Assembly (NCBI RefSeq): GCF_001411495.1
Contig: NZ_CP012984.1
Coordinates: 62,001 to 126,000 of the forward strand
Direction of reading: 5' to 3'
Origin: Burkholderia cepacia ATCC 25416
Lineage (GTDB): Bacteria; Pseudomonadota; Gammaproteobacteria; Burkholderiales; Burkholderiaceae
Length of the DNA stretch: 64,000 nucleotides
This document shows positions 1 through 64,000 of this stretch, one piece after another. Within the stretch, counting starts at the first letter, position 1. Each line of letters starts with the position of its first letter. The notes below the pieces were generated by a model. The model did not search any database, was not told the DNA's origin, and worked only from the letters and a program-made list of their open reading frames with translations. The position numbers and the translations under genes were made by a program.

Positions 1-2
1 AC

Positions 3-860
3 GTACCGGCAGCGCTGCAAATCGCAAAGGTGATGTCGTCGGACTGGTTCGATCCCGAGCTTTTCGCCGCGCTATGTAGTTCAAATATGGGCGGAGCACT
101 CGACCGAATCGCGAAGTACGTCAGACTGATAGCGCCCATGATCATTCGGATCGATCGAGCGATCGAGCACACCACAGTTTCCATCGACTTCTTGGATCAC
201 ACCCTGCCGCCACCCGATGTATTTCTCACTTTCAAGCTGGTCTTTTTCGTGCAACTAGCACGCTTGGCGACACGAAGTCCGGTACGCCCATTACGAGTGA
301 GTTGGCCGTTGGCGACGGGCGAATCGAATGACAGCGTGGCCGCCTACCAAGCATATTTCGGCGTGCCAGTGACAGATGCGCCCTTAGCCACCGTTGTATT
401 CGCTGCTGAGGATATCGAGCGGCCATTCCTGACCGAAAACCACAAAATGTGGCAGTTCTTCGAGCCATCGCTACGTCAGAGACTAGCGGATTTGGATAGG
501 ACGGCCAGTATGGCGGAAAGAGTGCGCAGTACCCTGCTGGAGACGCTCCCGGCAGGAGAGGTGTCCATGCAAGTGATCAGTCGAAAACTTGCGGTCAGCG
601 TCCGCACGTTGCAGCGCAGGCTTCAAGATGAGGGAACCTCGTTCCAGCAAACGCTGGACACTTTGCGTGAATCGTTGGCCTATCACTATCTTGGCAACAC
701 TACGATGTCTAGCGCCGAGATCTCCTTTCTACTGGGATTCGACGATTCCAATTCCTTTGCTCGCGCGTTCCACTCATGGACTGGCAAAACGCCGCACAAG
801 GTACGAACGGAGATTGGTGTTAGCAATAGCGAGTCGAATGCGGATACAGCCGGGGTGTAG
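3..860 (+). CDS. AraC-family transcriptional regulator (5' end outside window)
   Basis: The reading frame is open to the left edge of the window, so the N-terminus is missing; the family (N-terminal arabinose-binding-like domain plus C-terminal AraC HTH) is usually about 330-340 residues and about 285 are visible. The last 100 residues hold two helix-turn-helix units: one around QVISRKLAVSVRTLQRRL and a second around SAEISFLLGFDDSNSFARAF, followed by the WTGKTP signature typical of AraC C-termini. It should bind DNA and activate a nearby catabolic or stress gene. The nearest gene downstream is on the opposite strand, so its target cannot be assigned. The C-terminal 50 residues resemble the truncated AraC fragment at 11307-11456. 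Confidence 0.88.
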   Translation, partial: VPAALQIAKVMSSDWFDPELFAALCSSNMGGALDRIAKYVRLIAPMIIRIDRAIEHTTVSIDFLDHTLPPPDVFLTFKLVFFVQLARLATRSPVRPLRVSWPLATGESNDSVAAYQAYFGVPVTDAPLATVVFAAEDIERPFLTENHKMWQFFEPSLRQRLADLDRTASMAERVRSTLLETLPAGEVSMQVISRKLAVSVRTLQRRLQDEGTSFQQTLDTLRESLAYHYLGNTTMSSAEISFLLGFDDSNSFARAFHSWTGKTPHKVRTEIGVSNSESNADTAGV

Positions 861-1143
861 TAGCTAAGCGCCAACTGACTCATCGGGATTTCGATCTCGG
901 GCGAAATTTGTGCGCGCGACGATGCGCCGGGATACATCGGCTTGCCTCGCCGAAGAAGGCGTTCGAAGCATCCGCCCGTTCATCGATGCGCACGTTGAAT
1001 GACCGCTCTCTGGACCGGCGACTGTCGCTTCAGGGTCGGCTACAGCCGACCGTGTTGGGCGGAAACCGGCCAGAAGCGACCAGTCGGGATGAAACAGCGG
1101 CAGGCCGCTTCGATTGATCAAGCGGCCTTTCATCGTCATCTCT

Positions 1144-1548
1144 TCAAATGGCCTGCGCCGTCGAGAATGCGCGTGCCGCAGCCATTGTATCCAGTGCTTC
1201 GCGCAAGAGCAGGATTTTGCCGTTGTTCGCCACCAGCCGCCCTGCGTACATCTGTCGATAGATTTTCCCCGTCGATGGCACGAGCGCTTCGACTTCATAT
1301 TCGGCGAATACCTGCTCAGGCGTTTCGATCAGCAGCCGCACATTTCTGAACGAAAAATCCGGTACTTTCGCGAGCAGCGAGGCGATGAAGCCTTCGATCG
1401 CTTTTGGCCCCTGTGCTCGCCCGTCAATGCCAAGCGACTTCAGATAAGGGAGCTCCAGCACGCCATCGTCGGCAAACAGTGCAGCGGCCGCACGTGGGTC
1501 ACGAATCGATTCGAGATAAGCGGAAAGCAGTTGTTTAGCGTCGTTCAT
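1144..1548 (-). CDS. SnoaL-like / NTF2-fold protein
   Basis: A 134-residue protein beginning MNDAKQLLSAYLESIRDP and containing AALFADDGVLELPYL, the normal start of the SnoaL-like polyketide-cyclase/NTF2 fold, in which a conical beta-sheet encloses a ligand pocket. Members include isomerases, cyclases and many proteins of unknown activity, so no reaction is assigned. It lies 33 bases downstream of the esterase gene on the same strand and probably shares its transcript. Its cytosolic location is inferred from the lack of a signal peptide. Confidence 0.8.
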   Translation of the reverse strand: MNDAKQLLSAYLESIRDPRAAAALFADDGVLELPYLKSLGIDGRAQGPKAIEGFIASLLAKVPDFSFRNVRLLIETPEQVFAEYEVEALVPSTGKIYRQMYAGRLVANNGKILLLREALDTMAAARAFSTAQAI

Positions 1549-1581
1549 GATCGGCTCGATAAAGGCGTTAAAGGATGCGAT

Positions 1582-2547
1582 TCATTGCAGATGCGTCTTC
1601 AACGCAGTCGCCATCTGCTGCATCGCTGCGCGCGTCGGTGCGTCCGCAGCAAGCACGTTGAGTAGGCCGAAGTCGTGGATCGTGCCTTTGTACTGGATCG
1701 TCGTCACGTCGTTGCCCGCCTGGTCGAGCCGATATCCATATGCTTCGCCTTCGTCGCGCAGCACGTCGAACTGCGCCGTCTGGATGAGCGCGGGCGGCAA
1801 GCCCTTCAATTCGTCGAGTGACGCGCGCAGCGGCGACGCGTAGCGTTCGTTGCGCTCACCTTCGTCGATCGTGTAGGCATTCCAGAACCACTTCATCATG
1901 TCGCGGCTCAGGAAGTAGCCATTTGCAAAGGCGTCGTACGAGGCATTGTCGAACGCGTGGTCGGCCACCGGCCACATGAGGCCCTGGAAGCGGATTGCCG
2001 GGCCTTGACGGTCCTTCGCCATCTGGCTGACGACCGCGGCCATGTTGCCGCCCACGCTGTTGCCCACGACGGCCAGCCGCGCACCATCGACGCCGATCTC
2101 CGCGCCATGTGCGGCAACCCACTTCGTCGCGGCGTAGGCTTCGTTGATCGCGACCGGATAGCGCGCTTCGGGCGAAGGCGTGTATTCGACGAACACCGCC
2201 GCCGAGCCCGACTGGACAACAAGATCCCGCACGAGACGCTCATGCGTCGGGTAGTCGCCGAGAATCCAGCCACCGCCGTGGAAGAACATGAACACGGGCA
2301 GCACACCGCGCGAATCCTGCGGCTTGACGACGACAAGCGACACGACCAGGCCGTCCTGCTCGACCGTGCGGCGCGTGACGTCAATGCCCGAGACGTCGAC
2401 CGGCACGCTGCGCTGGGCGCCTGCCAAGACTTCGCGCGCTTCGGCGGGCGTGAGCGTCTCGATTGCTGGGCCGGTGGCACTGTTCAGCGCATCGAGGAAG
2501 GTAACCGTCGCGGTATCGGGCGTGTTCGGTGTGGCTTGCGTATTCAT
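1582..2547 (-). CDS. Alpha/beta hydrolase, hormone-sensitive-lipase-type esterase
   Basis: A 321-residue carboxylesterase. The oxyanion-hole motif HGGGW is at about residues 90-94 and the nucleophile elbow reads GNSVGG with Ser at about 164; the family more often has GDSAGG, so the Asp-to-Asn change next to Ser is a small oddity. The Asp and His of the triad fit DVLRDEGEAY and IHDFG near the C-terminus. The start at 2547 was chosen because AAAGGAGA lies six bases upstream; an in-frame upstream start lacks such a site. It hydrolyses short acyl esters in the cytosol, by family knowledge. It is followed by the SnoaL-like gene and preceded by a LysR gene on the same strand. Confidence 0.9.
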   Translation of the reverse strand: MNTQATPNTPDTATVTFLDALNSATGPAIETLTPAEAREVLAGAQRSVPVDVSGIDVTRRTVEQDGLVVSLVVVKPQDSRGVLPVFMFFHGGGWILGDYPTHERLVRDLVVQSGSAAVFVEYTPSPEARYPVAINEAYAATKWVAAHGAEIGVDGARLAVVGNSVGGNMAAVVSQMAKDRQGPAIRFQGLMWPVADHAFDNASYDAFANGYFLSRDMMKWFWNAYTIDEGERNERYASPLRASLDELKGLPPALIQTAQFDVLRDEGEAYGYRLDQAGNDVTTIQYKGTIHDFGLLNVLAADAPTRAAMQQMATALKTHLQ

Positions 2548-2655
2548 CGTGATTCTCCTTTTGCTTGGTCCAGTGGCTTGCGACGTGATGTCGTGCAGCC
2601 GGTGGAAAGGAGAATACGGATCGGACAATATTTGCGAAATAGAATCGTTTGAAAT

Positions 2656-2681
2656 CCATCATTGCATGAATGCAACGATGG
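2656..2681. repeat. Inverted repeat between LysR and esterase genes
   Basis: CCATCATTGCAT and ATGCAACGATGG form 12-bp arms with one mismatch and a 2-base gap. It lies 29 bases after the LysR stop and about 110 bases before the esterase start. It could be a LysR binding site for the esterase promoter or part of a terminator; there is no T-run. The TGCAA core recurs in the LysR-SDR intergenic region, favouring a regulator site. Confidence 0.4.
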
Positions 2682-2709
2682 ACGCCGGCTGATCAACTGC
2701 GCCGATGGA

Positions 2710-3627
2710 TCATTTCGGCCACCGCCATGTTGGCTCGGAAAGGTGCTCGGCAAAGTAATCCGACAGCGCCGCGACTTTCGCGGGCCGCGCGCGCGCCGAC
2801 GGCGTAACGAAGTAAAGACCACCCTTCGTCAGCGACCAGTCGGTGAGGATCGCTTCAAGACGGCCATCGGCCAAATACTCGCCCGCGATGAATTCAGGCA
2901 GCTCGGCGATTGCAAGGCCATCGAGCAGCGTGGGCAACAGCGCATCGGAGTTCGTCACGCGCAGCGGGCCCGTCGGCATCACCGGCTCCTCCTCGCCTGC
3001 GTCGTTCGTGAAGCGCCATACAGCGCTACGCGCACGGTACGCATATGAGAGACAGGGGCGATCCACCAGCTCGCGCGGATGCGTGGGTCGTCCTTCACGT
3101 CTCAGATATTCTGGCGACGCCACCACGAATTGCGTCACCGCGCACAGCCGCCGCGCGACCAGGGATGAATCCGGAAGCGCGGCGATACGCAGGGCGGCGT
3201 CGAACCCATCGGCGACCAGATCGACCGACGCATCCGATAGATGCAGGTCGATTGACACCTCCGGATACGCGCGAAAGAAGCCGGGTAGCAGCGGCGCAAC
3301 CCAACGCAGCCCATATGACATCGGCACGGCCAGCCGCACCAGCCCGCGTGGCTGCACCGACATTTCGCGCGCCGAGCTTTCCGCTTCCTCGGCCTGGTGA
3401 TAGATCTCGCCGGCTTTCTCGCTGATCGTCCGGCCGAACTCGGTGAGCGAGAGCTGGCGCGACGTGCGATTGAAAAGCCGCGCACCCAGCCGGTCCTCCA
3501 GGCGGGCCACGCCGCGCGAGACCGTGGCGACCGACACGCCGGTCGCGCGCGCTGCGGCTGCAAATGATCCGTGCTCGGCCACCTTCGCGAACATCGCGAG
3601 CCCCTCGAAATCGGGTAGTTGAGCCAT
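2710..3627 (-). CDS. LysR-family transcriptional regulator
   Basis: A 305-residue LysR protein. The winged HTH occupies residues about 6-65 ([20 protein letters not shown], then [22 protein letters not shown]), and the remainder is the periplasmic-binding-fold effector domain, including the usual [12 protein letters not shown] start. It is transcribed divergently from the SDR gene at 3765, the classic arrangement for a LysR activator and its target; the esterase downstream may also be controlled. It belongs by appearance to the CrgA/AaeR-like group (short VARL-rich [13 protein letters not shown]), which often responds to aromatic or quinone compounds, but the ligand is unknown. Confidence 0.92.
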
Positions 3628-3647
3628 GTCCTTATCTTTTCATTTAT

Positions 3648-3662
3648 GCAACGTTAAATTGC
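3648..3662. promoter_or_regulatory. Candidate LysR operator (GCAA-N7-TTGC)
   Basis: The dyad GCAACGTTAAATTGC sits 20 bases upstream of the LysR start and about 100 bases upstream of the SDR start, where a LysR autoregulatory and activation site is expected. It fits the general T-N11-A LysR pattern. Only position and symmetry support it. Confidence 0.3.
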
Positions 3663-3764
3663 GATCAATTCTATTTCGAAAAGATAAGGCCGTCGATATT
3701 CTCCTCACATCGCAGCAAGCCGCTGCGACGCAAACATCCACCGACCATCGAAAGGAGCAATACC

Positions 3765-4529
3765 ATGGCACGCAAACTCGACAACAAGATCGCACTCGTC
3801 ACCGGCGCAACCAGCGGCATCGGTCTCGCCACCGCGCAACGTTTCGCGGCGGAAGGCGCGCACGTCTATCTCACGGGCCGCCGACAGGTAGAACTCGATG
3901 CCGCCGTGAAAGGCATTCGCGAAGCCGGCGGCAACGCGACCGGCGTCCGTTCGGATTCCACCCAGCTCGATGAACTCGACGCGCTGTATGCGCAAATCAA
4001 GGAAGAACAGGGGCGCCTCGACGTCCTGTTCGTGAACGCCGGCGGCGGCTCGATGCTGCCGCTTGGCAACATCACCGAAGCGCACTACGACGACACCTTC
4101 GACCGCAACGTGAAGGGCGTGCTGTTCACGGTGCAAAAAGCGCTGCCGCTGCTTGCCGAGGGCGCATCGGTGATTCTCACCGGCTCGACGGCAGGTAGCG
4201 CAGGCACCGCGGCGTTCAGCGTGTATTCGGCTTCGAAAGCGGCGGTGCGTGCCTTTGCACGCAGCTGGATTCTCGACCTCAAGGAGCGCCGCGTCCGCGT
4301 GAACACGATCAGCCCGGGCGCGACTCGCACGCCGGGCCTGCTCGACCTCGCCGGTGACGACGCCACGCAACGGCAAGGGCTTGCCGATTACCTGGCTTCC
4401 CTGATTCCGATGGGGCGCCTCGGTGAACCGGAAGAGATCGCCGGCGCGGCGCTGTTCCTGGCCTCGGACGACGCGAGCTTCGTGAACGGTATCGAATTGT
4501 TCGTCGACGGCGGCCAGCAACAGATCTGA
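3765..4529 (+). CDS. Short-chain dehydrogenase/reductase (SDR)
   Basis: A 254-residue classical SDR. The NAD(P)-binding motif is VTGATSGIG near residues 12-20, NAGGG takes the place of the usual NNAG strand-4 motif, the catalytic Ser is in LTGSTAG, and Tyr-Lys are in YSASK. The end reads [12 protein letters not shown], as usual. The start was placed at the ATG 8 bases after AAAGGAG; an upstream in-frame start would run through the divergent promoter. It is a cytosolic NAD(P)-dependent oxidoreductase of unknown substrate. TGRRQ following beta-2 suggests NADPH preference. It is divergent from the LysR gene at 2710, its probable regulator. Confidence 0.92.
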
Positions 4530-4612
4530 GCCAGGTTGAGCACGCGGGGTGTGGTGGACGCGGTCTTCGACGATCGCGATCCACGCCCGGCGCACTCGAA
4601 TCGAGCATCGTC

Positions 4613-5320
4613 ATGATTGAACATCGGCCTTTTCCTTCGCTTGACGCAATCCGGCGCGACGGCGTTGATGTCCGCCAACATTTCCGCGCGGGCGACGTCG
4701 GGCACGCCGACCATGCGCCGCTCGGTCCGCTCCATATGTGGAACGACATCGAATTCGCGCAGCACGCGGGCCTCGGGCTTCGTGTTCACCGCGACGTCGA
4801 GATCGTCACGTGGGTACGTTCGGGGGCCATCACCCACGAAGACGATGCGGGCAATCGCGCGCGCCTGGTTGCCAACTGCGTCCACGTGATGAGTGCCGGC
4901 ACGGCGATCCATCATGCCGAGCGCAACGAGGAAAACATACCCGCGCGGCAGTTTCAGATCTGGCTCCGTCCGCGCACACCGGCCGGTACGCCGCGCTGCT
5001 CGACGCGGGTCTGTTCGCCAGGATGTCGAGAGGGCCGATTCGTCACACTGGCGAGCGGCGATCCGGAGGATGTCCGCACGGGTGCTTTGCCCCTCCATGC
5101 CGACGCGCGGGTGCGTATCGCGACGCTGCGCGAAGGCGCGGCAATGCAGCACGTTTTGCCGATGCCCGGTTCGGCTTATTTGGTTGCGGATCATGGGCGA
5201 CTGGACATAGGGCCGATCAGGCTGACGCGACGCGATGGCATTGCCGTTCGAGATGAAGCGCGGCTCGTATTGAGGGCGCGAGACGACACTGATGTCGTGA
5301 TTGTTGAGCTCTTGCGCTAG
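4613..5320 (+). CDS. Pirin-family bicupin protein
   Basis: A 235-residue protein matching pirin (YhaK/YhhW type). The N-terminal cupin includes HADHAPLGPLHMWNDIEF and HRDVEIVTWVRSGAITHED, then MSAGTAIHHAERNEE, where the His and Glu residues of the metal site occur. Family members bind iron and some have quercetinase activity. The C-terminal cupin is less conserved, and residues about 123-140 (rich in Arg, Thr and Cys) fit the family poorly; a compensating pair of small frameshifts there is possible but the frame stays open. It follows the SDR by 83 bases, so co-transcription is plausible. No clear ribosome site precedes the ATG. Confidence 0.8.
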   Translation: MIEHRPFPSLDAIRRDGVDVRQHFRAGDVGHADHAPLGPLHMWNDIEFAQHAGLGLRVHRDVEIVTWVRSGAITHEDDAGNRARLVANCVHVMSAGTAIHHAERNEENIPARQFQIWLRPRTPAGTPRCSTRVCSPGCREGRFVTLASGDPEDVRTGALPLHADARVRIATLREGAAMQHVLPMPGSAYLVADHGRLDIGPIRLTRRDGIAVRDEARLVLRARDDTDVVIVELLR

Positions 5321-5687
5321 GACAAGGGCTCCATTAGGGCGTGCCGCAGCCCCATTCATTGCTGTTTCCGACTTCGAGAAAACGCGTCCGTGAGAGTTGG
5401 GTGGCTGTTTGGGGAGCGAACTGCAGACTGTGATACTGACGCTGCCTATGGCGGAGATGGGTCGATCTGCGCCGGTCGCGCGTTGTAGGGCGGTGGCCGG
5501 CCGCGTTCGGCCAGGAAGGGACGCTCGCGGCCGCCGGCATCGTGACGTTCGAACGACGGTTCGTCTCCGGGAAGCGTCGCTGCATCTGTGGCCGACACCC
5601 CGTGCGAGAGATCATGATTCTGCCCCTGGCCGAATTCGGCCAGCCGAAACGAGGCGTGCCGGCTCTTCGTCCAAAGAACGGCAAAAA
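5321..5687. other. Intergenic region, no supported gene
   Basis: The 367 bases between the pirin and DUF4148 genes contain only Arg/Ser-rich, low-quality open frames on the minus strand with no recognisable domain or ribosome site. Nothing else could be supported here. Confidence 0.5.
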
Positions 5688-5948
5688 TCAGTGCTGCTGT
5701 GCGCCGGATTGAATCGCGGCCTGACGCTGCGATGACGTTTGCTCAGCCTGCAATCGCGCTTCAGCCTTTTGGAGCCCCGCCGGGTAGTCCACATCAACGG
5801 AAAGCGGGTTGTAGCCGGCTTGTTCGAGGTTCGCAAGTTCGGCGCGTACTTGTGCGCGCGAGAGCGGCATGTCGCTCTGGGCGAACGACGTAAGGGGAGC
5901 CGAGGCGAGCAGGGCGAGGCCAGCCGTCACGATAATCTGTTTCATCAC
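5688..5948 (-). CDS. DUF4148 domain-containing small exported protein
   Basis: An 86-residue protein with a signal peptide (MKQIIVTAGLALLASAPLTS then FAQS) and the compact DUF4148 signature: LSRAQVRAELANLEQAGYNP, a short spacer, YPAGLQKAEARL, and a Gln-rich tail. Such small periplasmic proteins are abundant in Burkholderia and have no known function. Either of the two adjacent Met codons may start translation. It is a monocistronic gene upstream of an AT-richer stretch (5949-6060) that probably carries its promoter. A second member lies at 15611-15901. Confidence 0.88.
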   Translation of the reverse strand: MMKQIIVTAGLALLASAPLTSFAQSDMPLSRAQVRAELANLEQAGYNPLSVDVDYPAGLQKAEARLQAEQTSSQRQAAIQSGAQQH

Positions 5949-6082
5949 ATACGTAATTTTGGGCGTCGGTTCAACTGAAGTACTGCTAGAAGTCTCGAAG
6001 TATATGCGCCTAAAGCTAGGTATTTACCCTTATTCTGACAATACTACATTGCGAAAAGCACACTGTTGCGCGCGTACAGCTT

Positions 6083-7027
6083 TCAGATGGACCGCAGAAA
6101 GGCAGCGGACACGCCCAGTCGCAGGTCCGAGGAGAGGGCGCGCGACCGCGCGATCTCCTTGGTGAGCTGCTTCACCGTGCGGCACGCCAGCGTCAGTTCG
6201 CCGTGGGGCGACATGGCCAGCGCAATGAAGCGCGGCACGGACGGCTCAACCACCATTGACGCCTGCAACCGGCATTCTTTTTCAAGAGTGGCAATCGCGT
6301 AAGGTCCGAGCAACCCATAGATGCCGCCATCGGCCACGATGTGGCCCTGCAGACTCAACGAGTCGGCTTCTGCCGCAAAATTCAGGGAGACCTGATGTTC
6401 ACCGGCAATTTGTTCGAGCCGGTCGCGCCAGCTATTGGGGCGGCAGAAAAAGACCAGCGGAATCCCGTCGAGCTTTGAAAAAGCAATAGTAGGGTGCTTG
6501 GTCAAAGGGTCGCCTTCCGCGCCGACCAGGTAAGTCGCCGCCTCAACCAAATACTCGTCACCGTCTTTCGGCGTCGGGCTATTTCGAAAGAGGATGGCGA
6601 GGTCAACACTGCCGTTTTCCAACCACGTATCCAACAAAGCCCCCTGACCCTCGCGCACCTGTAACTGCACTAGGGGATAACGTTCTCGAAGGCGATGGTA
6701 GAGCGTGCTGACCAGCGGATGAGCGGTGGAGGGCAAGATTCCGAGTCGGACCACGCCGATCGGCTCTCCGGCCGAACTGCGAATGTCGTTGGATAACTGT
6801 TCCGTGCTGGCCAGCCATGTCCTGACGCGCGGGGCAATCCGCGCCCCCAAATCGGTCAATACCACGCCGCGCCCCGTCCGTTGGAACAGGCGGCCGCCGC
6901 AGTATTGCTCCAGTTCAACGATCTGGCGGCTGATATGTGGCTGGCTGGTTCCGTAGGCAACGGCCGCCTTGCTCAAGCTCCCGAGTTCCGCCGCGTCGAT
7001 GAAAAGCTTCCAAGCCGCGTAGTCCAC
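6083..7027 (-). CDS. LysR-family transcriptional regulator (GTG start)
   Basis: A 314-residue LysR protein. The HTH runs WKLFIDAAELGSLSKAAVAYG, then SQPHISRQIVELEQYCGGRL; the effector domain begins GVVRLGILPST. A GTG start is preferred: GGAGG lies 7 bases upstream and the HTH then begins at residue 2-3, as is normal. Upstream in-frame Met codons would add a 32-residue tail overlapping the divergent gene's leader. It is divergent from the DapA-like aldolase at 7209 and most likely controls the aldolase-MFS-porin genes. The C-terminal region keeps the LysR substrate-binding fold with GGIYGLLGPYAIA. Confidence 0.9.
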   Translation of the reverse strand: MDYAAWKLFIDAAELGSLSKAAVAYGTSQPHISRQIVELEQYCGGRLFQRTGRGVVLTDLGARIAPRVRTWLASTEQLSNDIRSSAGEPIGVVRLGILPSTAHPLVSTLYHRLRERYPLVQLQVREGQGALLDTWLENGSVDLAILFRNSPTPKDGDEYLVEAATYLVGAEGDPLTKHPTIAFSKLDGIPLVFFCRPNSWRDRLEQIAGEHQVSLNFAAEADSLSLQGHIVADGGIYGLLGPYAIATLEKECRLQASMVVEPSVPRFIALAMSPHGELTLACRTVKQLTKEIARSRALSSDLRLGVSAAFLRSI

Positions 7028-7055
7028 TTTCCGGCCTCCAATCAGATATGTCAAA

Positions 7056-7068
7056 TCAGTATATCTGA
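7056..7068. promoter_or_regulatory. Candidate LysR operator (TCAG-N5-CTGA)
   Basis: TCAGTATATCTGA is an almost perfect dyad located 29 bases upstream of the GTG of the LysR gene and 140 bases upstream of the aldolase start. Its position between divergent regulator and target genes is the main support. Confidence 0.35.
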
Positions 7069-7208
7069 AATGTGCTGCTAGGCAGTTCTCGCATGAGGCG
7101 TCCATCCCTACACTGCAACGCATGCACCGTTGTTCCAGCTTGAAGCGAAACGAGCAGCGGGCTCTCCTCTACGAAAGAGGAGCGGAAAAGCTCACATTTG
7201 GAGACGTC

Positions 7209-8132
7209 ATGAAAGCAATCGATCTGCGCGGTCTGGTCCCGGCACCCGTTACCCCTTTCACCCGCGACGGCGCGGTGGACCATGCAGCAATTCAACGTCT
7301 GGGCTCCTGGCTCGGCAGCATTGAAGGCGTGAAAGGTCTGACGGTGCTCGGCCACGCTGGCGAAGGCACGTTCATGACGCAGAAAGAACAGGCTCAGGTC
7401 ATCGAAAGCTTCGTTAAGTCCGTCGACGGCAAGATTCCGGTCATCGCCGGTATCACGCTCGAAGGTACGCAAGTCGCCGTCGACGAAGCGAAGCGCGCGG
7501 TCGAGGCCGGCGCGTCGGCTGGTCTGGTGTATCCGTCGCACGGCTGGTTGCGCTTCGGCTACCAGAAGGGTGCGCCGCAGGACCGCTACCGCGCCATCTA
7601 CGAAGGCAGCGGCCTGCCGCTGATCCTGTTCCAGTACCCGGATGCCACCAAGGCGACGTACAACCTCGAAACGCAACTCGAAATCGCCGCACAGCCGGGC
7701 GTGTTCGCGATGAAAAACGGCGTGCGCAACATGCGTCGCTGGGATGTTGAAATCCCCATCATCCGTCGCGAGCGTCCGGAACTGCAAATCCTGACCTGCC
7801 ACGACGAGTATCTGCTGCACACGATGTTCGACGTTGACGGTGCACTGGTCGGCTACGGCGGCCTGGCCCCCGAGCCGCTCATCGAGCTGATCAAGGCCGG
7901 TAAGGCGAAAGACTACGCGGCCGCACGCGCGATCCACGATCGTCTGCTGCCCGTCACGCGCAATGTGTACCACCGTGGCTCGCACATGGAAGGCACCGTG
8001 GCACTCAAGCACGGCCTCGTGGCTCGCGGGATTCTCGAGCACGCGACGGTGCGCTCGCCGCTGCTGCCGCTCGCGGAAGGCGCGGACGTTGAAATCGCCG
8101 ACGCACTGCGTTCGGCAGGCCTCGTCGACTGA
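7209..8132 (+). CDS. DapA/NanA-family class I aldolase
   Basis: A 307-residue (beta/alpha)8 protein of the dihydrodipicolinate synthase family. It opens LRGLVPAPVTPFTRDGAVD, keeps GHAGEGTFMTQKEQ where DapA has GTTGE, has FQYPDATKATY at the Tyr loop, and the Schiff-base Lys in VFAMKNG. These enzymes cleave or form C-C bonds with pyruvate as partner (DHDPS, N-acetylneuraminate lyase, KDG-type aldolases and dehydratases). The absence of lysine-biosynthesis neighbours and the presence of a LysR, a carrier and a porin argue for a catabolic aldolase or dehydratase producing pyruvate or an alpha-keto acid. The start follows a long leader after the LysR promoter; the ATG precedes KAIDLRG. The substrate is not determined. 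Confidence 0.88.
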   Translation: MKAIDLRGLVPAPVTPFTRDGAVDHAAIQRLGSWLGSIEGVKGLTVLGHAGEGTFMTQKEQAQVIESFVKSVDGKIPVIAGITLEGTQVAVDEAKRAVEAGASAGLVYPSHGWLRFGYQKGAPQDRYRAIYEGSGLPLILFQYPDATKATYNLETQLEIAAQPGVFAMKNGVRNMRRWDVEIPIIRRERPELQILTCHDEYLLHTMFDVDGALVGYGGLAPEPLIELIKAGKAKDYAAARAIHDRLLPVTRNVYHRGSHMEGTVALKHGLVARGILEHATVRSPLLPLAEGADVEIADALRSAGLVD

Positions 8133-8368
8133 CGCGGAAGCGGCGCATTCATAGCCGTTATGACGATAGCGAAGCGCTGCCCCCGCTTCGCTATCCGCGT
8201 TAAGCCGTCACGGCGACGCACGAACGCTCGTTTCGCACGTCGCCCATAACAGGATCGGGAAACGACCAAACAAGCTCCAACATCGCGACACTACAAGACA
8301 GAAGCGCGACGGTGCTTAAAAAAGACGAAGTCCGAGGGCCCATAAAATGCAGCTTTTCAGGAGACAGC

Positions 8369-9811
8369 ATGAACACCCCTTTGACCGCCTACAGCGTCGG
8401 TGTTGGTCAATCCGAGAGCGCAACGCGCACCACGAGCGAGCAGTTGCGTGCGGCGAACCTGCTGTTCCGAATCGAGAACGTACCGTTCTGCCGGTGGCAC
8501 ACCAAGGCCCGTATCATCATGGGCAGCGCGACCCTCTTTGACGCATTCGACGCCCTATCGCTTGCCTTCGTACTGCCCGTATTGATTGGCCTCTGGCATC
8601 TCTCGGCCGGCCAGATCGGCGTGCTGATCGCCGCCGGCTATCTCGGCCAGGTCGTAGGCGCGTTGGTGTTCGGCTGGCTCGCTGAGCGCATCGGTCGCGT
8701 ACCGAGTGCGACGGTGACTGTGGGCGTGATGTCGGCCATGAGCATCGTCTGCGCATTCACCGGCAGCTTCCATATGCTGTTCCTAATGCGCTTTCTGCAA
8801 GGCATCGGCGTGGGAGGAGAAGTGCCCGTCGCGGCCACGTACATCAACGAGCTGTCGCAAGCGCACGGCCGGGGACGTTTCTTTATTTTGTACGAACTCA
8901 TTTTCCCGCTGGGTTTGCTCGCAGCCGCGCAACTGGGGGCGTTCATCGTCCCCCGCTTCGGTTGGGAGTACATGTTCCTCGTGGGGGGCATCCCGGGCAT
9001 AATTGTCGCCTTCCTGATCGCACGACTCCCGGAATCGCCGCGCTGGCTCATTTCAAAGGGGCGCTTCGATAAGGCGGAAGGAATCATCGAGCGACTGGAG
9101 GCCAGCACGCCCAAGCGAAACCTTGATACGAAAACGCAGAAGGCCGAAGTTGATGAGCGCGTGGTCGGCCTGCTGAACGGCCTGCAGTCGAAGCAGACGG
9201 GATCGTGGAAGGAACTTTTTTCGCCGTTCTACCGCGGGCGCACCATCGTAGTGTGGTTACTTTGGGCGACCTCATATTTTGTCGCGAACGGCATCAACAA
9301 CTGGCTGCCCAGCCTCTACAAGACGGTCTACCATCTGCCGCTGCAAGAGTCGCTTCACATGGCGTCCATCTCGAACGTCCTGAGTACGTGCGGGGTGCTT
9401 GCCTGCGCGTTGCTGATCGATCGTGTCGGGCGCCGCCGCTGGGCAATGGCCTGCTTCATCATCAGCGGGATCCTGCTCGCCGCTCTGGGTATTCATGGAG
9501 CAGGTAGTGCCTGGTCAGTGATGTTCTTGGGATCTTCCGCATACGCAGTGATGGCAACCACAACCGTACTGCTGTACCTGTACACACCTGAAATCTATCC
9601 GACCCGGATGCGCGCGATTGGTACTGGCCTCGCGACGTCCTGGCTGCGGGCCGCTTCTGCTGCCGCGCCTGCGATCGTGGGCGTCGTATTGACAGGGAAG
9701 GGCATCGCGGCGGTATTCATCCTTTTTGCGGTGGTCAGCGCTGTGGGTTTCTTTGTAGCTTCGCGAATGGTGGAGACCACCAATCGCGCTCTCGAAGAGA
9801 TCTCCCCGTAA
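8369..9811 (+). CDS. MFS transporter (sugar-porter-like)
   Basis: A 480-residue inner-membrane carrier with twelve hydrophobic segments. The loop 2-3 motif reads GWLAERIGR, the loop after TM6 contains RLPESPRWLISKGR, and RVGRRR follows TM8, all hallmarks of the sugar/organic-acid porter branch. TM1 begins with LFDAFDALSLAFVLP, so the DxxD-type motif near TM1 is present. The start follows TTCAGGAGACAGC, a good ribosome site. About 240 bases separate it from the aldolase, yet both lie downstream of the same divergent LysR, and a porin follows. It most likely imports the aldolase pathway's substrate by proton symport. Confidence 0.88.
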   Translation: MNTPLTAYSVGVGQSESATRTTSEQLRAANLLFRIENVPFCRWHTKARIIMGSATLFDAFDALSLAFVLPVLIGLWHLSAGQIGVLIAAGYLGQVVGALVFGWLAERIGRVPSATVTVGVMSAMSIVCAFTGSFHMLFLMRFLQGIGVGGEVPVAATYINELSQAHGRGRFFILYELIFPLGLLAAAQLGAFIVPRFGWEYMFLVGGIPGIIVAFLIARLPESPRWLISKGRFDKAEGIIERLEASTPKRNLDTKTQKAEVDERVVGLLNGLQSKQTGSWKELFSPFYRGRTIVVWLLWATSYFVANGINNWLPSLYKTVYHLPLQESLHMASISNVLSTCGVLACALLIDRVGRRRWAMACFIISGILLAALGIHGAGSAWSVMFLGSSAYAVMATTTVLLYLYTPEIYPTRMRAIGTGLATSWLRAASAAAPAIVGVVLTGKGIAAVFILFAVVSAVGFFVASRMVETTNRALEEISP

Positions 9812-9828
9812 CCGCTCGCATCCCTTGC

Positions 9829-9865
9829 CGCTCCTTCTCCTGATGTGAGTCAAGGGGAAGGAGCG
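9829..9865 (+). terminator. Possible hairpin terminator after MFS gene
   Basis: CGCTCCTT and AAGGAGCG form 8-bp arms 18 bases after the MFS stop codon, with a 21-base loop that can be shortened by further pairing of CTCC with GGGG. No T-run follows, so it may be a weak or Rho-assisted terminator. Confidence 0.35.
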
Positions 9866-10001
9866 TCCTGGTTCGAAACACCGATAATTTCAGCGCGACA
9901 GGTTCACAGATAGCGACAACGTTCCACGACTCTGTTTGTAGTCCTTATCGGATGTCGTGCGGCAAAGATCGCATATAACAAAACGAATGGAGACAACGGA
10001 A

Positions 10002-11075
10002 ATGAAAAAGGCACAACGGGTCATGGCCCGCGCTTCGATGCGGAAAGTCGCTGGCACACTTGGCGTAGCAGCGATGCTCAGCGCCGGCCTCGCATTGACC
10101 TCTGTCGGCGCCCGCGCAGATAGTGGTTCGCAAGTCCAGCTGTATGGGATCGTCGGCACCTATGTCGGCAGTGTCAAACGTAGCGATACGCCTCAATCCA
10201 CGGTACTCATAGGCAGCGGCGGATTGACCACATCATTCTGGGGAATCCGCGGCAAGGAAGATCTGGGCGGCGGTGTCAGCGCCATCTTCGCTCTGGAGAG
10301 CTTCTTCCAGCCTCAAAACGGCGCGCAGGGCCGCAATGCCACAGACCCGTTCTTTTCACGCAATGCGTACGTGGGCTTTCAAGGCGACTTCGGTCAGTTG
10401 ACCTTCGGGCGCCAAAGAAATCCGACCTATACGGCCGAATCCCTCATCAACCCGTTCAGTTCGTCGACTGTCTTTTCGCCTCTCGTCCTCCAGACGTTCG
10501 TGACCAACTATGGTGGCACGATCATTGGCGATACGGTGTGGAACAACACCGCCAAGTACACAACACCGGACTTCAAAGGTTTCGGCGCAACCGTGATCTA
10601 TGGCCTGGGTGGCGTTGCGGGGTCGCCCGGCGTCGGCAATCTCGGCGCGCATTTGAATTATCAAGGTCACGGTCTCACGGCAGTGGTGTCCGGCCAGCGC
10701 GTACGCTACACCGCAGCGGGGCCAGTGGGCGCACAATACGCCTACCTCGCGGGCGCGGCCTATGACTTCAAGCTCGTGACACTTTATGGCGCGTGGGCGA
10801 TGACAAGTGACGTGAGTACGCCGACAGGCAGCCACACGTACGAGGCGGGTTTTTCGATCCCGTTCACACCGGCCGATTTCCTGCTTGCTGAGTGGGCGCG
10901 TACGCAACGGTCCGGTCCTACGCATACGACCAACAGCCTTCGCAATACTGCCGCACTCGGTTACGACCATCTGCTGTCCAAGCGGACGGACATTTACGCA
11001 ATTTACTCTATCGACAAGCTGAGCGATCATCCCATCGGCAACACCTTTGCCGTCGGCATTCGGCACACGTTCTAG
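10002..11075 (+). CDS. Gram-negative outer-membrane porin (OmpC-like trimer family)
   Basis: A 357-residue general porin. A longish signal peptide (hydrophobic stretch AMLSAGLALTSVGARA) is followed by SQVQLYGIVGTYVG, the standard first beta-strand of Burkholderia porins; GGLTTSFWGIRGKEDLGGG and AFVGF-like SRNAYVGFQGDFGQLTFGRQ are family hallmarks, and it ends in a strand with C-terminal Phe (GIRHTF), the BAM recognition signal. It forms a 16-stranded channel in the outer membrane. It follows the MFS carrier by 190 bases and completes a pathway-specific uptake chain. An alternative start 15 bases upstream (METTE) is possible; GGAGACAACGG favours either. Confidence 0.92.
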   Translation: MKKAQRVMARASMRKVAGTLGVAAMLSAGLALTSVGARADSGSQVQLYGIVGTYVGSVKRSDTPQSTVLIGSGGLTTSFWGIRGKEDLGGGVSAIFALESFFQPQNGAQGRNATDPFFSRNAYVGFQGDFGQLTFGRQRNPTYTAESLINPFSSSTVFSPLVLQTFVTNYGGTIIGDTVWNNTAKYTTPDFKGFGATVIYGLGGVAGSPGVGNLGAHLNYQGHGLTAVVSGQRVRYTAAGPVGAQYAYLAGAAYDFKLVTLYGAWAMTSDVSTPTGSHTYEAGFSIPFTPADFLLAEWARTQRSGPTHTTNSLRNTAALGYDHLLSKRTDIYAIYSIDKLSDHPIGNTFAVGIRHTF

Positions 11076-11306
11076 AAAGCGTTCACCCTTTTGTCGTCAC
11101 TTCCTGTCTCTGAAAAGCTCGGCGGCGAGGTCGGTTACGGGCCGGTCATATACGAGGGGCGTTCGGGATTCGCAAATTCCGCCGAGTCTGGTGCTAAGCT
11201 GCTGATTCGAGAGGGGAAACGCTGACATCCGCTCGGTAGTCCGTGACAGCGACGTGGACGCCAGCAGCGACAAGTGCCAGAACCCAGGCACCTCATGCGA
11301 AGGGAT

Positions 11307-11456
11307 TCAGGGGCCGTCTTGCCTGAGCGCCGAGCGCACCGCTTGCGGGGTTTTTCCGGTCCATGCCTGAAATGCCCGCGCGAAGGAGTTGGGATCTTCG
11401 AAACCCAGCAGGAAGGAAATTTCTGCGCCGGACATTGATGAATTGACGAGGTAGTG
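11307..11456 (-). pseudogene. C-terminal 49 residues of an AraC regulator, cut by IS3 element
   Basis: Reading leftward from the IS boundary, the sequence encodes HYLVNSSMSGAEISFLLGFE, then DPNSFARAFQAWTGKTP and a stop. This is the second helix-turn-helix and the closing motif of an AraC protein, closely similar to the end of the regulator at the window start. The N-terminal part is not on the other side of the IS element; that flank carries the end of a different gene. The fragment is therefore a remnant left after insertion and deletion or rearrangement. Confidence 0.85.
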
Positions 11457-11464
11457 TGTAGTGG

Positions 11465-12368
<904 letters not shown>

Positions 12369-12369
<1 letters not shown>

Positions 12370-12375
12370 TTTTTT
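12369..12375 (-). promoter_or_regulatory. Programmed -1 frameshift heptamer A AAA AAG
   Basis: On the minus strand the zero frame reads tta aaa aag within OrfA; slipping back one base opens LKKGYRALDVGRHR and continues into OrfB without a stop. This is the canonical IS3-family slippery heptamer. Confidence 0.8.
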
Positions 12376-12697
12376 AAAATGGCCTTCTCACGCTCGAGGC
12401 GTTCGATACGCGCCTCGAGTTCCTGAATACGCTGTTGATCCGGCGTGATTGCCTTGCCCTGCGGCGTGACGCCCTGGCGTTCCATCTGAAGTTGCTGCAC
12501 CCAGCGGCGCAGCACCGTCTCGCCGACGCCGACCGAGCGGCTTGCTTCCATATGGCTATAACCCTGGTCGAGCACCAGACAGGCGGCTTGCTGTTTGAAC
12601 TCCGGGGAAAACGTACGTCGTTGCTTGCTCATCAGACACCTCTTCATGGCGACCATTCTCGCCTAAATCAGTGTCCGGATTCATTAGACCACTACAG

Positions 12698-12796
12698 TCG
12701 GGCGATGTGTCGGCGATCGCGGCCGGCGTCGTCGGGTGGGCGGTGTTTGCGCTGTTCCTGCACGACCCGTTGATCGGCGTGCGGCCGTTCGGTTGA
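12698..12796 (+). pseudogene. C-terminal stump, probable NnrU-family membrane protein
   Basis: From the right IS boundary, an open frame encodes SGDVSAIAAGVVGWAVFALF then LHDPLIGVRPFG and a stop. A last transmembrane helix followed by the short LxGVxPF tail is the usual end of NnrU-family proteins. No N-terminal part exists upstream because the IS lies there and the other flank belongs to an AraC gene. The family call rests on the tail only. Confidence 0.5.
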
Positions 12797-13002
12797 ACGT
12801 TCCGCGTACGCAGGCTCGGCGACCGCGTCACGCTGATCGGCCGCGGCCCGGCGCGCGAGCGGCAGGCATCGCCCGGCCTACCGGCCGACGCATTGCAGAT
12901 CGGCGGCAGCATTGACCGACGGCGGGCACGATCGCGCGGCGGCTGGCGAGTTCGCCCGCGCATCGACGCGAGCGCATAGCGACGACGCTCGCGGCGCGCG
13001 CG

Positions 13003-13740
13003 TCAGATCGGCCTGACGAACAGCCCGACCGTCAGTGCCGCGCCGATACAGACGATCGCGATCCGCAGCACGCGCTCGTTCACGCGGTGCAGCGCCCATG
13101 CGCCGAGCAGGCCGCCGACGATCGCGCCGCTGCCGAGCGCAAGCGCCGCGCCCCAGTGCAATTGCGGCGAGGTGACGAACAGCAGGACCGCCGACGCGTT
13201 CATCACGCCCGCGAGAGCGTTCTTGGTCGACATCGCGTGACGCGGCGACAGGCCGGCCATCGTGAGCGCGGCCATCATCAGGAAGCCGATGCCGCCGCCG
13301 AAATAGCCGCCGTAGATCGCGATCAGGAACTGCGAGATCCCGGCCGCCATCGGGCCGAGATGCTGCGCGGCCTCGGTCGGCTTGCGGAAGAAGCTGCCCC
13401 ATGCGAACACGACGGTTGCGAACAGCACGAGCCACGGCACCAGCTGCGAGAAGATCGACGACGGCGTTTTGAGCAGCAGCAGCCCGCCGAGCGCGCCGCC
13501 GATCACGCTGATCACGAACAGCGCGCGAAACGACAGCGTGCCTGCGCCGCGGACCATCTTGCGGCTTGCCCAGCCGGTCGTGACCTGGCCGGGAAACAGC
13601 GCGACCGTCGACGTGATGTTGGCCGCGAGCGGCGACATCCCCGATACGATCAGCGCCGGTAGCGTGACGAATGAACCGCCACCCGCGAGGGCATTCTGGA
13701 GACCGGCCCACAGGCCGGCGAGGATGATGAGGACGAGCAT
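13003..13740 (-). CDS. TSUP-family (TauE/SafE) membrane transporter
   Basis: A 245-residue polytopic inner-membrane protein. The first TSUP repeat contains GLWAGLQNALAGGGSFVTLP and the second IAIYGGYFGGGIGFLMMAAL, the paired GG-rich motifs that define the family; about eight hydrophobic segments can be drawn. Members export sulfite, sulfonates or other small organosulfur or organic anions. The ATG at 13740 was chosen since it starts directly at the first helix; in-frame extensions upstream are Arg-rich. It is isolated, with tandem repeats upstream and an Arg-rich noncoding stretch downstream to the IS3 flank. Confidence 0.88.
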   Translation of the reverse strand: MLVLIILAGLWAGLQNALAGGGSFVTLPALIVSGMSPLAANITSTVALFPGQVTTGWASRKMVRGAGTLSFRALFVISVIGGALGGLLLLKTPSSIFSQLVPWLVLFATVVFAWGSFFRKPTEAAQHLGPMAAGISQFLIAIYGGYFGGGIGFLMMAALTMAGLSPRHAMSTKNALAGVMNASAVLLFVTSPQLHWGAALALGSGAIVGGLLGAWALHRVNERVLRIAIVCIGAALTVGLFVRPI

Positions 13741-13900
13741 CGGTGCGCAGGAAGGGTAGCGTGGCAGGGCGCGCCGGCGGCGAGCGCGAGCGCGAAGGTG
13801 GCCCGATGGTAATGCAGGATCGCGTCCGCGCAAAGGCGGTGCGTGCGCTCCGTTTCAGACGCGCACGGGCGGCCGCCGTGCGGCGGCGCATCGGCCGGCT

Positions 13901-13990
13901 GCGTCAACCGGTCGTGTCAACCCGTCGCATCAACCAACCGCGTCACCCAACGGCGTCACCCAACGGCGTCAACCAACGGCGTCAACCAGC
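13901..13990. repeat. Seven tandem copies of a 13-bp unit
   Basis: Units of 12-13 bp follow one another without gaps, with consensus GGCGTCAACCAAC; the last four differ by only one or two bases. The array lies between the TSUP start and the DUF488 stop, in noncoding sequence. It is a minisatellite and probably varies in copy number among strains. Confidence 0.85.
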
Positions 13991-14015
13991 CGGCGCGGGC
14001 AGCGCCGACGCCCGG

Positions 14016-14591
14016 TCATTCGTTCGATTGCGCCGCGGCATCTTCCTGCGTATCGCCGTCGGCGTCCGGATAGACGATCGCACCGTCATCGCGGACCGTC
14101 GCGCCGGCCGTGATGCGCGCCGGCTCCACACGATTCAGGCCCATGATGTGCAGCACCGTCTCGCCGCGCGCGAGCAGGTAGTCGGACACGATACGCCGGT
14201 GACAGCGCCACCAGACGGCCTCCGAACACATGAGCGCGCAGCGCTGCTGCTCCCCGAGCGCGATCAGCCGCGCGAGGCCGGCGCGGAATTCCGGCGACAG
14301 CGCGTAGTCGGCGTACCGATGGAAGCTGCGGTTCGTCCAGAAGCCGTTGAGTGCGTCGGGCACGTCGCGCGACTTGCCGCGCAGCCCGCCGAGCTCGGCG
14401 ATGTGCTCGTAGCCGATGTCGGCAGCGGCCAGCGCGTCGGGCAGCGTTGCCTCGTTGAACTGCGGGTTGGTGCGCGAGCGCGTCATCTTGCGGATATCGA
14501 CGAGCAGCGTGATGTCGACGGCCCGCAGCATCGCGACGAGTTCGTCGAGCGTGCGGTTCGAATGGCCGATCGTGTAGAACGGGAGCGTCAC
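14016..14591 (-). CDS. DUF488 family protein
   Basis: A 191-residue protein starting LPFYTIGHSNRTLDELVAML, with DIRKMTRSRTNPQFN, ELGGLRGKSRD and CSEAVWWRCHRRIVSDYLL, all conserved DUF488 blocks (the CSE and HR residues are nearly invariant). The function is unknown; the fold and conserved Cys/His/Arg suggest an enzyme or nucleic-acid-related activity. The start is a GTG that overlaps the stop of the upstream DUF2945 gene by four bases (GTGA), giving translational coupling; AAGGA precedes it. The C-terminus is acidic. Confidence 0.88.
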   Translation of the reverse strand: MTLPFYTIGHSNRTLDELVAMLRAVDITLLVDIRKMTRSRTNPQFNEATLPDALAAADIGYEHIAELGGLRGKSRDVPDALNGFWTNRSFHRYADYALSPEFRAGLARLIALGEQQRCALMCSEAVWWRCHRRIVSDYLLARGETVLHIMGLNRVEPARITAGATVRDDGAIVYPDADGDTQEDAAAQSNE

Positions 14592-14815
14592 GTGCGCTCC
14601 TTGCCGGCGACGCGTTCGAGCACGCGGCCGCGATGCGCGGCGATGTGGTCGGTGCGATCGCTTTTGATTTCGTATTGGGGATCGTCGGGCGACGCGCGAT
14701 GACGATGGCCCTTGTAGTCGAAATCCTGCGTGTGCACCGCGATGATCGTGCCGGTCACGTAACCGGCTTCGGAATTCCAGCGGACATGGTCGCCCGGTTC
14801 GAACGGCGTCGTCAT
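14588..14815 (-). CDS. DUF2945 (HVA1-type TUDOR) small protein
   Basis: A 75-residue protein: FEPGDHVRWNSEAGYVTGTI, then a short loop and ASPDDPQYEIKSDRTDHIAA followed by HRGRVLERV. This is the hypervirulence-associated/DUF2945 beta-barrel, in which a tracked W-x-S-EAG-x-V-x-G motif is constant. The biological role in bacteria is unknown. GAGGAGG lies 8 bases before the ATG, an unusually strong ribosome site. It forms a two-gene operon with DUF488, with a 4-base overlap. Confidence 0.85.
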   Translation of the reverse strand: MTTPFEPGDHVRWNSEAGYVTGTIIAVHTQDFDYKGHRHRASPDDPQYEIKSDRTDHIAAHRGRVLERVAGKERT

Positions 14816-15436
14816 GCGTGAGCCTCCTCGTGGTGATGCTCTTGCGATACGGCCGCAAGCGGCGGGTGGAGCGAGCCACGCCAGTATGCACGTCGCCGCG
14901 CTTTCGCGCGTGCGAGGTGCATCGTGTGGGGCCTCGGTCAGGCTCGTCCATGCAATCTGCATGCCCCGTATCGACGTCTGAAGTGACATTTTTACTTCGC
15001 GAACGTTGACGACTTTGCTTTGGCCGACGGCTCGACGACGATCAGGCGAAGCAGATGAAAGTCGATCCCGATCCGATCGTCCGGCATTTGGCGCTGTCTC
15101 CGAACGACCGCCTCGAATCGGCGCGCGGTTCGGCAATGGACCGCCGACAGGACATCGTGCATCAGCAAAACTCTGGCAGTTTTTGCAGATGCGTTGTCAT
15201 CTTCCACAAATTCATGCTGGCTGGATGTCGATAAAGTACGCATCACGCAGACGCTTCAAAGCACCGACGTGCCGGGTTCCCGTGCTTCGACCCGGTAGTG
15301 AACAAGCGTTGTGCGATGTCGATGGCCGCGATGCGTCATGAACCCATGATGCAGCGCTTCGAGCGCTGCTCAGCACCATCGACGGATTGCCGAGAGATCG
15401 ACCGTAAGGTCGGGTCAGATTGGGGAGTTAATCATC
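14816..15436. other. Long intergenic region with weak ORF only
   Basis: This stretch of about 620 bases separates DUF2945 from the DUF4148 locus. The only plausible coding element is the hypothetical minus-strand frame at 14992-15243. No RNA gene, IS end or clear promoter was recognised. Confidence 0.5.
14992..15243 (-). CDS. Hypothetical 83-residue protein
   Basis: An open frame starting MRTLSTSSQHEFVEDDNASA and ending VVEPSAKAKSSTFAK. The composition is balanced rather than Arg-rich, unlike most spurious frames here, but no domain is recognised and no convincing ribosome site lies upstream. It could be a remnant of a regulator or not be translated at all. Confidence 0.28.
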   Translation of the reverse strand: MRTLSTSSQHEFVEDDNASAKTARVLLMHDVLSAVHCRTARRFEAVVRRQRQMPDDRIGIDFHLLRLIVVEPSAKAKSSTFAK

Positions 15437-15574
15437 ATGAAACTTGTCATTTCGAAAGTCGCAAAGGCAATCGTGTCCGCGTGCGCCATTCAGAGGGCCG
15501 ACGTCATGGTCTGCAATTCGGCGGGACAGCAGATCCCGTACGTCATGTTGTTCACCATGTATGGCTTCGTCTGA
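15437..15574 (+). CDS. Possible 45-residue small protein
   Basis: A short frame beginning MKLVISKVAKAIVSACAIQR and ending YVMLFTMYGFV, preceded by GGGGAG nine bases upstream. It lies 36 bases before the DUF4148 gene in the same orientation, so the two may be co-transcribed. No family was recognised, and it may be a decayed copy of a small exported protein. Confidence 0.3.
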   Translation: MKLVISKVAKAIVSACAIQRADVMVCNSAGQQIPYVMLFTMYGFV

Positions 15575-15610
15575 GCGCGGCGCCACGGCCTCACAAGGAA
15601 GGAGATTCTC

Positions 15611-15901
15611 ATGCGCACGACAATTGCAGCGATACTCTGGTTCGTCACGTGCATCCCGTTTGCCGCGAGCGCCGGTGTAGTCGATGCGGGCTGCGCCGCG
15701 GCCGTGGTCACGAGCGGAAAGACGCGCGCCGAAGTGCGGGCCGAACTCGTTCAGGCAGAACGCGACGGCTGGATTTCGACTCACTCGCCCAGGCAGCGGA
15801 CCTATCCGCCCGATATGGCGCAGGCTCGCCGGAATCGGGATGTCCGCGATGCAGGCGCGGTGGCGACGCCATCCTTGCAGGCGTCGAACCAGCAGCCTTG
15901 A
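15611..15901 (+). CDS. DUF4148 domain-containing small exported protein
   Basis: A 96-residue protein with signal peptide MRTTIAAILWFVTCIPFAAS-A, then the DUF4148 core TRAEVRAELVQAERDGW, YPPDMAQARRN and a Gln/Ser tail. GAAGGAGATTCTC upstream of the ATG is a strong ribosome site. A pair of Cys appears near the mature N-terminus (VDAGCAAAV holds one, the leader holds one). Its function is unknown; it is the second family member in the window and only distantly similar to the one at 5688. Confidence 0.82.
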   Translation: MRTTIAAILWFVTCIPFAASAGVVDAGCAAAVVTSGKTRAEVRAELVQAERDGWISTHSPRQRTYPPDMAQARRNRDVRDAGAVATPSLQASNQQP

Positions 15902-15976
15902 ACAATGACCCTGGCGTCCGCATGCTGGCGCTGCAATATCGCTGCATCGTCATGTAGGCTCCAGGGCGAGCCACGC

Positions 15977-17149
15977 TCAGAACTTATGTCGTATAGCGAG
16001 CCGATAAACCATCTGGTGGTTATTCGACGAATCTCCGGAGCCGCCGATGTTGGCGACGGCTGGCGCGCCCGTCGACGATGTGCCCGAAGCGCGCTGCCAG
16101 CCGCCGGAGAAGTACACGTCGGTACGCTTCGACAGCAGATAATCCAGCGTGAACGCCACCTGATTGTAGTGCTGGTTGCCGACGGCATTGCCTTGTGCCG
16201 TCGTGACGCTCCGCGCGTTCATGTAGTCGTACGCGACGCCGACGAAAAAGACCGGCGTGACACGGTAGTTCAACCCGATGTCGTAGTTGTTGAAGACGGC
16301 GGTACCGTTCATGAACCCCGCACCGAGATTGGCGTATTGAACGTTCGAATACGATGCGCTGATCGTCGCGTTTCCGATCGTGTAGGCCGCCGCGATGACG
16401 GCGTCCTGATAGGCCTGCGCGACCTGATAGGCCGAGTTCAGAGAGGAGGCCAGCAGATTGAAGCCGCTTGCATAGTTGGTGAACCATCCGTTGCCTGGCG
16501 TCGAGGTCGGGTGTTTGAAGTAATCGAACGCCGCGCCGATCTGAAGCGGACCGTGTGTGTAACCGACTCCAAGCGAATAGCCCGACATCGACGTGAAGTC
16601 GCCGGGTACGCCGCCAAGGCTATATTCGACGCCAAAGGAGAAGCCGCGGAAGTCCGGGCTCATGTAGCGCACGGAGTTGTTGAATCGCACGCTGTTGCTG
16701 GTGTTGTCGAAATCTCCCGGATGCGCGCTCGGCAGGTCGCCAACCGCCGCGGATCCGGCAAGAAACTCGGGGAAATACCACACCATGTCGTATTGACGGC
16801 CGGCGGTGAGAGAGCCGTAAGTGTCGCTGCTCAGTCCGACGAAAGCCTGCCGGCCGAACGCCGTGCCGCCCTGGGCAAACTGTCCGTTGTTCACGTTGAT
16901 GCCGGACTCGAGCGTAAAAATCGCCTTGAGACCGCCACCCAGGTCTTCCTTGCCGGTCAGCCCCCAGCGGCTGCCGTCGATGCCGTCCAGCGAGTCCATG
17001 TAGACGGCTTTGCCGCCGCCTACGTTGGTCTGGTAATGAATGCCGTTGTCGATCTCGCCATAGAGTGTGACGCTGCTCTGGCTATGCGCGACGGAACTGG
17101 CCAGCCCCACGAGCGAGCCGACAATGATTTCGATTTTTTTGGTTTTCAT
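15977..17149 (-). CDS. Gram-negative outer-membrane porin
   Basis: A 390-residue porin. Signal peptide MKTKKIEIIVGSLVGLASSV-AHS is followed by SVTLYGEIDNGIHYQTN, then SRWGLTGKEDLGGGLKAIFT and AFGRQAFVGLSSDTYGSLTA, the standard Burkholderia porin blocks; the last residues are RLAIRHKF with terminal Phe. The start follows GGAGATCTC. It lies 74 bases downstream of the AAHS carrier on the same strand, so carrier and porin probably form one uptake operon for the island's substrate. Confidence 0.92.
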   Translation of the reverse strand: MKTKKIEIIVGSLVGLASSVAHSQSSVTLYGEIDNGIHYQTNVGGGKAVYMDSLDGIDGSRWGLTGKEDLGGGLKAIFTLESGINVNNGQFAQGGTAFGRQAFVGLSSDTYGSLTAGRQYDMVWYFPEFLAGSAAVGDLPSAHPGDFDNTSNSVRFNNSVRYMSPDFRGFSFGVEYSLGGVPGDFTSMSGYSLGVGYTHGPLQIGAAFDYFKHPTSTPGNGWFTNYASGFNLLASSLNSAYQVAQAYQDAVIAAAYTIGNATISASYSNVQYANLGAGFMNGTAVFNNYDIGLNYRVTPVFFVGVAYDYMNARSVTTAQGNAVGNQHYNQVAFTLDYLLSKRTDVYFSGGWQRASGTSSTGAPAVANIGGSGDSSNNHQMVYRLAIRHKF

Positions 17150-17223
17150 GAGATCTCCGCAATCAAAAGGCCATACAAAAGAACGGTTCACTTGACGTTC
17201 ATCGATTCAGCGAGCGGTACCGG

Positions 17224-18573
17224 TCAGGCCGAAAAGGATTTCTTCAGGCCGTTCTTCGTCAGGCCATAGCAAGCGCCCATCAGCGCCACGCAAGCCGCTG
17301 CAATGAGGATTGGCGCGGCTGCCACGCGAAACATCGCGTCGACGCTCCAGTTGTTCGCGTACAGGACGCCCGCGAGGTAAGTGCCGCCCGCGGCGCCGAG
17401 CCGACCGAATCCGTAGGCCCACGCGACGCCCGGGGCGCGCAATTCCGGGCTATAGAACAGCGTGCACAACGCGATCGCGCAGGTTTGTCCGCCGCTGATG
17501 CAAAAGCCGCAAAAGAAGATCGTCGTGAGTAAAGCGAGATGCGATGAGCCGATCGCGATGGAGATTGCGTACATCGACACGGCGCCGCCGACGTAGACCG
17601 CGGACAGAATTCTGTAAGGGCTCGTGCGATCCATGATGGGTCCCATCAGCAGACTGGCCACCATGCCGCCGATGATCACGGTGATGGTCGCCCAGACCAC
17701 GAGCGCGGGTGGGAACGAGATGGACGCGAGAACGGTCGGCAGCCAGCTCTGCAGAAAATAGAACGCGGCCAGGTTGATGGCGAATACGGCCCACAGCAGG
17801 AATGTCCCCACGCGGAATTGTGCGGAGAACAACCCGAGCACACTTGCGTCTGCCGGCTTCTCTTCGTGAGTGACCAGTTCGCTGTCCGCTTGCAGCGTGA
17901 AATCGGGAAAGAGGCGCTTGGTTGCACGAAGCAATTCACCGGGCTGCGCGTTCGCCGACAGGTAGGCCACGGATTCCGGCAGCAGCGGGACGAGCAACAC
18001 CGTCAAGCCGACTGCCGCGAGCCCGCCCAGCCACAGTGGGCCTTCCCAGCCGAACCGCGGGATCAACGCGCTGCTGCAGATGCCCGCGAAGATGAACCCC
18101 AGCGCATATCCCATGTAGACGAGAATGACGAAAGTCGCGCGGGTTCTCTTCGGGCTGAATTCCGAAACGAGGCCCACCGCGCAAGGCGTGGCCGCTCCGA
18201 GCCCGATGCCGGTGAGGAACCTCAAGGCGATCAGCTGCGGCACGCTGGTGGCAAAGACGGTCAGGACGGTGAACAGGCCGAAAGCAGCGGTTGCCACGAA
18301 AGCGATCTTCTTCGTGCTGAAGCGTCGGGTCGCGAACGGAATGCCGAAATTGCCGATCAGCAACCCGAAGAACACCGCTGAAAAAATCGCGCCGAATACC
18401 GCCTTGGGCAGTTGCCATTCTTTCGCGAGAACGGGCACGATGAAGCTGATGACCTGGGTGTCGAAGCCGTCGAAAAGCATCAGCAGCGCGCAGAAGGCGA
18501 CGATGAAATACTGCCTCCTGCCGATTCTGCGACTGTCGATGATGTCGTAGACGTTGATTTTCCGTATTTCCAC
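17224..18573 (-). CDS. MFS transporter, aromatic acid:H+ symporter (AAHS) type
   Basis: A 449-residue carrier. TM1 includes LMLFDGFDTQVISFIVPVLA, the DGFDTQ motif of the AAHS group (PcaK, BenK, VanK), and the conserved loop 2-3 region is GIPFATRRFSTKK, less canonical than usual. Twelve hydrophobic segments are visible. AAHS members import hydroxybenzoates, vanillate, muconate or related acids. It starts after GAGGAGAACG. It heads a minus-strand pair with the porin; the AraC regulator at 19370 lies divergently about 800 bases away and is a plausible controller. Confidence 0.9.
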   Translation of the reverse strand: MEIRKINVYDIIDSRRIGRRQYFIVAFCALLMLFDGFDTQVISFIVPVLAKEWQLPKAVFGAIFSAVFFGLLIGNFGIPFATRRFSTKKIAFVATAAFGLFTVLTVFATSVPQLIALRFLTGIGLGAATPCAVGLVSEFSPKRTRATFVILVYMGYALGFIFAGICSSALIPRFGWEGPLWLGGLAAVGLTVLLVPLLPESVAYLSANAQPGELLRATKRLFPDFTLQADSELVTHEEKPADASVLGLFSAQFRVGTFLLWAVFAINLAAFYFLQSWLPTVLASISFPPALVVWATITVIIGGMVASLLMGPIMDRTSPYRILSAVYVGGAVSMYAISIAIGSSHLALLTTIFFCGFCISGGQTCAIALCTLFYSPELRAPGVAWAYGFGRLGAAGGTYLAGVLYANNWSVDAMFRVAAAPILIAAACVALMGACYGLTKNGLKKSFSA

Positions 18574-19369
18574 ATCGTTCTCCTCGCGTTAAAAGAAAAG
18601 GTTTTACTTCGGGTATTGCATTTTCTTGCCGGGTTAAAGGTGGTGGCGCGAATGGGCGAGCATTCGGTGCCATTAAAATGGGATTGAAGAATCGACGATT
18701 AATGCGACGAATACTTGATAAATTTACGAAGCTGATTGTTGATGCAAATGCGGCGGCCCGGCGGATTCGATCGACGACCGTGCCGTCCCGTCCCGAACGG
18801 GGCGAGCGCCATGCACAATGGTGCGGCGCCATCGTCCGTTCGGTATTGGTGTGAAAAAACTGTCTCGCTTGATTTATTATTCCGTCGCTCCGTATTTCAT
18901 TGCGTTTGAAGAAATCCGGGGCGCCGGGATCGTGAAGTCATCTTGATTGCACGGAGAAATATTGCCGCAGTCCAGGCAGTATTTATTATTCTTGTGTTGC
19001 CGCGGCGGTGCTCCGTTCGGCAGATTGTGCGGTGAGAGCGGTCGATCGAAGCGTAATTCGCGGTCGGTGGCCCGCTGAACTTCGCGGTGCCGTCCACGCC
19101 GATCTGCTCGACGCCATCGTGGGGTTCGCCCGGCTCGTCGAGCGTGCACGTGACGCGCCACAGCCCATGTACGAAGCACAATCGGGGCCGAACCGGACTG
19201 CATGGGCATCGACACCGTCGAACCGCTCACGCGCGAGCCCGGACGTCGGGCGTCCGGGAAGGGGCGGTCTCGCGCAATGAAGTCGTGGCGCCATTCCAGC
19301 GTGGCACGTGATGCGGCTGTGCCTGCTTATGCTTCGCATCGTTCGCCACAATTTCAACATGTCGCTAGA
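18574..19369. other. Large divergent intergenic region
   Basis: About 800 bases separate the AAHS carrier from the AraC gene. The parts 18600-18760 and 18850-19010 are visibly AT-richer than the genes around them and probably contain both promoters. A minus-strand frame at about 18900-19180 has balanced composition (GLWRVTCTLDEPGEPHDGVE) and may be a gene remnant, but no family was recognised. Confidence 0.45.
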
Positions 19370-20254
19370 ATGCCCGATATGAACCGTTACGTTAGCCTTC
19401 CTGATTTTGCGGATCCGGACGCGATCGATCGGCCGGCGGTAGCGATGTGCATGCACGTCGACGAGCATGCTGCCGAAATTCCGGTTCACAAGCATCAGAA
19501 GGGGCAGCTGGTGCTGGCGTTGCACGGCGCCGTGACCTGCCGGGTCGCGGGCGCGTTCTGGATCGTCCCGCCGCAATGCGGCGTCTGGATTCCCGGCGAG
19601 ATGCCGCACAGTAACCATGCGACACCCAATGCCCGGCTTTGCTATCTGTTCGCCGAGCCCGGTGTCGTCGACTTGCCGACGGAGTGCTGCACGCTGTCCA
19701 TTTCGCCGATGCTGCGCGAAATGATTCTGCATCTGGCCGGTGCGCCGCTCGACTACGAGCAGGGCGGCCATACCGACCGGCTTGCGCGCGTGCTGTTGCA
19801 TGAGCTGACGTTGATGCCGGTCGAGCGCCTCTATCTGCCGGTTACGGATCATCCGCGCATCCGGCAGATGGCGGACGCATTGAACGCCAATCCCGGCGAT
19901 CGCAGCACCGTCGCGCAATGGGCGAAGCGTCTCGCCATGAGCGAGCGTTCGCTGGCAAGACTCGTCGTCAGTGAAACGGGACTGACCTTCGGCCGCTGGC
20001 GGCAGCAGTTGCAACTGCTCGTTGCGGTGCGCGAGCTTGCCGGCGGCGCTTCCGTGCAACGCGTGTCGGACGAGCTCGGCTATGAGTCGGTAACCGCCTT
20101 CATCACCATGTTCAAGAAAGCGCTCGGGCATTCGCCAGGCCGCTATTTCGCCGCGCTGGCTCGCACGCAATCGGAGGCCGGGCTCGCGCCGGCGGCTGCG
20201 ACCGAGATGGACGACCGAGCGGATGGCGCAGCGGACGTTGTGGGCGATGCATGA
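19370..20254 (+). CDS. AraC-family regulator with N-terminal cupin
   Basis: A 294-residue regulator. The N-terminal cupin contains PVHKHQKGQLVLALHGAVTC and WIVPPQCGVWIPGEMPHSNH; the C-terminal AraC HTH contains VAQWAKRLAMSERSLARLVV and VQRVSDELGYESVTAFITMF, closing with KKALGHSPGRYF. Either the ATG at 19370 or the one at 19379 may be used. It is paralogous to the regulator at 30549 over its whole length (shared HKGQLV, WIVPP, WIPGxxPHSNHA and SFITMFKK motifs). Its position between the AAHS operon and the PDH genes suggests it controls one or both sides of the island. Confidence 0.88.
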   Translation: MPDMNRYVSLPDFADPDAIDRPAVAMCMHVDEHAAEIPVHKHQKGQLVLALHGAVTCRVAGAFWIVPPQCGVWIPGEMPHSNHATPNARLCYLFAEPGVVDLPTECCTLSISPMLREMILHLAGAPLDYEQGGHTDRLARVLLHELTLMPVERLYLPVTDHPRIRQMADALNANPGDRSTVAQWAKRLAMSERSLARLVVSETGLTFGRWRQQLQLLVAVRELAGGASVQRVSDELGYESVTAFITMFKKALGHSPGRYFAALARTQSEAGLAPAAATEMDDRADGAADVVGDA

Positions 20255-20469
20255 AGCCGCGCCTTCGCCCATTTTCCCGCCCGTGACGCCGGGTTCTCCA
20301 TGCGAGACCGCGCGCATCGAATAGAAATGCTGTAGATCGCGCATTCCGCAGAAGACACTGCAGCCGATACCGCTTTGGCGGCCTTCAATACGACCACACA
20401 TTCTGCGGCATCCCCCGTAATCTTTGCGCACTCGCCACTGAACTCGCATTGCTTTTACGGAGTTGCAAG

Positions 20470-23184
20470 ATGACCGACTTATCGACGGGGACACCCTCGA
20501 TCCTTTCCCTGGGCCAGACGAAAGTCGACGACGACCCACTCGAAACCGCCGAATGGCTCGATGCGCTCGATGGCGTGGTTCGGCATGCCGGTGCCGAACG
20601 GGCTCAGTACCTGTTCGATCGGCTCGCGGCCCACGCGTCGTCCAACGGTATCGCAACGGCGCGCCTCAATGTCACGCCCTACGTGAATACGATCGCCGTC
20701 GCTCAGCAGCCGCCGTATCCGGGAGACTTCGATATCGAAGAAAAGCTTGCCGCCGCGCTGCGCTGGAATGCGCTGGCCATGGTCGTGCGGGCCAATCGCG
20801 CCTACGGTGAACTCGGCGGGCATATTGCCAGCTATGCGTCGGCGGCCGACCTGTTCGAAGTGGGCTTCAATCATTTCTTTCGCGGCGCGAACGATGCCAA
20901 CGGTGGCGATCTCGTCTATTTTCAACCCCATTCCGCGCCGGGCGTTTACGCGCGGGCTTACCTCGAAGGTTTTCTCGACGAAGCGCATCTCGAGCATTAC
21001 CGACAGGAAATCACCGGTGCGGGCCTGTGTTCCTACCCGCATCCGTGGCTGATGCCGGACTTCTGGCAGTTCCCGACCGGCTCGATGGGCATTGGGCCGA
21101 TCAACTCGATCTACCAGGCGCGCTTCATGCGCTATCTGCAGAACCGCGGACTGCAACGCACGGAAGGCCGCAAGGTGTGGGGCTATTTCGGCGATGGCGA
21201 AATGGACGAACCCGAGGCGATCGGCGCGCTGTCGCTGGCCGCGCGCGAGCGGCTCGACAATCTCGTGTTCGTGATCAACTGCAATTTGCAGCGGCTCGAC
21301 GGACCGGTGCGCAGCAATGGCCGCATCATCGACGAACTCGAGGCGCAGTTTACGGGGGCGGGCTGGAACGTCATCAAGGTGTTGTGGGGTTCGGACTGGG
21401 ATCCCCTGTTCGCACGCGATCGCAGTGGGGCGCTGTTGCGCGCGTTCGCGCACACCGTGGACGGCCAGTTCCAGACTTTTTCCGCCAACGACGGTGCCTA
21501 CAATCGTGACCGCTTTTTCGGTCAGAACGCCGAACTGGCCGCACTCGCCGCGCATCTGAGCAACGACGATATCGACCGCCTGCGGCGCGGCGGCCACGAT
21601 GTGCGCAAATTGCACGCTGCCTACGACAAGGCGTCGAAACACAGCGGGCAACCTACGGTGATTCTCGCGAAGACGATGAAGGGCTTCGGCATGGGCTCGA
21701 TCGGCCAGGGGCGCATGACCACACATCAGCAGAAGAAGCTCGACATCGAACAGTTGAAGGCGTTTCGCGACCGCTTTCGCCTGCCGCTCTCCGACGACGA
21801 TGTCGAACAACTCAAGTTCTACAAGCCGGACGAAAGCAGTGCCGTCATGCAGTATCTGCACGCGCGCCGTGCGGCGCTGGGCGGCTACCTTCCGCGCAGG
21901 CGCACAGCGGCGTCGCACGCGCCGGCCGTGCCCGCGATGTCGTCGTGGGGACGATTCGCGCTCGATACCAACGACAAGGAAATGTCGACCACGATGGCGT
22001 TCGTGCGCATGCTCGGCAACCTGTTGAAGGACGCCGAGCTGGGGCCGCGTGTGGTGCCCGTCGTCGCCGACGAGGCGCGCACCTTCGGCATGGCGAATCT
22101 GTTCCGGCAAATCGGCATCTATTCTCCGCTCGGTCAACTGTACGAGCCGGAAGACATGGGTTCGATGCTTTATTACCGTGAGGATACCGGCGGCCAGATT
22201 CTGGAAGAGGGCATCTCCGAGGCGGGCGCGGTGTCGTCGTGGATTGCCGCGGCGACGTCATACAGCGTGCACGATCTGACGATGCTGCCGTTCTATATCT
22301 ACTACTCGATGTTCGGTTTCCAGCGCATCGGCGACCTGATCTGGGCGGCTGCCGATCAGCGCGCGCGCGGTTTCCTGATCGGCGCGACGGCCGGCAAGAC
22401 GACGCTCGGCGGTGAAGGTCTGCAGCATCAAGACGGCACGAGCCACCTCGCGGCCTCGACGATACCGAACTGCCGCGCGTACGATCCGGCCTTCGCGTAC
22501 GAAGTGGCGATGATCGTCGACGAGGGCATGCAGGAGATGATCGCGCGTCAGCGCGACGTCTTTTACTACATGACGGTCACCAACGAAAACTACGCACAAC
22601 GTTCGTTGACTGAAGCGGATCTCGATCGCGTCCGTAGCGGCGTGCTCAAGGGGATGTACGTGCTGGAGCCCGCGCAGATCGAGATCGCGCAGGTGCAGTT
22701 GCTCGGCTCGGGCGCGATTCTCGGTGAGGTCCAGGCCGCGGCACGGATGTTGAAAGACGACTGGAATATCGACGCGGCCGTCTGGAGCGTGACGAGCTTT
22801 ACCGAATTGCATCGCGACGGCGTGTCCGCGGAGCGTGCGCAGCGGCTACTGGATCACGGCGAGCCTGCGGTGCCCTACGTGACGGCCGCCCTGGGCGCCG
22901 CACGTGGACCGGTGATCGCCGCGACCGACTATGTGCGCGCCGTGCCCGAGCTGATCCGCGCGTATGTACCGTCCCGCTACGTCGTGCTCGGCACCGACGG
23001 CTTCGGGCGCAGCGATACACGTGCGGCGTTGCGTGCGTTCTTCGAAGTGGACCGTGCGTCGATCGTGATCGCCGCGCTGAAAGCACTCGTCGACGAGGGC
23101 CGGCAGGACCCTGACGTCGTGCGTCAGGCGATCGACCGATACGGGCGAAGCGGAACCGGGCTGACCGAACCCTGGCTGGTCTAG
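20470..23184 (+). CDS. aceE: Pyruvate dehydrogenase E1 component, homodimeric type
   Basis: A 904-residue thiamine-diphosphate enzyme, full length for the homodimeric E1 (E. coli 887). The ThDP motif begins GDGEMDEPEAIGALS at about residue 241 and ends in NCNLQRLDGPVR; GFGMGSIGQGRMTTHQQKKL, LYEPEDMGSMLYYRED and TSHLAASTIPNCRAYDPAFA are family-specific. It decarboxylates pyruvate and reductively acetylates the E2 lipoyl group in the cytosol. The E2 and E3 genes follow in order, giving a complete complex. It stands in an accessory catabolic island with its own regulators, so it is likely a second copy besides the housekeeping one, perhaps specialised for pyruvate or another 2-oxo acid produced by the pathway. 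Confidence 0.93.
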   Translation: MTDLSTGTPSILSLGQTKVDDDPLETAEWLDALDGVVRHAGAERAQYLFDRLAAHASSNGIATARLNVTPYVNTIAVAQQPPYPGDFDIEEKLAAALRWNALAMVVRANRAYGELGGHIASYASAADLFEVGFNHFFRGANDANGGDLVYFQPHSAPGVYARAYLEGFLDEAHLEHYRQEITGAGLCSYPHPWLMPDFWQFPTGSMGIGPINSIYQARFMRYLQNRGLQRTEGRKVWGYFGDGEMDEPEAIGALSLAARERLDNLVFVINCNLQRLDGPVRSNGRIIDELEAQFTGAGWNVIKVLWGSDWDPLFARDRSGALLRAFAHTVDGQFQTFSANDGAYNRDRFFGQNAELAALAAHLSNDDIDRLRRGGHDVRKLHAAYDKASKHSGQPTVILAKTMKGFGMGSIGQGRMTTHQQKKLDIEQLKAFRDRFRLPLSDDDVEQLKFYKPDESSAVMQYLHARRAALGGYLPRRRTAASHAPAVPAMSSWGRFALDTNDKEMSTTMAFVRMLGNLLKDAELGPRVVPVVADEARTFGMANLFRQIGIYSPLGQLYEPEDMGSMLYYREDTGGQILEEGISEAGAVSSWIAAATSYSVHDLTMLPFYIYYSMFGFQRIGDLIWAAADQRARGFLIGATAGKTTLGGEGLQHQDGTSHLAASTIPNCRAYDPAFAYEVAMIVDEGMQEMIARQRDVFYYMTVTNENYAQRSLTEADLDRVRSGVLKGMYVLEPAQIEIAQVQLLGSGAILGEVQAAARMLKDDWNIDAAVWSVTSFTELHRDGVSAERAQRLLDHGEPAVPYVTAALGAARGPVIAATDYVRAVPELIRAYVPSRYVVLGTDGFGRSDTRAALRAFFEVDRASIVIAALKALVDEGRQDPDVVRQAIDRYGRSGTGLTEPWLV

Positions 23185-23346
23185 CACCCGTTGACCGGTG
23201 AGCGTCGTGCGAGCGGCGCGCGAAGTGGCTGCTCGAAGGCCTTGCGCGTCCATCGGTCCATCGCGGGAAATCCGATCGAATCAAGTGCGTCCGACCTGAT
23301 GAAGAGGGGGCGTTGACTGTTGAAATGCTTGCTGTTGGAGACGAAT

Positions 23347-24681
23347 GTGCGGGTGACACGAATAGAAGTGCCGGATATCGGCGATTACAAGAACATCCCC
23401 GTGATCGAAGTTCTGGTGGGAGTCGGACAACGCGTCGAACGGGAGCAGTCGCTCGTCGTGCTCGAGTCGGACAAGGCGACGATGGATGTGCCCAGTCCCA
23501 CCGCTGGCGTGATCAAGGAGATGAAGGTCGCCGTCGGCGAGACGGTGTCGCAAGGCACGTTGATCGCGCTGCTCGACAGCGACGGCGAGCGGCAGGACGA
23601 CGCGGCGCCTGTGCCTCCGGCCGCCTCGGCTGCGCGCGATCTCGCGTGTCCGTCGGCGAATGTCGCGACAGGGCTGGTGCCGGCGCTTGCGCCGGCGCCC
23701 GAACTGAACTCCGCATCCGCGCCATTGCATCACGCGCCGGCGCGCGAAGGCGAGCCGTCTCGCGCCAGCCACGCATCGCCGTCGGTGCGCAAGTTCGCGC
23801 GCGAGCTCGGCGTCGACGTCGCGCGCGTGTCGGGCAGCGGCCCGAAGGGCCGCATCACCAAGGACGACATCACGGGCTTCGTGAAGGGCGTGATGTCGGG
23901 CCAGCGCGCGGCGCCGGGCGCGGCAGCCGCGCCGGCAGGCGGCGGCGAGCTGAACCTGCTGCCGTGGCCGAAGGTCGACTTCGCGAAGTTCGGCCCGTTC
24001 GAGCCGAAGCCGCTGTCGCGCATCAAGAAGATCTCGGGCGCGAACCTGCATCGCAACTGGGTGATGATCCCGCACGTCACGAACAACGACGAAGCGGACA
24101 TCACCGAGCTCGAAGCGCTGCGCGTGCAGCTGAACAAGGAGCACGAAAAGGCGGGCGTGAAGTTCACGATGCTCGCGTTCGTGATCAAGGCGGTGGTGGC
24201 CGCGCTGAAGAAATTCCCGACCTTCAACGCGAGCCTCGACGGCGACAACCTGGTGTTCAAGCAGTACTACCACATCGGGTTCGCGGCCGACACGCCGAAC
24301 GGTCTGGTCGTGCCGGTGATCCGCGATGCGGACAAGAAGGGCCTCGTCGACATCGCGAAGGAAATGGCCGAGCTGTCGAAGGCCGCGCGCGACGGCAAGC
24401 TCAAGCCCGATCAGATGCTGGGTGGCTGCTTCTCGATCTCGTCGCTCGGCGGGATCGGCGGCACGCACTTCACGCCGATCATCAACGCGCCGGAAGTGGC
24501 GATCCTCGGGTTGTCGCGCGGGCAGATGAAGCCGGTGTGGGACGGCAAGCAGTTCGTGCCGCGGTTGACGATGCCGCTTTCCCTGGCGTTCGATCATCGC
24601 GTGATCGATGGCGCCGAAGCCGCGCGGTTCAATGCTTATCTTGGCGCGTTGCTCGCGGATTTCCGTCGCATCATTCTTTGA
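23347..24681 (+). CDS. aceF: Dihydrolipoamide acetyltransferase (E2) of PDH complex
   Basis: A roughly 444-residue E2. One lipoyl domain contains the modified Lys in LESDKATMDVPS; an Ala/Pro-rich linker follows; the peripheral-subunit-binding domain reads SPSVRKFARELGVDVARVSG; the catalytic domain ends with the active-site FDHRVIDGAEAARF. It transfers acetyl from lipoate to CoA. Many proteobacterial E2s have two or three lipoyl domains; this one has one. The start is probably GTG at 23347 (GGAG six bases upstream); a TTG 27 bases earlier is possible. Base usage changes within the gene: from about 23790 on it becomes extremely GC-rich in third positions, like a housekeeping gene, suggesting recombination with another aceF. 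Confidence 0.9.
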   Translation: MRVTRIEVPDIGDYKNIPVIEVLVGVGQRVEREQSLVVLESDKATMDVPSPTAGVIKEMKVAVGETVSQGTLIALLDSDGERQDDAAPVPPAASAARDLACPSANVATGLVPALAPAPELNSASAPLHHAPAREGEPSRASHASPSVRKFARELGVDVARVSGSGPKGRITKDDITGFVKGVMSGQRAAPGAAAAPAGGGELNLLPWPKVDFAKFGPFEPKPLSRIKKISGANLHRNWVMIPHVTNNDEADITELEALRVQLNKEHEKAGVKFTMLAFVIKAVVAALKKFPTFNASLDGDNLVFKQYYHIGFAADTPNGLVVPVIRDADKKGLVDIAKEMAELSKAARDGKLKPDQMLGGCFSISSLGGIGGTHFTPIINAPEVAILGLSRGQMKPVWDGKQFVPRLTMPLSLAFDHRVIDGAEAARFNAYLGALLADFRRIIL

Positions 24682-24787
24682 TGAGAAGAGGGGCTCGCGG
24701 GGGCGTGCGTTTTTGTCGGTGCGCCCCGTACTGTCGTTGAACCTGTTTTGCATACGGTCTGCTAGCGTCGCCCCTGCGCGGGGCGGC

Positions 24788-24822
24788 GGTTACTTTTCTT
24801 TGTCTTCCAAAGAAAAGTAACC
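24788..24822. repeat. Perfect 15-bp-arm inverted repeat between aceF and lpdA
   Basis: GGTTACTTTTCTTTG and CAAAGAAAAGTAACC are perfect arms around a 5-base loop. The sequence, with the following AAAAGAAAGGCGCGTCC block, resembles a dispersed intergenic repeat common in Burkholderia genomes. It may act as a transcript-stabilising hairpin or attenuator between E2 and E3 genes; it is A/T-rich in the stem and has no T-run beyond it. Confidence 0.75.
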
Positions 24823-24955
24823 AAAAGAAAGGCGCGTCCTTGGGCGGACAGCAAAGGTGGTTCTGCCCAGGTTCGCGTTCTCTTGTCAGGCCGTGGCCGG
24901 TTCATCGCGCGAGTTTCCATTCCCTCTCTCCGTAGCCAACAAGAAGGGGACGTAC

Positions 24956-26743
24956 ATGAGTCTCATCGAAGTCAAAGTTCCAGATATCAGCGATTTCAAC
25001 GGCATCGATGTCATCGAAGTCAACATCAAACCCGGCGACGTGATCGAAAAAGAGCAAACGCTCCTCACGCTCGAATCCGATAAGGCATCCATGGAAGTGC
25101 CCAGCCACATCGCAGGCACCATCAAGGAAATCAAAGTCAAAGCCGGCGACAAAGTCTCCCAAGGCACCGTGATCGCACTCGTCGAAGCGTCCGCAAACGC
25201 CACCGCACCGGCGAAAGCACCAGAGCCCGCCAAGCCCGTCGCGGCCGCGGCACCGGCTGCGGCTCCGGCACAGGCCGCAGCCGCAGCCGCTGCCGCTCCG
25301 GCGCCGCAAGCCGGCAGCTACGGCGGCTCAGCCGACATCGAGTGCGACATGCTCGTGCTCGGCGCCGGCCCCGGCGGCTACTCGGCCGCGTTCCGCGCCG
25401 CCGACCTCGGCATGAAGACGGTGCTCATCGAACGCTATTCGACACTCGGCGGCGTATGCCTGAACGTCGGCTGCATCCCGTCGAAAGCGCTGCTGCACAC
25501 GGCGCTGGTCGTCGAGGAAGCCGCAGCGCTCGCGTCGCACGGCATCACGTTCGGCAAGCCCCAAGTCGACCTCGACAAGCTGCGCGACTTCAAGGGCGGC
25601 GTCGTCAAGAAGCTGACCAGCGGCCTCGCCGGCATGGCGAGGGCGCGCAAGGTCGAAGTCGTGACCGGCATCGGCGCATTCGTCGACCCGTTCCACATGG
25701 AAGTGCAGGGCGACAACGGCAAGAAGATCGTCAAGTTCAAGCAGGCCATCATCGCCGCCGGCTCTCAAGCAGTGAAGCTGCCGTTCATGCCGGAAGACCC
25801 GCGCGTCGTCGATTCGACCGGTGCACTCGAGCTGCGCCAGCTGCCCAAGCGGATGCTCGTGATCGGCGGCGGCATCATCGGCCTCGAAATGGCGACGGTG
25901 TACTCGACGCTCGGCGCCGAGATCGACGTCGTCGAAATGATGGACGGCCTGATGATGGGCGCCGACCGCGATCTCGTGAAGGTCTGGGAAAAGTTCAACG
26001 CGAAGCGCTTCGGCAACGTGATGCTGAAGACCAAGACGGTCGGCGCGGAAGCGAAGGAAGACGGTATCTACGTGAAGTTCGAAGGCGAGAAGGCACCCGC
26101 GGAAGCGCAGCGCTACGACCTTGTGCTCGTCGCGGTAGGCCGCAGCCCGAACGGCAAGAAGATCGGCGCGGACAAGGCGGGCGTCGCGGTCACCGAGCGC
26201 GGCTTCATCGACGTCGACAAGCAGATGCGCACGAACGTGCCGCACATCTTCGCGATCGGCGATATCGTCGGCCAGCCGATGCTCGCGCACAAGGCCGTGC
26301 ATGAAGGCCACGTCGCAGCCGAAGCCGCGCACGGCGAAAAGGCGTACTTCGACGCGCTGCAGATTCCGTCGGTGGCATACACCGATCCGGAAGTGGCATG
26401 GGCCGGCAAGACGGAAGATCAGTGCAAGGCCGAAGGCATCAAGTACGGCGAGGCGGTGTTCCCGTGGGCCGCATCGGGCCGCGCGATCGCGAACGGCCGC
26501 GACGAAGGCTTCACGAAGCTGATCTTCGACGAGGAAACTCATCGCGTGATCGGCGGCGGCATCGTGGGCCTGAACGCGGGCGACCTGATCAGCGAAGTGT
26601 GTCTCGCAGTCGAAATGGGCGCGGACGCCGAAGACATCGGCAAGACGATTCACCCGCACCCGACGCTCGGCGAATCGGTCGGCATGGCCGCCGAATTGTA
26701 TGAAGGCGTCTGCACGGACTTGCCGCCGCCCAGAAAGGCCTGA
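24956..26743 (+). CDS. lpdA: Dihydrolipoyl dehydrogenase (E3) with N-terminal lipoyl domain
   Basis: A 595-residue flavoprotein. Residues 1-80 form a lipoyl domain (LESDKASMEVPSHIAGTIKE), followed by an Ala/Pro linker, then the FAD motif VLGAGPGGYSAAF, the redox-active disulfide GGVCLNVGCIPSKALLH (Cys near 168 and 173), the NAD motif VIGGGIIGLEMA, and the C-terminal base HPHPTLGE. It reoxidises dihydrolipoamide with NAD+. Lipoyl-E3 fusions are typical of beta-proteobacterial PDH operons. The ATG follows AGGGGACGTAC. Codon use matches the second half of aceF, consistent with a shared origin from a housekeeping PDH operon. Confidence 0.94.
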   Translation: MSLIEVKVPDISDFNGIDVIEVNIKPGDVIEKEQTLLTLESDKASMEVPSHIAGTIKEIKVKAGDKVSQGTVIALVEASANATAPAKAPEPAKPVAAAAPAAAPAQAAAAAAAAPAPQAGSYGGSADIECDMLVLGAGPGGYSAAFRAADLGMKTVLIERYSTLGGVCLNVGCIPSKALLHTALVVEEAAALASHGITFGKPQVDLDKLRDFKGGVVKKLTSGLAGMARARKVEVVTGIGAFVDPFHMEVQGDNGKKIVKFKQAIIAAGSQAVKLPFMPEDPRVVDSTGALELRQLPKRMLVIGGGIIGLEMATVYSTLGAEIDVVEMMDGLMMGADRDLVKVWEKFNAKRFGNVMLKTKTVGAEAKEDGIYVKFEGEKAPAEAQRYDLVLVAVGRSPNGKKIGADKAGVAVTERGFIDVDKQMRTNVPHIFAIGDIVGQPMLAHKAVHEGHVAAEAAHGEKAYFDALQIPSVAYTDPEVAWAGKTEDQCKAEGIKYGEAVFPWAASGRAIANGRDEGFTKLIFDEETHRVIGGGIVGLNAGDLISEVCLAVEMGADAEDIGKTIHPHPTLGESVGMAAELYEGVCTDLPPPRKA

Positions 26744-26991
26744 TCGCCATCTCGGCTTGCGTGTCGCAAGTATGACGAGTTGCGGGTTTTCCCGAGCGTG
26801 CGGCGACAATGACCGTTTTTGGTGATAACTCGACTTTTTATCAGAATTTTCCGCGGAGCTGCCAGGCATAAACTTGTTCATCAGGTGATGTTGTTCGAAT
26901 GCCTGCTGGAGCGGAAATCGATGTTCTGCCGCGCAAGCGAGCGTTCGAACTTCAGGGCACCGGAGCCTTGTGCAAAGAGGAGACGCGGGCT

Positions 26992-27501
26992 ATGAACGTT
27001 GCGCTGGACAGGATAGACCTTAGCATCCTGAGTGAACTTCAGGAGGACTCAAGTTTGACGAATCTCGAACTGGCGGCTCGAGTCAACCTGTCGCCCTCTC
27101 CCTGTCTCGTCAGGGTCAGAAATCTGGAGCGTCTCGGTGTAATCAGCCGACGCGTCGCCGTGCTCAATGCGTCCCTGCTCGGCCTGGGCATCATGGCCAT
27201 CGTCGAGATCAGTCTGGAGCGGCAGGGCATGCAGGCGCGGGAGAGTTTTGCCGACACGGTCAGAGGCATCACCGAAGTCATGGACTGCTTCATGATGACC
27301 GGGCAAACCGACTATCTGCTGCGGGTGGTGGCGAGAGATCTCGTCGAACTCGAACACATCATCACGCACAAGCTGACGTCGCTTCCCGGTGTGGCCAGCG
27401 TTCGCTCGAACGTCGTCCTGAAACGGCTTGCCAACAAGACGACGCTTCCCATCGACAAGACGCGGCCTATCCAGATTCATGGACTGGCGCAGGCGTCGTG
27501 A
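26992..27501 (+). CDS. Lrp/AsnC-family transcriptional regulator
   Basis: A 169-residue regulator. The HTH is in LDRIDLSILSELQEDSSLTN, then LELAARVNLSPSPCLVRVRN; the C-terminal RAM (ligand-binding ferredoxin-like) domain spans GIMAIVEISL to VASVRSNVVLKRLANK. Lrp-type proteins sense amino or 2-oxo acids and form octamers. The ATG was preferred over an upstream frame start since the HTH then begins at residue 5; AGAGGAGA is upstream. It follows lpdA by about 250 bases and precedes the RibBA-like gene by 22, so it may control the PDH genes and be co-transcribed with ribB. Confidence 0.9.
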   Translation: MNVALDRIDLSILSELQEDSSLTNLELAARVNLSPSPCLVRVRNLERLGVISRRVAVLNASLLGLGIMAIVEISLERQGMQARESFADTVRGITEVMDCFMMTGQTDYLLRVVARDLVELEHIITHKLTSLPGVASVRSNVVLKRLANKTTLPIDKTRPIQIHGLAQAS

Positions 27502-27523
27502 TCACATCGCGTAAGGTGCTCTC

Positions 27524-28672
27524 ATGAGTAACGCAATGTCCGCCGGCCGGCCGGCAGATTCGCGCGCCGACATCGCAACGGCGTTGGAGATTATCGAAGA
27601 AGCGCGCGCCGGGCGGATGTTCATTCTGGTCGACGACGAGGACCGTGAGAACGAAGGCGACCTCGTCATTCCCGCGCAATTCGCCACGCCCGACGCCGTC
27701 AACTTCATGGCGACGCATGCGCGCGGCTTGATCTGTCTCGCGATGACTCGCTCGCGCTGCGAATCGCTGGGTTTGCATTTGATGAGCCGAATCAACGGTT
27801 CGCGGCACGAGACGGCCTTCACGGTGTCGATCGAGGCGCGTGACGGTGTGAGCACCGGCATCTCGGCGGCCGACCGCTCCCGCACGATTTCGCTGGCGAT
27901 CAATCCGGAAACGGGGCGAGACGAGCTCGTTTCTCCCGGACACGTCTTTCCGCTCATGGCGCGCGACGGCGGCACGCTCGTGCGCGCGGGCCACACCGAG
28001 GCGGCGGTAGATATCGCCCGGCTGGCCGGGCTCGCACCGGCCGGTGCGATCTGCGAAATCATGAACGACGACGGCACCATGGCGAGGCTGCCGGACCTCA
28101 TCGCCTTTTCACGGCGGCATCAGCTGAAGCTGGGCACGATCGCCGATCTCATCGCGTATCGCCGACGAACGGAACGGCTCGTCGAGGCCGTTGAACACGG
28201 GAGCTTCACCGAGCCGAATGGACGGCATTGGCGGATCGTGGTCTACCGGAACCGGATCGATCAGGTCGAGCATATCGCCTTCGTCATGGGCGATCTACGG
28301 GGCGCCGACCCCGTTCTCGTGCTCATGCATGCGATGGATACCATGAACGACGTCATCGGCGGTCACCACCTCGCGTCCCTGCGCGGCGCGGCGCGTTTGC
28401 TGGAGAACGAGAATCGCGGCGTCATCGTGGTGATCCGCGAATCCCGCCCGACGGCCGTGTCCGAGCGGGTGCGTGCCATGATGCATCCCAAGCCTGCCGA
28501 GCCGGAACTGCGCGATTACGGAATAGGCGCGCAAATTCTCACCGAACTCGGCGTGAAGAACATGATCCTGCTCTCCAATCATGAAAGAACGATCGTGGGC
28601 CTGGAGGGCTACGGTTTGAACATGGTCGAGCAGAGAAAAATAGAGCGAATTCACGACGATCAGGAAGTTTGA
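27524..28672 (+). CDS. RibBA-like DHBP synthase with degenerate cyclohydrolase II domain
   Basis: A 382-residue protein. Residues about 20-220 form an intact 3,4-dihydroxy-2-butanone-4-phosphate synthase: DDEDRENEGDLVIPA, HARGLICLAM, TGISAADRSRTI, SPGHVFPL and AGHTEAAVDI are all present. The C-terminal half is GTP-cyclohydrolase-II-like (RDYGIGAQILTELGV) but lacks the RCDCG-type zinc cysteines; where they belong the chain reads LMHAMDTMNDVIGGHH. It can supply the four-carbon precursor of riboflavin but probably not open GTP. It is likely a dedicated paralogue supplying flavin for the luciferase-like monooxygenase and flavin reductase further along the island. It starts 22 bases after the Lrp stop. 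Confidence 0.88.
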   Translation: MSNAMSAGRPADSRADIATALEIIEEARAGRMFILVDDEDRENEGDLVIPAQFATPDAVNFMATHARGLICLAMTRSRCESLGLHLMSRINGSRHETAFTVSIEARDGVSTGISAADRSRTISLAINPETGRDELVSPGHVFPLMARDGGTLVRAGHTEAAVDIARLAGLAPAGAICEIMNDDGTMARLPDLIAFSRRHQLKLGTIADLIAYRRRTERLVEAVEHGSFTEPNGRHWRIVVYRNRIDQVEHIAFVMGDLRGADPVLVLMHAMDTMNDVIGGHHLASLRGAARLLENENRGVIVVIRESRPTAVSERVRAMMHPKPAEPELRDYGIGAQILTELGVKNMILLSNHERTIVGLEGYGLNMVEQRKIERIHDDQEV

Positions 28673-28805
28673 CGCCATCCGGTCGCGCCGCCGTGCCGAT
28701 GCAGAAATCGGGTCGTCCCGTTCCGATCGCGGGAGCGTTGTTCCGGATGAAGTCGTGACGCTCATCGCAGGGCGTTTCGTGACCATAAAAGCAACTGGAG
28801 GAGAG

Positions 28806-28877
28806 ATGAGACACGCAGAAAACCCCGACATCGTCGGCGCGCGCGCGAGCGCCGTGGCCGCGGGGCGGCCCGCATGA
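28806..28877 (+). CDS. 23-codon leader peptide coupled to acyl-CoA ligase
   Basis: A short frame, MRHAENPDIVGARASAVAAG followed by RPA and stop, preceded by the strong ribosome site GGAGGAG. Its stop overlaps the ligase start as ATGA, the usual translational-coupling arrangement. The ligase ATG itself lacks a good Shine-Dalgarno sequence. The peptide is probably a translation leader rather than a functional protein. Confidence 0.5.
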   Translation: MRHAENPDIVGARASAVAAGRPA

Positions 28878-30511
28878 AAACGACGGCGGAAAATCCCTAT
28901 ACGATCGGACTCGAGCGCGACCCGGCGAACTTCATTGCCTTGTCGCCGCTGACGTTTCTCGAACGCGCCGCGTCCGTCTGGCCGGAGCGCACGGCCATCG
29001 TGCACGGCACGATACGCCGCGACTGGGCCGAAACCTACCGGCGGTGCCGGATGCTCGCCGGCGCGCTGCGCGGGCGCGGCATCGGCAACGGCGATACGGT
29101 GGCGATGATCGCGGCCAATACGCCCGAACTGTTCGAGGCACATTTCGGTGTACCGCTTTGCGGCGCTGTCCTGAACACCATCAACACACGGCTCGATGCC
29201 GACACGATCGCGTTCATTCTCGGCCACGGCGACGCGAAGCTGCTGATCACCGACCGCGAATTCTCCTCGACGGTGAAGAAGGCCCTGGCACGGCTCGGCC
29301 GCGCCATTCAGGTCATCGACATCGACGACCCACAGTTCGGAGAAGGCGATCTGCTCGGCGAAAAAGACTACGAGGCGTTGCTGCAGGAGGCCGCGCACAC
29401 AGAATTTTCTGTCGCGATGCCGGAAGACGAATGGCAGGCCATATCGCTGAACTACACATCCGGCACGACGGGCAATCCCAAGGGCGTCGTGTATCACCAT
29501 CGCGGCGCATATCTGAACGCAGTATCGAACGCACTATCGTGGCATCTGGACGAGGACACGACCTATCTATGGACCTTGCCGATGTTTCACTGCAATGGCT
29601 GGTGCTTTCCGTGGACCATGGCGTTGGTGGCCGGCACCAGTGTTTTTCTGCGCCATACGCGGGCCGAGCGGATTCTCGCCGCCATCCGCACCGAGGCGGT
29701 CACGCATTTTTGTGCGGCGTCCGTAGTGTTGAACATGATCAATAACGCCGCGCCGGAGCTGAAAGCCGGCATCCGTCATGGAGTCAAGGTCATGACCGGC
29801 GGTGCGCCGCCGCCCGCTTCGGTGATCGCCGGCATGGAGCGCATGGGCTGGGACGTGACGCACGCCTACGGGTTGACCGAGTCCTATGGGCCGGTCGTGC
29901 AATGCGTGTGGCGCGACTCGTGGAATGCACTCGATCTCGATGCGAAAGCGCGGCTCAAGGCCCGCCAGGGAGTGCGCGGCCCCGCTCTCGAGGCAGTGAT
30001 GGTAGCCAGCCCCGATACGCTGGAGCCTGTTCCAAAAGACGGGCAAACGCTCGGCGAGGTATTTCTGCGCGGCAACAACGTGATGAAGGGCTACCTGAAG
30101 AATTCGGACGCCACCGTGGAGGCATTTTCCGGCGGGTGGTTTCACACGGGCGATCTCGCGGTATGGCATCCCGATGGCTACCTGGAAATCAAGGATCGCT
30201 CGAAGGACATCATCATCTCGGGAGGCGAAAACATTTCGTCGATCGAGATCGAGGACATACTGTATTCCCATCCCGCCGTTCTGGAGGCGGCAATCGTCGC
30301 GCGTCCCGACGACAAGTGGGGCGAGACACCTTGTGCTTTCATCGCGCTCAAAGACGATTCGGCGGTGACCGAAGCGGACATCATCGCGTTTTGCCGCGAG
30401 CGGCTGGCACATTTCAAGGTGCCCAAGACCATCGTGTTCTCGCCGCTGCCGAAGACAGCGACCGGCAAGATCCAGAAGTTCCACTTGAGGGAGCGGGCGC
30501 GCCAGCTGTGA
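28874..30511 (+). CDS. AMP-dependent acyl-CoA ligase (medium-chain/DmdB-like)
   Basis: A 545-residue ANL-superfamily enzyme. The AMP/ATP P-loop is NYTSGTTGNPKGVVYHHRGA, the A5 motif THAYGLTESYGP, A7 WFHTGDLAVWHPDGYLEIKD, A8 RSKDIIISGGENIS, and the A10 Lys is in KTATGKIQKF. FHCNGWCFPW is characteristic of the branch holding medium-chain acyl-CoA and methylmercaptopropionyl-CoA ligases. It activates a carboxylic acid to its CoA thioester using ATP. It follows the leader peptide with a 4-base overlap. A second, structurally different ligase lies at 35370, so the island may activate two acids or two successive intermediates. Confidence 0.9.
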   Translation: MKTTAENPYTIGLERDPANFIALSPLTFLERAASVWPERTAIVHGTIRRDWAETYRRCRMLAGALRGRGIGNGDTVAMIAANTPELFEAHFGVPLCGAVLNTINTRLDADTIAFILGHGDAKLLITDREFSSTVKKALARLGRAIQVIDIDDPQFGEGDLLGEKDYEALLQEAAHTEFSVAMPEDEWQAISLNYTSGTTGNPKGVVYHHRGAYLNAVSNALSWHLDEDTTYLWTLPMFHCNGWCFPWTMALVAGTSVFLRHTRAERILAAIRTEAVTHFCAASVVLNMINNAAPELKAGIRHGVKVMTGGAPPPASVIAGMERMGWDVTHAYGLTESYGPVVQCVWRDSWNALDLDAKARLKARQGVRGPALEAVMVASPDTLEPVPKDGQTLGEVFLRGNNVMKGYLKNSDATVEAFSGGWFHTGDLAVWHPDGYLEIKDRSKDIIISGGENISSIEIEDILYSHPAVLEAAIVARPDDKWGETPCAFIALKDDSAVTEADIIAFCRERLAHFKVPKTIVFSPLPKTATGKIQKFHLRERARQL

Positions 30512-30548
30512 AAGGGGCGGCGGCGTAGCGCCAGCCGCCGCGTTTCGA

Positions 30549-31397
30549 TCAGCGCGAGGACGCCTCCTTCTGGTCCACGCGAAACTTGCCGGGACTTTGT
30601 CCCATGGTCTTCTTGAACATGGTGATGAACGAGTTCGGACCTTCATAGCCGAGCTCGAGCGCCACTGCGTGAACCGACGCGCCTGCCGACAATCGCTGAA
30701 GCGCAATGATGATATGCAGACGCTCGCGCCAGCGCCCGAAGGTCATGCCGGTTTCGCTGCGTACCAGCCGCGCGAGCGTACGTTCGCTCATCGCATATCG
30801 GCGCCCCCATTCCGCGATCGTGCTGCGGTCGGCGGGGTTGTCGAGCAACGCCGAAGCGATCTGTTGAAGCCGGGGATTGTCGGAGATCGGGAGAAAGACG
30901 TCGTCGGGCGCCAGCAGCGCGAGCTGATCCAGCAGCACTCTGGCGAGCCGGCCCACCGGGCCGTCCTTCGGATAGTCGGGCGGAAACCTGGCCAGTGAAC
31001 GGATCAACTCGCGGATGAGCGGCGTGATCGTAAAGCTGCGGCAGTCGGTGGGCAGGCCGGCCTCGTCGGGCGGAATGAAGATGACGTACAGCTTGGCGAA
31101 ATCGGAAGCATGATTGCTGTGCGGAATGCCGCCCGGAATCCACACCGCGCCGTTGGGCGGGACGATCCACCATCCGCTCGGCGATCGGCACATGACCGAC
31201 CCGCTCAATGCGACGACCAATTGCCCCTTGCGATGAACGTGCATCGGCAGCTCATCCTCTTTTCCGCTCGTCTCCAGGAGAACGGAAATGACCGGCAAAT
31301 CGACGGAGTCCGGATCGAACGGCTGATAGTTGATCTTCACCGGGTCTGTCATGGCTCGCGAAGCGGACATGCCGATTTCAGGATTGTTGGGTTCCAC
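30549..31397 (-). CDS. AraC-family regulator with N-terminal cupin
   Basis: A regulator of about 282 residues. The cupin region has PMHVHRKGQLVVALSGSVMC and WIVPPNGAVWIPGGIPHSNH; the HTH pair is IAEWGRRYAMSERTLARLVR and VHAVALELGYEGPNSFITMF, closing with KKTMGQSPGKF. It is a paralogue of the regulator at 19370. The longest frame starts at a GTG; internal Met codons at 31370 and 31352 are alternatives, none with a clear ribosome site. It is convergent with the ligase and divergent from the enoyl-CoA hydratase at 31589, which it probably activates together with the following genes to 37949. Confidence 0.88.
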   Translation of the reverse strand: MEPNNPEIGMSASRAMTDPVKINYQPFDPDSVDLPVISVLLETSGKEDELPMHVHRKGQLVVALSGSVMCRSPSGWWIVPPNGAVWIPGGIPHSNHASDFAKLYVIFIPPDEAGLPTDCRSFTITPLIRELIRSLARFPPDYPKDGPVGRLARVLLDQLALLAPDDVFLPISDNPRLQQIASALLDNPADRSTIAEWGRRYAMSERTLARLVRSETGMTFGRWRERLHIIIALQRLSAGASVHAVALELGYEGPNSFITMFKKTMGQSPGKFRVDQKEASSR

Positions 31398-31588
31398 GGT
31401 TCACTCGCTTTCTGCGCCTGCCTGGCCTCGGTGAATTCATGTATCGCCGCCCTCGGTGCAACATACGGTGGGCCATCCGACTGACGCGATTTTAATCCGC
31501 CGAATCAACGATGGCGCCGGCAAATCAAAATTAAATTTGGCCCCGTCGGACCTACACTGACTCGATGTAAATTCACGAGACATCAGGT

Positions 31589-32353
31589 ATGAAAACCGAC
31601 GAATTGATTTGCACACGGATCGACGCGGACGTCGTGCAACTGACGATCGACCGGCCGCCGGCGAACGCACTGAACGAACCGCTCATCACCGCATTGATGT
31701 CCGTCTTCCGCGACTTCGCTCGACACGACGTGCCACCCGGCATCGTGTTCACCGGGGCGGGAGAGAAGTTCTTTTGTGCCGGCGGCGATATCAATGAAGT
31801 GGCGGACCATGAGCTCGCCCTGTCGCGCATGGAAGCGTTCCACGCGTTCCTGGCGCAACTCGAGCAGTATCCGAGCCCGCTCGTGTGCGCGGTCAACGGC
31901 TATGCAGTGGGTGCCGGATTCGAAATGGCGCTGCATGCGGACTACGTCGTCGCGTCCGCTGAATCCCGGCTAGGATTTCCCGAGATCAATCACGGCCTGT
32001 TGCCCGCGGCAAAAGGCATGCGCCACGCAGCGGCCCTGCTGGGTCGGCGTGCCGCGCGTTCGCTGCTTTTCTCCGGTGAACTGATCACGGCCGGAGAAGC
32101 GTTGGCGATAGGCGCGGTGGACGCGATCTCCGCGCACGATGAAACGCTGAGAGACGCGCTGGCCAAATGCCGCGCGCTTTGCGCCAAAGATCGCCAGCTG
32201 TTCGCCGCCATCAAGCGAACGCTGCGCGAGAGTCCACGGATGAACGACGAAGCTCTGCTGCAGATGACGCTCGATGACCTGCGTGGATATCTCGGCAACG
32301 CGCGGACCGCGGACGCAAGATCCAGATTTCTGAACCGCAATAAGAAGGCCTGA
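31589..32353 (+). CDS. Enoyl-CoA hydratase/isomerase family protein
   Basis: A 254-residue crotonase. The CoA/oxyanion-hole loops are KFFCAGGDINEVAD and NGYAVGAGFEMALHADYVVA, where backbone NH groups stabilise the enolate; the usual catalytic Glu positions correspond to FPEINHGLLPA. It acts on CoA thioesters (hydration, isomerisation or retro-aldol cleavage). It is the first gene of an apparent operon running to 37949: the creatininase-like gene starts 2 bases after its stop. AT-rich sequence at 31490-31580 should hold the promoter controlled by the divergent AraC regulator. Confidence 0.88.
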   Translation: MKTDELICTRIDADVVQLTIDRPPANALNEPLITALMSVFRDFARHDVPPGIVFTGAGEKFFCAGGDINEVADHELALSRMEAFHAFLAQLEQYPSPLVCAVNGYAVGAGFEMALHADYVVASAESRLGFPEINHGLLPAAKGMRHAAALLGRRAARSLLFSGELITAGEALAIGAVDAISAHDETLRDALAKCRALCAKDRQLFAAIKRTLRESPRMNDEALLQMTLDDLRGYLGNARTADARSRFLNRNKKA

Positions 32354-32355
32354 TC

Positions 32356-33135
32356 GTGAGCAATCTCAAACTGCCGGAAACGCTGCATCTTGCGCGCATG
32401 ACGTATGAGGGCGTGGCGGCCGCATTGGCCACGCAGTTCGATCGCGTCATCATTCCTTGCGGCGCAATCGAGCAGCACGGCCCCCATCTGCCGCTGAGCA
32501 TGGATGCCGATCATGCTGACGCGCTGGCCGTGGAAATCGCCACGTTGCTGGGGCGAACCCTGATCGCGCCGACGATACGAGTGGGATGCTCGAAGCACCA
32601 CATGGCCTTCCCGGGCACGATCTCGTTGCAGGAGCACACGTATGCCGCGCTCTGCCACGATTACTGCGTGAGCCTCGCGGCACATGGATTCAAGTGCATC
32701 TATCTGTTCTCGGCGCATGTCGGTAACTTCAATGCCCTTCATGCGATGTTGCCGGAATTGCGACAGGCCGTCGGGCCAGACGTCCAGGTGCTTGCCTATA
32801 CGGATCATCAGGCGTGGCTGCGCGAATGGCGACTGGCCGTCGAGGAAGCCGGCGGCGATCCGGAATCCGTGGGCGGACACGCAGACATCGCCGAAACCTC
32901 CCTGATGATCCACCTTGATCCGGACAGTGTGCGACTCGCTCGACTCACGGCCGGCCACGTGGGCGCCATGACGACCGAGCAATTGAACCGGATGTGGAAG
33001 GAAGGCGTGGCGTCGATCTCCCGAAACGGCGTGCTGGGCGATGCGCGAGGATCGTCACGCGAGATCGGCGAGGCCTGTTTGCGTGCGACCGCGAGGCTTC
33101 TCGCGTCGGCATTTGCGGCCGAATCGTCGACCTAG
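32356..33135 (+). CDS. Creatininase-family amidohydrolase
   Basis: A 259-residue protein of the creatininase/FAPy-deformylase/MftE family. The metal motif IIPCGAIEQHGPHLPLSMDA (Glu, His, Asp ligands), SKHHMAFPGTISLQEH and GGHADIAETSLMI are conserved. The usual NGHGGN block reads SAHVGNFNAL, keeping His and Asn. Members hydrolyse cyclic or linear amides or trim peptides, using two divalent ions. The start is GTG two bases after the hydratase stop. Within a CoA-catabolism operon it may open a lactam or remove an amide; the substrate is unknown. Confidence 0.85.
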   Translation: MSNLKLPETLHLARMTYEGVAAALATQFDRVIIPCGAIEQHGPHLPLSMDADHADALAVEIATLLGRTLIAPTIRVGCSKHHMAFPGTISLQEHTYAALCHDYCVSLAAHGFKCIYLFSAHVGNFNALHAMLPELRQAVGPDVQVLAYTDHQAWLREWRLAVEEAGGDPESVGGHADIAETSLMIHLDPDSVRLARLTAGHVGAMTTEQLNRMWKEGVASISRNGVLGDARGSSREIGEACLRATARLLASAFAAESST

Positions 33136-33149
33136 AAAAAGACGGAGAG

Positions 33150-33169
33150 CCGGCAGCATGATCTGCCGG
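33150..33169 (+). terminator. Hairpin after creatininase gene
   Basis: CCGGCAG and CTGCCGG form a perfect 7-bp stem with a 6-base loop 15 bases past the stop codon. No T-run follows, so it may reduce rather than stop transcription into the monooxygenase gene 256 bases away. Confidence 0.4.
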
Positions 33170-33425
33170 TATCGGCAAGGTTGCGGCATGAAAAGAATAA
33201 AAAATGCTGCGGGATGTGCGGCAATATTTATTCACGGAAACAAAAGAGACATCAAGGCAGAAAAGGCATCCGGATGGATGAGTATCGCTATCCAATCTGG
33301 ATGGGCTGTTTCTAAATCAAGTTAAACGACGATGTTAATTGGTTGGCGGCGTGACACTGCCCGAACCTCGGCAGCCGTTCGCGCGCGCCGTGAATTTTCG
33401 AATTACGACTGTCAAGGAAAAGAAA

Positions 33426-34580
33426 ATGCCATTGAAATTCGGTTTTTGGTCCGAGCAGGAGACGCAGGTCGGGCATAGCTACTCGAACAGGCTTCGCGAG
33501 CTGGTTCGCGAAGCGCGCTTCGCCGAGCAAATGGGTTTCGACTTTGTTGCGTTGTCGGAGCAGCACTTTGCGCTTGGCGGCGTGTCGAGTTCGGCGCCTG
33601 AAGTGGTGTTCGGTTATCTCGCGGCCGTCACTTCGCGAATCAAGCTGCGTCCTGCCGTGGCGCTGATGCCGAAGGCCATCAATCACGCGCTGCGTACCGC
33701 GGAACGGCTGGCGGCCACCGACATCCTCTCCGAAGGCCGGATGGAGATGTATTGCGGGCGCGCGAACACGACGATCGCAATGCGCGCGTTCAACGTATCG
33801 CCGGAGGAAACCCTGCCGCAAATGGAAGAGGGCATGGCGCTGTTGCGCAAAGCGATGCGTGAGGACGTGTTCACCTTCGAGGGAAAGTATTACCAGGTGC
33901 CGCCCCGGTCGCTCGTGCCGAAGCCGTTGCAAAAACCGTATCCCGTCCTCGGCGTTGCAGCCACCAGTGCGAACAGCCATGCCTGGGCCGGCTCGGAAGG
34001 TCTCGCGGTGATGAGCCATGCGATTTATCAGGGATGGGAGAAACAGAAGGGGCTGCTGGACACCTACTGGAACAGCTGGAAGCGCGATGAGACCGGGCCG
34101 TTGCACAAGCCGCGCGCCGGCATGCCGATCTTCATCGGTATCGGCAAGACCGACCAGGAAGCGAAGGACATTTACGCCGGCGCGATCATGAACTATGCGC
34201 GCATCTCGACCGATGCGTATCCGCGGCTCGCCAAACTCGCCGACAACTACGCATACATGGCCGAAAGCGTGCCCGCGATGCAGCGCGCCGCCGAAGATTG
34301 GGACTACCTGCTGAACGAATCCGCCACCACGGTGTGCGGAAGCCCCGATACCGTCATCCGTCAGTTGGAGCAATACGAGAAGCTCGGAATCGACGAGGTG
34401 CTGCTGCATATCGACTCGGTGCCGCACGAGCAGATCATGTCGACGATCGACATGGTGGGCCGTTACGTGATTCCGCATTTCAACGATCGCAACAATATCG
34501 TCCGCCCGACCGACGAGTTGCTCGAGAAGATTCGCGCCATGCGTCCGCAGGCCGCCAACCCGAAGCAAAGTCAAGGATGA
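33426..34580 (+). CDS. Luciferase-like (LLM class) flavin-dependent monooxygenase
   Basis: A 384-residue (beta/alpha)8 protein of the bacterial-luciferase superfamily: MPLKFGFWSEQETQVGHSYS at the start, FAEQMGFDFVALSEQHFALG, RIKLRPAVALMPKAINHALR and LSEGRMEMYCGRANT are typical F420/FMN-dependent blocks. It would use reduced FMN and oxygen to hydroxylate, desulfonate or cleave its substrate. A flavin reductase at 37443 and a DHBP synthase at 27524 in the same island support FMN rather than F420. The ATG follows AAGGAAAAGAAA. The next gene begins 4 bases after its stop, so it is in one operon with the second hydratase and ligase. Confidence 0.88.
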   Translation: MPLKFGFWSEQETQVGHSYSNRLRELVREARFAEQMGFDFVALSEQHFALGGVSSSAPEVVFGYLAAVTSRIKLRPAVALMPKAINHALRTAERLAATDILSEGRMEMYCGRANTTIAMRAFNVSPEETLPQMEEGMALLRKAMREDVFTFEGKYYQVPPRSLVPKPLQKPYPVLGVAATSANSHAWAGSEGLAVMSHAIYQGWEKQKGLLDTYWNSWKRDETGPLHKPRAGMPIFIGIGKTDQEAKDIYAGAIMNYARISTDAYPRLAKLADNYAYMAESVPAMQRAAEDWDYLLNESATTVCGSPDTVIRQLEQYEKLGIDEVLLHIDSVPHEQIMSTIDMVGRYVIPHFNDRNNIVRPTDELLEKIRAMRPQAANPKQSQG

Positions 34581-34584
34581 ACCT

Positions 34585-35373
34585 ATGAATACGTCTTCGC
34601 GCTATCAGTATCTGAATGTCGAACAACGGTCCTCCGGTGTCGCGATCGTTACGATGAATCGCCCGGAAATCCTGAACGCCATCAATTGGGACATGCACGA
34701 CGAACTCGAACGGGTATTCGTCGAGCTGGATCACGACAAAGCGGTCAAGGCGATCGTGTTGACCGGCGCCGGTCGCGGGTTCTGCTCGGGCGGCGACCAG
34801 AAGTCGATCGACAACGGCAATATCCCGTCGGCGACGCGTGGTGGCCGTCACCTCATAAGAAACATGCTGGAGGTCGAGGTGCCGATCGTGGCGGCGGTCA
34901 ATGGCGTGGCCGTGGGCCTGGGCGCGACGCTCGCGCTGTTCTGCGACATGATTTATGCGAGCCCGACCGCACGGTTCGCCGATACGCACGTCAATGCCGG
35001 TGTCGTCGCGGGCGACGGCGGTGCGGTGATCTGGCCGCTTCTGCTCGGGCCGGTCCGCGCGCGGCACTATCTGATGACGGGCGACTTCGTCAGCGCGGAG
35101 GAAGCGCTGACGATGGGGATGATCAACAAGATCGTCGAAAGCGACAAGCTGCTGGAGGCGGCGATCGATTACGCGGAACTGCTCGCGAGCGGCCCGCGCG
35201 ACGCGATCGTCTGGACGAAGTACTGCGTCAACAAGCTCGTCAAGCAGAATGCCCATCTGCTTCTCGACACGTCGATCGCTCTGGAGACGATCACGTTCAA
35301 TTCCCCCGAGCGCCGCGAAGCGGTGGCTTCGTTTACCGAAAGGCGCAAGCGCTTTGGAGACAACTGGAAATGA
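34585..35373 (+). CDS. Enoyl-CoA hydratase/isomerase family protein
   Basis: A 262-residue crotonase distinct from the one at 31589. Oxyanion-hole loops: GRGFCSGGDQKSIDN and AVNGVAVGLGATLALFCDMI; THVNAGVVAGDGGAVIWPLL is the segment holding the acidic residue. It acts on CoA esters. It starts 4 bases after the monooxygenase and ends overlapping the ligase start (ATGA), so all three are translationally coupled. This tight packing makes it likely that the CoA ester made by the adjacent ligase is its substrate. Confidence 0.9.
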   Translation: MNTSSRYQYLNVEQRSSGVAIVTMNRPEILNAINWDMHDELERVFVELDHDKAVKAIVLTGAGRGFCSGGDQKSIDNGNIPSATRGGRHLIRNMLEVEVPIVAAVNGVAVGLGATLALFCDMIYASPTARFADTHVNAGVVAGDGGAVIWPLLLGPVRARHYLMTGDFVSAEEALTMGMINKIVESDKLLEAAIDYAELLASGPRDAIVWTKYCVNKLVKQNAHLLLDTSIALETITFNSPERREAVASFTERRKRFGDNWK

Positions 35374-37277
35374 GCGCGGCACCGTGGACTTCCGGCAATC
35401 AATTCGCGACCACCACCATTCCGGCCTTGCTGATCGAGCGCGTGAAGAACGACGCCGACGCAAACGCGTTCTTTCAGAGGCGTGCCGGAGCGTGGGTGCC
35501 CACCACCTGGAAGGGCTATGCGAACGCAGTCTGTTCCGTATCCGCAGCCCTCGGCGCGGCCGGTGTCGCACGAGGCGATCGGATTGCCATCATGGGCGAC
35601 GTATCGCAGGAGTGGCTGATTGCCGACATGGCGACGATCTGCTCGGGCGCGGTGACGGTAGGCGTCTATTTCACCGCGTCGGTCGAAGAGGTGCGCTACT
35701 ACCTGGAGGATTCAGGGGCGACACTCGCTTTTGCCGGAAGTGCCGAACAGCTTCGGGTCATGAAAGCGGCCGATACGTCCAGCCGGCTCCTCAAGATCGT
35801 GGTGCTCGATCCGGACTGGAAGCGCTCGCCTGACGAAACCGGCATGAATGTCGTTTCACTCGCCGAGTTCGCGTCGCATTTTGACGGCGACGAAGTCGCT
35901 TATCTGCGTGAGCAGTCAGAGCTTGCGCGGCCGACGGACCTGGTGAGCCTGGGTTACACCTCGGGAACCACGGGGGCGCCGAAAGGCGCGATGCTGACGC
36001 ACGTGTCGATGCTCGCGGGCGCGTTCACGTGGCCGACCTTCTGTCCGGCGATATTGTCCGAACCGCAGCGCATGGTGATCCATCTGCCGCTTTCGCACAC
36101 GGTCGCGCGCATTCAGGCGACGACGCTGCCGTTGATCGCGAAGACGGTACCTTACTTCGTCGACGTGTCGGCCGATTTCGCGAAGTGCATTCAGGAAGTC
36201 AGACCGACGTCCTATATGGCGCCGCCGCGCTTCTATCAGAAGTTCGCGACCCAGATCATCAACCACGTGAACGGCAGCAGCGAAGCCGAGCGGAGAAACT
36301 ACACGCTCGCGCTCGGCATCGCGCGGGAAGTGCTGGCCGATCGCCAGGATGCAGGCACGGGCGACCCGTTCAAGGAACAGCTCTACGCCATCTGCCGTGA
36401 GCACGTGTTCAAGCCGTTGCTGGCCAGAATCGGCTTCGACGATTTGCGCTATCCGTACACGGCCTCCGCTCCGGTGCCGCCCGAGGTCGTCACGCTGTTT
36501 CAGTTGTGGGGCGTCAACCTGAAAGAGAATTACGGGCAAACGGAGATGGTCGGCGGCAACCTCGCGCAGGTGACCGACTGGTCGAGGCCCGGCAACTCCG
36601 GCGTCCCGCTCGACGACCCCGCCTGGGAAACCCGCGTGTTGCCGGACGGCGAAATGATCGTTCGGGGGCCGGGGCTGTTCATCGGCTACTGGAACAAGGA
36701 AGCCGAAACGAAGGCCGCGCTGCGGGACGGCTGGCTGTACACCGGCGATATCGTCGACGTCGGCGCGGACGGGTCGTACAAGCTGATCGATCGAAAGAAG
36801 GAGCTCATCAATACGGCCGCCGGCAAATCGATCAGCCCGGTGCAGGTCGAAAACGAACTGCGCCAGAGTCCGTACATTACCGAGGCACTCGTGATCGGCG
36901 AAGGGCGCAAGTATCTGACGGCGTTGATCGAAGTCGACGGCACGCTCGCCATGGACTGGGCCAGGACGCACGACCCGTCGGTCACGCAGTACGCCGATCT
37001 GGCCAGTTCGCAGCCCGTTATCGACCTGATCCGTGAAGAAGTGGAAAAGGCAAATGCGAGGTTGGCGCGCGCGGAGCAGATCAAGGCGTTCAGGATATTC
37101 CCCGAGGAACTCACACCGGAAAACGGCGTGATGACCGCCACGCGCAAGAAACGCCGCAAGGCATTGATGGCACGCTACGCGCACATTATTGCCGGCCTTT
37201 ACGACGATGCCGAAGAGCAGTTGATCAAGGAGCAGCTCGTCGGTTCAGGGACAGCAGCGTCCGTTCACCGGCAATAG
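35370..37277 (+). CDS. Long-chain-type AMP-dependent acyl-CoA synthetase
   Basis: A 635-residue ANL enzyme of the long-chain fatty acyl-CoA synthetase (FAA1/FadD15) branch. P-loop SLGYTSGTTGAPKGAMLTHV, then ENYGQTEMVGGN, YTGDIVDVGADGSYKLIDRK and KELINTAAGKSISPVQVENE. The MAPPRFYQKF helix is typical of this branch. It converts a long or bulky acid to its CoA ester. Its ATG overlaps the preceding stop by four bases. It differs in class from the ligase at 28874. The C-terminal region includes TRKKRRKALMARYAHIIAGL, rather than the usual final Lys motif TxxxK, though a basic residue may substitute. Confidence 0.9.
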   Translation: MSAAPWTSGNQFATTTIPALLIERVKNDADANAFFQRRAGAWVPTTWKGYANAVCSVSAALGAAGVARGDRIAIMGDVSQEWLIADMATICSGAVTVGVYFTASVEEVRYYLEDSGATLAFAGSAEQLRVMKAADTSSRLLKIVVLDPDWKRSPDETGMNVVSLAEFASHFDGDEVAYLREQSELARPTDLVSLGYTSGTTGAPKGAMLTHVSMLAGAFTWPTFCPAILSEPQRMVIHLPLSHTVARIQATTLPLIAKTVPYFVDVSADFAKCIQEVRPTSYMAPPRFYQKFATQIINHVNGSSEAERRNYTLALGIAREVLADRQDAGTGDPFKEQLYAICREHVFKPLLARIGFDDLRYPYTASAPVPPEVVTLFQLWGVNLKENYGQTEMVGGNLAQVTDWSRPGNSGVPLDDPAWETRVLPDGEMIVRGPGLFIGYWNKEAETKAALRDGWLYTGDIVDVGADGSYKLIDRKKELINTAAGKSISPVQVENELRQSPYITEALVIGEGRKYLTALIEVDGTLAMDWARTHDPSVTQYADLASSQPVIDLIREEVEKANARLARAEQIKAFRIFPEELTPENGVMTATRKKRRKALMARYAHIIAGLYDDAEEQLIKEQLVGSGTAASVHRQ

Positions 37278-37442
37278 GAATCGCCGGCAGCGCAATTGGC
37301 CACGAGAACCCGTCGACGGTGCGGCGTGGGTGATGAACGGTGCAACGCCACGGGTACTTCACCACGCATGCTTCATGCAAGGACCCGTGGCGCGCCGCCA
37401 CGAAGCCGCACCGCCGTTCCGTCCACCGAGAGAGGTACCGCC

Positions 37443-37949
37443 GTGATAGCACTTTCCCCCGACCGCACGACCTTCCGCGAAGCCATGTCCCGTATCGGCG
37501 CAGCGGTGAATATCATCACCACCACGACACCTTCCGGCGATGTCGGCATGACGGTGTCCGCGGTGTGCTCCGTCACCGACGATCCTGCTACGGTGCTCGT
37601 TTGCATAGACCGGTCCAGCCGTCAATATGGACACTTCAGCAAGGCGGGCATCATCTGCGTCAACGTTCTTTCCCATGAGCACGAGATGCTTGCACCGATC
37701 TTCGCGGGCAAGGGCGATGTCCAGATGACCGAGCGCTTCACGTACGGCGAGTGGATCCGTCTCGTCACGGGTGCGCCGGTGCTGGCCACAGCGGCCGCGA
37801 GTCTCGACTGCACGGTGGACCGGAGCATCGACATCGGCACACATACGGTCTTTTTCTGCGCCGTGCAGGCGCTACATCTCGGCTCCGCGTGTACGGGCCT
37901 CGTCTATCACGGGCGCGCTTATCATCGGCTGCCGCAGCAGCATGCGTGA
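37443..37949 (+). CDS. Flavin reductase (HpaC/FRP-like)
   Basis: A 168-residue flavin-reductase-like protein: FREAMSRIGAAVNIITTTTP, GDVGMTVSAVCSVTDDPATV, SRQYGHFSKAGIICVNVLSH and LDCTVDRSIDIGTHTVFFCA are the standard blocks, where the conserved SV/T and NVL residues bind FMN. It uses NAD(P)H to produce free FMNH2 for a monooxygenase partner, here most simply the luciferase-like enzyme at 33426. The start is a GTG with GAGAGG seven bases upstream. It lies 165 bases after the ligase and is the last gene of the island before the transposon. Confidence 0.9.
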   Translation: MIALSPDRTTFREAMSRIGAAVNIITTTTPSGDVGMTVSAVCSVTDDPATVLVCIDRSSRQYGHFSKAGIICVNVLSHEHEMLAPIFAGKGDVQMTERFTYGEWIRLVTGAPVLATAAASLDCTVDRSIDIGTHTVFFCAVQALHLGSACTGLVYHGRAYHRLPQQHA

Positions 37950-38162
37950 CACGGCGCGGCCGTTCCCCAGCGACCACAAGGCCAGGCCGATTGTTGCCGT
38001 TCGAAGTTTCTGCTGACAGTGTCCGCCGATACTGCTGATGGGTGCGTTTGCGGTGGCGTAGTCAGCAAAGGACGAGAGCTACACCGGGACGATGGAAGTC
38101 GATGGTGGGCTGCCCCGGCGTTATACAAATAGCCGGTCTTCCGATGTAGAGCGATGACCTGG

Positions 38163-38355
38163 TGTAGGCGTTCATTATTAGCGCTAGCCGTGTTCAGAAA
38201 CGTTGCTAGCGGAAATTCTCAAAGAAGCCTCGGCGAACAGGGACTTTTTGAAGCTTTCTGGCGGCTGCTTAGCCGTTGCGTTTCTGCAACGGAAACTTGG
38301 CCAATGTTCACTAACGTTGCTAGCACGTTGCACGTGTTCTTTAATACTGCTAGCG
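38163..38355 (+). repeat. Left-end transposase-binding repeats (four)
   Basis: Four direct copies of a 20-bp motif, at 38170-38189, 38192-38211, 38306-38325 and 38336-38355. Examples are GTTCAGAAACGTTGCTAGCG and GTTCACTAACGTTGCTAGCA. The first starts 7 bases from the TGTAG terminus. Two closely spaced pairs are separated by about 95 bases. This matches the multi-site ends used by TnsB-type transposases. Confidence 0.8.
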
Positions 38356-38385
38356 CACGTGTCGCGTGGATTGATAGGGATCCAT

Positions 38386-40002
38386 ATGGCTTCGATCGAA
38401 GAGCGGGCCGCTCGAGCAGCGAAGATTGCGTCCGTGCTTCGACCGCTTGGCAACGGCGTGCTTTCCCGACAGCAGGCTGAACGAGCAGCACAGCTATTAG
38501 GCGTTCACTGCACCACCGTATATCGCCTGCGTCGACGTTTCCTCGCAGATCCGGTCGCCAGCACATTAGAGCCAAGGCAGCCGGGTAGGGCGACCGGGGG
38601 CAGACTGGACGCCGCCGTCGAATGCGTCATCGACGAGGCCGTGCACGAATGGCTCCCTGATCAGCGACACCTTGCGCATCCTGCAACTGATCTTGTACTT
38701 GAGGTGAAACGTCGCTGCAGCGTTGCAGGTCTATCGCCTCCAAGCAGGTCAACAATTGCTCGACGGTGGCTCTCCTATCGCGAGCAGGATGCTTTGGCAC
38801 GAGCTGCGCTCCCGAACGCTGCAGTTGCCCCTGGCACATTCCAGGTCCGACATCCGTTAGATATCGTGCAGGTTGATCACACGCAAGCGGACATCCTGCT
38901 CGTTAGCGAACTGGACGGACAGATTATCGGTCGACCGTGGCTGTCTGTGGCTCTCGACGTTGCTACGAGATGTGTGCTTGGCTTTTATGTCGCAATGGAG
39001 AGGCCGGGGGCTGCGACGGTAAGCTTGCTCCTCTCGCGCGTAGTTCTGCGCAAAGAGCCGTGGCTCGAAAGACTAGGCGTTGAGGCTGACTGGCCGATGC
39101 GCGGTATCCCTCGAACGCTGCATCTTGATAACGCGGCCGAATTCAAAAGCCGTGCCCTTCGCAGTGGATGCCGCGAGTACGGCATTGAACTGATGTACCG
39201 ACCGGTGGGCAAGCCGCACTTTGGTGGCCACATCGAGCGGCTGAACAGGACCTTGATGGAGCGCGTACGTGGCCTCCCTGGTTCGACTGGATCGTCAGTC
39301 AAAGGGCGCAAGGCGCGCCAGGCCGAAAAGACAGCTTCGCTTACGTTGAAGCAGTTCGAGCAGTGGCTGGCTGTCGAGATCGGTAGGCGTTATCACTGCG
39401 GCCCCCACCGCGGTTTGTTGGGACTTCAGCCCGCGCAAAAGTGGCAGGAAACATGGCGAGCAGCGGATTCACGATGCTTGCCAGCTCAACCGGATGCCGA
39501 ACTGAAGTTTCTGATCCGGTTCCTGCCAGTCGCATCCCGGACCATTCAGCGGGACGGCCTCAAGCTCTTCCTGATCCGCTATTGGCATCCCTTGTTCGCG
39601 GCATGGCGGGAAACACGCCGGTCCGTGACGGTCCGCTATCACCCAGAAGACCTCTCGCGCATCTTCGTAAGCGCTGGCAGAGGCAGTTTCGTTGAAGTGC
39701 GATACGCGGACTTGCGTCGGCCTCCCATCTCGCTGTTCGAACAGCGAGCAGCTTTGCGAGCTATCCGGGCTAGGGGACAACGGGCAGTATCGGAGAGGGA
39801 GATATTCGAGACTGTTGAGCAGCAGCGACAACTGGTCGTCACTTCCCAGCGGGCTACTCGAGCGCGACGCCGCATGGCACGTCAAGCTGGCGGTTTGGTT
39901 CCGAAGAGCAGCATCGAAGATCTCTCACTCACTGAACAGCGGCAGGTCGAGCAGGTAAACTACGACGCACCAGTTACCGCGTATGACGTTGAACAGTGGT
40001 AG
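38386..40002 (+). CDS. tniA: TniA/TnsB-type DDE transposase
   Basis: A 538-residue Mu/TnsB-class transposase. The N-terminal 60 residues hold an HTH (AERAAQLLGVHCTTVYRLRR), a second HTH-like region spans 100-130, and the RNase-H catalytic core has Asp164 in DIVQVDHTQAD, Asp248 in RTLHLDNAAEF and Glu284 in GHIERLNRTLME, giving DD(35)E spacing. A Mu C-terminal beta-barrel and a basic tail follow. It binds the end repeats and performs strand transfer. The ATG at 38386 follows ATAGGGATCC and lies just inside the innermost left repeat; a longer frame upstream would run through the repeats. TniB starts 9 bases downstream. Confidence 0.93.
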   Translation: MASIEERAARAAKIASVLRPLGNGVLSRQQAERAAQLLGVHCTTVYRLRRRFLADPVASTLEPRQPGRATGGRLDAAVECVIDEAVHEWLPDQRHLAHPATDLVLEVKRRCSVAGLSPPSRSTIARRWLSYREQDALARAALPNAAVAPGTFQVRHPLDIVQVDHTQADILLVSELDGQIIGRPWLSVALDVATRCVLGFYVAMERPGAATVSLLLSRVVLRKEPWLERLGVEADWPMRGIPRTLHLDNAAEFKSRALRSGCREYGIELMYRPVGKPHFGGHIERLNRTLMERVRGLPGSTGSSVKGRKARQAEKTASLTLKQFEQWLAVEIGRRYHCGPHRGLLGLQPAQKWQETWRAADSRCLPAQPDAELKFLIRFLPVASRTIQRDGLKLFLIRYWHPLFAAWRETRRSVTVRYHPEDLSRIFVSAGRGSFVEVRYADLRRPPISLFEQRAALRAIRARGQRAVSEREIFETVEQQRQLVVTSQRATRARRRMARQAGGLVPKSSIEDLSLTEQRQVEQVNYDAPVTAYDVEQW

Positions 40003-40011
40003 GGGGCCAGC

Positions 40012-40881
40012 ATGAAGCAAGATGATTTCGCGCATCTGCTACCCGCAGCAAGAGATCAGGTCCTACTCGGAAAAGAGGATCGCATAAAGAGTCTGCTACG
40101 TGACCGGTGGATCGACTATCCCCGAGCGACTGAAGCCTTACAGCTACTGCAGCGGCTCTATGACACGCCGAGACGTGAGCGCATGCCGTGTCTTCTGCTG
40201 CACGGCGACTCGAACATCGGGAAAACCAAGATAACGGCCAAGTTCAGGCGAGCGCACCCCAGCGAGTTCGACGAGAGAACCGGGGTAGAGCGGTGTCCGG
40301 TCGTGAGCGTACAGATGCCTCCCACCCCCGATCAGCACCGCTTTTACGCCGCCTTGCTCTTTGAGCTCGGTGCGCCACATAACCCCGCTGCAGGGCTTGC
40401 CACACTCGAGCGGCTCGCTCGCGACATCTTGCGGCGGATGTCGCCGCAGATGCTAATCGTAGACGAGGTCCATCACCTGCTCGCCGGAACCTACCGTGAG
40501 CAACGCGCCTCTTTGAACCTTCTAAAATACCGAGCCAACGACCTGCAGATTAGCATGGTCCTTGTCGGTACGCGCGATGCCGTTCTAGGGCTTCAGACCG
40601 ATTCACAGATGATCAGCCGCTACAGACCATTCGAGATCCCAAGGTGGAGGGAAAGTGAAAGTCTTCGCAGGCTCATGGCTGCGTTCGAGAAAGTCTTGCC
40701 GCTACGAAAACCATCGAATCTGTCGCGACGTGAGATTGTCCAGCTCGTTCTCGAGATAAGCGGAGGGCTGACTGGCGCCATATCTACGATCCTCAACGAA
40801 GCAGCAGAGTTGGCGATCAGGAACGGTGACGAGTGCATCGATATCGCTCACCTAGAACGAGTTGCCCGCGCGTATGTCTGA
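40012..40881 (+). CDS. tniB: TniB/TnsC-type AAA+ transposition regulator
   Basis: A 289-residue ATPase. Walker A GDSNIGKTK lies at residues 65-73, Walker B MLIVDEVHHLL near 147-157, and the sensor strand MVLVGTRDA follows; RYRPFEIPRW carries likely Arg fingers. TniB/TnsC proteins polymerise on DNA with ATP, link the target selector TniQ to the transposase and enforce target immunity. The length (289) is close to type V-K TnsC (about 276) and shorter than Tn7 TnsC (about 555). The ATG follows AGGGGGCCAGC. Its end overlaps the TniQ start by eight bases. Confidence 0.92.
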   Translation: MKQDDFAHLLPAARDQVLLGKEDRIKSLLRDRWIDYPRATEALQLLQRLYDTPRRERMPCLLLHGDSNIGKTKITAKFRRAHPSEFDERTGVERCPVVSVQMPPTPDQHRFYAALLFELGAPHNPAAGLATLERLARDILRRMSPQMLIVDEVHHLLAGTYREQRASLNLLKYRANDLQISMVLVGTRDAVLGLQTDSQMISRYRPFEIPRWRESESLRRLMAAFEKVLPLRKPSNLSRREIVQLVLEISGGLTGAISTILNEAAELAIRNGDECIDIAHLERVARAYV

Positions 40882-41386
40882 CACCCACCGGCCGTGGCCC
40901 ATCGCACCTCGCCCCTTCCTGGAAGAGGCGTTTGGTAGCTGGTTGGGTCGAATCGCGGCGCGGTATCAGACGAGCGTAGACCTGATCTGGGAATCGGGCA
41001 CAGGCGTAGCGATGCCTAGCCTGACCAAGGCCGGCTGGATCCTCTTTCCCCCAGTTCCATCCGCAACTCTGAGCCGTCTATCTCGCGTAGCGCGGCTCAA
41101 CGATGGCATTCTGAGCATGATCCAGACGCCGCATGAGTGGGTCTTCGACCAGAAGTACTTGGTGTATTGCTTCAGATGTCTTGTTCTGAACGACGCCGAT
41201 GTCACTGCATCACGGTGGAAGAGGGAGTGGCTCGATCCGTCAGCCGACTACTGCCGGGTGCACCACAGCCTGCTCGAGACTGTTCCGCAATCGATTTTCG
41301 CCAGAGCTCCGAATTTCGACGCCGCGCTGCGGGCGATATCACGTTATCGATGCCCACCGCTTAGGCTGAGCAAAACACTACGCTAG
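40874..41386 (+). CDS. tniQ: Short TniQ-family target-selection protein
   Basis: A 170-residue TniQ protein. The N-terminus matches the family (PIAPRPFLEEAFGSWLGRIA), and a zinc site is formed by Cys99 and Cys102 (YCFRC) with Cys127 and His130 (DYCRVHH). Tn5053 TniQ is about 405 residues and Tn7 TnsD about 508; only CRISPR-associated type V-K TniQ is as short as this. The stop codon lies inside the first right-end repeat, so the gene cannot have been longer in this element. It should choose the target with TniB; which DNA or protein it reads is unknown. The ATG at 40874 overlaps the TniB stop region; a TTG 12 bases earlier is possible. Confidence 0.85.
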   Translation: MSDTHRPWPIAPRPFLEEAFGSWLGRIAARYQTSVDLIWESGTGVAMPSLTKAGWILFPPVPSATLSRLSRVARLNDGILSMIQTPHEWVFDQKYLVYCFRCLVLNDADVTASRWKREWLDPSADYCRVHHSLLETVPQSIFARAPNFDAALRAISRYRCPPLRLSKTLR

Positions 41387-41450
41387 CAGTATTAGTGAAC
41401 ATTGCTAGCACTACTTTGGGCACGGCTAGCATTGATTGTGAACTGCTACA
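41381..41450 (-). repeat. Right-end transposase-binding repeats (three)
   Basis: Three inverted copies relative to the left end, at 41381-41400, 41403-41422 (weakest) and 41424-41443; reverse-complemented, the first is GTTCACTAATACTGCTAGCG. The outermost lies 7 bases from the terminal TGTAG, exactly as at the left end. They are packed at 21-23 bp intervals, so left and right ends differ in spacing, as in Tn7. Confidence 0.8.
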
Positions 41451-41754
41451 CGAGCTGGCCGTGCCCGGCTTGCGCATCGGATTCAAATTCCGGTGGACCG
41501 CCCTCGGTGGTGGTGTAGCGACCGAGGCGAAAATCACGCAGCAAGCCCGCATGACGATCACGCCCGACCTGCCGCTGCCGTTTGACGCGCAAGCCGCCGC
41601 AAAGATCGGCGGATTGGTTATTGTGATCTCAGGCGCCTCTTGTCGTCATGCTCACTTTCGCACTGGGCGGCTGTTGAAATTCGGAGCGGTGACCTGGCCC
41701 ACTCGATCAATCGCGCTGGCTGCGCGTTTTAGGTAGCATGCCGTGGAAGCAATG
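41451..41754. other. Right flank of transposon, no recognised gene
   Basis: About 300 bases between the transposon and the tautomerase terminator. Both strands have open frames (for example minus-strand LRDFRLGRYTTTEGGPPEFE) that look more protein-like than random, so this may be the end of a gene broken by the transposon or an older event. No family was recognised. Confidence 0.4.
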
Positions 41755-41806
41755 AAAAAGGGCTCCAACGGCATAAGCGATGGTCGCTTCACTGCCGCTG
41801 GAGCCC
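41755..41806 (-). terminator. Rho-independent terminator of tautomerase operon
   Basis: On the minus strand, GGGCTCCAGCGGCA pairs with TGCCGTTGGAGCCC (14-bp arms, one mismatch) and is followed by TTTTT. It begins 17 bases past the tautomerase stop, the expected place. Confidence 0.8.
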
Positions 41807-41822
41807 GTTCAGGGCCAGCCAG

Positions 41823-42041
41823 TTACTGGCCTGCGGCCAGTGCCTTAACCCTCTCGGTTGTTAGTGCGTTGCCGGCAATGCCCCAGTCACCGCTCTTTAC
41901 TTCCTCAACGATAACCCAGGTAACGGGCCGCATGCTTTCGCCCTCGATCGACACCATGGCGTCGGTAAGGGTAGAAATGATCTTTTCCTTGTCGGCTGCG
42001 GAGAAAACGCCTTCGATGACTTTTACGTTAATGAGCGGCAT
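41823..42041 (-). CDS. 4-oxalocrotonate tautomerase family protein
   Basis: A 72-residue tautomerase with the catalytic Pro1 after Met removal (MPLINVKVIEGVFSAADKEK) and the basic helix; it continues ESMRPVTWVIVEEVKSGDWG, typical of the YrdN/YusQ-like group. It interconverts keto and enol forms of unsaturated acids or acts on related dehalogenation substrates. GGAACACTT sits just upstream. It follows the C-S lyase gene by 58 bases on the same strand, and a strong terminator follows, so the two form an operon. Confidence 0.9.
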   Translation of the reverse strand: MPLINVKVIEGVFSAADKEKIISTLTDAMVSIEGESMRPVTWVIVEEVKSGDWGIAGNALTTERVKALAAGQ

Positions 42042-42099
42042 AAGTGTTCCTTTGGTTCGTTTGAATTGATGCTGCTGTCTTGCCTTACGTCGGCTTGAT

Positions 42100-43308
42100 T
42101 CAATGGTATTGCTTCACAATTGCATCTCGGATTCGTTCGAGGGACAGCCGAAGCTGCGCCCGCGGACACGCAAGATTGAGTCGCACTCTGCGGTCGCCGT
42201 TCTCGACGAACATCTCTCCGCCTTCCAGAACGACGCCTGATTTTTCAAGAAAGAAACGCGTGAGGTTGACTGAATCGTCGAAATAGGTCCGTAGGTCGAT
42301 CCACGCCAGATAAGTCGCTTCCGGAACGCGAAATTTTGCTTTTGGCAAGTGATCGCTCAGAAAGTGTTGAGTCAGGGCGAAGTTCTCGTCCAGATACAGC
42401 CGCAGCGCATCCAACCACGGAGCGCCATCGCGGTACGCACCGATGGCGGCGGCGAGACTGAGCGGGTTCACGAACGGGTAGTGGCGCCGTTTCCATTCTG
42501 AGCGCAATTCCGGATCCGGGATGATGACGGTCGCGATCATCATTCCTGCCAGATTGAACGTCTTGCTAACGGCCATGCACGTGATGATGTCTGGGCTACC
42601 CGGGAACAACTTCGCCAACGGCGTGTGTGCATTTCCGGTTCTTAGCAAGTCGCAATGGATCTCGTCAGAAACAATCTTCACACCGTTTGCGATGCAGAGT
42701 TCACCCATTCGGCGCAGCTCGTCGCTTGTCCAGATCCGGCCGGTCGGATTGTGAGGGTGGCAGAGGAAAAAGAGCTTCACCGCCGGATCGCTAACTTTCG
42801 CTTCGAAGTCCTCAAAGTCGATCGAGTACTTGCCGTCGTCGGATGCGAGCATGCGTGACGTCACGAATTCGCGATCGCGCTGAAGCGCCGCGTGTTTGAA
42901 GTATCCATAGGCCGGCGTCAGACTAAGCACTTTGTCGCCGGGGCGGCACACATATTCTACGAGTGCGAAGAGGGCTGGTATGACGCCGAGTGAGACCTGC
43001 ATTTCCTCGCGAGCGAAATGCCAGCTGTATCGTTGCGCACACCAGGAGTGGAAAGCCTGATAGAGCTGCTCGTCCAGGTCCGCCGTGTAGCCGAAGATGG
43101 GATGTTTGAGGCGCTCGGTAATGGCATCGATGGCGGCATCGGGGGCGGCGAATTGCATGTCGGCGACCCACATCGATATCAGCTCTTCTCTCGGCATCTC
43201 GAGTGCAAGTGCAGGTGCATCCGCTCCGAACAGATAATTCGCGAAACCTTCCTCCGCCATTGCATTTGTGTTGCGGCGGGAGATCGAGCGATCAAAGTTA
43301 TAGCCCAT
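42100..43308 (-). CDS. MalY/PatB-family PLP-dependent C-S lyase / aminotransferase
   Basis: A 402-residue class I/II aminotransferase-fold enzyme. LISMWVADMQFAAPDAAIDA, HPIFGYT and GVIPALFALVEYVCRPGDKV are MalY/PatB signatures; NPTGRIW, SDEIHCDLL and the PLP Lys in VSKTFNLAGM are conserved, and the phosphate-site Arg is in RVRLNLACP. PatB-type enzymes cleave cystathionine, djenkolate or cysteine S-conjugates to pyruvate, ammonia and a thiol. The ATG at 43308 follows GGAGAATCCAGT. Downstream is the tautomerase; together they could process a cysteine conjugate. Confidence 0.9.
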   Translation of the reverse strand: MGYNFDRSISRRNTNAMAEEGFANYLFGADAPALALEMPREELISMWVADMQFAAPDAAIDAITERLKHPIFGYTADLDEQLYQAFHSWCAQRYSWHFAREEMQVSLGVIPALFALVEYVCRPGDKVLSLTPAYGYFKHAALQRDREFVTSRMLASDDGKYSIDFEDFEAKVSDPAVKLFFLCHPHNPTGRIWTSDELRRMGELCIANGVKIVSDEIHCDLLRTGNAHTPLAKLFPGSPDIITCMAVSKTFNLAGMMIATVIIPDPELRSEWKRRHYPFVNPLSLAAAIGAYRDGAPWLDALRLYLDENFALTQHFLSDHLPKAKFRVPEATYLAWIDLRTYFDDSVNLTRFFLEKSGVVLEGGEMFVENGDRRVRLNLACPRAQLRLSLERIRDAIVKQYH

Positions 43309-43688
43309 ACTGGATTCTCCATGTACGAAATCAAGCATTCAACGAGCCTCGCGCGATGCAGCTGTTGGTCTATCGCACCGACGGACGACGGCATATCCGC
43401 TTGACCTTTCGGTCCCATGACGCGCAACAGTTTCGAAGGCCTGCATTGACGTCGATGGGGAGTCTGAATGTGGCATGCAACCTGAGGCGACGCCTCGGCC
43501 GGTCCGGATCACGGTCGGCCGGCCAAGTTTCGCCAGATCTTCTGATGCTATTAAATGCCGATGGGAAGCACTTCGAACGACTTGGAAAAGTTGATTCGGA
43601 GACTTCCCATGCAAGCAGTCCGAGCCCGCCGTACCTCATCTCGCGTTCATGTCGGGGACCGGAATGATGCGTCGGCATTTCAGTCCGA
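43309..43688. other. Intergenic region, no supported gene
   Basis: About 380 bases between the end of the OYE gene and the start of the C-S lyase gene, both on the minus strand. Open frames here have no domain, no ribosome site and Arg/Ser bias. The promoter of the C-S lyase operon should lie near its lower-coordinate side. Confidence 0.45.
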
Positions 43689-44798
43689 TTACGCGGTTTC
43701 CTGCTCGAAAGTCGGATAATCGGTGTAGCCCTTGGCACCAATGACGCCATAGAAGGTCGACCGATCGGGCTCCGTGAGCGGCCAACCGTTCTTCATCCGC
43801 TCCACCAAATCGGGATTGGAAATGAAGGCCGTGCCGAACGCGATCAGGTCAAGTTCTCCCTTCGCCAGTTCGGCTTCGGCGAGCTCCTGCGTGAAGCCGC
43901 CGGCGCCGATCAGCGTGCCTTGGTAGGCCTTGCGAAAGGCCGCACCAAAGCCATTCGGAGTACCTGCTGCAGAAATGGTCGTCTGATAGTTCAGGTGTAC
44001 GAACGCCAGCTTCCGTTCGTTCAAGGCCGAGGCCATGCTCGCCCACGCATCCGCTTCCCCTTCGAAGGCCTCCATATCGTAGATGCGCCCGAACGGCGAG
44101 ACCCGCACGCCCACCTTTTCACCGCCAATGGCGTCTGCCAGGGCGTCGATCGTCTCCAGCAAAAAGCGCTGACGATTAGCGATGGAACCGCCATATTGGT
44201 CGGTGCGGGTGTTCAGCGCGCTGCTCAGGAACTGGTCGAACAGGAAGGCATTGGCCGCCATCACTTCTACGCCGTCGAAGCCTGCGTCCATCGCCCGACG
44301 CGCGGATGCAACGAAGTCCTGAGTGACACGTTGCACTTCGTCCGTGGTCAGCGCACGCGGCACACTCGGGAGGACCGGGCCCTCCTTGCCGGGTTCTACC
44401 CACGCGTAGACCATGGTCGTGGTCGCCGGCACTTCGCCCGACGACACCGGAGCCGCATTGCCAGGCTGGATGGAAACGTGGGACAGCCGGCCAACGTGCC
44501 AGAGCTGGGCAAAGATTTTGCCGCCCTTTTTGTGCACGGCGTCGGTGACCTTCCGCCATCCTTCCGTCTGCTCGTCGGTGTACAGACCCGGCGTATACAG
44601 ATAGCCTCGGCCCTCTTCGGACACCGGAAGACCTTCGGTGATGATCAAGCCGGCGGAAGCACGCTGCGCGTAGTAGAGCGCGGTGAGATCGTTGGGAATG
44701 TTATCGGGCGTACGCGTGCGCGTCATCGGTGCCATGACGACGCGGTTGGCGAGCTGCGTCCCGGAGAGATCGTAGGGCGTAAACAATTTACTCATCAT
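43689..44798 (-). CDS. Old yellow enzyme-family flavoprotein with altered active site
   Basis: A 369-residue FMN (beta/alpha)8 protein of the OYE/alkene-reductase family: FTPYDLSGTQLANRVVMAPM, AQLWHVGRLSH, NTRTDQYGGSIANRQRFLLE and GTAFISNPDLV are all present. The active-site segment, usually HGANGYLxDQF, reads MAANAFLFDQF: the substrate-binding His is Met180, the Asn is kept (183) and the proton-donor Tyr is Phe185. The FMN side is intact, so it may bind flavin but work on other substrates or as an oxidase. The start is the ATG at 44798 after TGAGCAAC. It is third in the TetR-controlled operon, behind DsbA and AhpD genes. Confidence 0.9.
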   Translation of the reverse strand: MMSKLFTPYDLSGTQLANRVVMAPMTRTRTPDNIPNDLTALYYAQRASAGLIITEGLPVSEEGRGYLYTPGLYTDEQTEGWRKVTDAVHKKGGKIFAQLWHVGRLSHVSIQPGNAAPVSSGEVPATTTMVYAWVEPGKEGPVLPSVPRALTTDEVQRVTQDFVASARRAMDAGFDGVEVMAANAFLFDQFLSSALNTRTDQYGGSIANRQRFLLETIDALADAIGGEKVGVRVSPFGRIYDMEAFEGEADAWASMASALNERKLAFVHLNYQTTISAAGTPNGFGAAFRKAYQGTLIGAGGFTQELAEAELAKGELDLIAFGTAFISNPDLVERMKNGWPLTEPDRSTFYGVIGAKGYTDYPTFEQETA

Positions 44799-44946
44799 GT
44801 TGCTCAAAATGTAGGTGCGCCAGGGCGCTGGTGAGTGTCGGGTTAAATGCGAAATGAAACGGATGGCTATCTAACAGCCGGGAATCTGCTTCACGCGCAT
44901 TTCGGTCAGTCCGGAAAGAATCGATACCTTGTGAATGGGGGGCTGC

Positions 44947-45627
44947 CTAGTGAGCGCACCCGTCAATGCTGCAGCTCATGCCTCCGGTGTCTTCGCTTTC
45001 GTCCGGTACGTTCTCGGCGGAGTCGAACAACGCTTTTTCGAACACGGCAACTTCACGTGCGCCTGAGAGGTACGTTCGGTTGTTGAAGACAAACAGCGGA
45101 ACGCCATTTGCGATTCGATTTGCCTCTGCTTCATCTCGCGCGATTTCGGACACCATCTCGCGATCGTCGAAGGAGAGCGACGCAGCAGAAATGCCGATGC
45201 TCTTCGCAAGGTCGATGAGCGCGGCTCTATCGAAGATGTCAATCCCGTCGGTCGTCGCGGCCCGGTAGATCGCTTCGATCATCCGTTGTTTGTCTTCGGA
45301 CGTTTGGACACTTTTGACGAGTAGGTGCGCGTCGCTCGTATCGCCAAAGCGCATGGTCTCGAATCGGTAGTTCAGACCTTCCTGGGCTCCGGCCGAGCAC
45401 ACCGCATCCATCATTCTTTGCGCTGCTGTCGCGTTTCCGAACTTGGCATAAAGCGCGTCTGTAAAGCCGGTCGGAACCATGCCTCGCGCAAGACGGTAGG
45501 ACTTGTGTGTCACGACCACGTCGACGTGCTGCGTCACGCCTTCTATCGCTTTTTCCAGGCGTCGTTTTGCGATCCAGCACCAGGGGCAGACAAAGTCCGA
45601 CCACACTTCTACATTGACCCGCTTCAT
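44947..45627 (-). CDS. DsbA-family (FrnE/HCCA isomerase-like) oxidoreductase
   Basis: A 226-residue thioredoxin-fold protein with no signal peptide. The active site CPWCWIAKRRLE is at residues 14-17, followed by the helical insertion and a cis-Pro loop NGVPLFVFNN. FrnE-type members are cytosolic disulfide oxidoreductases linked to oxidative stress; the tail (GGMSCSIDGCAH) adds a second Cys pair that may relay electrons, as reported for FrnE. It lies between AhpD-like and OYE genes in one minus-strand operon. Confidence 0.9.
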   Translation of the reverse strand: MKRVNVEVWSDFVCPWCWIAKRRLEKAIEGVTQHVDVVVTHKSYRLARGMVPTGFTDALYAKFGNATAAQRMMDAVCSAGAQEGLNYRFETMRFGDTSDAHLLVKSVQTSEDKQRMIEAIYRAATTDGIDIFDRAALIDLAKSIGISAASLSFDDREMVSEIARDEAEANRIANGVPLFVFNNRTYLSGAREVAVFEKALFDSAENVPDESEDTGGMSCSIDGCAH

Positions 45628-45696
45628 GTTTCATCCTCAGCTAGAAATTGCTGCCTCGTGGCGCTCCGCTCGCAGCGGTAGCGCCGGGTAGGACAT

Positions 45697-46038
45697 TTAC
45701 TCGCGACCGAGATGGTCCAGCGCGTCGAGGACATGAGTGCTATAGACCACAGCGGCGCCGGCATTGAGATTGATGGCGACACCAAGTGCTTCTGCGACTT
45801 CTTCCTTCGTCACACCGAGCTTGTTGGCTTCTGCCGCGTGAAAAGCGATGCAGCCGTCGCAGCGTGTTGTGACAGCGACTGCCAACGCAATCAGCTCTCG
45901 CGTCTTTGCGTCGAGATGATTTGTCTTGGCGCCGGCGGCACCGAGCAAACCAACGCCTTTGAGCGTGTCCGGGGTGTACCGTGCGAGTTCATGCACGCGA
46001 CGGGTGACGGCGCCGATTGTTTCAGTCCAGTTTTCCAT
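45697..46038 (-). CDS. Carboxymuconolactone decarboxylase / AhpD-like protein
   Basis: A 113-residue CMD-family protein with the peroxidatic CxxC motif in TTRCDGCIAFHAAEANKLGV, the AhpD-type EAxxC..C..H pattern. Such proteins reduce hydroperoxides or act in lactone chemistry; the CxxC form points to peroxidase-type chemistry. The ATG at 46038 follows TTGGAGAAAACC, while the upstream frame extension would cross the operator. It is the first gene of the operator-controlled operon AhpD-DsbA-OYE. Confidence 0.9.
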   Translation of the reverse strand: MENWTETIGAVTRRVHELARYTPDTLKGVGLLGAAGAKTNHLDAKTRELIALAVAVTTRCDGCIAFHAAEANKLGVTKEEVAEALGVAINLNAGAAVVYSTHVLDALDHLGRE

Positions 46039-46056
46039 GGTTTTCTCCAAATAACA

Positions 46057-46070
46057 ACCAACTAGTTGGT
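46057..46070. promoter_or_regulatory. TetR operator 1, upstream of AhpD-DsbA-OYE operon
   Basis: A perfect palindrome, ACCAACTAGTTGGT, 19 bases upstream of the AhpD-like start. Two one-mismatch copies lie at the TetR and OsmC promoters. The position overlaps the expected transcription start, fitting repression. Confidence 0.85.
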
Positions 46071-46164
46071 AGGGTAAATACTCAAATAAAAGAGCCATGT
46101 TCACGCGGAAAACGGCTCTGGCGCTGGGTGCAACGATGAATCGTTTGGGGAAGCGATCCCCTTT

Positions 46165-46728
46165 TTATGCTGCGGAGACGATGAGTCGAATGATGCCGCG
46201 GTCGAGCGTTTCGCCGTTCTTCATGGCCCACTCGACAAAGCTGGCTCCCTCTAGAACGCTCAATACCTGATACGCCTTCTGGCAGCTCCCCACACCGGCG
46301 GCGATCTCGCCGTCGCTGATGCCCTTGTCGATGACCCTGGTCAGCCAGCGCAGTTGCAGCTCGAAAAACCGGTGCGTGAGCTTCTGCAGTTCGGGCGGCA
46401 AAGCAGCCATCTCGGCGGCAAGCGCACCGCAGAGCGGGAGCAGGCTTCCATCACTGCTGGCGCGAAAGGTATCGAAAAATCCGTTCAAGCGGCCCCAGAA
46501 GTCCTCATTCTCGCGGTCGATTCGCTCGAACGCTTCCACCACTCTCGCGACATAGGCTTCCACAATCGCAACGCCCAGATCTTCCTTCGTCGGGAAGTGA
46601 TGGTGAATGCTTGCCTTCCGGATGCCAACGGTTTCGGCCAGATCCGCATAACTGAAGGCGGCATAACCCCTCGAGCGCATCAGGCCTTCTGCAGCTTGAA
46701 CCAACGCGTCGCGCGTACCTACTGCCAT
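46165..46728 (-). CDS. TetR-family transcriptional repressor
   Basis: A 187-residue TetR protein. The HTH is FSYADLAETVGIRKASIHHH, then FPTKEDLGVAIVEAYVARVV. The ligand domain contains SLLPLCGALAAEMAALPPEL, where a Cys sits in a position like the sensor Cys of NemR-type regulators, suggesting response to electrophiles or oxidants. The protein is followed by, and divergent from, genes with the same palindromic operator, and an operator lies at its own promoter, so it is autoregulated. Predicted regulon: AhpD, DsbA, OYE, itself, OsmC and perhaps the SDR. Confidence 0.92.
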   Translation of the reverse strand: MAVGTRDALVQAAEGLMRSRGYAAFSYADLAETVGIRKASIHHHFPTKEDLGVAIVEAYVARVVEAFERIDRENEDFWGRLNGFFDTFRASSDGSLLPLCGALAAEMAALPPELQKLTHRFFELQLRWLTRVIDKGISDGEIAAGVGSCQKAYQVLSVLEGASFVEWAMKNGETLDRGIIRLIVSAA

Positions 46729-46792
46729 GCATCCTCCGGCACACTGCCATCTTCAATTGAACGAACCCAGCGAATCACTGCAAGCGGAGTCT

Positions 46793-46806
46793 ACCTACTA
46801 GTTGGT
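46793..46806. promoter_or_regulatory. TetR operator 2, upstream of tetR gene
   Basis: ACCTACTAGTTGGT, one mismatch from the perfect palindrome at 46057, about 65 bases upstream of the TetR start codon. It implies autoregulation. Confidence 0.8.
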
Positions 46807-47013
46807 TTTTTGTCAAGCATGACGGCGCATCTCGTCTTCGCAGCGGGCCAACCTTGCAGGGACGCCCCGCAAGCAGATGGTGGAGGAACGTGTCCCCAAT
46901 TGCACTAACCGACCTCGTGCATTTTTTCATTGAGCGGGCAGAGCGGCAAATTCGTCCGATCAATCTCGAAGGAGCGTCACGACTACAAGGACGAGAAATG
47001 CCCTTGTGAAGCT

Positions 47014-47027
47014 ACCAACTAGATGGT
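47014..47027. promoter_or_regulatory. TetR operator 3, upstream of osmC-like gene
   Basis: ACCAACTAGATGGT, one mismatch from the palindrome, with symmetric CT and AG extensions on each side. It lies 60 bases before the OsmC-like start. Confidence 0.8.
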
Positions 47028-47086
47028 AGGCTTGCCGCGTGTTTGAACTTTTCCCTGCGCGAGAGCGCTCCTAGGAGGACCAGCAG

Positions 47087-47641
47087 ATGACTACCCACCC
47101 GAACGGAATCGATGTGCCGGCTTTGCAGCAATTCGCGCAAGAAGTCGCCACGGACCCCACGAAGCGAAACGCGCGCTTCAACGTCAAGACGAAATGGGAA
47201 CACCAGACGCGTTCCGTGGCGACTGTCAGCCACTATGAGCTGGGCGGGGTGACTCACCAGCGGCATTTCGAAATCGCAGCGGACGAACCCACCCAGCTTT
47301 TGGGCACGAATAGCGCGCCTAATCCGCAAGAGCTGCTCATGGCCGCGCTCAACGCTTGTTTGACGGTCGGATACGTGGTCAACGCCGCCGCGATGGGCAT
47401 CACTGTCCACAGTCTGGAAATCGAGACCGATGGTGAGCTGGACTTGCGCGGTTTCCTCGGGCTCGACGAGAGCGTGAACCCGGGATACGACGAAGTGAGC
47501 TATGTCGTTCGCCTGCACACGGACGCTTCGCGCGAGCGTGTCGAGGAGTTGCACCAGGTCGTGACGAAAACTTCGGTCAACCTCGCGAATTTCTCGAAGG
47601 CGATCCGCATGGTCTCGACTCTCGAAGTCCGCGAAGGCTAA
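47087..47641 (+). CDS. OsmC-family protein with a single cysteine
   Basis: A 184-residue OsmC/Ohr-like protein. APNPQELLMAALNACLTVGY holds the conserved Glu and the peroxidatic Cys; the second Cys of OsmC/Ohr, usually in a CP motif, is replaced in TSVNLANFS, and the protein has no other Cys. Resolution would therefore need an external thiol. OsmC/Ohr proteins reduce organic hydroperoxides in the cytosol. AGGAGGACCAGCAG precedes the ATG. It lies behind operator 3 and is followed by an SDR gene 152 bases on. Confidence 0.88.
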   Translation: MTTHPNGIDVPALQQFAQEVATDPTKRNARFNVKTKWEHQTRSVATVSHYELGGVTHQRHFEIAADEPTQLLGTNSAPNPQELLMAALNACLTVGYVVNAAAMGITVHSLEIETDGELDLRGFLGLDESVNPGYDEVSYVVRLHTDASRERVEELHQVVTKTSVNLANFSKAIRMVSTLEVREG

Positions 47642-47793
47642 CCAGCGGAGGTACTTGCGATACCGGCCGCGTTCTGCGTTCTGCGTTCTCCGCGAGGCGA
47701 GCTGATTCATGGACGCGGCAAGACGAGTAATGTCCGCGTTGGCGCGGCCGCGCATGCGGAACTGATCCAGACATTTAAATTAAGGAAGCCAAA

Positions 47794-48564
47794 ATGAATG
47801 ATTTTTCCGGTAAGAAACTTCTTGTCGTCGGTGGCACCAGCGGTATCGGGCTCGCAACGGCCAAACAAGTGCTGAAAAGCGGCGGTAGCGTCGTCTTGAC
47901 GGGAAACAGGAAAGACAAAGCTGAAGCGGTCCGTGCCGAACTGAGCGGGCTCGGTCCGGTCTCCGTGATTGCGGCGAACCTCATGACCGAGGAAGGCATG
48001 AACGCCATCCGCTCGGAGATCAACGCGAATCACAAAGATATCTCGCTTCTGGTGAATTCTGCGGGCATCTTTGCTCCGAAGGCCTTCATCGACCACGAAG
48101 AATCTGATTACGACATGTACCTGTCGCTCAATCGTGCCACTTTCTTCATTACGCGGGACGTGGTCAGGAACATGCTCGCTGCGAAGCTCCAAGGCGCTAT
48201 CGTGAACGTCGGGTCGATCGGAGCCCAGGCAGCGCTGGGCGACTCCGCGGCATCGGCGTATTCCATGGCAAAAGCAGGTCTGCACGCGCTCACGCGCAAT
48301 CTCGCGATTGAACTCGCCGATGCGGGTATCCGAGTGAATGCTGTCTCGCCGGCGATCGTACAGACGTCGATTTATGAAGGCTTTATGGCGAAGGAAGACA
48401 TTGCCGGTGCGATGAAAGCGCTCGAGTCGTTTCATCCGCTCGGACGCGTCGGTACGCCCGAAGACGTTGCAAACACGATCGTCTTCCTTCTTTCAGACAA
48501 GACCTCGTGGGTAACCGGTGCCATCTGGAATGTGGATGCGGGGGTGATGGCCGTGCGCAAATGA
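47794..48564 (+). CDS. Short-chain dehydrogenase/reductase (SDR)
   Basis: A 256-residue classical SDR. The cofactor motif VVGGTSGIGLA, NSAG (VNSAGIF), catalytic Ser in VNVGSIGAQ and YSMAK are present; it ends TGAIWNVDAGVMAV, the usual C-terminal block. TGNRKDK after beta-2 suggests NADPH use. GAAGCCAAA precedes the ATG. Same strand as the OsmC gene, probably one transcript and so part of the TetR regulon; the enzyme may reduce reactive carbonyls, but no substrate is evident. Confidence 0.9.
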   Translation: MNDFSGKKLLVVGGTSGIGLATAKQVLKSGGSVVLTGNRKDKAEAVRAELSGLGPVSVIAANLMTEEGMNAIRSEINANHKDISLLVNSAGIFAPKAFIDHEESDYDMYLSLNRATFFITRDVVRNMLAAKLQGAIVNVGSIGAQAALGDSAASAYSMAKAGLHALTRNLAIELADAGIRVNAVSPAIVQTSIYEGFMAKEDIAGAMKALESFHPLGRVGTPEDVANTIVFLLSDKTSWVTGAIWNVDAGVMAVRK

Positions 48565-48708
48565 TGGCTGTTTGGATGTACGCGCGCTAGCAGTACATGG
48601 GCGACGGAAACGTGATGAAGGAGGGGCTACCGCTGCCTCCAGCGGTGCTCCAACAGGACATTGAAGGCGTAGTCGGCGACTTCATGGACGGCGAGCAAGG
48701 AGTGTGCG

Positions 48709-49581
48709 ATGCGATTTGCAGTCTATAAAACGGATGGGCACCGCGGCATCGCGGTGGAGCACGGCGGGCGATGGTTCGGGCTGACCGCCGAGGACACCGC
48801 CTATCCGGGCGATCTGGATGCGCTGCTGGCGCACGGCGCTGATCTTGCCGAAGTGGGCGCGCTTCTCGCGCGCGGCGCGCCGGTCGATCTCGAGGCGGTG
48901 CGCTTGCTGCCGCCGTTCGGACGGTCCGGCAAGATCGTCTGTGTCGGATTGAACTACCTCGACCACTCGACCGAGACCGGGTTTGCGAAGCAGGCCTATC
49001 CGACCGTGTTCGCGCGGTTTGCGTCGAGCCTGATCGGCCATGGCGACCCGATCGCGCTGCCGGCGCAATCGTCCCAACTCGACTACGAGGGCGAACTAGT
49101 GGCGGTGATCGGCAAGGGCGGACGCAGCATCGCGCGCGAGCGGGCGCTCGATCATGTTGCCGGCTATTCGATTTTCAACGACGCCACGCTGCGTGATTAC
49201 CAGTTCCGCACGCCGCAATGGACGATGGGTAAGAACTTCGACGGGACGGGGGCATTCGGGCCGTGGTTCGTCACGGCCGACGAACTGCCGCGCGGCTGCA
49301 AGGGGCTGAAGATCCAGACGCGCTTGAACGGTGCGGTCGTGCAGGAGGCATCGACGTCGGACATGATTTTCGATGTCGAGACGCTGGTCGTGCTGCTGAG
49401 TGACGTGATGACGCTGCAGGCCGGCGATGTGATCGTCACGGGCACGCCTGCCGGTATCGGGATGGCGCGCGAACCGCAGCTCTGGATGAAAGCCGGAGAC
49501 GTGTGCGAAGTCGAGATCGAGCGGCTCGGCGTGTTGCGCAACCCGGTCGCGTACGTGGGGACGGTCCGGCGCGACGCTTGA
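48709..49581 (+). CDS. Fumarylacetoacetate hydrolase (FAH) family protein
   Basis: A 290-residue FAH-superfamily enzyme: GKIVCVGLNYLDHSTETGF, LDYEGELVAVIGKGGRSI (Glu metal ligands), GYSIFNDATLRDYQ, the catalytic GKNFDGTGAFGPW and VIVTGTPAGIGMA. Such enzymes hydrolyse or decarboxylate C-C bonds of 2,4-dioxo acids using Mg2+ or Mn2+ (acylpyruvase, ureidoglycolate lyase-like, 2-hydroxyhepta-diene-dioate isomerase). The ATG follows GCAAGGAGTGTGCG. It sits alone 144 bases after the SDR; its pathway is unclear. Confidence 0.9.
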   Translation: MRFAVYKTDGHRGIAVEHGGRWFGLTAEDTAYPGDLDALLAHGADLAEVGALLARGAPVDLEAVRLLPPFGRSGKIVCVGLNYLDHSTETGFAKQAYPTVFARFASSLIGHGDPIALPAQSSQLDYEGELVAVIGKGGRSIARERALDHVAGYSIFNDATLRDYQFRTPQWTMGKNFDGTGAFGPWFVTADELPRGCKGLKIQTRLNGAVVQEASTSDMIFDVETLVVLLSDVMTLQAGDVIVTGTPAGIGMAREPQLWMKAGDVCEVEIERLGVLRNPVAYVGTVRRDA

Positions 49582-49859
49582 CTTACGCGCATGGTGCTCT
49601 GCGCCCGGCTCGCAGGCGTTGTCAGGCAGGTTCTCTACATGCGAGGAGAGGCGGACGCGCGCGTAGGGTGCCGTGATCGTGAGCGTGACAACAGACAGAG
49701 GTGCCTGTCACGTTCGGACAGTCTTCTGAGATTTTAAGTGGGACGTCCGATGCGGTTATGCTGGTGATTTAGTCGCAGGCGAAGGATGATTACCCGTCGA
49801 CGCAAAGAAGTCTGCTGGCTCGTCCGGCCTGGCGAAGTGCCTCCCGTATCTGAAAGATC

Positions 49860-49979
49860 GACTACAAGAGCTTGATCGGTAAAACGCGATTTGATTCCAA
49901 GGGCGATCTCCAGAATGCGACGATGACACTCTATACGTTCAAGAACGGGAAACGCGAAAGCCTGCGCGTACAACATTGA
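49860..49979 (+). pseudogene. C-terminal fragment of branched-chain amino acid-type ABC binding protein
   Basis: A 39-residue tail, DYKSLIGKTRFDSKGDLQNA then TMTLYTFKNGKRESLRVQH and stop, matches the end of LivK-type substrate-binding proteins (GxxxFDxxGDxxxAxxxxYxxxxGK). The upstream sequence has no continuation, so the rest has been deleted. The terminator directly behind it has survived. Confidence 0.75.
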
Positions 49980-49986
49980 ATATCGG

Positions 49987-50014
49987 GACACCCCGACACG
50001 ACGTTCGGGGTGTC
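49987..50014 (+). terminator. Hairpin terminator behind the binding-protein remnant
   Basis: GACACCCCGA and TCGGGGTGTC are perfect 10-bp arms with an 8-base loop, 8 bases after the remnant's stop codon, followed by TGCTTCCTCT. It probably still ends transcription reaching it from the left. Confidence 0.75.
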
Positions 50015-50084
50015 TGCTTCCTCTCTGGTCAAACGCGCCCGTGCGCTCAGTCGCCTGCAGCCAGGAAGTTCACCGGACCGTCAG

Positions 50085-51527
50085 TCAAACGCAAAGCGGG
50101 GGAACCCGATCCGCCCACGGTGCAGCGCGCTCAAGCTGCGCGGCGAGCGAGAACAGCAGCGACTCTGCGCCGAACGCCCCCGCGAAATGGCTGCCGATCG
50201 GCAGGCCTTGCTCGTCCCAGTAAAGCGGCACCGACATCGCGGGCTGACCGGTCGCGTTGAACCATGCCGTGAACGGAGAAAACCGATGCGCTCGATCGAT
50301 GACTTCGCTCAACGACTGCGTGTCGTCCGCGGTCGCAAGTTCGGCCGGCGCAAGCGGCGGCATCGCGAGCGTCGGCGTTAGCAGCACGTCGTAGCGCTCC
50401 ATCAACCGGCCGAACGTCCGGCCCAATGCATGGATCCAGTCGACGGCGCTCGCGTATTCGGCGCCGCTTGCATTGCCTTTCTCCCGCAGGATGATACGGG
50501 TGCGGGCCTCGATTTCGCCGTCGCGTACCGGAAGTCCGCGCTGGTTGCCTATCATGTCGACCAGCGCACGCGTTTGTGCGCCGATGATCGTGAATACACG
50601 GTCATAGAACGCCTCCGAATCGACCGGACTATCGAGCGGCTCGACGTGGTGTCCGAGCGAGCGCAGCAACGCGACGGTATGTGCGAGTGCGGGTCGGCAG
50701 GCCGGATGAAGCGGCCACGGTGGCGCTTGCTCTATCACGGCGATTTTTAGCGGCCGCGGATCGCGCTGCGTGGCCGCGAGAAACGTCTCCGGTTGGCATG
50801 GCGCCGCATAGGGCGCGCCGGTATCGGCGCCCGCGGTCAGGTCCAGCAGGGCGGCGCTGTCGCGAACCGAGCGCGTGATCGCGTGGTTGATGGCCATGCC
50901 GGCCCATCCTTCGCCGATCATCGGGCCATTCGGCGTTCGACCGCGTGTCGGCTTCAATCCGAACACGCCGCAGCAGGACGCGGGCACCCTCAGCGAGCCA
51001 CCGCCGTCGTTGCCGTGCGCGAACGGCAGCACGCGCGCGGCGACAAGCGCTGCCGCGGCGCCGCTCGATCCGCCGGCGCTCACATGCGGATTCCACGGAT
51101 TGCGTGTGACGCCGAAACGCGCTGAGGAGGTGCAAAACGACGTGCCCAGTTCGGGCGACAGCGAGGTTCCAGCGATCGGTATGCCCGCGCGCCGTAGGCG
51201 CCCCACGAGTTCGCCGTCGAAGTCGGGCCGGTAGTCGCCGAACAGGAACGATCCGTTCGCCATGCGTGCGCCGCGCACCGGCATGAAAAGGTCCTTGATG
51301 AGTGTCGGGACACCGGCGAGTACGCTCTCGTGGCCAGTGATGGTCGATGCGGCTAGTCTGGCCGTTTCGTCGAGGCGCTCTGCGACGGCATTCAGCGAGG
51401 GGTTGATCGCGTCGAGACTGGCGAGGACGGCGTCCAGCAGTTCCGTCGGCGTTACTTCTTTCTCGCGAACGAGCGCCGCGAGCGCGATGCCATCATGCGT
51501 GGCGATGAGCGTTTGGAAATCTTTCAT
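50085..51527 (-). CDS. Amidase (amidase-signature family)
   Basis: A 480-residue serine amidase. The Ser-Ser-Lys triad is visible: Lys in AGVPTLIKDLF, the Gly/Ser-rich signature in SAGGSSGAAAALVAARVLPF and the nucleophile in HGNDGGGSLRVPASCCG; GLKPTRGRTP follows. It hydrolyses an amide to acid and ammonia in the cytosol. The ATG at 51527 (MKDFQTL) is preferred to an upstream Met, though neither has a good ribosome site. It is the last gene of a minus-strand operon with an MFS carrier and an outer-membrane transporter under an AraC regulator, so it likely degrades an imported amide. Confidence 0.9.
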   Translation of the reverse strand: MKDFQTLIATHDGIALAALVREKEVTPTELLDAVLASLDAINPSLNAVAERLDETARLAASTITGHESVLAGVPTLIKDLFMPVRGARMANGSFLFGDYRPDFDGELVGRLRRAGIPIAGTSLSPELGTSFCTSSARFGVTRNPWNPHVSAGGSSGAAAALVAARVLPFAHGNDGGGSLRVPASCCGVFGLKPTRGRTPNGPMIGEGWAGMAINHAITRSVRDSAALLDLTAGADTGAPYAAPCQPETFLAATQRDPRPLKIAVIEQAPPWPLHPACRPALAHTVALLRSLGHHVEPLDSPVDSEAFYDRVFTIIGAQTRALVDMIGNQRGLPVRDGEIEARTRIILREKGNASGAEYASAVDWIHALGRTFGRLMERYDVLLTPTLAMPPLAPAELATADDTQSLSEVIDRAHRFSPFTAWFNATGQPAMSVPLYWDEQGLPIGSHFAGAFGAESLLFSLAAQLERAAPWADRVPPLCV

Positions 51528-51563
51528 AGGTCTATCGTTCGAGAACAAGAAAATGGGAGTGGA

Positions 51564-52793
51564 TCAATCGTCGCCGCGGCTACGAAATGCCGGCAGCAAC
51601 CACAGCAGTGCCGTGGCGGCTGTACCGGACGCGATGGAGACGATTGCGGGACGCAGTCCGCCGAACGCCTGTGCACATCCGAGCACGACCAACGGGCTGA
51701 GGAACTGGCCCAAATAGAGCGCGGCTGTGAAACCGCCCAGGGCGCGGCCACGAATCGCGAGCGATAGCCTGCGCATCAGCGGCAGGATTGCGTTTGGGAC
51801 CAGCATGCCGCCGCCGAAGCCGTGAATCACGACCGCCACGACGATGGCCGGCACCGTATTGGCGCTCGCAAGCAGATACAGACCCACCGCAAGCAGCACA
51901 AGGAGCGCGACATTGACGAAGCGCCGGCCGAGCGAGTCGCGCAACCATGGCCATGCGATGGAGCCGGCCAGCGTCGATAGCAAACCGATACCCGAGACCG
52001 CACCGATCATCGTCGACGAGTGCTGCCCGATGTCGATCATCAGCTGCGGCATCTGCACCGGGACCACGAAGGAACTGACCATTCCGACGCAGATCAGCAG
52101 ATAGCCAATGGCGAGCGTCGACGCGAGCTTGCCGCCGGACAGCGGCGTGCCGCCGTCGCCCGGCTCGGCGGGCCGACCATGACGCAGCGGCTCCCACAGC
52201 AGGGCGGCAATCGCAGGTATGAGCAGGATCGGCAGCAGGTAAAGATAGAACGGATAGCGCCATGCGTGCTCGCCGGCCGCGCCGCCGAGCACGAAAAAAA
52301 TCGTGCCGACGACACCGATCGTGACGACCTGCCGGTTCACGTAGCGCACCCGTTGTTCACCGTGCCAGTAGTCGCCGATTAACGTCGTGCAGCACGTCAT
52401 CACGCACGCTTCCGCGGCGCCGAGCGCGAACCGGCAGACGAGGATCGCGGTGAAACTGTCGAGCCATGCCGGCGCAGCGCCGACCAGCCCGTACACGAGC
52501 GTTGCTAGCAAAAGCAGCATCTTGCGTCCGACGCGATCGGCAAGCCAGCCGGCGAGCGGCGCGCACAGCGCGATCGCAAGGGCGGGGCCCGTCGCGACGA
52601 GCGGCACGAGTGCGGCGAGGCGCGGGTTGGCTGGCACGAAGTCCGCCGCGAGTTTCGGCAGGATCGGCGCGATCATGACTGCGCCCATTACGGTGAGACT
52701 GCTGCCGAGCAGCAGCACAGCACCCTGGCTGGCGCCGGCTTGCCTAGCGGCACGTGAATATGGCGCGGTATGCGCGGAAGAAAGCGGATTCAT
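51564..52793 (-). CDS. MFS transporter
   Basis: A 409-residue carrier with twelve predicted transmembrane segments. VMGAVMIAPILPKLAADFVP is TM1, the loop 2-3 motif is GWLADRVGRK, and HGFGGGMLVPNAILPLMR is in the C-terminal half; members of this group carry organic acids or drugs. GGGAGCAGTCG precedes the ATG. It ends 36 bases before the amidase and begins 22 bases after the upstream transporter, so the three are one operon. Import of the amidase substrate or export of a product are both possible. Confidence 0.88.
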   Translation of the reverse strand: MNPLSSAHTAPYSRAARQAGASQGAVLLLGSSLTVMGAVMIAPILPKLAADFVPANPRLAALVPLVATGPALAIALCAPLAGWLADRVGRKMLLLLATLVYGLVGAAPAWLDSFTAILVCRFALGAAEACVMTCCTTLIGDYWHGEQRVRYVNRQVVTIGVVGTIFFVLGGAAGEHAWRYPFYLYLLPILLIPAIAALLWEPLRHGRPAEPGDGGTPLSGGKLASTLAIGYLLICVGMVSSFVVPVQMPQLMIDIGQHSSTMIGAVSGIGLLSTLAGSIAWPWLRDSLGRRFVNVALLVLLAVGLYLLASANTVPAIVVAVVIHGFGGGMLVPNAILPLMRRLSLAIRGRALGGFTAALYLGQFLSPLVVLGCAQAFGGLRPAIVSIASGTAATALLWLLPAFRSRGDD

Positions 52794-52815
52794 CGACTGC
52801 TCCCGAATCAGAACA

Positions 52816-53754
52816 TCAGAACGACAGCGCGGCACGCAGCGCGATTTGGTACCCCTGCGCGTGGTTTTGCGCACCGAATTCCTTGTAAACGTGCAGCCAT
52901 ACCGCCGGCTTTCCCTGTTCGACATAGCTGATCGCGGGGCCCACCGCGTTCACGTGCGCGCGGTTGCCGTCGACATTCGGGCCGTGGTCGTTGCTCAGTT
53001 GCCGCTCGATGTAGCCGCCGAGGCCGGCGGTGAACGGGCCGATGTGCTGTCCGAGCGCGAATTCCTGGCGGAACCCGGTGCCGCTTCGATAGTTCGTTGC
53101 ACGGTTCGTCGTGTTCTGATCGACCTCGATGCTGGTCGAGATTTCGAATCCGCTGTCGGTGATGTACGTTGCGCCGATGATCGGCGAGAAGGTCCAGTGG
53201 TTGACGCCAGGATTGAAAAGTCGAGTGGACCGATAGGCTCCCGTTGGCGCCTGCACTTGGAGTGCGACGTTGACGAACAGATTAGGCAAAGTCCACGCGA
53301 GAATCAGCGGCTGGAAATCCGCATCGCCGATATTGGTCGGATCGGCCGACATTGCGAGCGTTCCCGCGGGCGTCGGTACGTTCACGTGCCCGTTCAGATT
53401 CAGGAACGGCACGATCGCACCGAAGCCGACGTTCGCGCCGAACAGCCTCGCGTTTGTCATTCTGATGTATGCGAGGCTCCACGACGCGGCTGTTAATGAG
53501 AAGTCGGCATTGCCGCCGTTGCGCATCGTGTGCGTCGAGTAGTACGCGAAGCGTGTGGCGAGCGTGCCGTTGGGCGTGGGTGGCGGCGTCATCCCCGCGC
53601 CGAAATCGAACACGCCGAACGGCGTGATCGGGCCGTCGTTTTCAAGCGCGCCAGCGCTCTGACATGCGAGCGTTGCCGCCAATGTGCCGATCGCGACGAC
53701 GGTGGTGCGTGTGCGACAGTGCCGCACGCCATGCGGGCGTCTTAGGACTTTCAT
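52816..53754 (-). CDS. Outer-membrane transporter, phenol-degradation MetA-pathway family
   Basis: A 312-residue beta-barrel protein. A signal peptide (basic N-terminus, then VVAIGTLAATLACQSAGALE) precedes a glycine- and aromatic-rich body (TPFGVFDFGAGMTPPPTPNG, FSPIIGATYITDSGFEISTS) and it ends AALSF with terminal Phe. This fits the putative MetA-pathway phenol-degradation family often encoded in hydrophobic-compound catabolic operons, where it aids uptake across the outer membrane. It is the first gene of the MFS-amidase operon, directly after the AraC regulator. Confidence 0.82.
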   Translation of the reverse strand: MKVLRRPHGVRHCRTRTTVVAIGTLAATLACQSAGALENDGPITPFGVFDFGAGMTPPPTPNGTLATRFAYYSTHTMRNGGNADFSLTAASWSLAYIRMTNARLFGANVGFGAIVPFLNLNGHVNVPTPAGTLAMSADPTNIGDADFQPLILAWTLPNLFVNVALQVQAPTGAYRSTRLFNPGVNHWTFSPIIGATYITDSGFEISTSIEVDQNTTNRATNYRSGTGFRQEFALGQHIGPFTAGLGGYIERQLSNDHGPNVDGNRAHVNAVGPAISYVEQGKPAVWLHVYKEFGAQNHAQGYQIALRAALSF

Positions 53755-53832
53755 CGTGCCGTTTCCCGTACAGTTGAAATGTGTACGGAGTCTAGGAACG
53801 TCAAAATCCGGCGCGTTATCCGCTTTTGGTAA

Positions 53833-54840
53833 TTATCGTGGGGGGCGTTTGAGCGTATCGGACGGCAGTTCGCCGAACAGTTCCCGGTAGTGCGACGCGA
53901 ATCGGCTCAGGTGCCAGAAGCCCCAGCGGCACGCGACGTCGCTGACCGAAGCGCTCGCCGGGGAATGTTCGCGCAGTTCGCGACGCACCGCGTTGAGCCG
54001 TACCACACGCAAGTACCACGCAGGATGCGTGCCGAGGATTTCCTCGAAGCAGTACTGCAGCTTGCGCCGGCTCGCGCCCACCGCACGGCATACGTCGAGC
54101 ACGGTCAGTGGAACGCCGGGCTGCGAGATCACGAGCTCGCGCACGCGGTCGACGATGCGACGCCGCGCGGATGGATCGAGCCGAACGGGCCGGCCGGCCG
54201 CTTCAAGCGCGTCGACGAGTTCGATCAGAATAGTGTCGCGCAGCGCCTTGCGCGTCTGCAGACGCGCAAGGCGCTGCTCCGACGTGTCTGCAGCGCTGAA
54301 ACCCGCTACCAGCAAGGATTTCAACGCTTCGTAGCGGGCCACCGGCACGCGCGCGATGCTGGTTTCGCTGGACGGCGTTCCGCCGGCTTCGCCATCGTTA
54401 TCGCCGAGCCATACCAGCCTGCGAAGCGTATCGGTTGGGACAGTCAGCAATACGACGTCCTGGTGGTCCGGGGTGCGCAACTCCGGCAGCGATGTGCCGC
54501 TGGAGACAAGCAGCGCTTTGTCGCGCAGCGGTGAGCCGCCGCAGTATCCGGTGCCTGAGGTTTCCAGCGGGATGCTGAACGACGTGCTACCGGCGCACTG
54601 GTCGCCACGTTTCAGCAGCGAGCGATTCACGCGTTCCCTCAGGAGCTGCATCTCGTCGAGGCGGATCGCATGGACGGTACCCTGGAAAGGCCCAGGCGAG
54701 AGCTGATCGAGGTGGATCGACCAGCCGTGCGTGCATTCGGCGAGGCTGTCGACGTCATTGCAGGTGAAGCGCCGGATGAACGGCATCCCGTCCGTCGAAG
54801 AGTCGCCGGTTGTCGCGGGCGGCAACGGGGTGTACGGCAT
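53833..54840 (-). CDS. AraC-family regulator (EutR-like)
   Basis: A 335-residue protein. The C-terminal AraC HTH reads VPLTVLDVCRAVGASRRKLQ, YCFEEILGTHPAWYLRVVRL, and SVSDVACRWGFWHLSRFASH followed by YRELFGELPSDTL, the pattern of EutR and related regulators. The N-terminal ligand domain begins RRFTCNDVDSLAECTHGWSI. It lies 78 bases upstream of the outer-membrane transporter on the same strand, so it should activate the transporter-MFS-amidase operon. Codons for QRLARLQTRKAL fall in a perfect DNA palindrome (54240-54277). Confidence 0.9.
   Translation of the reverse strand: MPYTPLPPATTGDSSTDGMPFIRRFTCNDVDSLAECTHGWSIHLDQLSPGPFQGTVHAIRLDEMQLLRERVNRSLLKRGDQCAGSTSFSIPLETSGTGYCGGSPLRDKALLVSSGTSLPELRTPDHQDVVLLTVPTDTLRRLVWLGDNDGEAGGTPSSETSIARVPVARYEALKSLLVAGFSAADTSEQRLARLQTRKALRDTILIELVDALEAAGRPVRLDPSARRRIVDRVRELVISQPGVPLTVLDVCRAVGASRRKLQYCFEEILGTHPAWYLRVVRLNAVRRELREHSPASASVSDVACRWGFWHLSRFASHYRELFGELPSDTLKRPPR
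54240..54277. repeat. Perfect 38-bp palindrome inside AraC gene
   Basis: Nineteen bases to either side of CTG|CAG are exact complements (left half begins GCAGCGCCTTGCG). Both strands encode the peptide QRLARLQTRKAL there. A perfect palindrome of this size without a spacer is rare in coding DNA because it is unstable in replication. Confidence 0.95.
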
Positions 54841-54899
54841 GGCAGGTTGGGCGATGGACGAAGACCAGTGCCGACAGTGCGCACACCATAAATCATTGA

Positions 54900-55132
54900 C
54901 AATGCGTCTTTACCCCGAGGCCGGACGTGCCCGACGCGCTCGCGGCTGGCAGACCTTCGGCCGACGACGTCGGCGGCGAATTCACGAGCCAGCCTCCGTC
55001 ATCGACTTCCTGATAGCGCCGCATCAGCGGGTTGACTTGGCGAACGCTCAGACCGATCCGTTACGCTGCACGCCCGGGTTTCCAACCCATCTCGGCGATC
55101 AGCATCACCTTGGTTCGGTCAAGTTCTCGCAT
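54900..55132 (-). pseudogene. ISNCY-family transposase N-terminal fragment
   Basis: On the minus strand an ATG at 55132 opens MRELDRTKVMLIAEMGWKPG then RAA and an in-frame TAA, then RIGLSVRQVNPLMRRYQEVD and LVNSPPTSSAE. This is the characteristic start of ISNCY-type transposases (MRELDR-KV, RAAE-RIGLSVRQV-RL-RRY). A nonsense codon has replaced the Glu, and the catalytic domain is absent. It marks an old insertion beside the polygalacturonase region. Confidence 0.7.
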
Positions 55133-55189
55133 GGCGCACTCAGTGAGATTGAGTACCGGGAGAGTCTGGGGCTGACGACATAACCGATC

Positions 55190-55500
55190 GTATGTCTATG
55201 CAGTTATTACTAGTGCATACAGAAGAGAGACCTAAATTTTCAAAATAATTACAAAAACGACGAATATTAATATTCGCGTAAGAATTTGATCGATGAATTT
55301 CAAAAAGAACTCCGGAATTTTGCTAGTGCGGCGAGAATGAGGGCGCGCTGGAGAGTCGATATTTGATCTAGAGCTATTGCATCTTTTATTTATTGTTTGA
55401 TCAAAAATCTGCAGTTGCTGGATGCACGTCAATGACTATGCCGCGTATAATTAAGTGAATTTGAAAGCCATATTTCATAAATTGCTTTGTACATGAGGGG
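55190..55500. other. AT-rich noncoding stretch
   Basis: A sharp drop in GC compared with all flanking genes, with short T and A runs and no open frame of quality. It may hold the polygalacturonase promoter and a binding area for a xenogeneic silencer, and it suggests foreign DNA. No gene was recognised. Confidence 0.6.
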
Positions 55501-55809
55501 CCGCCGGGAGATGCAACTTGTTTGACGCCCGGTTATCGCATAAACAGCGGCGCCATTGTGATTGCTGCTCGCACTCCCGTCAGTGCCATCACTTTGCCAA
55601 CGTTCTCAACTGAGGATCATTATGGTCACCGATCCGTGTTAGTGCGCAGGGATTCGAGAAAAATCCGAGGCCCTGAGCAGTATCCTGGGATACGTGTTGT
55701 GTCCCGGCCGAGGTTCGTCCGGCGGCGAATTGCGACTCATAGGTTACCCCCCCCACTGCTTGCCGGCTGCACCTATTTCGCTCTCTTATTTTAAATACAA
55801 GGAAAACCA

Positions 55810-57186
55810 ATGAAAGGCAAAAGCAGCACGCGCCTCGTCCTAAGGCTCTCCACCTTGGCCGCGCTCGCCGTGCAAGCGTCCGCGCAAGCGGCCACCTGCA
55901 CGCCGCAGTGGAGCAGTTCGGCCAGCACCAACACCACGAATCTGCAGAACGCCATCCAACAGTGCGCTGCCAGCGGCACCAGCAGCAGTCCGGGCCTGGT
56001 CGACCTGGCCAGCAACAACGGCATCTCGACGGCGGTCATCACCAGCGTGAATCTCGCCAACAATATCGTGCTGAAGTTGGAGAAGGGCTTCACGCTGAAG
56101 GGCTCGCCCGCGCAGCCCTCGAGCGGCGCGATGCTGACCGGCAGCAATCTGAGCAACCTGACCATTACCGGCACCGGCGCGATCGACGGCGACGGACAGG
56201 ACTACTGGCCTGCCGCAGTCGGGCAGAACAATACGGCCCGGCCCAAACTGATCGCCATCACCGGCTCAAACCTGCAGATTGGCTCGAACTTCACCGATGC
56301 CGGCAAATCGCAGTCGATCGTGGCCTTCCCGAGTTCGTCCAATGCTACCGGCAGCGCACTGATCATCCGCAACTCGCCGAAGGAGCAACTGGTGATTGAA
56401 TCGGGCTCGAAGAACGTCACGATCGACGGCGTGTGGATCTACGCGAATCCGAACCGCAATGCCAGCGGTGACGATCTCGCGCCGAACACCGACGCGATCG
56501 ACATCATCGGCACCCAGACGGCGACCATCAAGAACTGTCTGCTCGACACCGGCGACGACGATATCGCCATCAAGTCAAACGCGGGCGGGGCGGCCACCTC
56601 GAGCGTCAACGTCAGCCATTGCGTGGTGGGCGGTGGTCATGGCATCTCGATCGGCGGCCAGGAGGCGGCCGGCACCACGCTCGCCAAGCCCGGCGTCTCG
56701 CAGGTGACGGTCGACACGATGCAGTTCAGCGGCACCGACTACGGCTACCGGATCAAGACCGACCAGACCGCCAAGGACAGCGGTGCCACCACCGGCGTGA
56801 CCTACCGGAACACCTGCATGCGCAACGTCCAGCAGCCCTTCCTGTTCACCTACGCCTACGCCTCGGGCACCGGCGGCGCCCTGCCGATCATCGCCAACGT
56901 CACCATCGACAATGTGATCGCCACCGCCACCAAGCAGCAAGGCGCCATAATCGGGCTCTCGAACAGCCTGATGGGCGTGCCAAAATCGGGCGACACGGGA
57001 ATCAGCATCACCAATAGCCAGATCAGTGGCGGTAAGGCCTTCTCCGTGACCGACGGCGAATTGCAACTGGGCAGCCACAGCAGCGCGACGACCTCGACCG
57101 GTTCGAACGGACAAGTAGTGGGGATTCCGGATACCGGCGCGACGCTGTCCTGCCCGAGCAGCATCACGATCCCTGCGCAGATTTGA
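55810..57186 (+). CDS. Polygalacturonase, glycoside hydrolase family 28
   Basis: A 458-residue secreted enzyme. The signal peptide is MKGKSSTRLVLRLSTLAALA-VQASAQA. All GH28 active-site groups are present: NTD (residues 226-228, catalytic Asp228), GDDD (248-251), GHG with His277 and RIK (314-316), within a right-handed parallel beta-helix. It hydrolyses alpha-1,4-galacturonan of plant pectin outside the cell. AAGGAAAACCA precedes the ATG. It is flanked by AT-rich DNA on the left and IS66 and IS21 sequences on the right, so it looks acquired by transfer. Exo versus endo action cannot be told with certainty. Confidence 0.93.
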   Translation: MKGKSSTRLVLRLSTLAALAVQASAQAATCTPQWSSSASTNTTNLQNAIQQCAASGTSSSPGLVDLASNNGISTAVITSVNLANNIVLKLEKGFTLKGSPAQPSSGAMLTGSNLSNLTITGTGAIDGDGQDYWPAAVGQNNTARPKLIAITGSNLQIGSNFTDAGKSQSIVAFPSSSNATGSALIIRNSPKEQLVIESGSKNVTIDGVWIYANPNRNASGDDLAPNTDAIDIIGTQTATIKNCLLDTGDDDIAIKSNAGGAATSSVNVSHCVVGGGHGISIGGQEAAGTTLAKPGVSQVTVDTMQFSGTDYGYRIKTDQTAKDSGATTGVTYRNTCMRNVQQPFLFTYAYASGTGGALPIIANVTIDNVIATATKQQGAIIGLSNSLMGVPKSGDTGISITNSQISGGKAFSVTDGELQLGSHSSATTSTGSNGQVVGIPDTGATLSCPSSITIPAQI

Positions 57187-57242
57187 GCGACATGGGGACA
57201 CGTCTTCGGTAGGGGCCAAATTAGGATCAAAACGCCTGATGC

Positions 57243-57545
57243 GTAAGCGCGAAATCCTCCGCACCTAGCCGGCACTGCTGAATCGATCCACGATTGCGTC
57301 CGCAACTCACACTTGCGGACGCAACCACGATGACAGCTGACACGATTGACCTCGTTTACCTGCCCCTGAAGGTGATGCACGTTTCGCCGCACGGCAAACG
57401 GTCGTTCGATCCAGATGGGAAACGCCGCCTGGTCGAAGCATGCTTGCAACCCGGCGCGTCACTATCGTTGGCCAGGCTGGCTTACCCGGATACGGGAGGC
57501 CAATCTGATCCGTTCAATGTCGTGCAAGGGCTGCTCGCCCCATAA
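57243..57545 (+). mobile_element. IS66-family element, truncated left end
   Basis: The end begins GTAAGCGCGAAATCC, matching the GTAAGCG termini of IS66 elements. Behind it lies the start of the TnpA reading frame, which loses similarity and stops after about 60 residues. TnpB and TnpC and the right end are missing. Confidence 0.65.
57330..57545 (+). pseudogene. IS66 TnpA (OrfA) N-terminal fragment
   Basis: A 71-residue frame starting MTADTIDLVYLPLKVMHVSP and continuing HGKRSFDPDGKRRLVEACLQ PGASLSLARLA. IS66-type TnpA proteins open with this KRRLIEACLQPGVSLAxxA block. The normal HTH continuation (GVNANQLRRWI) is replaced by PDTGGQSDPFNVVQGLLAP, so the gene has been truncated by a junction near 57480. 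Confidence 0.75.
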
Positions 57546-57849
57546 CGCGGCGTGCGAAGGCTTCTTGGGGTGCTCTTGATTTCCATGCATTTTTCCGGTT
57601 AGCCGCCTTTAAGCCCAGTAAGGCTTTGCCATGCGACCCTCAATAAATATCTATACAAATCAATATGATACTGTCTACCCCTCGCTTGAAGATCGTTGGT
57701 CGTTGTCAGAAGGTCTGGTCGGCTCGAAACCCCACCGTCGCCGGCTGTGCAAGCAGGCCCGAAAGGCCTTCTTGTTAGGCTCGTTGACTGGTTGACAGGA
57801 CGGCGTTGTCGGACGCGGTACTCGGCAGGATCCGCTTCGCATAGAGCGC
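57546..57849. other. Spacer between IS66 remnant and IS21 element
   Basis: About 300 bases with no gene supported. It includes an AT-rich patch at 57635-57675. A short minus-strand frame ending in LRVAWQSLTGLKGG is open but unrecognised. Confidence 0.4.
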
Positions 57850-58243
57850 TGTCGATGGCGGTCAAAATCCGCGCTTTTCCGGCGGCGTCACGTCGCGGCG
57901 GCATGACACAAATGTAAAAGTCGGCGTTTTGGACGCGACCAACCTGTCGGAAGCGGGATGTTGATGCGGGGCGCGACGTAAGGAGCCCGTAGGGTGACTG
58001 GAGACGCGCCCCGCGTCGCATTGGGCGATGCGCATGGTAGAAAGGCGTTTGCCGAAGAAGAACAACAGGCGCGGCACCGGCCTCAACCGCCAAGTCCAGT
58101 ACGGTGCCGCACCTCCACATAGGATCCAGATGGCAGGCCCGTCGGCCGGCCGGAGAGCCGTGTGAGCGATCAGTATCGCATTGCTCGCGCGGCCCGTCGA
58201 CCTCAGTCGACTCCTCGTCTTTGGCGTTCTCGAGGAACCGCCA

Positions 58244-58720
58244 ATGCAGCCGCCCACGGGCCGCCTGTACCTGTGCGCCCGTTGCCGGGCGCAGGTCTTC
58301 ATCTGCCGCCGGTGCGATCGCGGCAATCGATATTGCCGGAATTGCGCCGCCGACGTACGCCGTGACCGTGTGCGCGAGGCTGGACGACGCTATCAGCGCA
58401 CGCGCCGTGGGCGCGTTGCTCACGCGGCTCGAGCCAAGCGCTATCGGGCTCGGCGCAATAAAGTGACGCATCAGGGTTCACCTGACGTGCCCGCCGATGG
58501 TGTACTGCAACCGGACCGTGACGCCGCCATTGCACTCGCCAACGCCGCCGCCCATCCGGCGGCGGCGCAGCCGTTGCGTTGCCATTGCTGCGGCGGCTTG
58601 TTGCTGCCACTGGTGCGAACCGGCTTCGTGCGCCGTCGCGGTCCCCGTCGTGTTCGCTCCGAAGGGGCCTCCTTCGGGCGGTGCCCTGATCGCGGAGACC
58701 CCGATGACGATTCCGGTTGA
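58244..58720 (+). CDS. Cys-rich accessory protein of IS21 element
   Basis: A 158-residue protein opening [20 protein letters not shown] followed by [11 protein letters not shown], which holds two CxxC pairs likely to bind zinc, then [20 protein letters not shown] and VTHQGS. Related proteins occur upstream of istA in several IS21-type elements, but their role is unknown; a DNA- or RNA-binding helper is plausible. The C-terminal third is less like the family. Its end overlaps the istA start by 17 bases. It is basic throughout. Confidence 0.7.
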
Positions 58721-60190
58721 ACTCGAAGCGCAGATCCTGCGCCTGTATTACGCCGAGAAATGGCCGTGCGGCACCATTGCCAAGCAGTTGCGCGTGCATC
58801 GTGAGACGGCGCAGCGCGTGATTGCCCATGCCGGGCTGCCCCGGATTGGGCCGCAGCCGAAACCCTCGATGATCGAACCGTACCTGCCGTTCATCCGGCA
58901 GACACTGACGAAATACCCAACGCTGACGGCCAGCCGCCTCTATGTGATGGTTCGCGAGCGCGGCTACAAAGGGGCGCCGGACCACTTCCGGCATCTGATC
59001 TCACTGCACCGCCCCCGGAAACCTGCGGAGGCCTTCCTGCGTCTGCGCACGCTCCCCGGCGAGCAGGCCCAGGTCGATTGGGGGCACTTCGGCCACTGAT
59101 GGCGTTCGTGATGGTGCTCTCATACTCGCGCGATATCTACCTGCGCTTCTTCCTTGATGCGCGAATGGAGAACTTCCTGCGCGGCCACATCGGCGCGTTT
59201 AACACATGGTGTGGACTACCAAGAGTCCTGCTGTACGACAACCTGAAATCGGCCGTGCTCGAGCGCGTTGGTGATGCGATCCGCTTCCATCCGACGCTGC
59301 TCGCGTTCGCCGGCCACTACCGCTTCGAGCCTCGGCCTGTCGCCGTTGCGCGCGGCAACGAGAAGGGACGCGTGGAACGCGCGATCCGCCATGTTCGAGA
59401 AGCCTTCTTCGCCGCGCGCAAGTACACCGATCTCGATGATCTGAACGCGCAAGCCGAGCAATGGTGCCGTACCCAGGCGGCCGACCGGCCATGCCCTGAG
59501 GATCGCACGATGACCGTGCGCGAAGCGTTCGCTCGCGAGCAGCCGTTGTTGTTGACGTTGCCCGACAATCCATACCCCGTCGAAGAGCAACTGGCCGTGA
59601 AGGTGGGCAAGACGCCGTACGTGCGCTTCGACCTGAACGATTACACGATCCCGCATACCCACGTGCGTCGCACGTTGACCGTCCGGGCCGACCTCAACCA
59701 GGTGCGGGTGTTCGACGGTGCCGAGATGATCGCCAGCCATCGACGTTGCTACGACCGGGCCGAACAGATCGAAGACCCACAGCACCTTAAAACGCTCGAG
59801 CAGTTCAAACGCGAAGCCCGGCAGCACCGCGGCGTCAACAGCCTGACCCGAGCGGTACCGGCCTGCGAGCTCCTGCTGATCCGTGCGGCCGAACGTGGCG
59901 CAAGCGTCGGCGGGCTGACGAGCTCGCTGCTACGCCTGCTCGACCGCTACGGCGCTGCCGAATTGCAGGCCGCCGTCGAAGACGCGTTGCGTGCGGGATC
60001 GGCGCATACCAATACCGTACGGGCCGCGCTGGAGCGCCGCCGCGCCGCGCGCGGCGCACCGCCTCCCGTTGCCATGAATCTGCCGGAGCACGTACGGCGC
60101 AAGGATGCGCCCGTCCAGCCGCACCGGCTCGATACCTACGATCAACTGACTGCGGAGAAAAAGGATGACGTCGACCCCGAACAACAATGA
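58704..60190 (+). pseudogene. istA: IS21 transposase IstA, broken by a short deletion
   Basis: The first part (58704-59099) has the [23 protein letters not shown] and the first catalytic Asp in [11 protein letters not shown], then a stop. The rest continues in another frame from about 59090 ([20 protein letters not shown]), with the second Asp in LLYDNLKSAV and the Glu in NEKGRVERAIRHVREAF. Intact relatives have a dozen or so residues between GHFGH and RPLMAF, so a short deletion, perhaps between GGCC repeats, removed them. Strand transfer activity should be lost. Confidence 0.85.
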
Positions 60191-60953
60191 GATGCTGCGT
60201 TCGCGCGCCAGGGCGTTACGCCTGAACGGCCTCGTCGAGCATTGGTCCGAAGTCGACGGCTCCACCTGGCTTGCGCCGTTGCTGCAGTGGGAGGAAGACG
60301 AACGGGCCCATCGATCACTGCAACGGCGCATTCGCGCCGCGAAGCTGAGCAAGTTCAAGACGCTGACCGACTTCGACTGGGACTGGCCCAAGCGGATCGA
60401 CCGCGCGGCGGTCGAGGACCTGATGTCGCTCTCGTTCCTCGACGACGCGACCAACATCGTGTTCATCGGCCCGAACGGCGTGGGCAAATCGACGCTGGCG
60501 CAGAACGTCGCGCACCATGCGCTGATCCAGGGCCGCACGGTGCTGTTCAAGTCGGCTAGCGAGATGCTCGGCGAACTCGCGGCACTGGACAGCGATTCGG
60601 CGCTGCGCCGCCGCTTGCATCACTATGCCACGCCGGACATCCTCGTGATCGACGAGGTCGGCTATCTCTCGTACTCGAACCGCCACGCCGACTTGCTGTT
60701 CGAACTCGTCAGCCGTCGATATGAGGCCCGATCGACCATCGTGACGACCAACAAGCCGTTCGCGGAATGGTCGGAGGTGTTCCCGAACGCCGCCTGCGTA
60801 GTGTCGCTGGTCGACCGTCTCGTGCATCGCGCCGAGGTGATCTCGATCGAAGGCGAATCGTATCGGCTCAAAGAGGCCCGCGAGCGCAACGAAGCGCGGG
60901 CCCGGCAGCGCAAGACGCGCAAACCTGCCGCAAAGAAGGGGCCGACGTCATGA
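60165..60953 (+). CDS. istB: IS21 helper ATPase IstB
   Basis: A 262-residue AAA+ protein related to DnaC. Walker A is FIGPNGVGKSTLAQN, Walker B DILVIDEVGYLSY, and the sensor STIVTTNKPFAEWSEVF; the C-terminus VLIHRAEVISI-like segment RLVHRAEVISIEGESYRLKE is characteristic. IstB assembles on target DNA and activates IstA. The ATG follows GGAGAAAAAGG and overlaps the istA end by 26 bases. It appears intact although its partner is broken. Confidence 0.92.
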   Translation: MTSTPNNNEMLRSRARALRLNGLVEHWSEVDGSTWLAPLLQWEEDERAHRSLQRRIRAAKLSKFKTLTDFDWDWPKRIDRAAVEDLMSLSFLDDATNIVFIGPNGVGKSTLAQNVAHHALIQGRTVLFKSASEMLGELAALDSDSALRRRLHHYATPDILVIDEVGYLSYSNRHADLLFELVSRRYEARSTIVTTNKPFAEWSEVFPNAACVVSLVDRLVHRAEVISIEGESYRLKEARERNEARARQRKTRKPAAKKGPTS

Positions 60954-61171
60954 GCCGCGCACCGTTGCTGCCCTCCGGGCGCCGGCGTGGCCTGCCGTTC
61001 GTCGTGCCCGACGACTGGACGCCCGAACAGGCGCTGGCTGCGTATGAACTGCTCGAGGATCTGCTCGCCGTGATCACCGACTTCTACGGCGCCCAACTCC
61101 ACGAACAGCTGCGTGAGCAGCGCACGTCACGACCGGGTATCCGAACGCGAAAGCTCGACCCGCCGTTCTGA
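60950..61171 (+). CDS. Small accessory ORF of IS21 element
   Basis: A 73-residue protein (MSRAPLLPSGRRRGLPFVVP, WTPEQALAAYELLEDLLAVI) whose ATG overlaps the istB stop by four bases. Similar short ORFs follow istB in some IS21-type elements. The central region is helical and hydrophobic-acidic; no function is known. Confidence 0.65.
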   Translation: MSRAPLLPSGRRRGLPFVVPDDWTPEQALAAYELLEDLLAVITDFYGAQLHEQLREQRTSRPGIRTRKLDPPF

Positions 61172-61196
61172 ACAGCGCCACCGCCGCATCACGTCA

Positions 61197-61216
61197 AAGG
61201 GGCCCGAGGGCCCCTT
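61197..61216 (+). terminator. Hairpin terminator at end of IS21 gene set
   Basis: AAGGGGCCC, a 2-base gap and GGGCCCCTT are perfect 9-bp arms, 26 bases after the last ORF's stop. CGTACTTG follows instead of a T-run. It probably insulates the element. Confidence 0.7.
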
Positions 61217-61511
61217 CGTACTTGAGCGAATCACTCAGCATTGCACCGCCATTTAAGCGCGGTTTTACACCGCCATCAACAGCCCCATAGCGCGCATCGC
61301 TATCAACCTCCCGCCACGGTCCGTCGAGCCAGGCTGGATTCCAACAATATCGACACGAGACTCACTGTCTGACTGGCTACAAAATTCCGCCGCAGGTCAG
61401 GTTCGGTGATGGCTGGTTTTCGGATTCGCGACAACGGAACCTGTGCGACCGACGCCACGCCGTTCGTTCCCGGCGCAGACACCGCACGCGCACACGGTGC
61501 GTGTCGAGCCG

Positions 61512-62522
61512 TCAGTCCGGCGCCGTCCCGGTCGATTCGCGCACGACGAGTTCGGGTGCTCCGATCGTATGCACGGCCGCACCCGGCTCGATCCCGTCGA
61601 TCATGTCGAGCGTCAGCGCGATCGCCCGCGCGGCGATCTGCGACGTAGGGAACCGCACGGTCGTGAGCGCCGGGCGGAACTGGTGCGCGAGCTGGATATC
61701 GGTCATGCCGACCACCGACAGCTCGGCCGGCACGCGCAGGCCGAGATCGGCGGCCGCCTGCATCGCGCCGATCGCCATTAGGTCGTTGGTCGCGAACAGC
61801 GCGGTGAGGCCGGGCTTCTCGCGCAGCAGCGCGGCGGCCGCTTCGTAGCCGCCTTCGATCGAATCGTGCGCCGACACGGCCGTCAGCGCGTCGGCCGGAT
61901 GGCCGCGCGCCGCGAGTTCGTCGGCGAAACCGCGCAGCCTCACCGACTGCGGACCGCCCGACCCCTTGCCGACGAGCGCGCCGAACGCACGATGCCGCAG
62001 CCCGGACAGATGCGCGGCCGCCAGCGCGCCCGCCGCCGCGAAATCGACGGTCACGCACGGCAACGTGCGCGACGCATGCACGCGTTCCCACATGCACAGC
62101 ACGATCGATGCGCCGTGACGCGCGATGTCGGCGAGCTCCGCTTCGGCGAGATCGGTGTTCATCACGATCGCGCCGGCCGCGAGCGTCCCCGCGATCCGCT
62201 CGAGGTAGTTGCGCGTGATCGCCGGATCGTCGTCGGTATTGGACACGAGCAGGTAATGGCCGCGCTTGCGCGCCTCGCGTTCGGCGGCCAGCACGAACTC
62301 CGGGTAGAACGGGTTCGTGATGTTCGACAGCATTAGCGCGAGCGTCGACGTGCGGCCCTCTGCGAGCGCGCGCGCAGTCAGGTTCGGCCGATAGCCGAGT
62401 TCGCGGATCGCCGCCATCACGCGTTCGACGGTCGCTGGCTTCACCTTCTGCGGATTGCGCAGCACGTTCGAGACGGTCGCCGCCGTGACGTTCGCGCGCT
62501 GTGCGACTTGCGCGAGCGTCAC
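61512..62522 (-). CDS. LacI-family transcriptional repressor
   Basis: A 336-residue LacI/GalR regulator. The HTH opens [20 protein letters not shown], followed by the hinge RALAEGRTS and a periplasmic-binding-fold domain ([40 protein letters not shown]). The GTG at 62522 is preferred: GGAGG is 9 bases upstream and the HTH starts at once, as in LacI; a TTG three bases earlier is equally possible, and a longer frame exists from 62612. It is divergent from the ABC ATPase gene and probably represses it through the dyad at 62703. Confidence 0.9.
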
Positions 62523-62702
62523 CAAGCGCGGCCTCCGGTCGGCCTGTCGGCATGGTGCAGCGGAAGTGAAGCGGGAGAGTGTCTGCTCATATTCTGGGAG
62601 TCTGTCCCACAAGTTGCACAGGGACAGCCGATACGCTAATTTCTCGACACATCAGAGGAAGGAGACGACATGGTACGGCGAACCGGGCAATTTGCGCCAC
62701 TG

Positions 62703-62722
62703 AAATTTAAGCGATTAAATTT
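62703..62722. promoter_or_regulatory. Perfect dyad, candidate LacI operator
   Basis: AAATTTAAGCGATTAAATTT has perfect 8-bp arms around GCGA and lies 39 bases upstream of the ABC ATPase start, between divergent regulator and target. The inner TTAAGCGATTAA resembles LacI/GalR sites with a central CG step. Confidence 0.7.
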
Positions 62723-62760
62723 TCCGATCCGATGCGTATGACGGGCTGGAGGAGAGCGCG

Positions 62761-63915
62761 ATGACCGCCATTTCATTGAAGGACGTCTCGAAGCGCTACG
62801 GCGACCATGCGCCGGTGCTGCGTGACGTGAACCTTGAGATCGCGTCGCACGAATTCTGCGTGTTTCTCGGTCCGTCGGGCTGCGGAAAATCCACGCTGTT
62901 GCGGATGATCGCCGGTCTCGAGGACGTGACCGAGGGCGAGCTGCGGATCGGCGGCGCACGAATTAACGACACACCGCCCGCGGAGCGCGGCGTCGCGATG
63001 GTGTTCCAGAGCTACGCGCTGTTTCCGCACATGACCGTGTTCGACAACATCGGTTTCGGGCTTCGGATCGCCGGCACGCCGAAGGACGAGATCCGCCGCC
63101 GCGTGACCGAGGCCGCGCGCGTGCTGCAGCTTGAAGCACTGCTCGATCGCAAGCCGAAGGCTTTGTCCGGCGGGCAGCGGCAGCGCGTGGCGATCGGCCG
63201 CGCGATCGTGCGTGAGCCGCGCGTGTTCCTGTTCGACGAGCCGTTGTCGAATCTCGACGCGACGCTGCGCGGCCAGACGCGTGTCGAAATCGCGCGGCTG
63301 CACGCGCGCTTCACGCAATCGAGTTCGGTCTACGTCACGCATGACCAGATCGAGGCGATGACGCTGGCCGACCGGATCGTGCTGCTGCATGCTGGCGACG
63401 ACGTCGCGCGCTTCGGCAGCATCGCGCAGGCCGGTGCGCCGCTCGAGCTGTATCACCGGCCGGCCAACCGCTTCGTCGCCGGCTTCATCGGCTCGCCGCG
63501 GATGAACTTTCTGCCGGCCATCGTCGACGCGTGCGATGCGCACGGCTGCCGGCTGACGCTGGACCGTACGGGCGAAACGCTGACGCTGCGCGAGCGCCCG
63601 CTGCCGCGCCACGTCGGCTGCGGCGCGCGCGTGCTGCTCGGGATCCGTCCCGAGCACCTCACGATCGCGGCGTCCGGCGATGCCGGCTTGCCGTCGATCG
63701 TCCGCGACATCGCGCTCGTCGAGCAACTCGGCGAAGCCGCGTACGTGCATCTCGACCAGCCCGACGGCGTCCCGCTGCTCGCGAAACTGCCGGGTCAGGC
63801 CACGTTGCGGCGCGGCGAGCGCCACGCATTCCACGTGCCGCCGTCGCGGTGCCACCTGTTCGACGAAGCCGGCATCGCGTTGCCGGCCATTCACGCCGAA
63901 GCGGCGTTCGCGTAG
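62761..63915 (+). CDS. ABC transporter ATP-binding protein (UgpC/MalK-type)
   Basis: A 384-residue importer ATPase. Walker A GPSGCGKST, Q-loop VFQSYALFPHMTVFDN, signature LSGGQRQRVAIGRA, Walker B FLFDEPLSNLD and the H-loop YVTHDQIEAM are all present. Residues after about 240 form the TOBE/OB regulatory domain (GSPRMNFLPA, LLGIRPEHLTIA). This CUT1 type couples to sugar, polyol or glycerol-3-phosphate uptake. GGAGGAGAGCGCG precedes the ATG. It is the first gene of an operon whose next gene starts at 63979. Confidence 0.92.
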   Translation: MTAISLKDVSKRYGDHAPVLRDVNLEIASHEFCVFLGPSGCGKSTLLRMIAGLEDVTEGELRIGGARINDTPPAERGVAMVFQSYALFPHMTVFDNIGFGLRIAGTPKDEIRRRVTEAARVLQLEALLDRKPKALSGGQRQRVAIGRAIVREPRVFLFDEPLSNLDATLRGQTRVEIARLHARFTQSSSVYVTHDQIEAMTLADRIVLLHAGDDVARFGSIAQAGAPLELYHRPANRFVAGFIGSPRMNFLPAIVDACDAHGCRLTLDRTGETLTLRERPLPRHVGCGARVLLGIRPEHLTIAASGDAGLPSIVRDIALVEQLGEAAYVHLDQPDGVPLLAKLPGQATLRRGERHAFHVPPSRCHLFDEAGIALPAIHAEAAFA

Positions 63916-63978
63916 TGGCGTAGGGCCGCCCCGCCGCGCGCGACGCGGCATTCAACACACCAATACCAGGAGACAACG

Positions 63979-64000
63979 ATGAGACTTCGTGCGAGCCGAC
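63979..64000 (+). CDS. Start of next gene in ABC operon (truncated by window)
   Basis: An ATG after CCAGGAGACAACG begins MRLRASR at the right edge. By context it should be the periplasmic sugar-binding protein, whose signal peptide would start with basic residues, but the seven residues do not prove this. Confidence 0.5.

What the first reader, a model, noticed from the sequence alone, without database searches (positions are those of the whole stretch)
38163..41450. Cargo-free Tn7/Tn5053-like transposon with a CAST-sized TniQ but no CRISPR
Sequence shows TniA (538 aa, DD35E), TniB (289 aa) and TniQ (170 aa) in one tight operon between matched end-repeat arrays. Known Tn5053/Tn402 elements carry a TniQ of about 405 aa plus the resolvase TniR; Tn7 TnsD is larger. 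Type V-K CASTs have TnsB, TnsC and TniQ of about 584, 276 and 167 aa. Here the sizes match the V-K core without Cas12k, guide RNA or resolvase. Inference: this may be a free-living relative of the CAST core whose short TniQ chooses targets by an unknown route, and a minimal autonomous transposition unit.
Basis: partly seen in the sequence, partly recalled or inferred. Interest (0 to 1): 0.8.

Follow-up and report, generated by a model that had tools for sequence, protein, structure and literature searches.

The report
Minimal Tn5053-like transposon without resolvase
A 3.3-kb bacterial jumping gene that carries only its three movement proteins, with no cargo and no clean-up enzyme, recurs across Burkholderia relatives, and none of the copies examined has the matching short repeats that a clean insertion leaves, so it probably fuses or rearranges DNA when it moves.

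Summary
It is not a deletion derivative: 29 distinct copies, nearly all from Burkholderiales, are 3259-3299 bp (search limited to 3250-3330). TniQ resembles V-K CAST TniQ by profile (E 8e-6) and by fold, but TniA groups with Tn402 and Azospirillum; the CAST-like size looks like parallel reduction. In 0 of 32 copies do the two 5-bp flanks match, although left and right flanks share one 5-bp target preference (GCWGC); within a copy they are no more alike than random pairs (P=0.32). Best reading: replicative transposition whose products (fusions, adjacent deletions, inversions) persist, plus homologous recombination between copies, shown once. Against tying this to the missing resolvase: complete resolvase-bearing Tn5053-type controls matched in only 1 of 6. 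New variant of a known kind.

The parts
38158..38162 (.). left 5-bp flank CCTGG (target half-site; no match on the right)
38163..38385 (+). left end: terminal TGTAGGCGTTCA and four repeat (putative TniA-binding) sites; no gene
38386..40002 (+). tniA, 538-aa DDE transposase (TnsB homologue), D164/D248/E284
40012..40881 (+). tniB, 289-aa AAA+ ATPase (TnsC homologue)
40874..41386 (+). tniQ, 170 aa, only the N-terminal helical and zinc-ribbon part of TniQ (C99, C102, C127, H130 invariant in the 33 aligned members)
41382..41450 (-). right end: two repeat sites (41382-41400, 41425-41443), terminal CTACA; the first overlaps the tniQ 3' end
41451..41455 (.). right 5-bp flank CGAGC; from here on the sequence is uninterrupted in genome G031 (98.9% over 4.8 kb)

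Best explanation
The element is an insertion-sequence-like offshoot of the Tn5053 lineage reduced to TniA-TniB-TniQ. TniA nicks both ends and joins them to a target cut with a 5-bp stagger at GCWGC-like sites; TniB with a TniQ stripped to its core loads the complex without a specific address. There is no TnsA to free the second strands, so transposition is replicative, and its lasting products are replicon fusions, adjacent deletions or inversions. Each copy then carries half of one target duplication on each side. Homologous recombination between copies shuffles flanks further. Shown: gene content, ends, cargo-free size, shared 5-bp preference, mismatched flanks, one recombination event. Inferred: the replicative chemistry, what TniQ does, the relative share of the two routes, and whether the missing resolvase matters.
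For: No tnsA, resolvase or cargo inside 29 distinct copies of 3259-3299 bp (search limited to 3250-3330 bp); the four longer loci looked at hold an insert with an IS-type transposase frame (L030 by Pfam; L015, L018, L155 by eye). 0 of 32 copies have matching 5-bp flanks. Left and right flanks independently show the same motif confined to 5 bp (right 5-mers score 1.79 under the left matrix, the highest of 295 control offsets -1.6). Mean within-copy match 2.16 of 5, random pairing 2.07, P=0.32. The window's right flank is uninterrupted in G031 with a different left neighbour, which is absent from the window's genome apart from short 65-81% matches. The B. arboris copy's right end abuts the interior of a gene intact in B. 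anthina, and the other half is missing from that B. arboris record. Copies 99.5% identical in two Cupriavidus plasmids have no duplication either. Among Tn5053-type controls, which also lack TnsA, complete elements match in 1 of 6 and incomplete ones in 3 of 4, as if working elements disturb their own flanks; the numbers are small. TnsA-less V-K elements form cointegrates (PMC11406308 and PMC9527255, passages read).
Against: The lack of duplications is not tied to the missing resolvase: complete resolvase-bearing controls match in 1 of 6, and 0 of 32 against 1 of 6 gives P=0.16; against all 10 controls (4 matching) P=0.002. No reciprocal pair of copies with swapped 5-bp flanks was found within one genome. 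The window/B. arboris difference is recombination, not transposition. A passage of PMC9527255 says that in E. coli only 20% of V-K insertion products are cointegrates. No activity was tested.
Confidence: 0.5

Rival explanations
1. Copies insert cleanly with 5-bp duplications (cointegrates resolved by host RecA or a resolvase in trans), and the flanks are scrambled later by homologous recombination between copies or remnants in different places.
For: Window and B. arboris copies are identical over the first 2266 alignment columns and differ at 26 places in the last 1020, with 19.1 kb of near-identical left flank: a crossover inside the element. L027/L219 (93.3% identical) also have few differences in the first third (22 of 219). 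The window's own plasmid holds at least three remnants that could recombine. PMC8649781 section 11 (read) suggests RecA or trans resolution for such elements.
Against: Of 398 genomes 24 hold a full-length TniQ copy and only 3 of these more than one (at most 8 candidates scored per genome, so lower bounds), yet 0 of 32 copies keep a duplication. In the other pairs above 97% identity I see no comparable one-sided block by eye, though pHG1/P-10 has 7 of its 16 differences in the first tenth.
Confidence: 0.36
2. A free-living close relative, even the ancestor, of the V-K CAST core whose short TniQ uses an unknown guide.
For: TniQ profile and fold hit V-K TniQ first; PADLOC V-K TnsB 9.8e-35 and V-K TnsC 2.5e-14; same sizes.
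Against: TniA tree and bit scores place it with Tn402 and Azospirillum, V-K outside (99.2/100); no Rfam match or notable fold; no common target beyond 5 bp seen.
Confidence: 0.07
3. A decayed or deletion derivative of a cargo-bearing Tn5053 transposon.
For: The same plasmid holds truncated copies.
Against: Same length and gene set in 29 copies, 27 of them with a tniA frame of at least 523 codons stop to stop; TniQ short in all 28 full-length copies.
Confidence: 0.03

Closest known systems
Tn5053/Tn402 family (Tn402 of R751 as reference)
   Same: TniA-TniB-TniQ order; TniA 311.9 bits, TniB 227.2 bits; TGT...ACA ends; no TnsA; flanks often unmatched too
   Different: TniQ 170 aa against 405 aa; no TniR, no cargo; no sign seen of res-site targeting
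Type V-K CAST core (ShCAST)
   Same: TnsB/TnsC/TniQ of similar size, neither TnsA nor resolvase; TniQ limited to the same N-terminal part (PMC10293859 passages)
   Different: No CRISPR part; TniA lies on the Tn402/Azospirillum side of the tree
Tn5469 (Tolypothrix/Fremyella), as described in passages of PMC11406308; original paper not held
   Same: No cargo, one TniQ, apparently unspecific targets
   Different: A Tolypothrix PCC 7601 locus found here (L161; whether it is Tn5469 was not established) encodes TnsA and a very distant TnsB (46 bits)
IS26/IS6-type replicative elements (recalled, no call)
   Same: Cointegrate-type products and frequent lack of matching duplications
   Different: Unrelated gene set; three proteins here

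Membership tests
Tn5053/Tn402 family | TniA and TniB nearest to Tn5053-type proteins | tested here: met
   among the references used
Tn5053/Tn402 family | TniQ of about 405 aa with a C-terminal part | tested here: not met
   170 aa; the profile matches only the N-terminal part of Tn402 and Azospirillum TniQ
Tn5053/Tn402 family | TniR resolvase and res site | tested here: not met
   no room for TniR in the element; constant length in 29 copies; a res site was not searched for
Tn5053/Tn402 family | 5-bp target duplication | tested here: inconclusive
   5-bp motif on both sides but 0 of 32 matching; Tn5053-type controls 4 of 10, complete ones 1 of 6
Tn5053/Tn402 family | insertion at plasmid res sites | tested here: inconclusive
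   no serine resolvase gene annotated beside the copies in the 16 annotated loci (one search had no annotation); integrase or tyrosine recombinase genes lie near 3 of them (L069, L071, L072); res sequences not searched
Type V-K CAST | Cas12k and guide/tracr RNA in the element | tested here: not met
   whole genome not searched for Cas12k
Type V-K CAST | TnsB, TnsC and short TniQ without TnsA | tested here: met
Type V-K CAST | TnsB within the V-K clade | tested here: not met
   one V-K sequence only, its aligned part
Tn7 proper | TnsA endonuclease | tested here: not met
   no further gene fits in the element

The most novel reading that the evidence does not exclude
A core-only TniQ works without any DNA-binding partner or guide, so that TniA-TniB-TniQ is a complete sequence-permissive machine, and it lives in nature almost wholly as unresolved products: a replicon-fusing and rearranging element that shows what a V-K-like core does without Cas12k and what becomes of TnsA-less transposition when nothing tidies up.
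Probability: 0.35. Interest if true: 0.75.

Novelty: new variant of a known kind. Interest (0 to 1): 0.48.

Why it matters
[quoted passage not shown] This family offers a natural counterpart: a similarly reduced gene set, no CRISPR, and dozens of copies whose flanks record the outcome. Both questions become testable with a small three-gene system.

Tried and rejected
Cargo hidden by wrong ends: rejected; identity between copies stops at the ends, and the four longer loci looked at (L015, L018, L030, L155) hold an insert with an IS-type transposase frame, in L155 at the right tip. Of 36 loci whose ends the first search missed (duplicates that I had marked left out), 28 have a right end at the normal distance from tniQ (counted by eye; some partial); the others are cut, diverged or unclear.

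The window/B. arboris pair was first taken as an adjacent rearrangement by transposition; the distribution of differences showed homologous recombination, and I changed the reading.

Missing duplications as a consequence of the missing resolvase: weakened on recheck. My first control (3 of 9) had left out one pair (G123) and had not checked which controls hold a resolvase; with both done it is 4 of 10 overall and 1 of 6 for complete TniA-B-Q-R elements.

Reciprocal flank pairs: equal 5-mers occur across copies (10 pairings), none within one genome. Four searches with flanks of L008, L060 and L061 gave no informative uninterrupted site. B. arboris did not reach the left junction of the B. anthina copy.

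Structured RNA: nothing. A V-K reference set for a fuller tree was not available; one V-K and one other CAST-type TnsB were used.

Dropped before counts: seven duplicate loci (L058, L223, L230, L234, L237, L238, L239). L155 was left out of the flank count because its right end was not settled; L074 (3247 bp, flanks GAGGA/GGTGC) fell outside the length limit. Window and L062 share a left flank, so the 32 are not fully independent. The controls include three copies from one genome and one fragment pair of 378 bp; of 27 repeat places, eight are in no pair and were not used.
Full report
What is there. The window element spans 38163-41450 and has 3288 bp. It holds tniA (538 aa), tniB (289 aa) and tniQ (170 aa) in one operon, with six repeat sites near its ends. 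The window is G000:C4:62001-126000 of an 8.6-Mb genome in four contigs; C4 has 209,807 bp, and 14,127 bp around the element are identical to a plasmid of Burkholderia cepacia ATCC 25416.

The ends are real. Copies 97-99% identical at unrelated sites align with the window from 38163 to 41450, give or take a few chance bases. A second clade gives the same picture: the element of Cupriavidus necator pHG1 (3273 bp) and that of Cupriavidus sp. P-10 are 99.5% identical and sit in different surroundings.

It is a family, not a fragment. A search with TniQ gave 90 proteins at E<=0.001 (only proteins of 0.55-1.75 times the query length are considered); 33 chosen members share 15 invariant residues, among them R13, P14, F15, W23, G25, C99, C102, C127 and H130. 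In 398 Burkholderiaceae genomes 44 have a match at E<=1e-15, in 5 of 25 genera (at most 8 candidates scored per genome). By my reading of that table 24 genomes hold a stop-free copy covering at least 155 of 175 model positions, 28 copies in all, with stop-to-stop frames of at most 266 aa; three genomes hold more than one. In 399 genomes across the order only 2 matched, the window's own and one of its genus, though contig scans and plasmids show members in Caldimonas, Azohydromonas, Variovorax and Aquincola. Both ends were located in 36 loci, 29 distinct copies after dropping seven duplicates; they are 3259-3299 bp long and come from Burkholderiaceae, one Burkholderiales metagenome bin and one unplaced betaproteobacterial bin (L036, L040). 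That search accepted only 3250-3330 bp, so I also looked for displaced ends: the four longer loci carry an IS-type insert. In 27 of 29 copies the tniA frame has at least 523 codons stop to stop; in L156 and L218 it is broken.

TniQ. The profile of the family hits V-K CAST TniQ first among solved structures (7n6i, E 8e-6, positions 8-137 on 6-128) and Tn7 TnsD weakly (E 0.005); the single window sequence found no V-K TniQ. The predicted structure (mean pLDDT 89.2, pTM 0.85) has V-K TniQ chains as its five best matches, at modest significance (Foldseek best E 1.7e-3, none at 0.001 or below; TM about 0.55). Against the long TniQ of Azospirillum (443 aa) and Tn402 (405 aa) the profile matches significantly only in the N-terminal part. 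PMC10293859 (passages read) says that V-K TniQ has only the first helical domain and the zinc finger, while the other TniQ/TnsD compared there share a further domain. This family would be another such case, without CRISPR.

Kinship. phmmer scores of TniA are 356.5 bits with Azospirillum, 311.9 with Tn402, 69.8 with Tn552 and 122.6 with ShCAST TnsB; TniB gives 232.4 and 227.2 with the first two, 49.4 with VchTnsC and 47.7 with ShTnsC. In an unrooted tree of 20 sequences and 335 columns the 14 element TniAs are set apart from all others with 100/100 support, and V-K lies beyond a branch of 99.2/100 that separates it from Azospirillum, Tn402 and the elements. Only one V-K sequence was available, cut to its aligned part. 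So the V-K-like sizes are best explained by parallel reduction. PMC8649781 (passages) puts Tn5053 and V-K in one broad clade of transposases, which fits a distant common origin.

Flanks. None of 32 copies (29 plus L011, L015 and L030) has equal 5-bp flanks; in the 36 loci no duplication of 3 to 9 bp touches the ends (2 bp: 7 of 36). Yet the 5 bases left of the left end and the 5 right of the right end have the same composition: C at position 2 (18 and 19 of 29), A or T at 3 (25 and 24), G at 4 (21 and 21), C or G at 5 (24 and 21). Right 5-mers score 1.79 under the left matrix, against at most -1.6 at 295 control offsets, and left 5-mers 2.16 under the right matrix, against at most -0.63. Within a copy the two 5-mers agree at 2.16 of 5 positions, random pairing gives 2.07 (P=0.32). 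Each end therefore seems to mark a genuine 5-bp target event, but the two ends of one copy come from different events.

Support from surroundings. The window's right flank (41451 onward, 4.8 kb, 98.9%) is uninterrupted in genome G031, which has no copy; its left neighbour there is not the window's left flank and is absent from the window's genome apart from short matches. The window's left flank is native elsewhere up to 38005 (94.7% in G002). The B. arboris copy's right end abuts the interior of a fasciclin-domain gene that is intact in B. anthina, and the other half of that locus is missing from that B. arboris record; other records of that strain were not searched.

Results against a purely transpositional reading. 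Window and B. arboris share 19.1 kb of left flank at 99.98% and an identical first two thirds of the element, then differ at 26 places towards its right end. That is a crossover between two copies, so recombination does swap flanks. As a control I took inverted pairs of the Tn5053-type 25-bp repeat from the same 398 genomes (14 have a match), nine pairs, and Tn402 of R751. Matching 5-mers: 4 of 10. Six of the ten hold TniA, TniB, TniQ and TniR (five by tblastn; R751 by annotation), and of these only 1 matches; of the four incomplete ones 3 match. The element family differs from all ten (P=0.002) but not from the six complete ones (P=0.16). So missing duplications are common among complete TnsA-less elements of this lineage and cannot be put down to the missing resolvase. 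That incomplete controls keep their duplications more often hints that working elements disturb their own flanks. No pair of reciprocal junctions was found. A passage of PMC9527255 gives only 20% cointegrates among V-K products in E. coli.

How it most likely works. Without TnsA the second strands stay joined to the donor, and replication gives a cointegrate (PMC11406308, PMC9527255: passages read). Within one replicon the same chemistry yields deletions or inversions next to the element, which no resolvase would undo (recalled). A single remaining copy with unlike flanks is what such deletions leave. TniQ probably loads TniB near any acceptable site; this is inference.

Literature. Searches for TniQ with TniA/TniB/Burkholderia, Tn5053 and CRISPR-associated transposon, cointegrate/resolvase/TnsA, tniABQ (15 of 22 listed), target site duplication, pHG1/TniB (8 of 52 listed), Cupriavidus and V-K/ancestor listed no paper whose title or abstract start describes this family. 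Most subscription papers are not in the library, and only the passages and the one section named above were read. PMC8649781 section 11 (read) already notes that some TnsA-less transposons lack a resolvase, so the gene-content gap is known in general. What is added here is the delimited family, its core-only TniQ without CRISPR, and the record of its flanks.

Noticed in passing
L182:943-2040 (+), L173:1496-2518 (-), L174:1105-2052 (+), L183:1401-2246 (-): Cupriavidus genomes carry separate open frames made of two tandem copies of the TniA DNA-binding region without the catalytic domain (281-365 aa, the shortest cut at its start; 69-83% alike; six database clusters P0155-P0160 of 292-374 aa). 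They could be domesticated end-binding repressors or immunity factors.
   Followed up: partly
L281-L289 and R751 (L252): Among Tn5053-type elements and repeat pairs, complete ones rarely (1 of 6) and incomplete ones mostly (3 of 4) keep matching 5-bp flanks; if this held in a large set, it would show that active TnsA-less elements scramble their own flanks.
   Followed up: partly
G000:C4:42214-45333 (outside the window): A derivative with both ends and most of the interior missing (element position 445 joined to 3042), itself split by an insertion with an 8-bp overlap; possibly non-autonomous.
   Followed up: partly
G000:C4:135853-136439 and 161084-162804 (outside the window): Two further 5' fragments on the same contig, the second split by an insertion with a 9-bp overlap.
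   Followed up: no
window 38006-38162: A 157-bp mosaic between the native left flank and the element, including what looks like the end of a short-chain dehydrogenase gene (read by eye), pointing to earlier rearrangements.
   Followed up: no
window 19058-38162: A stretch with catabolic genes, among them a flavin reductase domain frame at 37296-37949 (Pfam 1.1e-36), shared at 99.98% with B. arboris.
   Followed up: no
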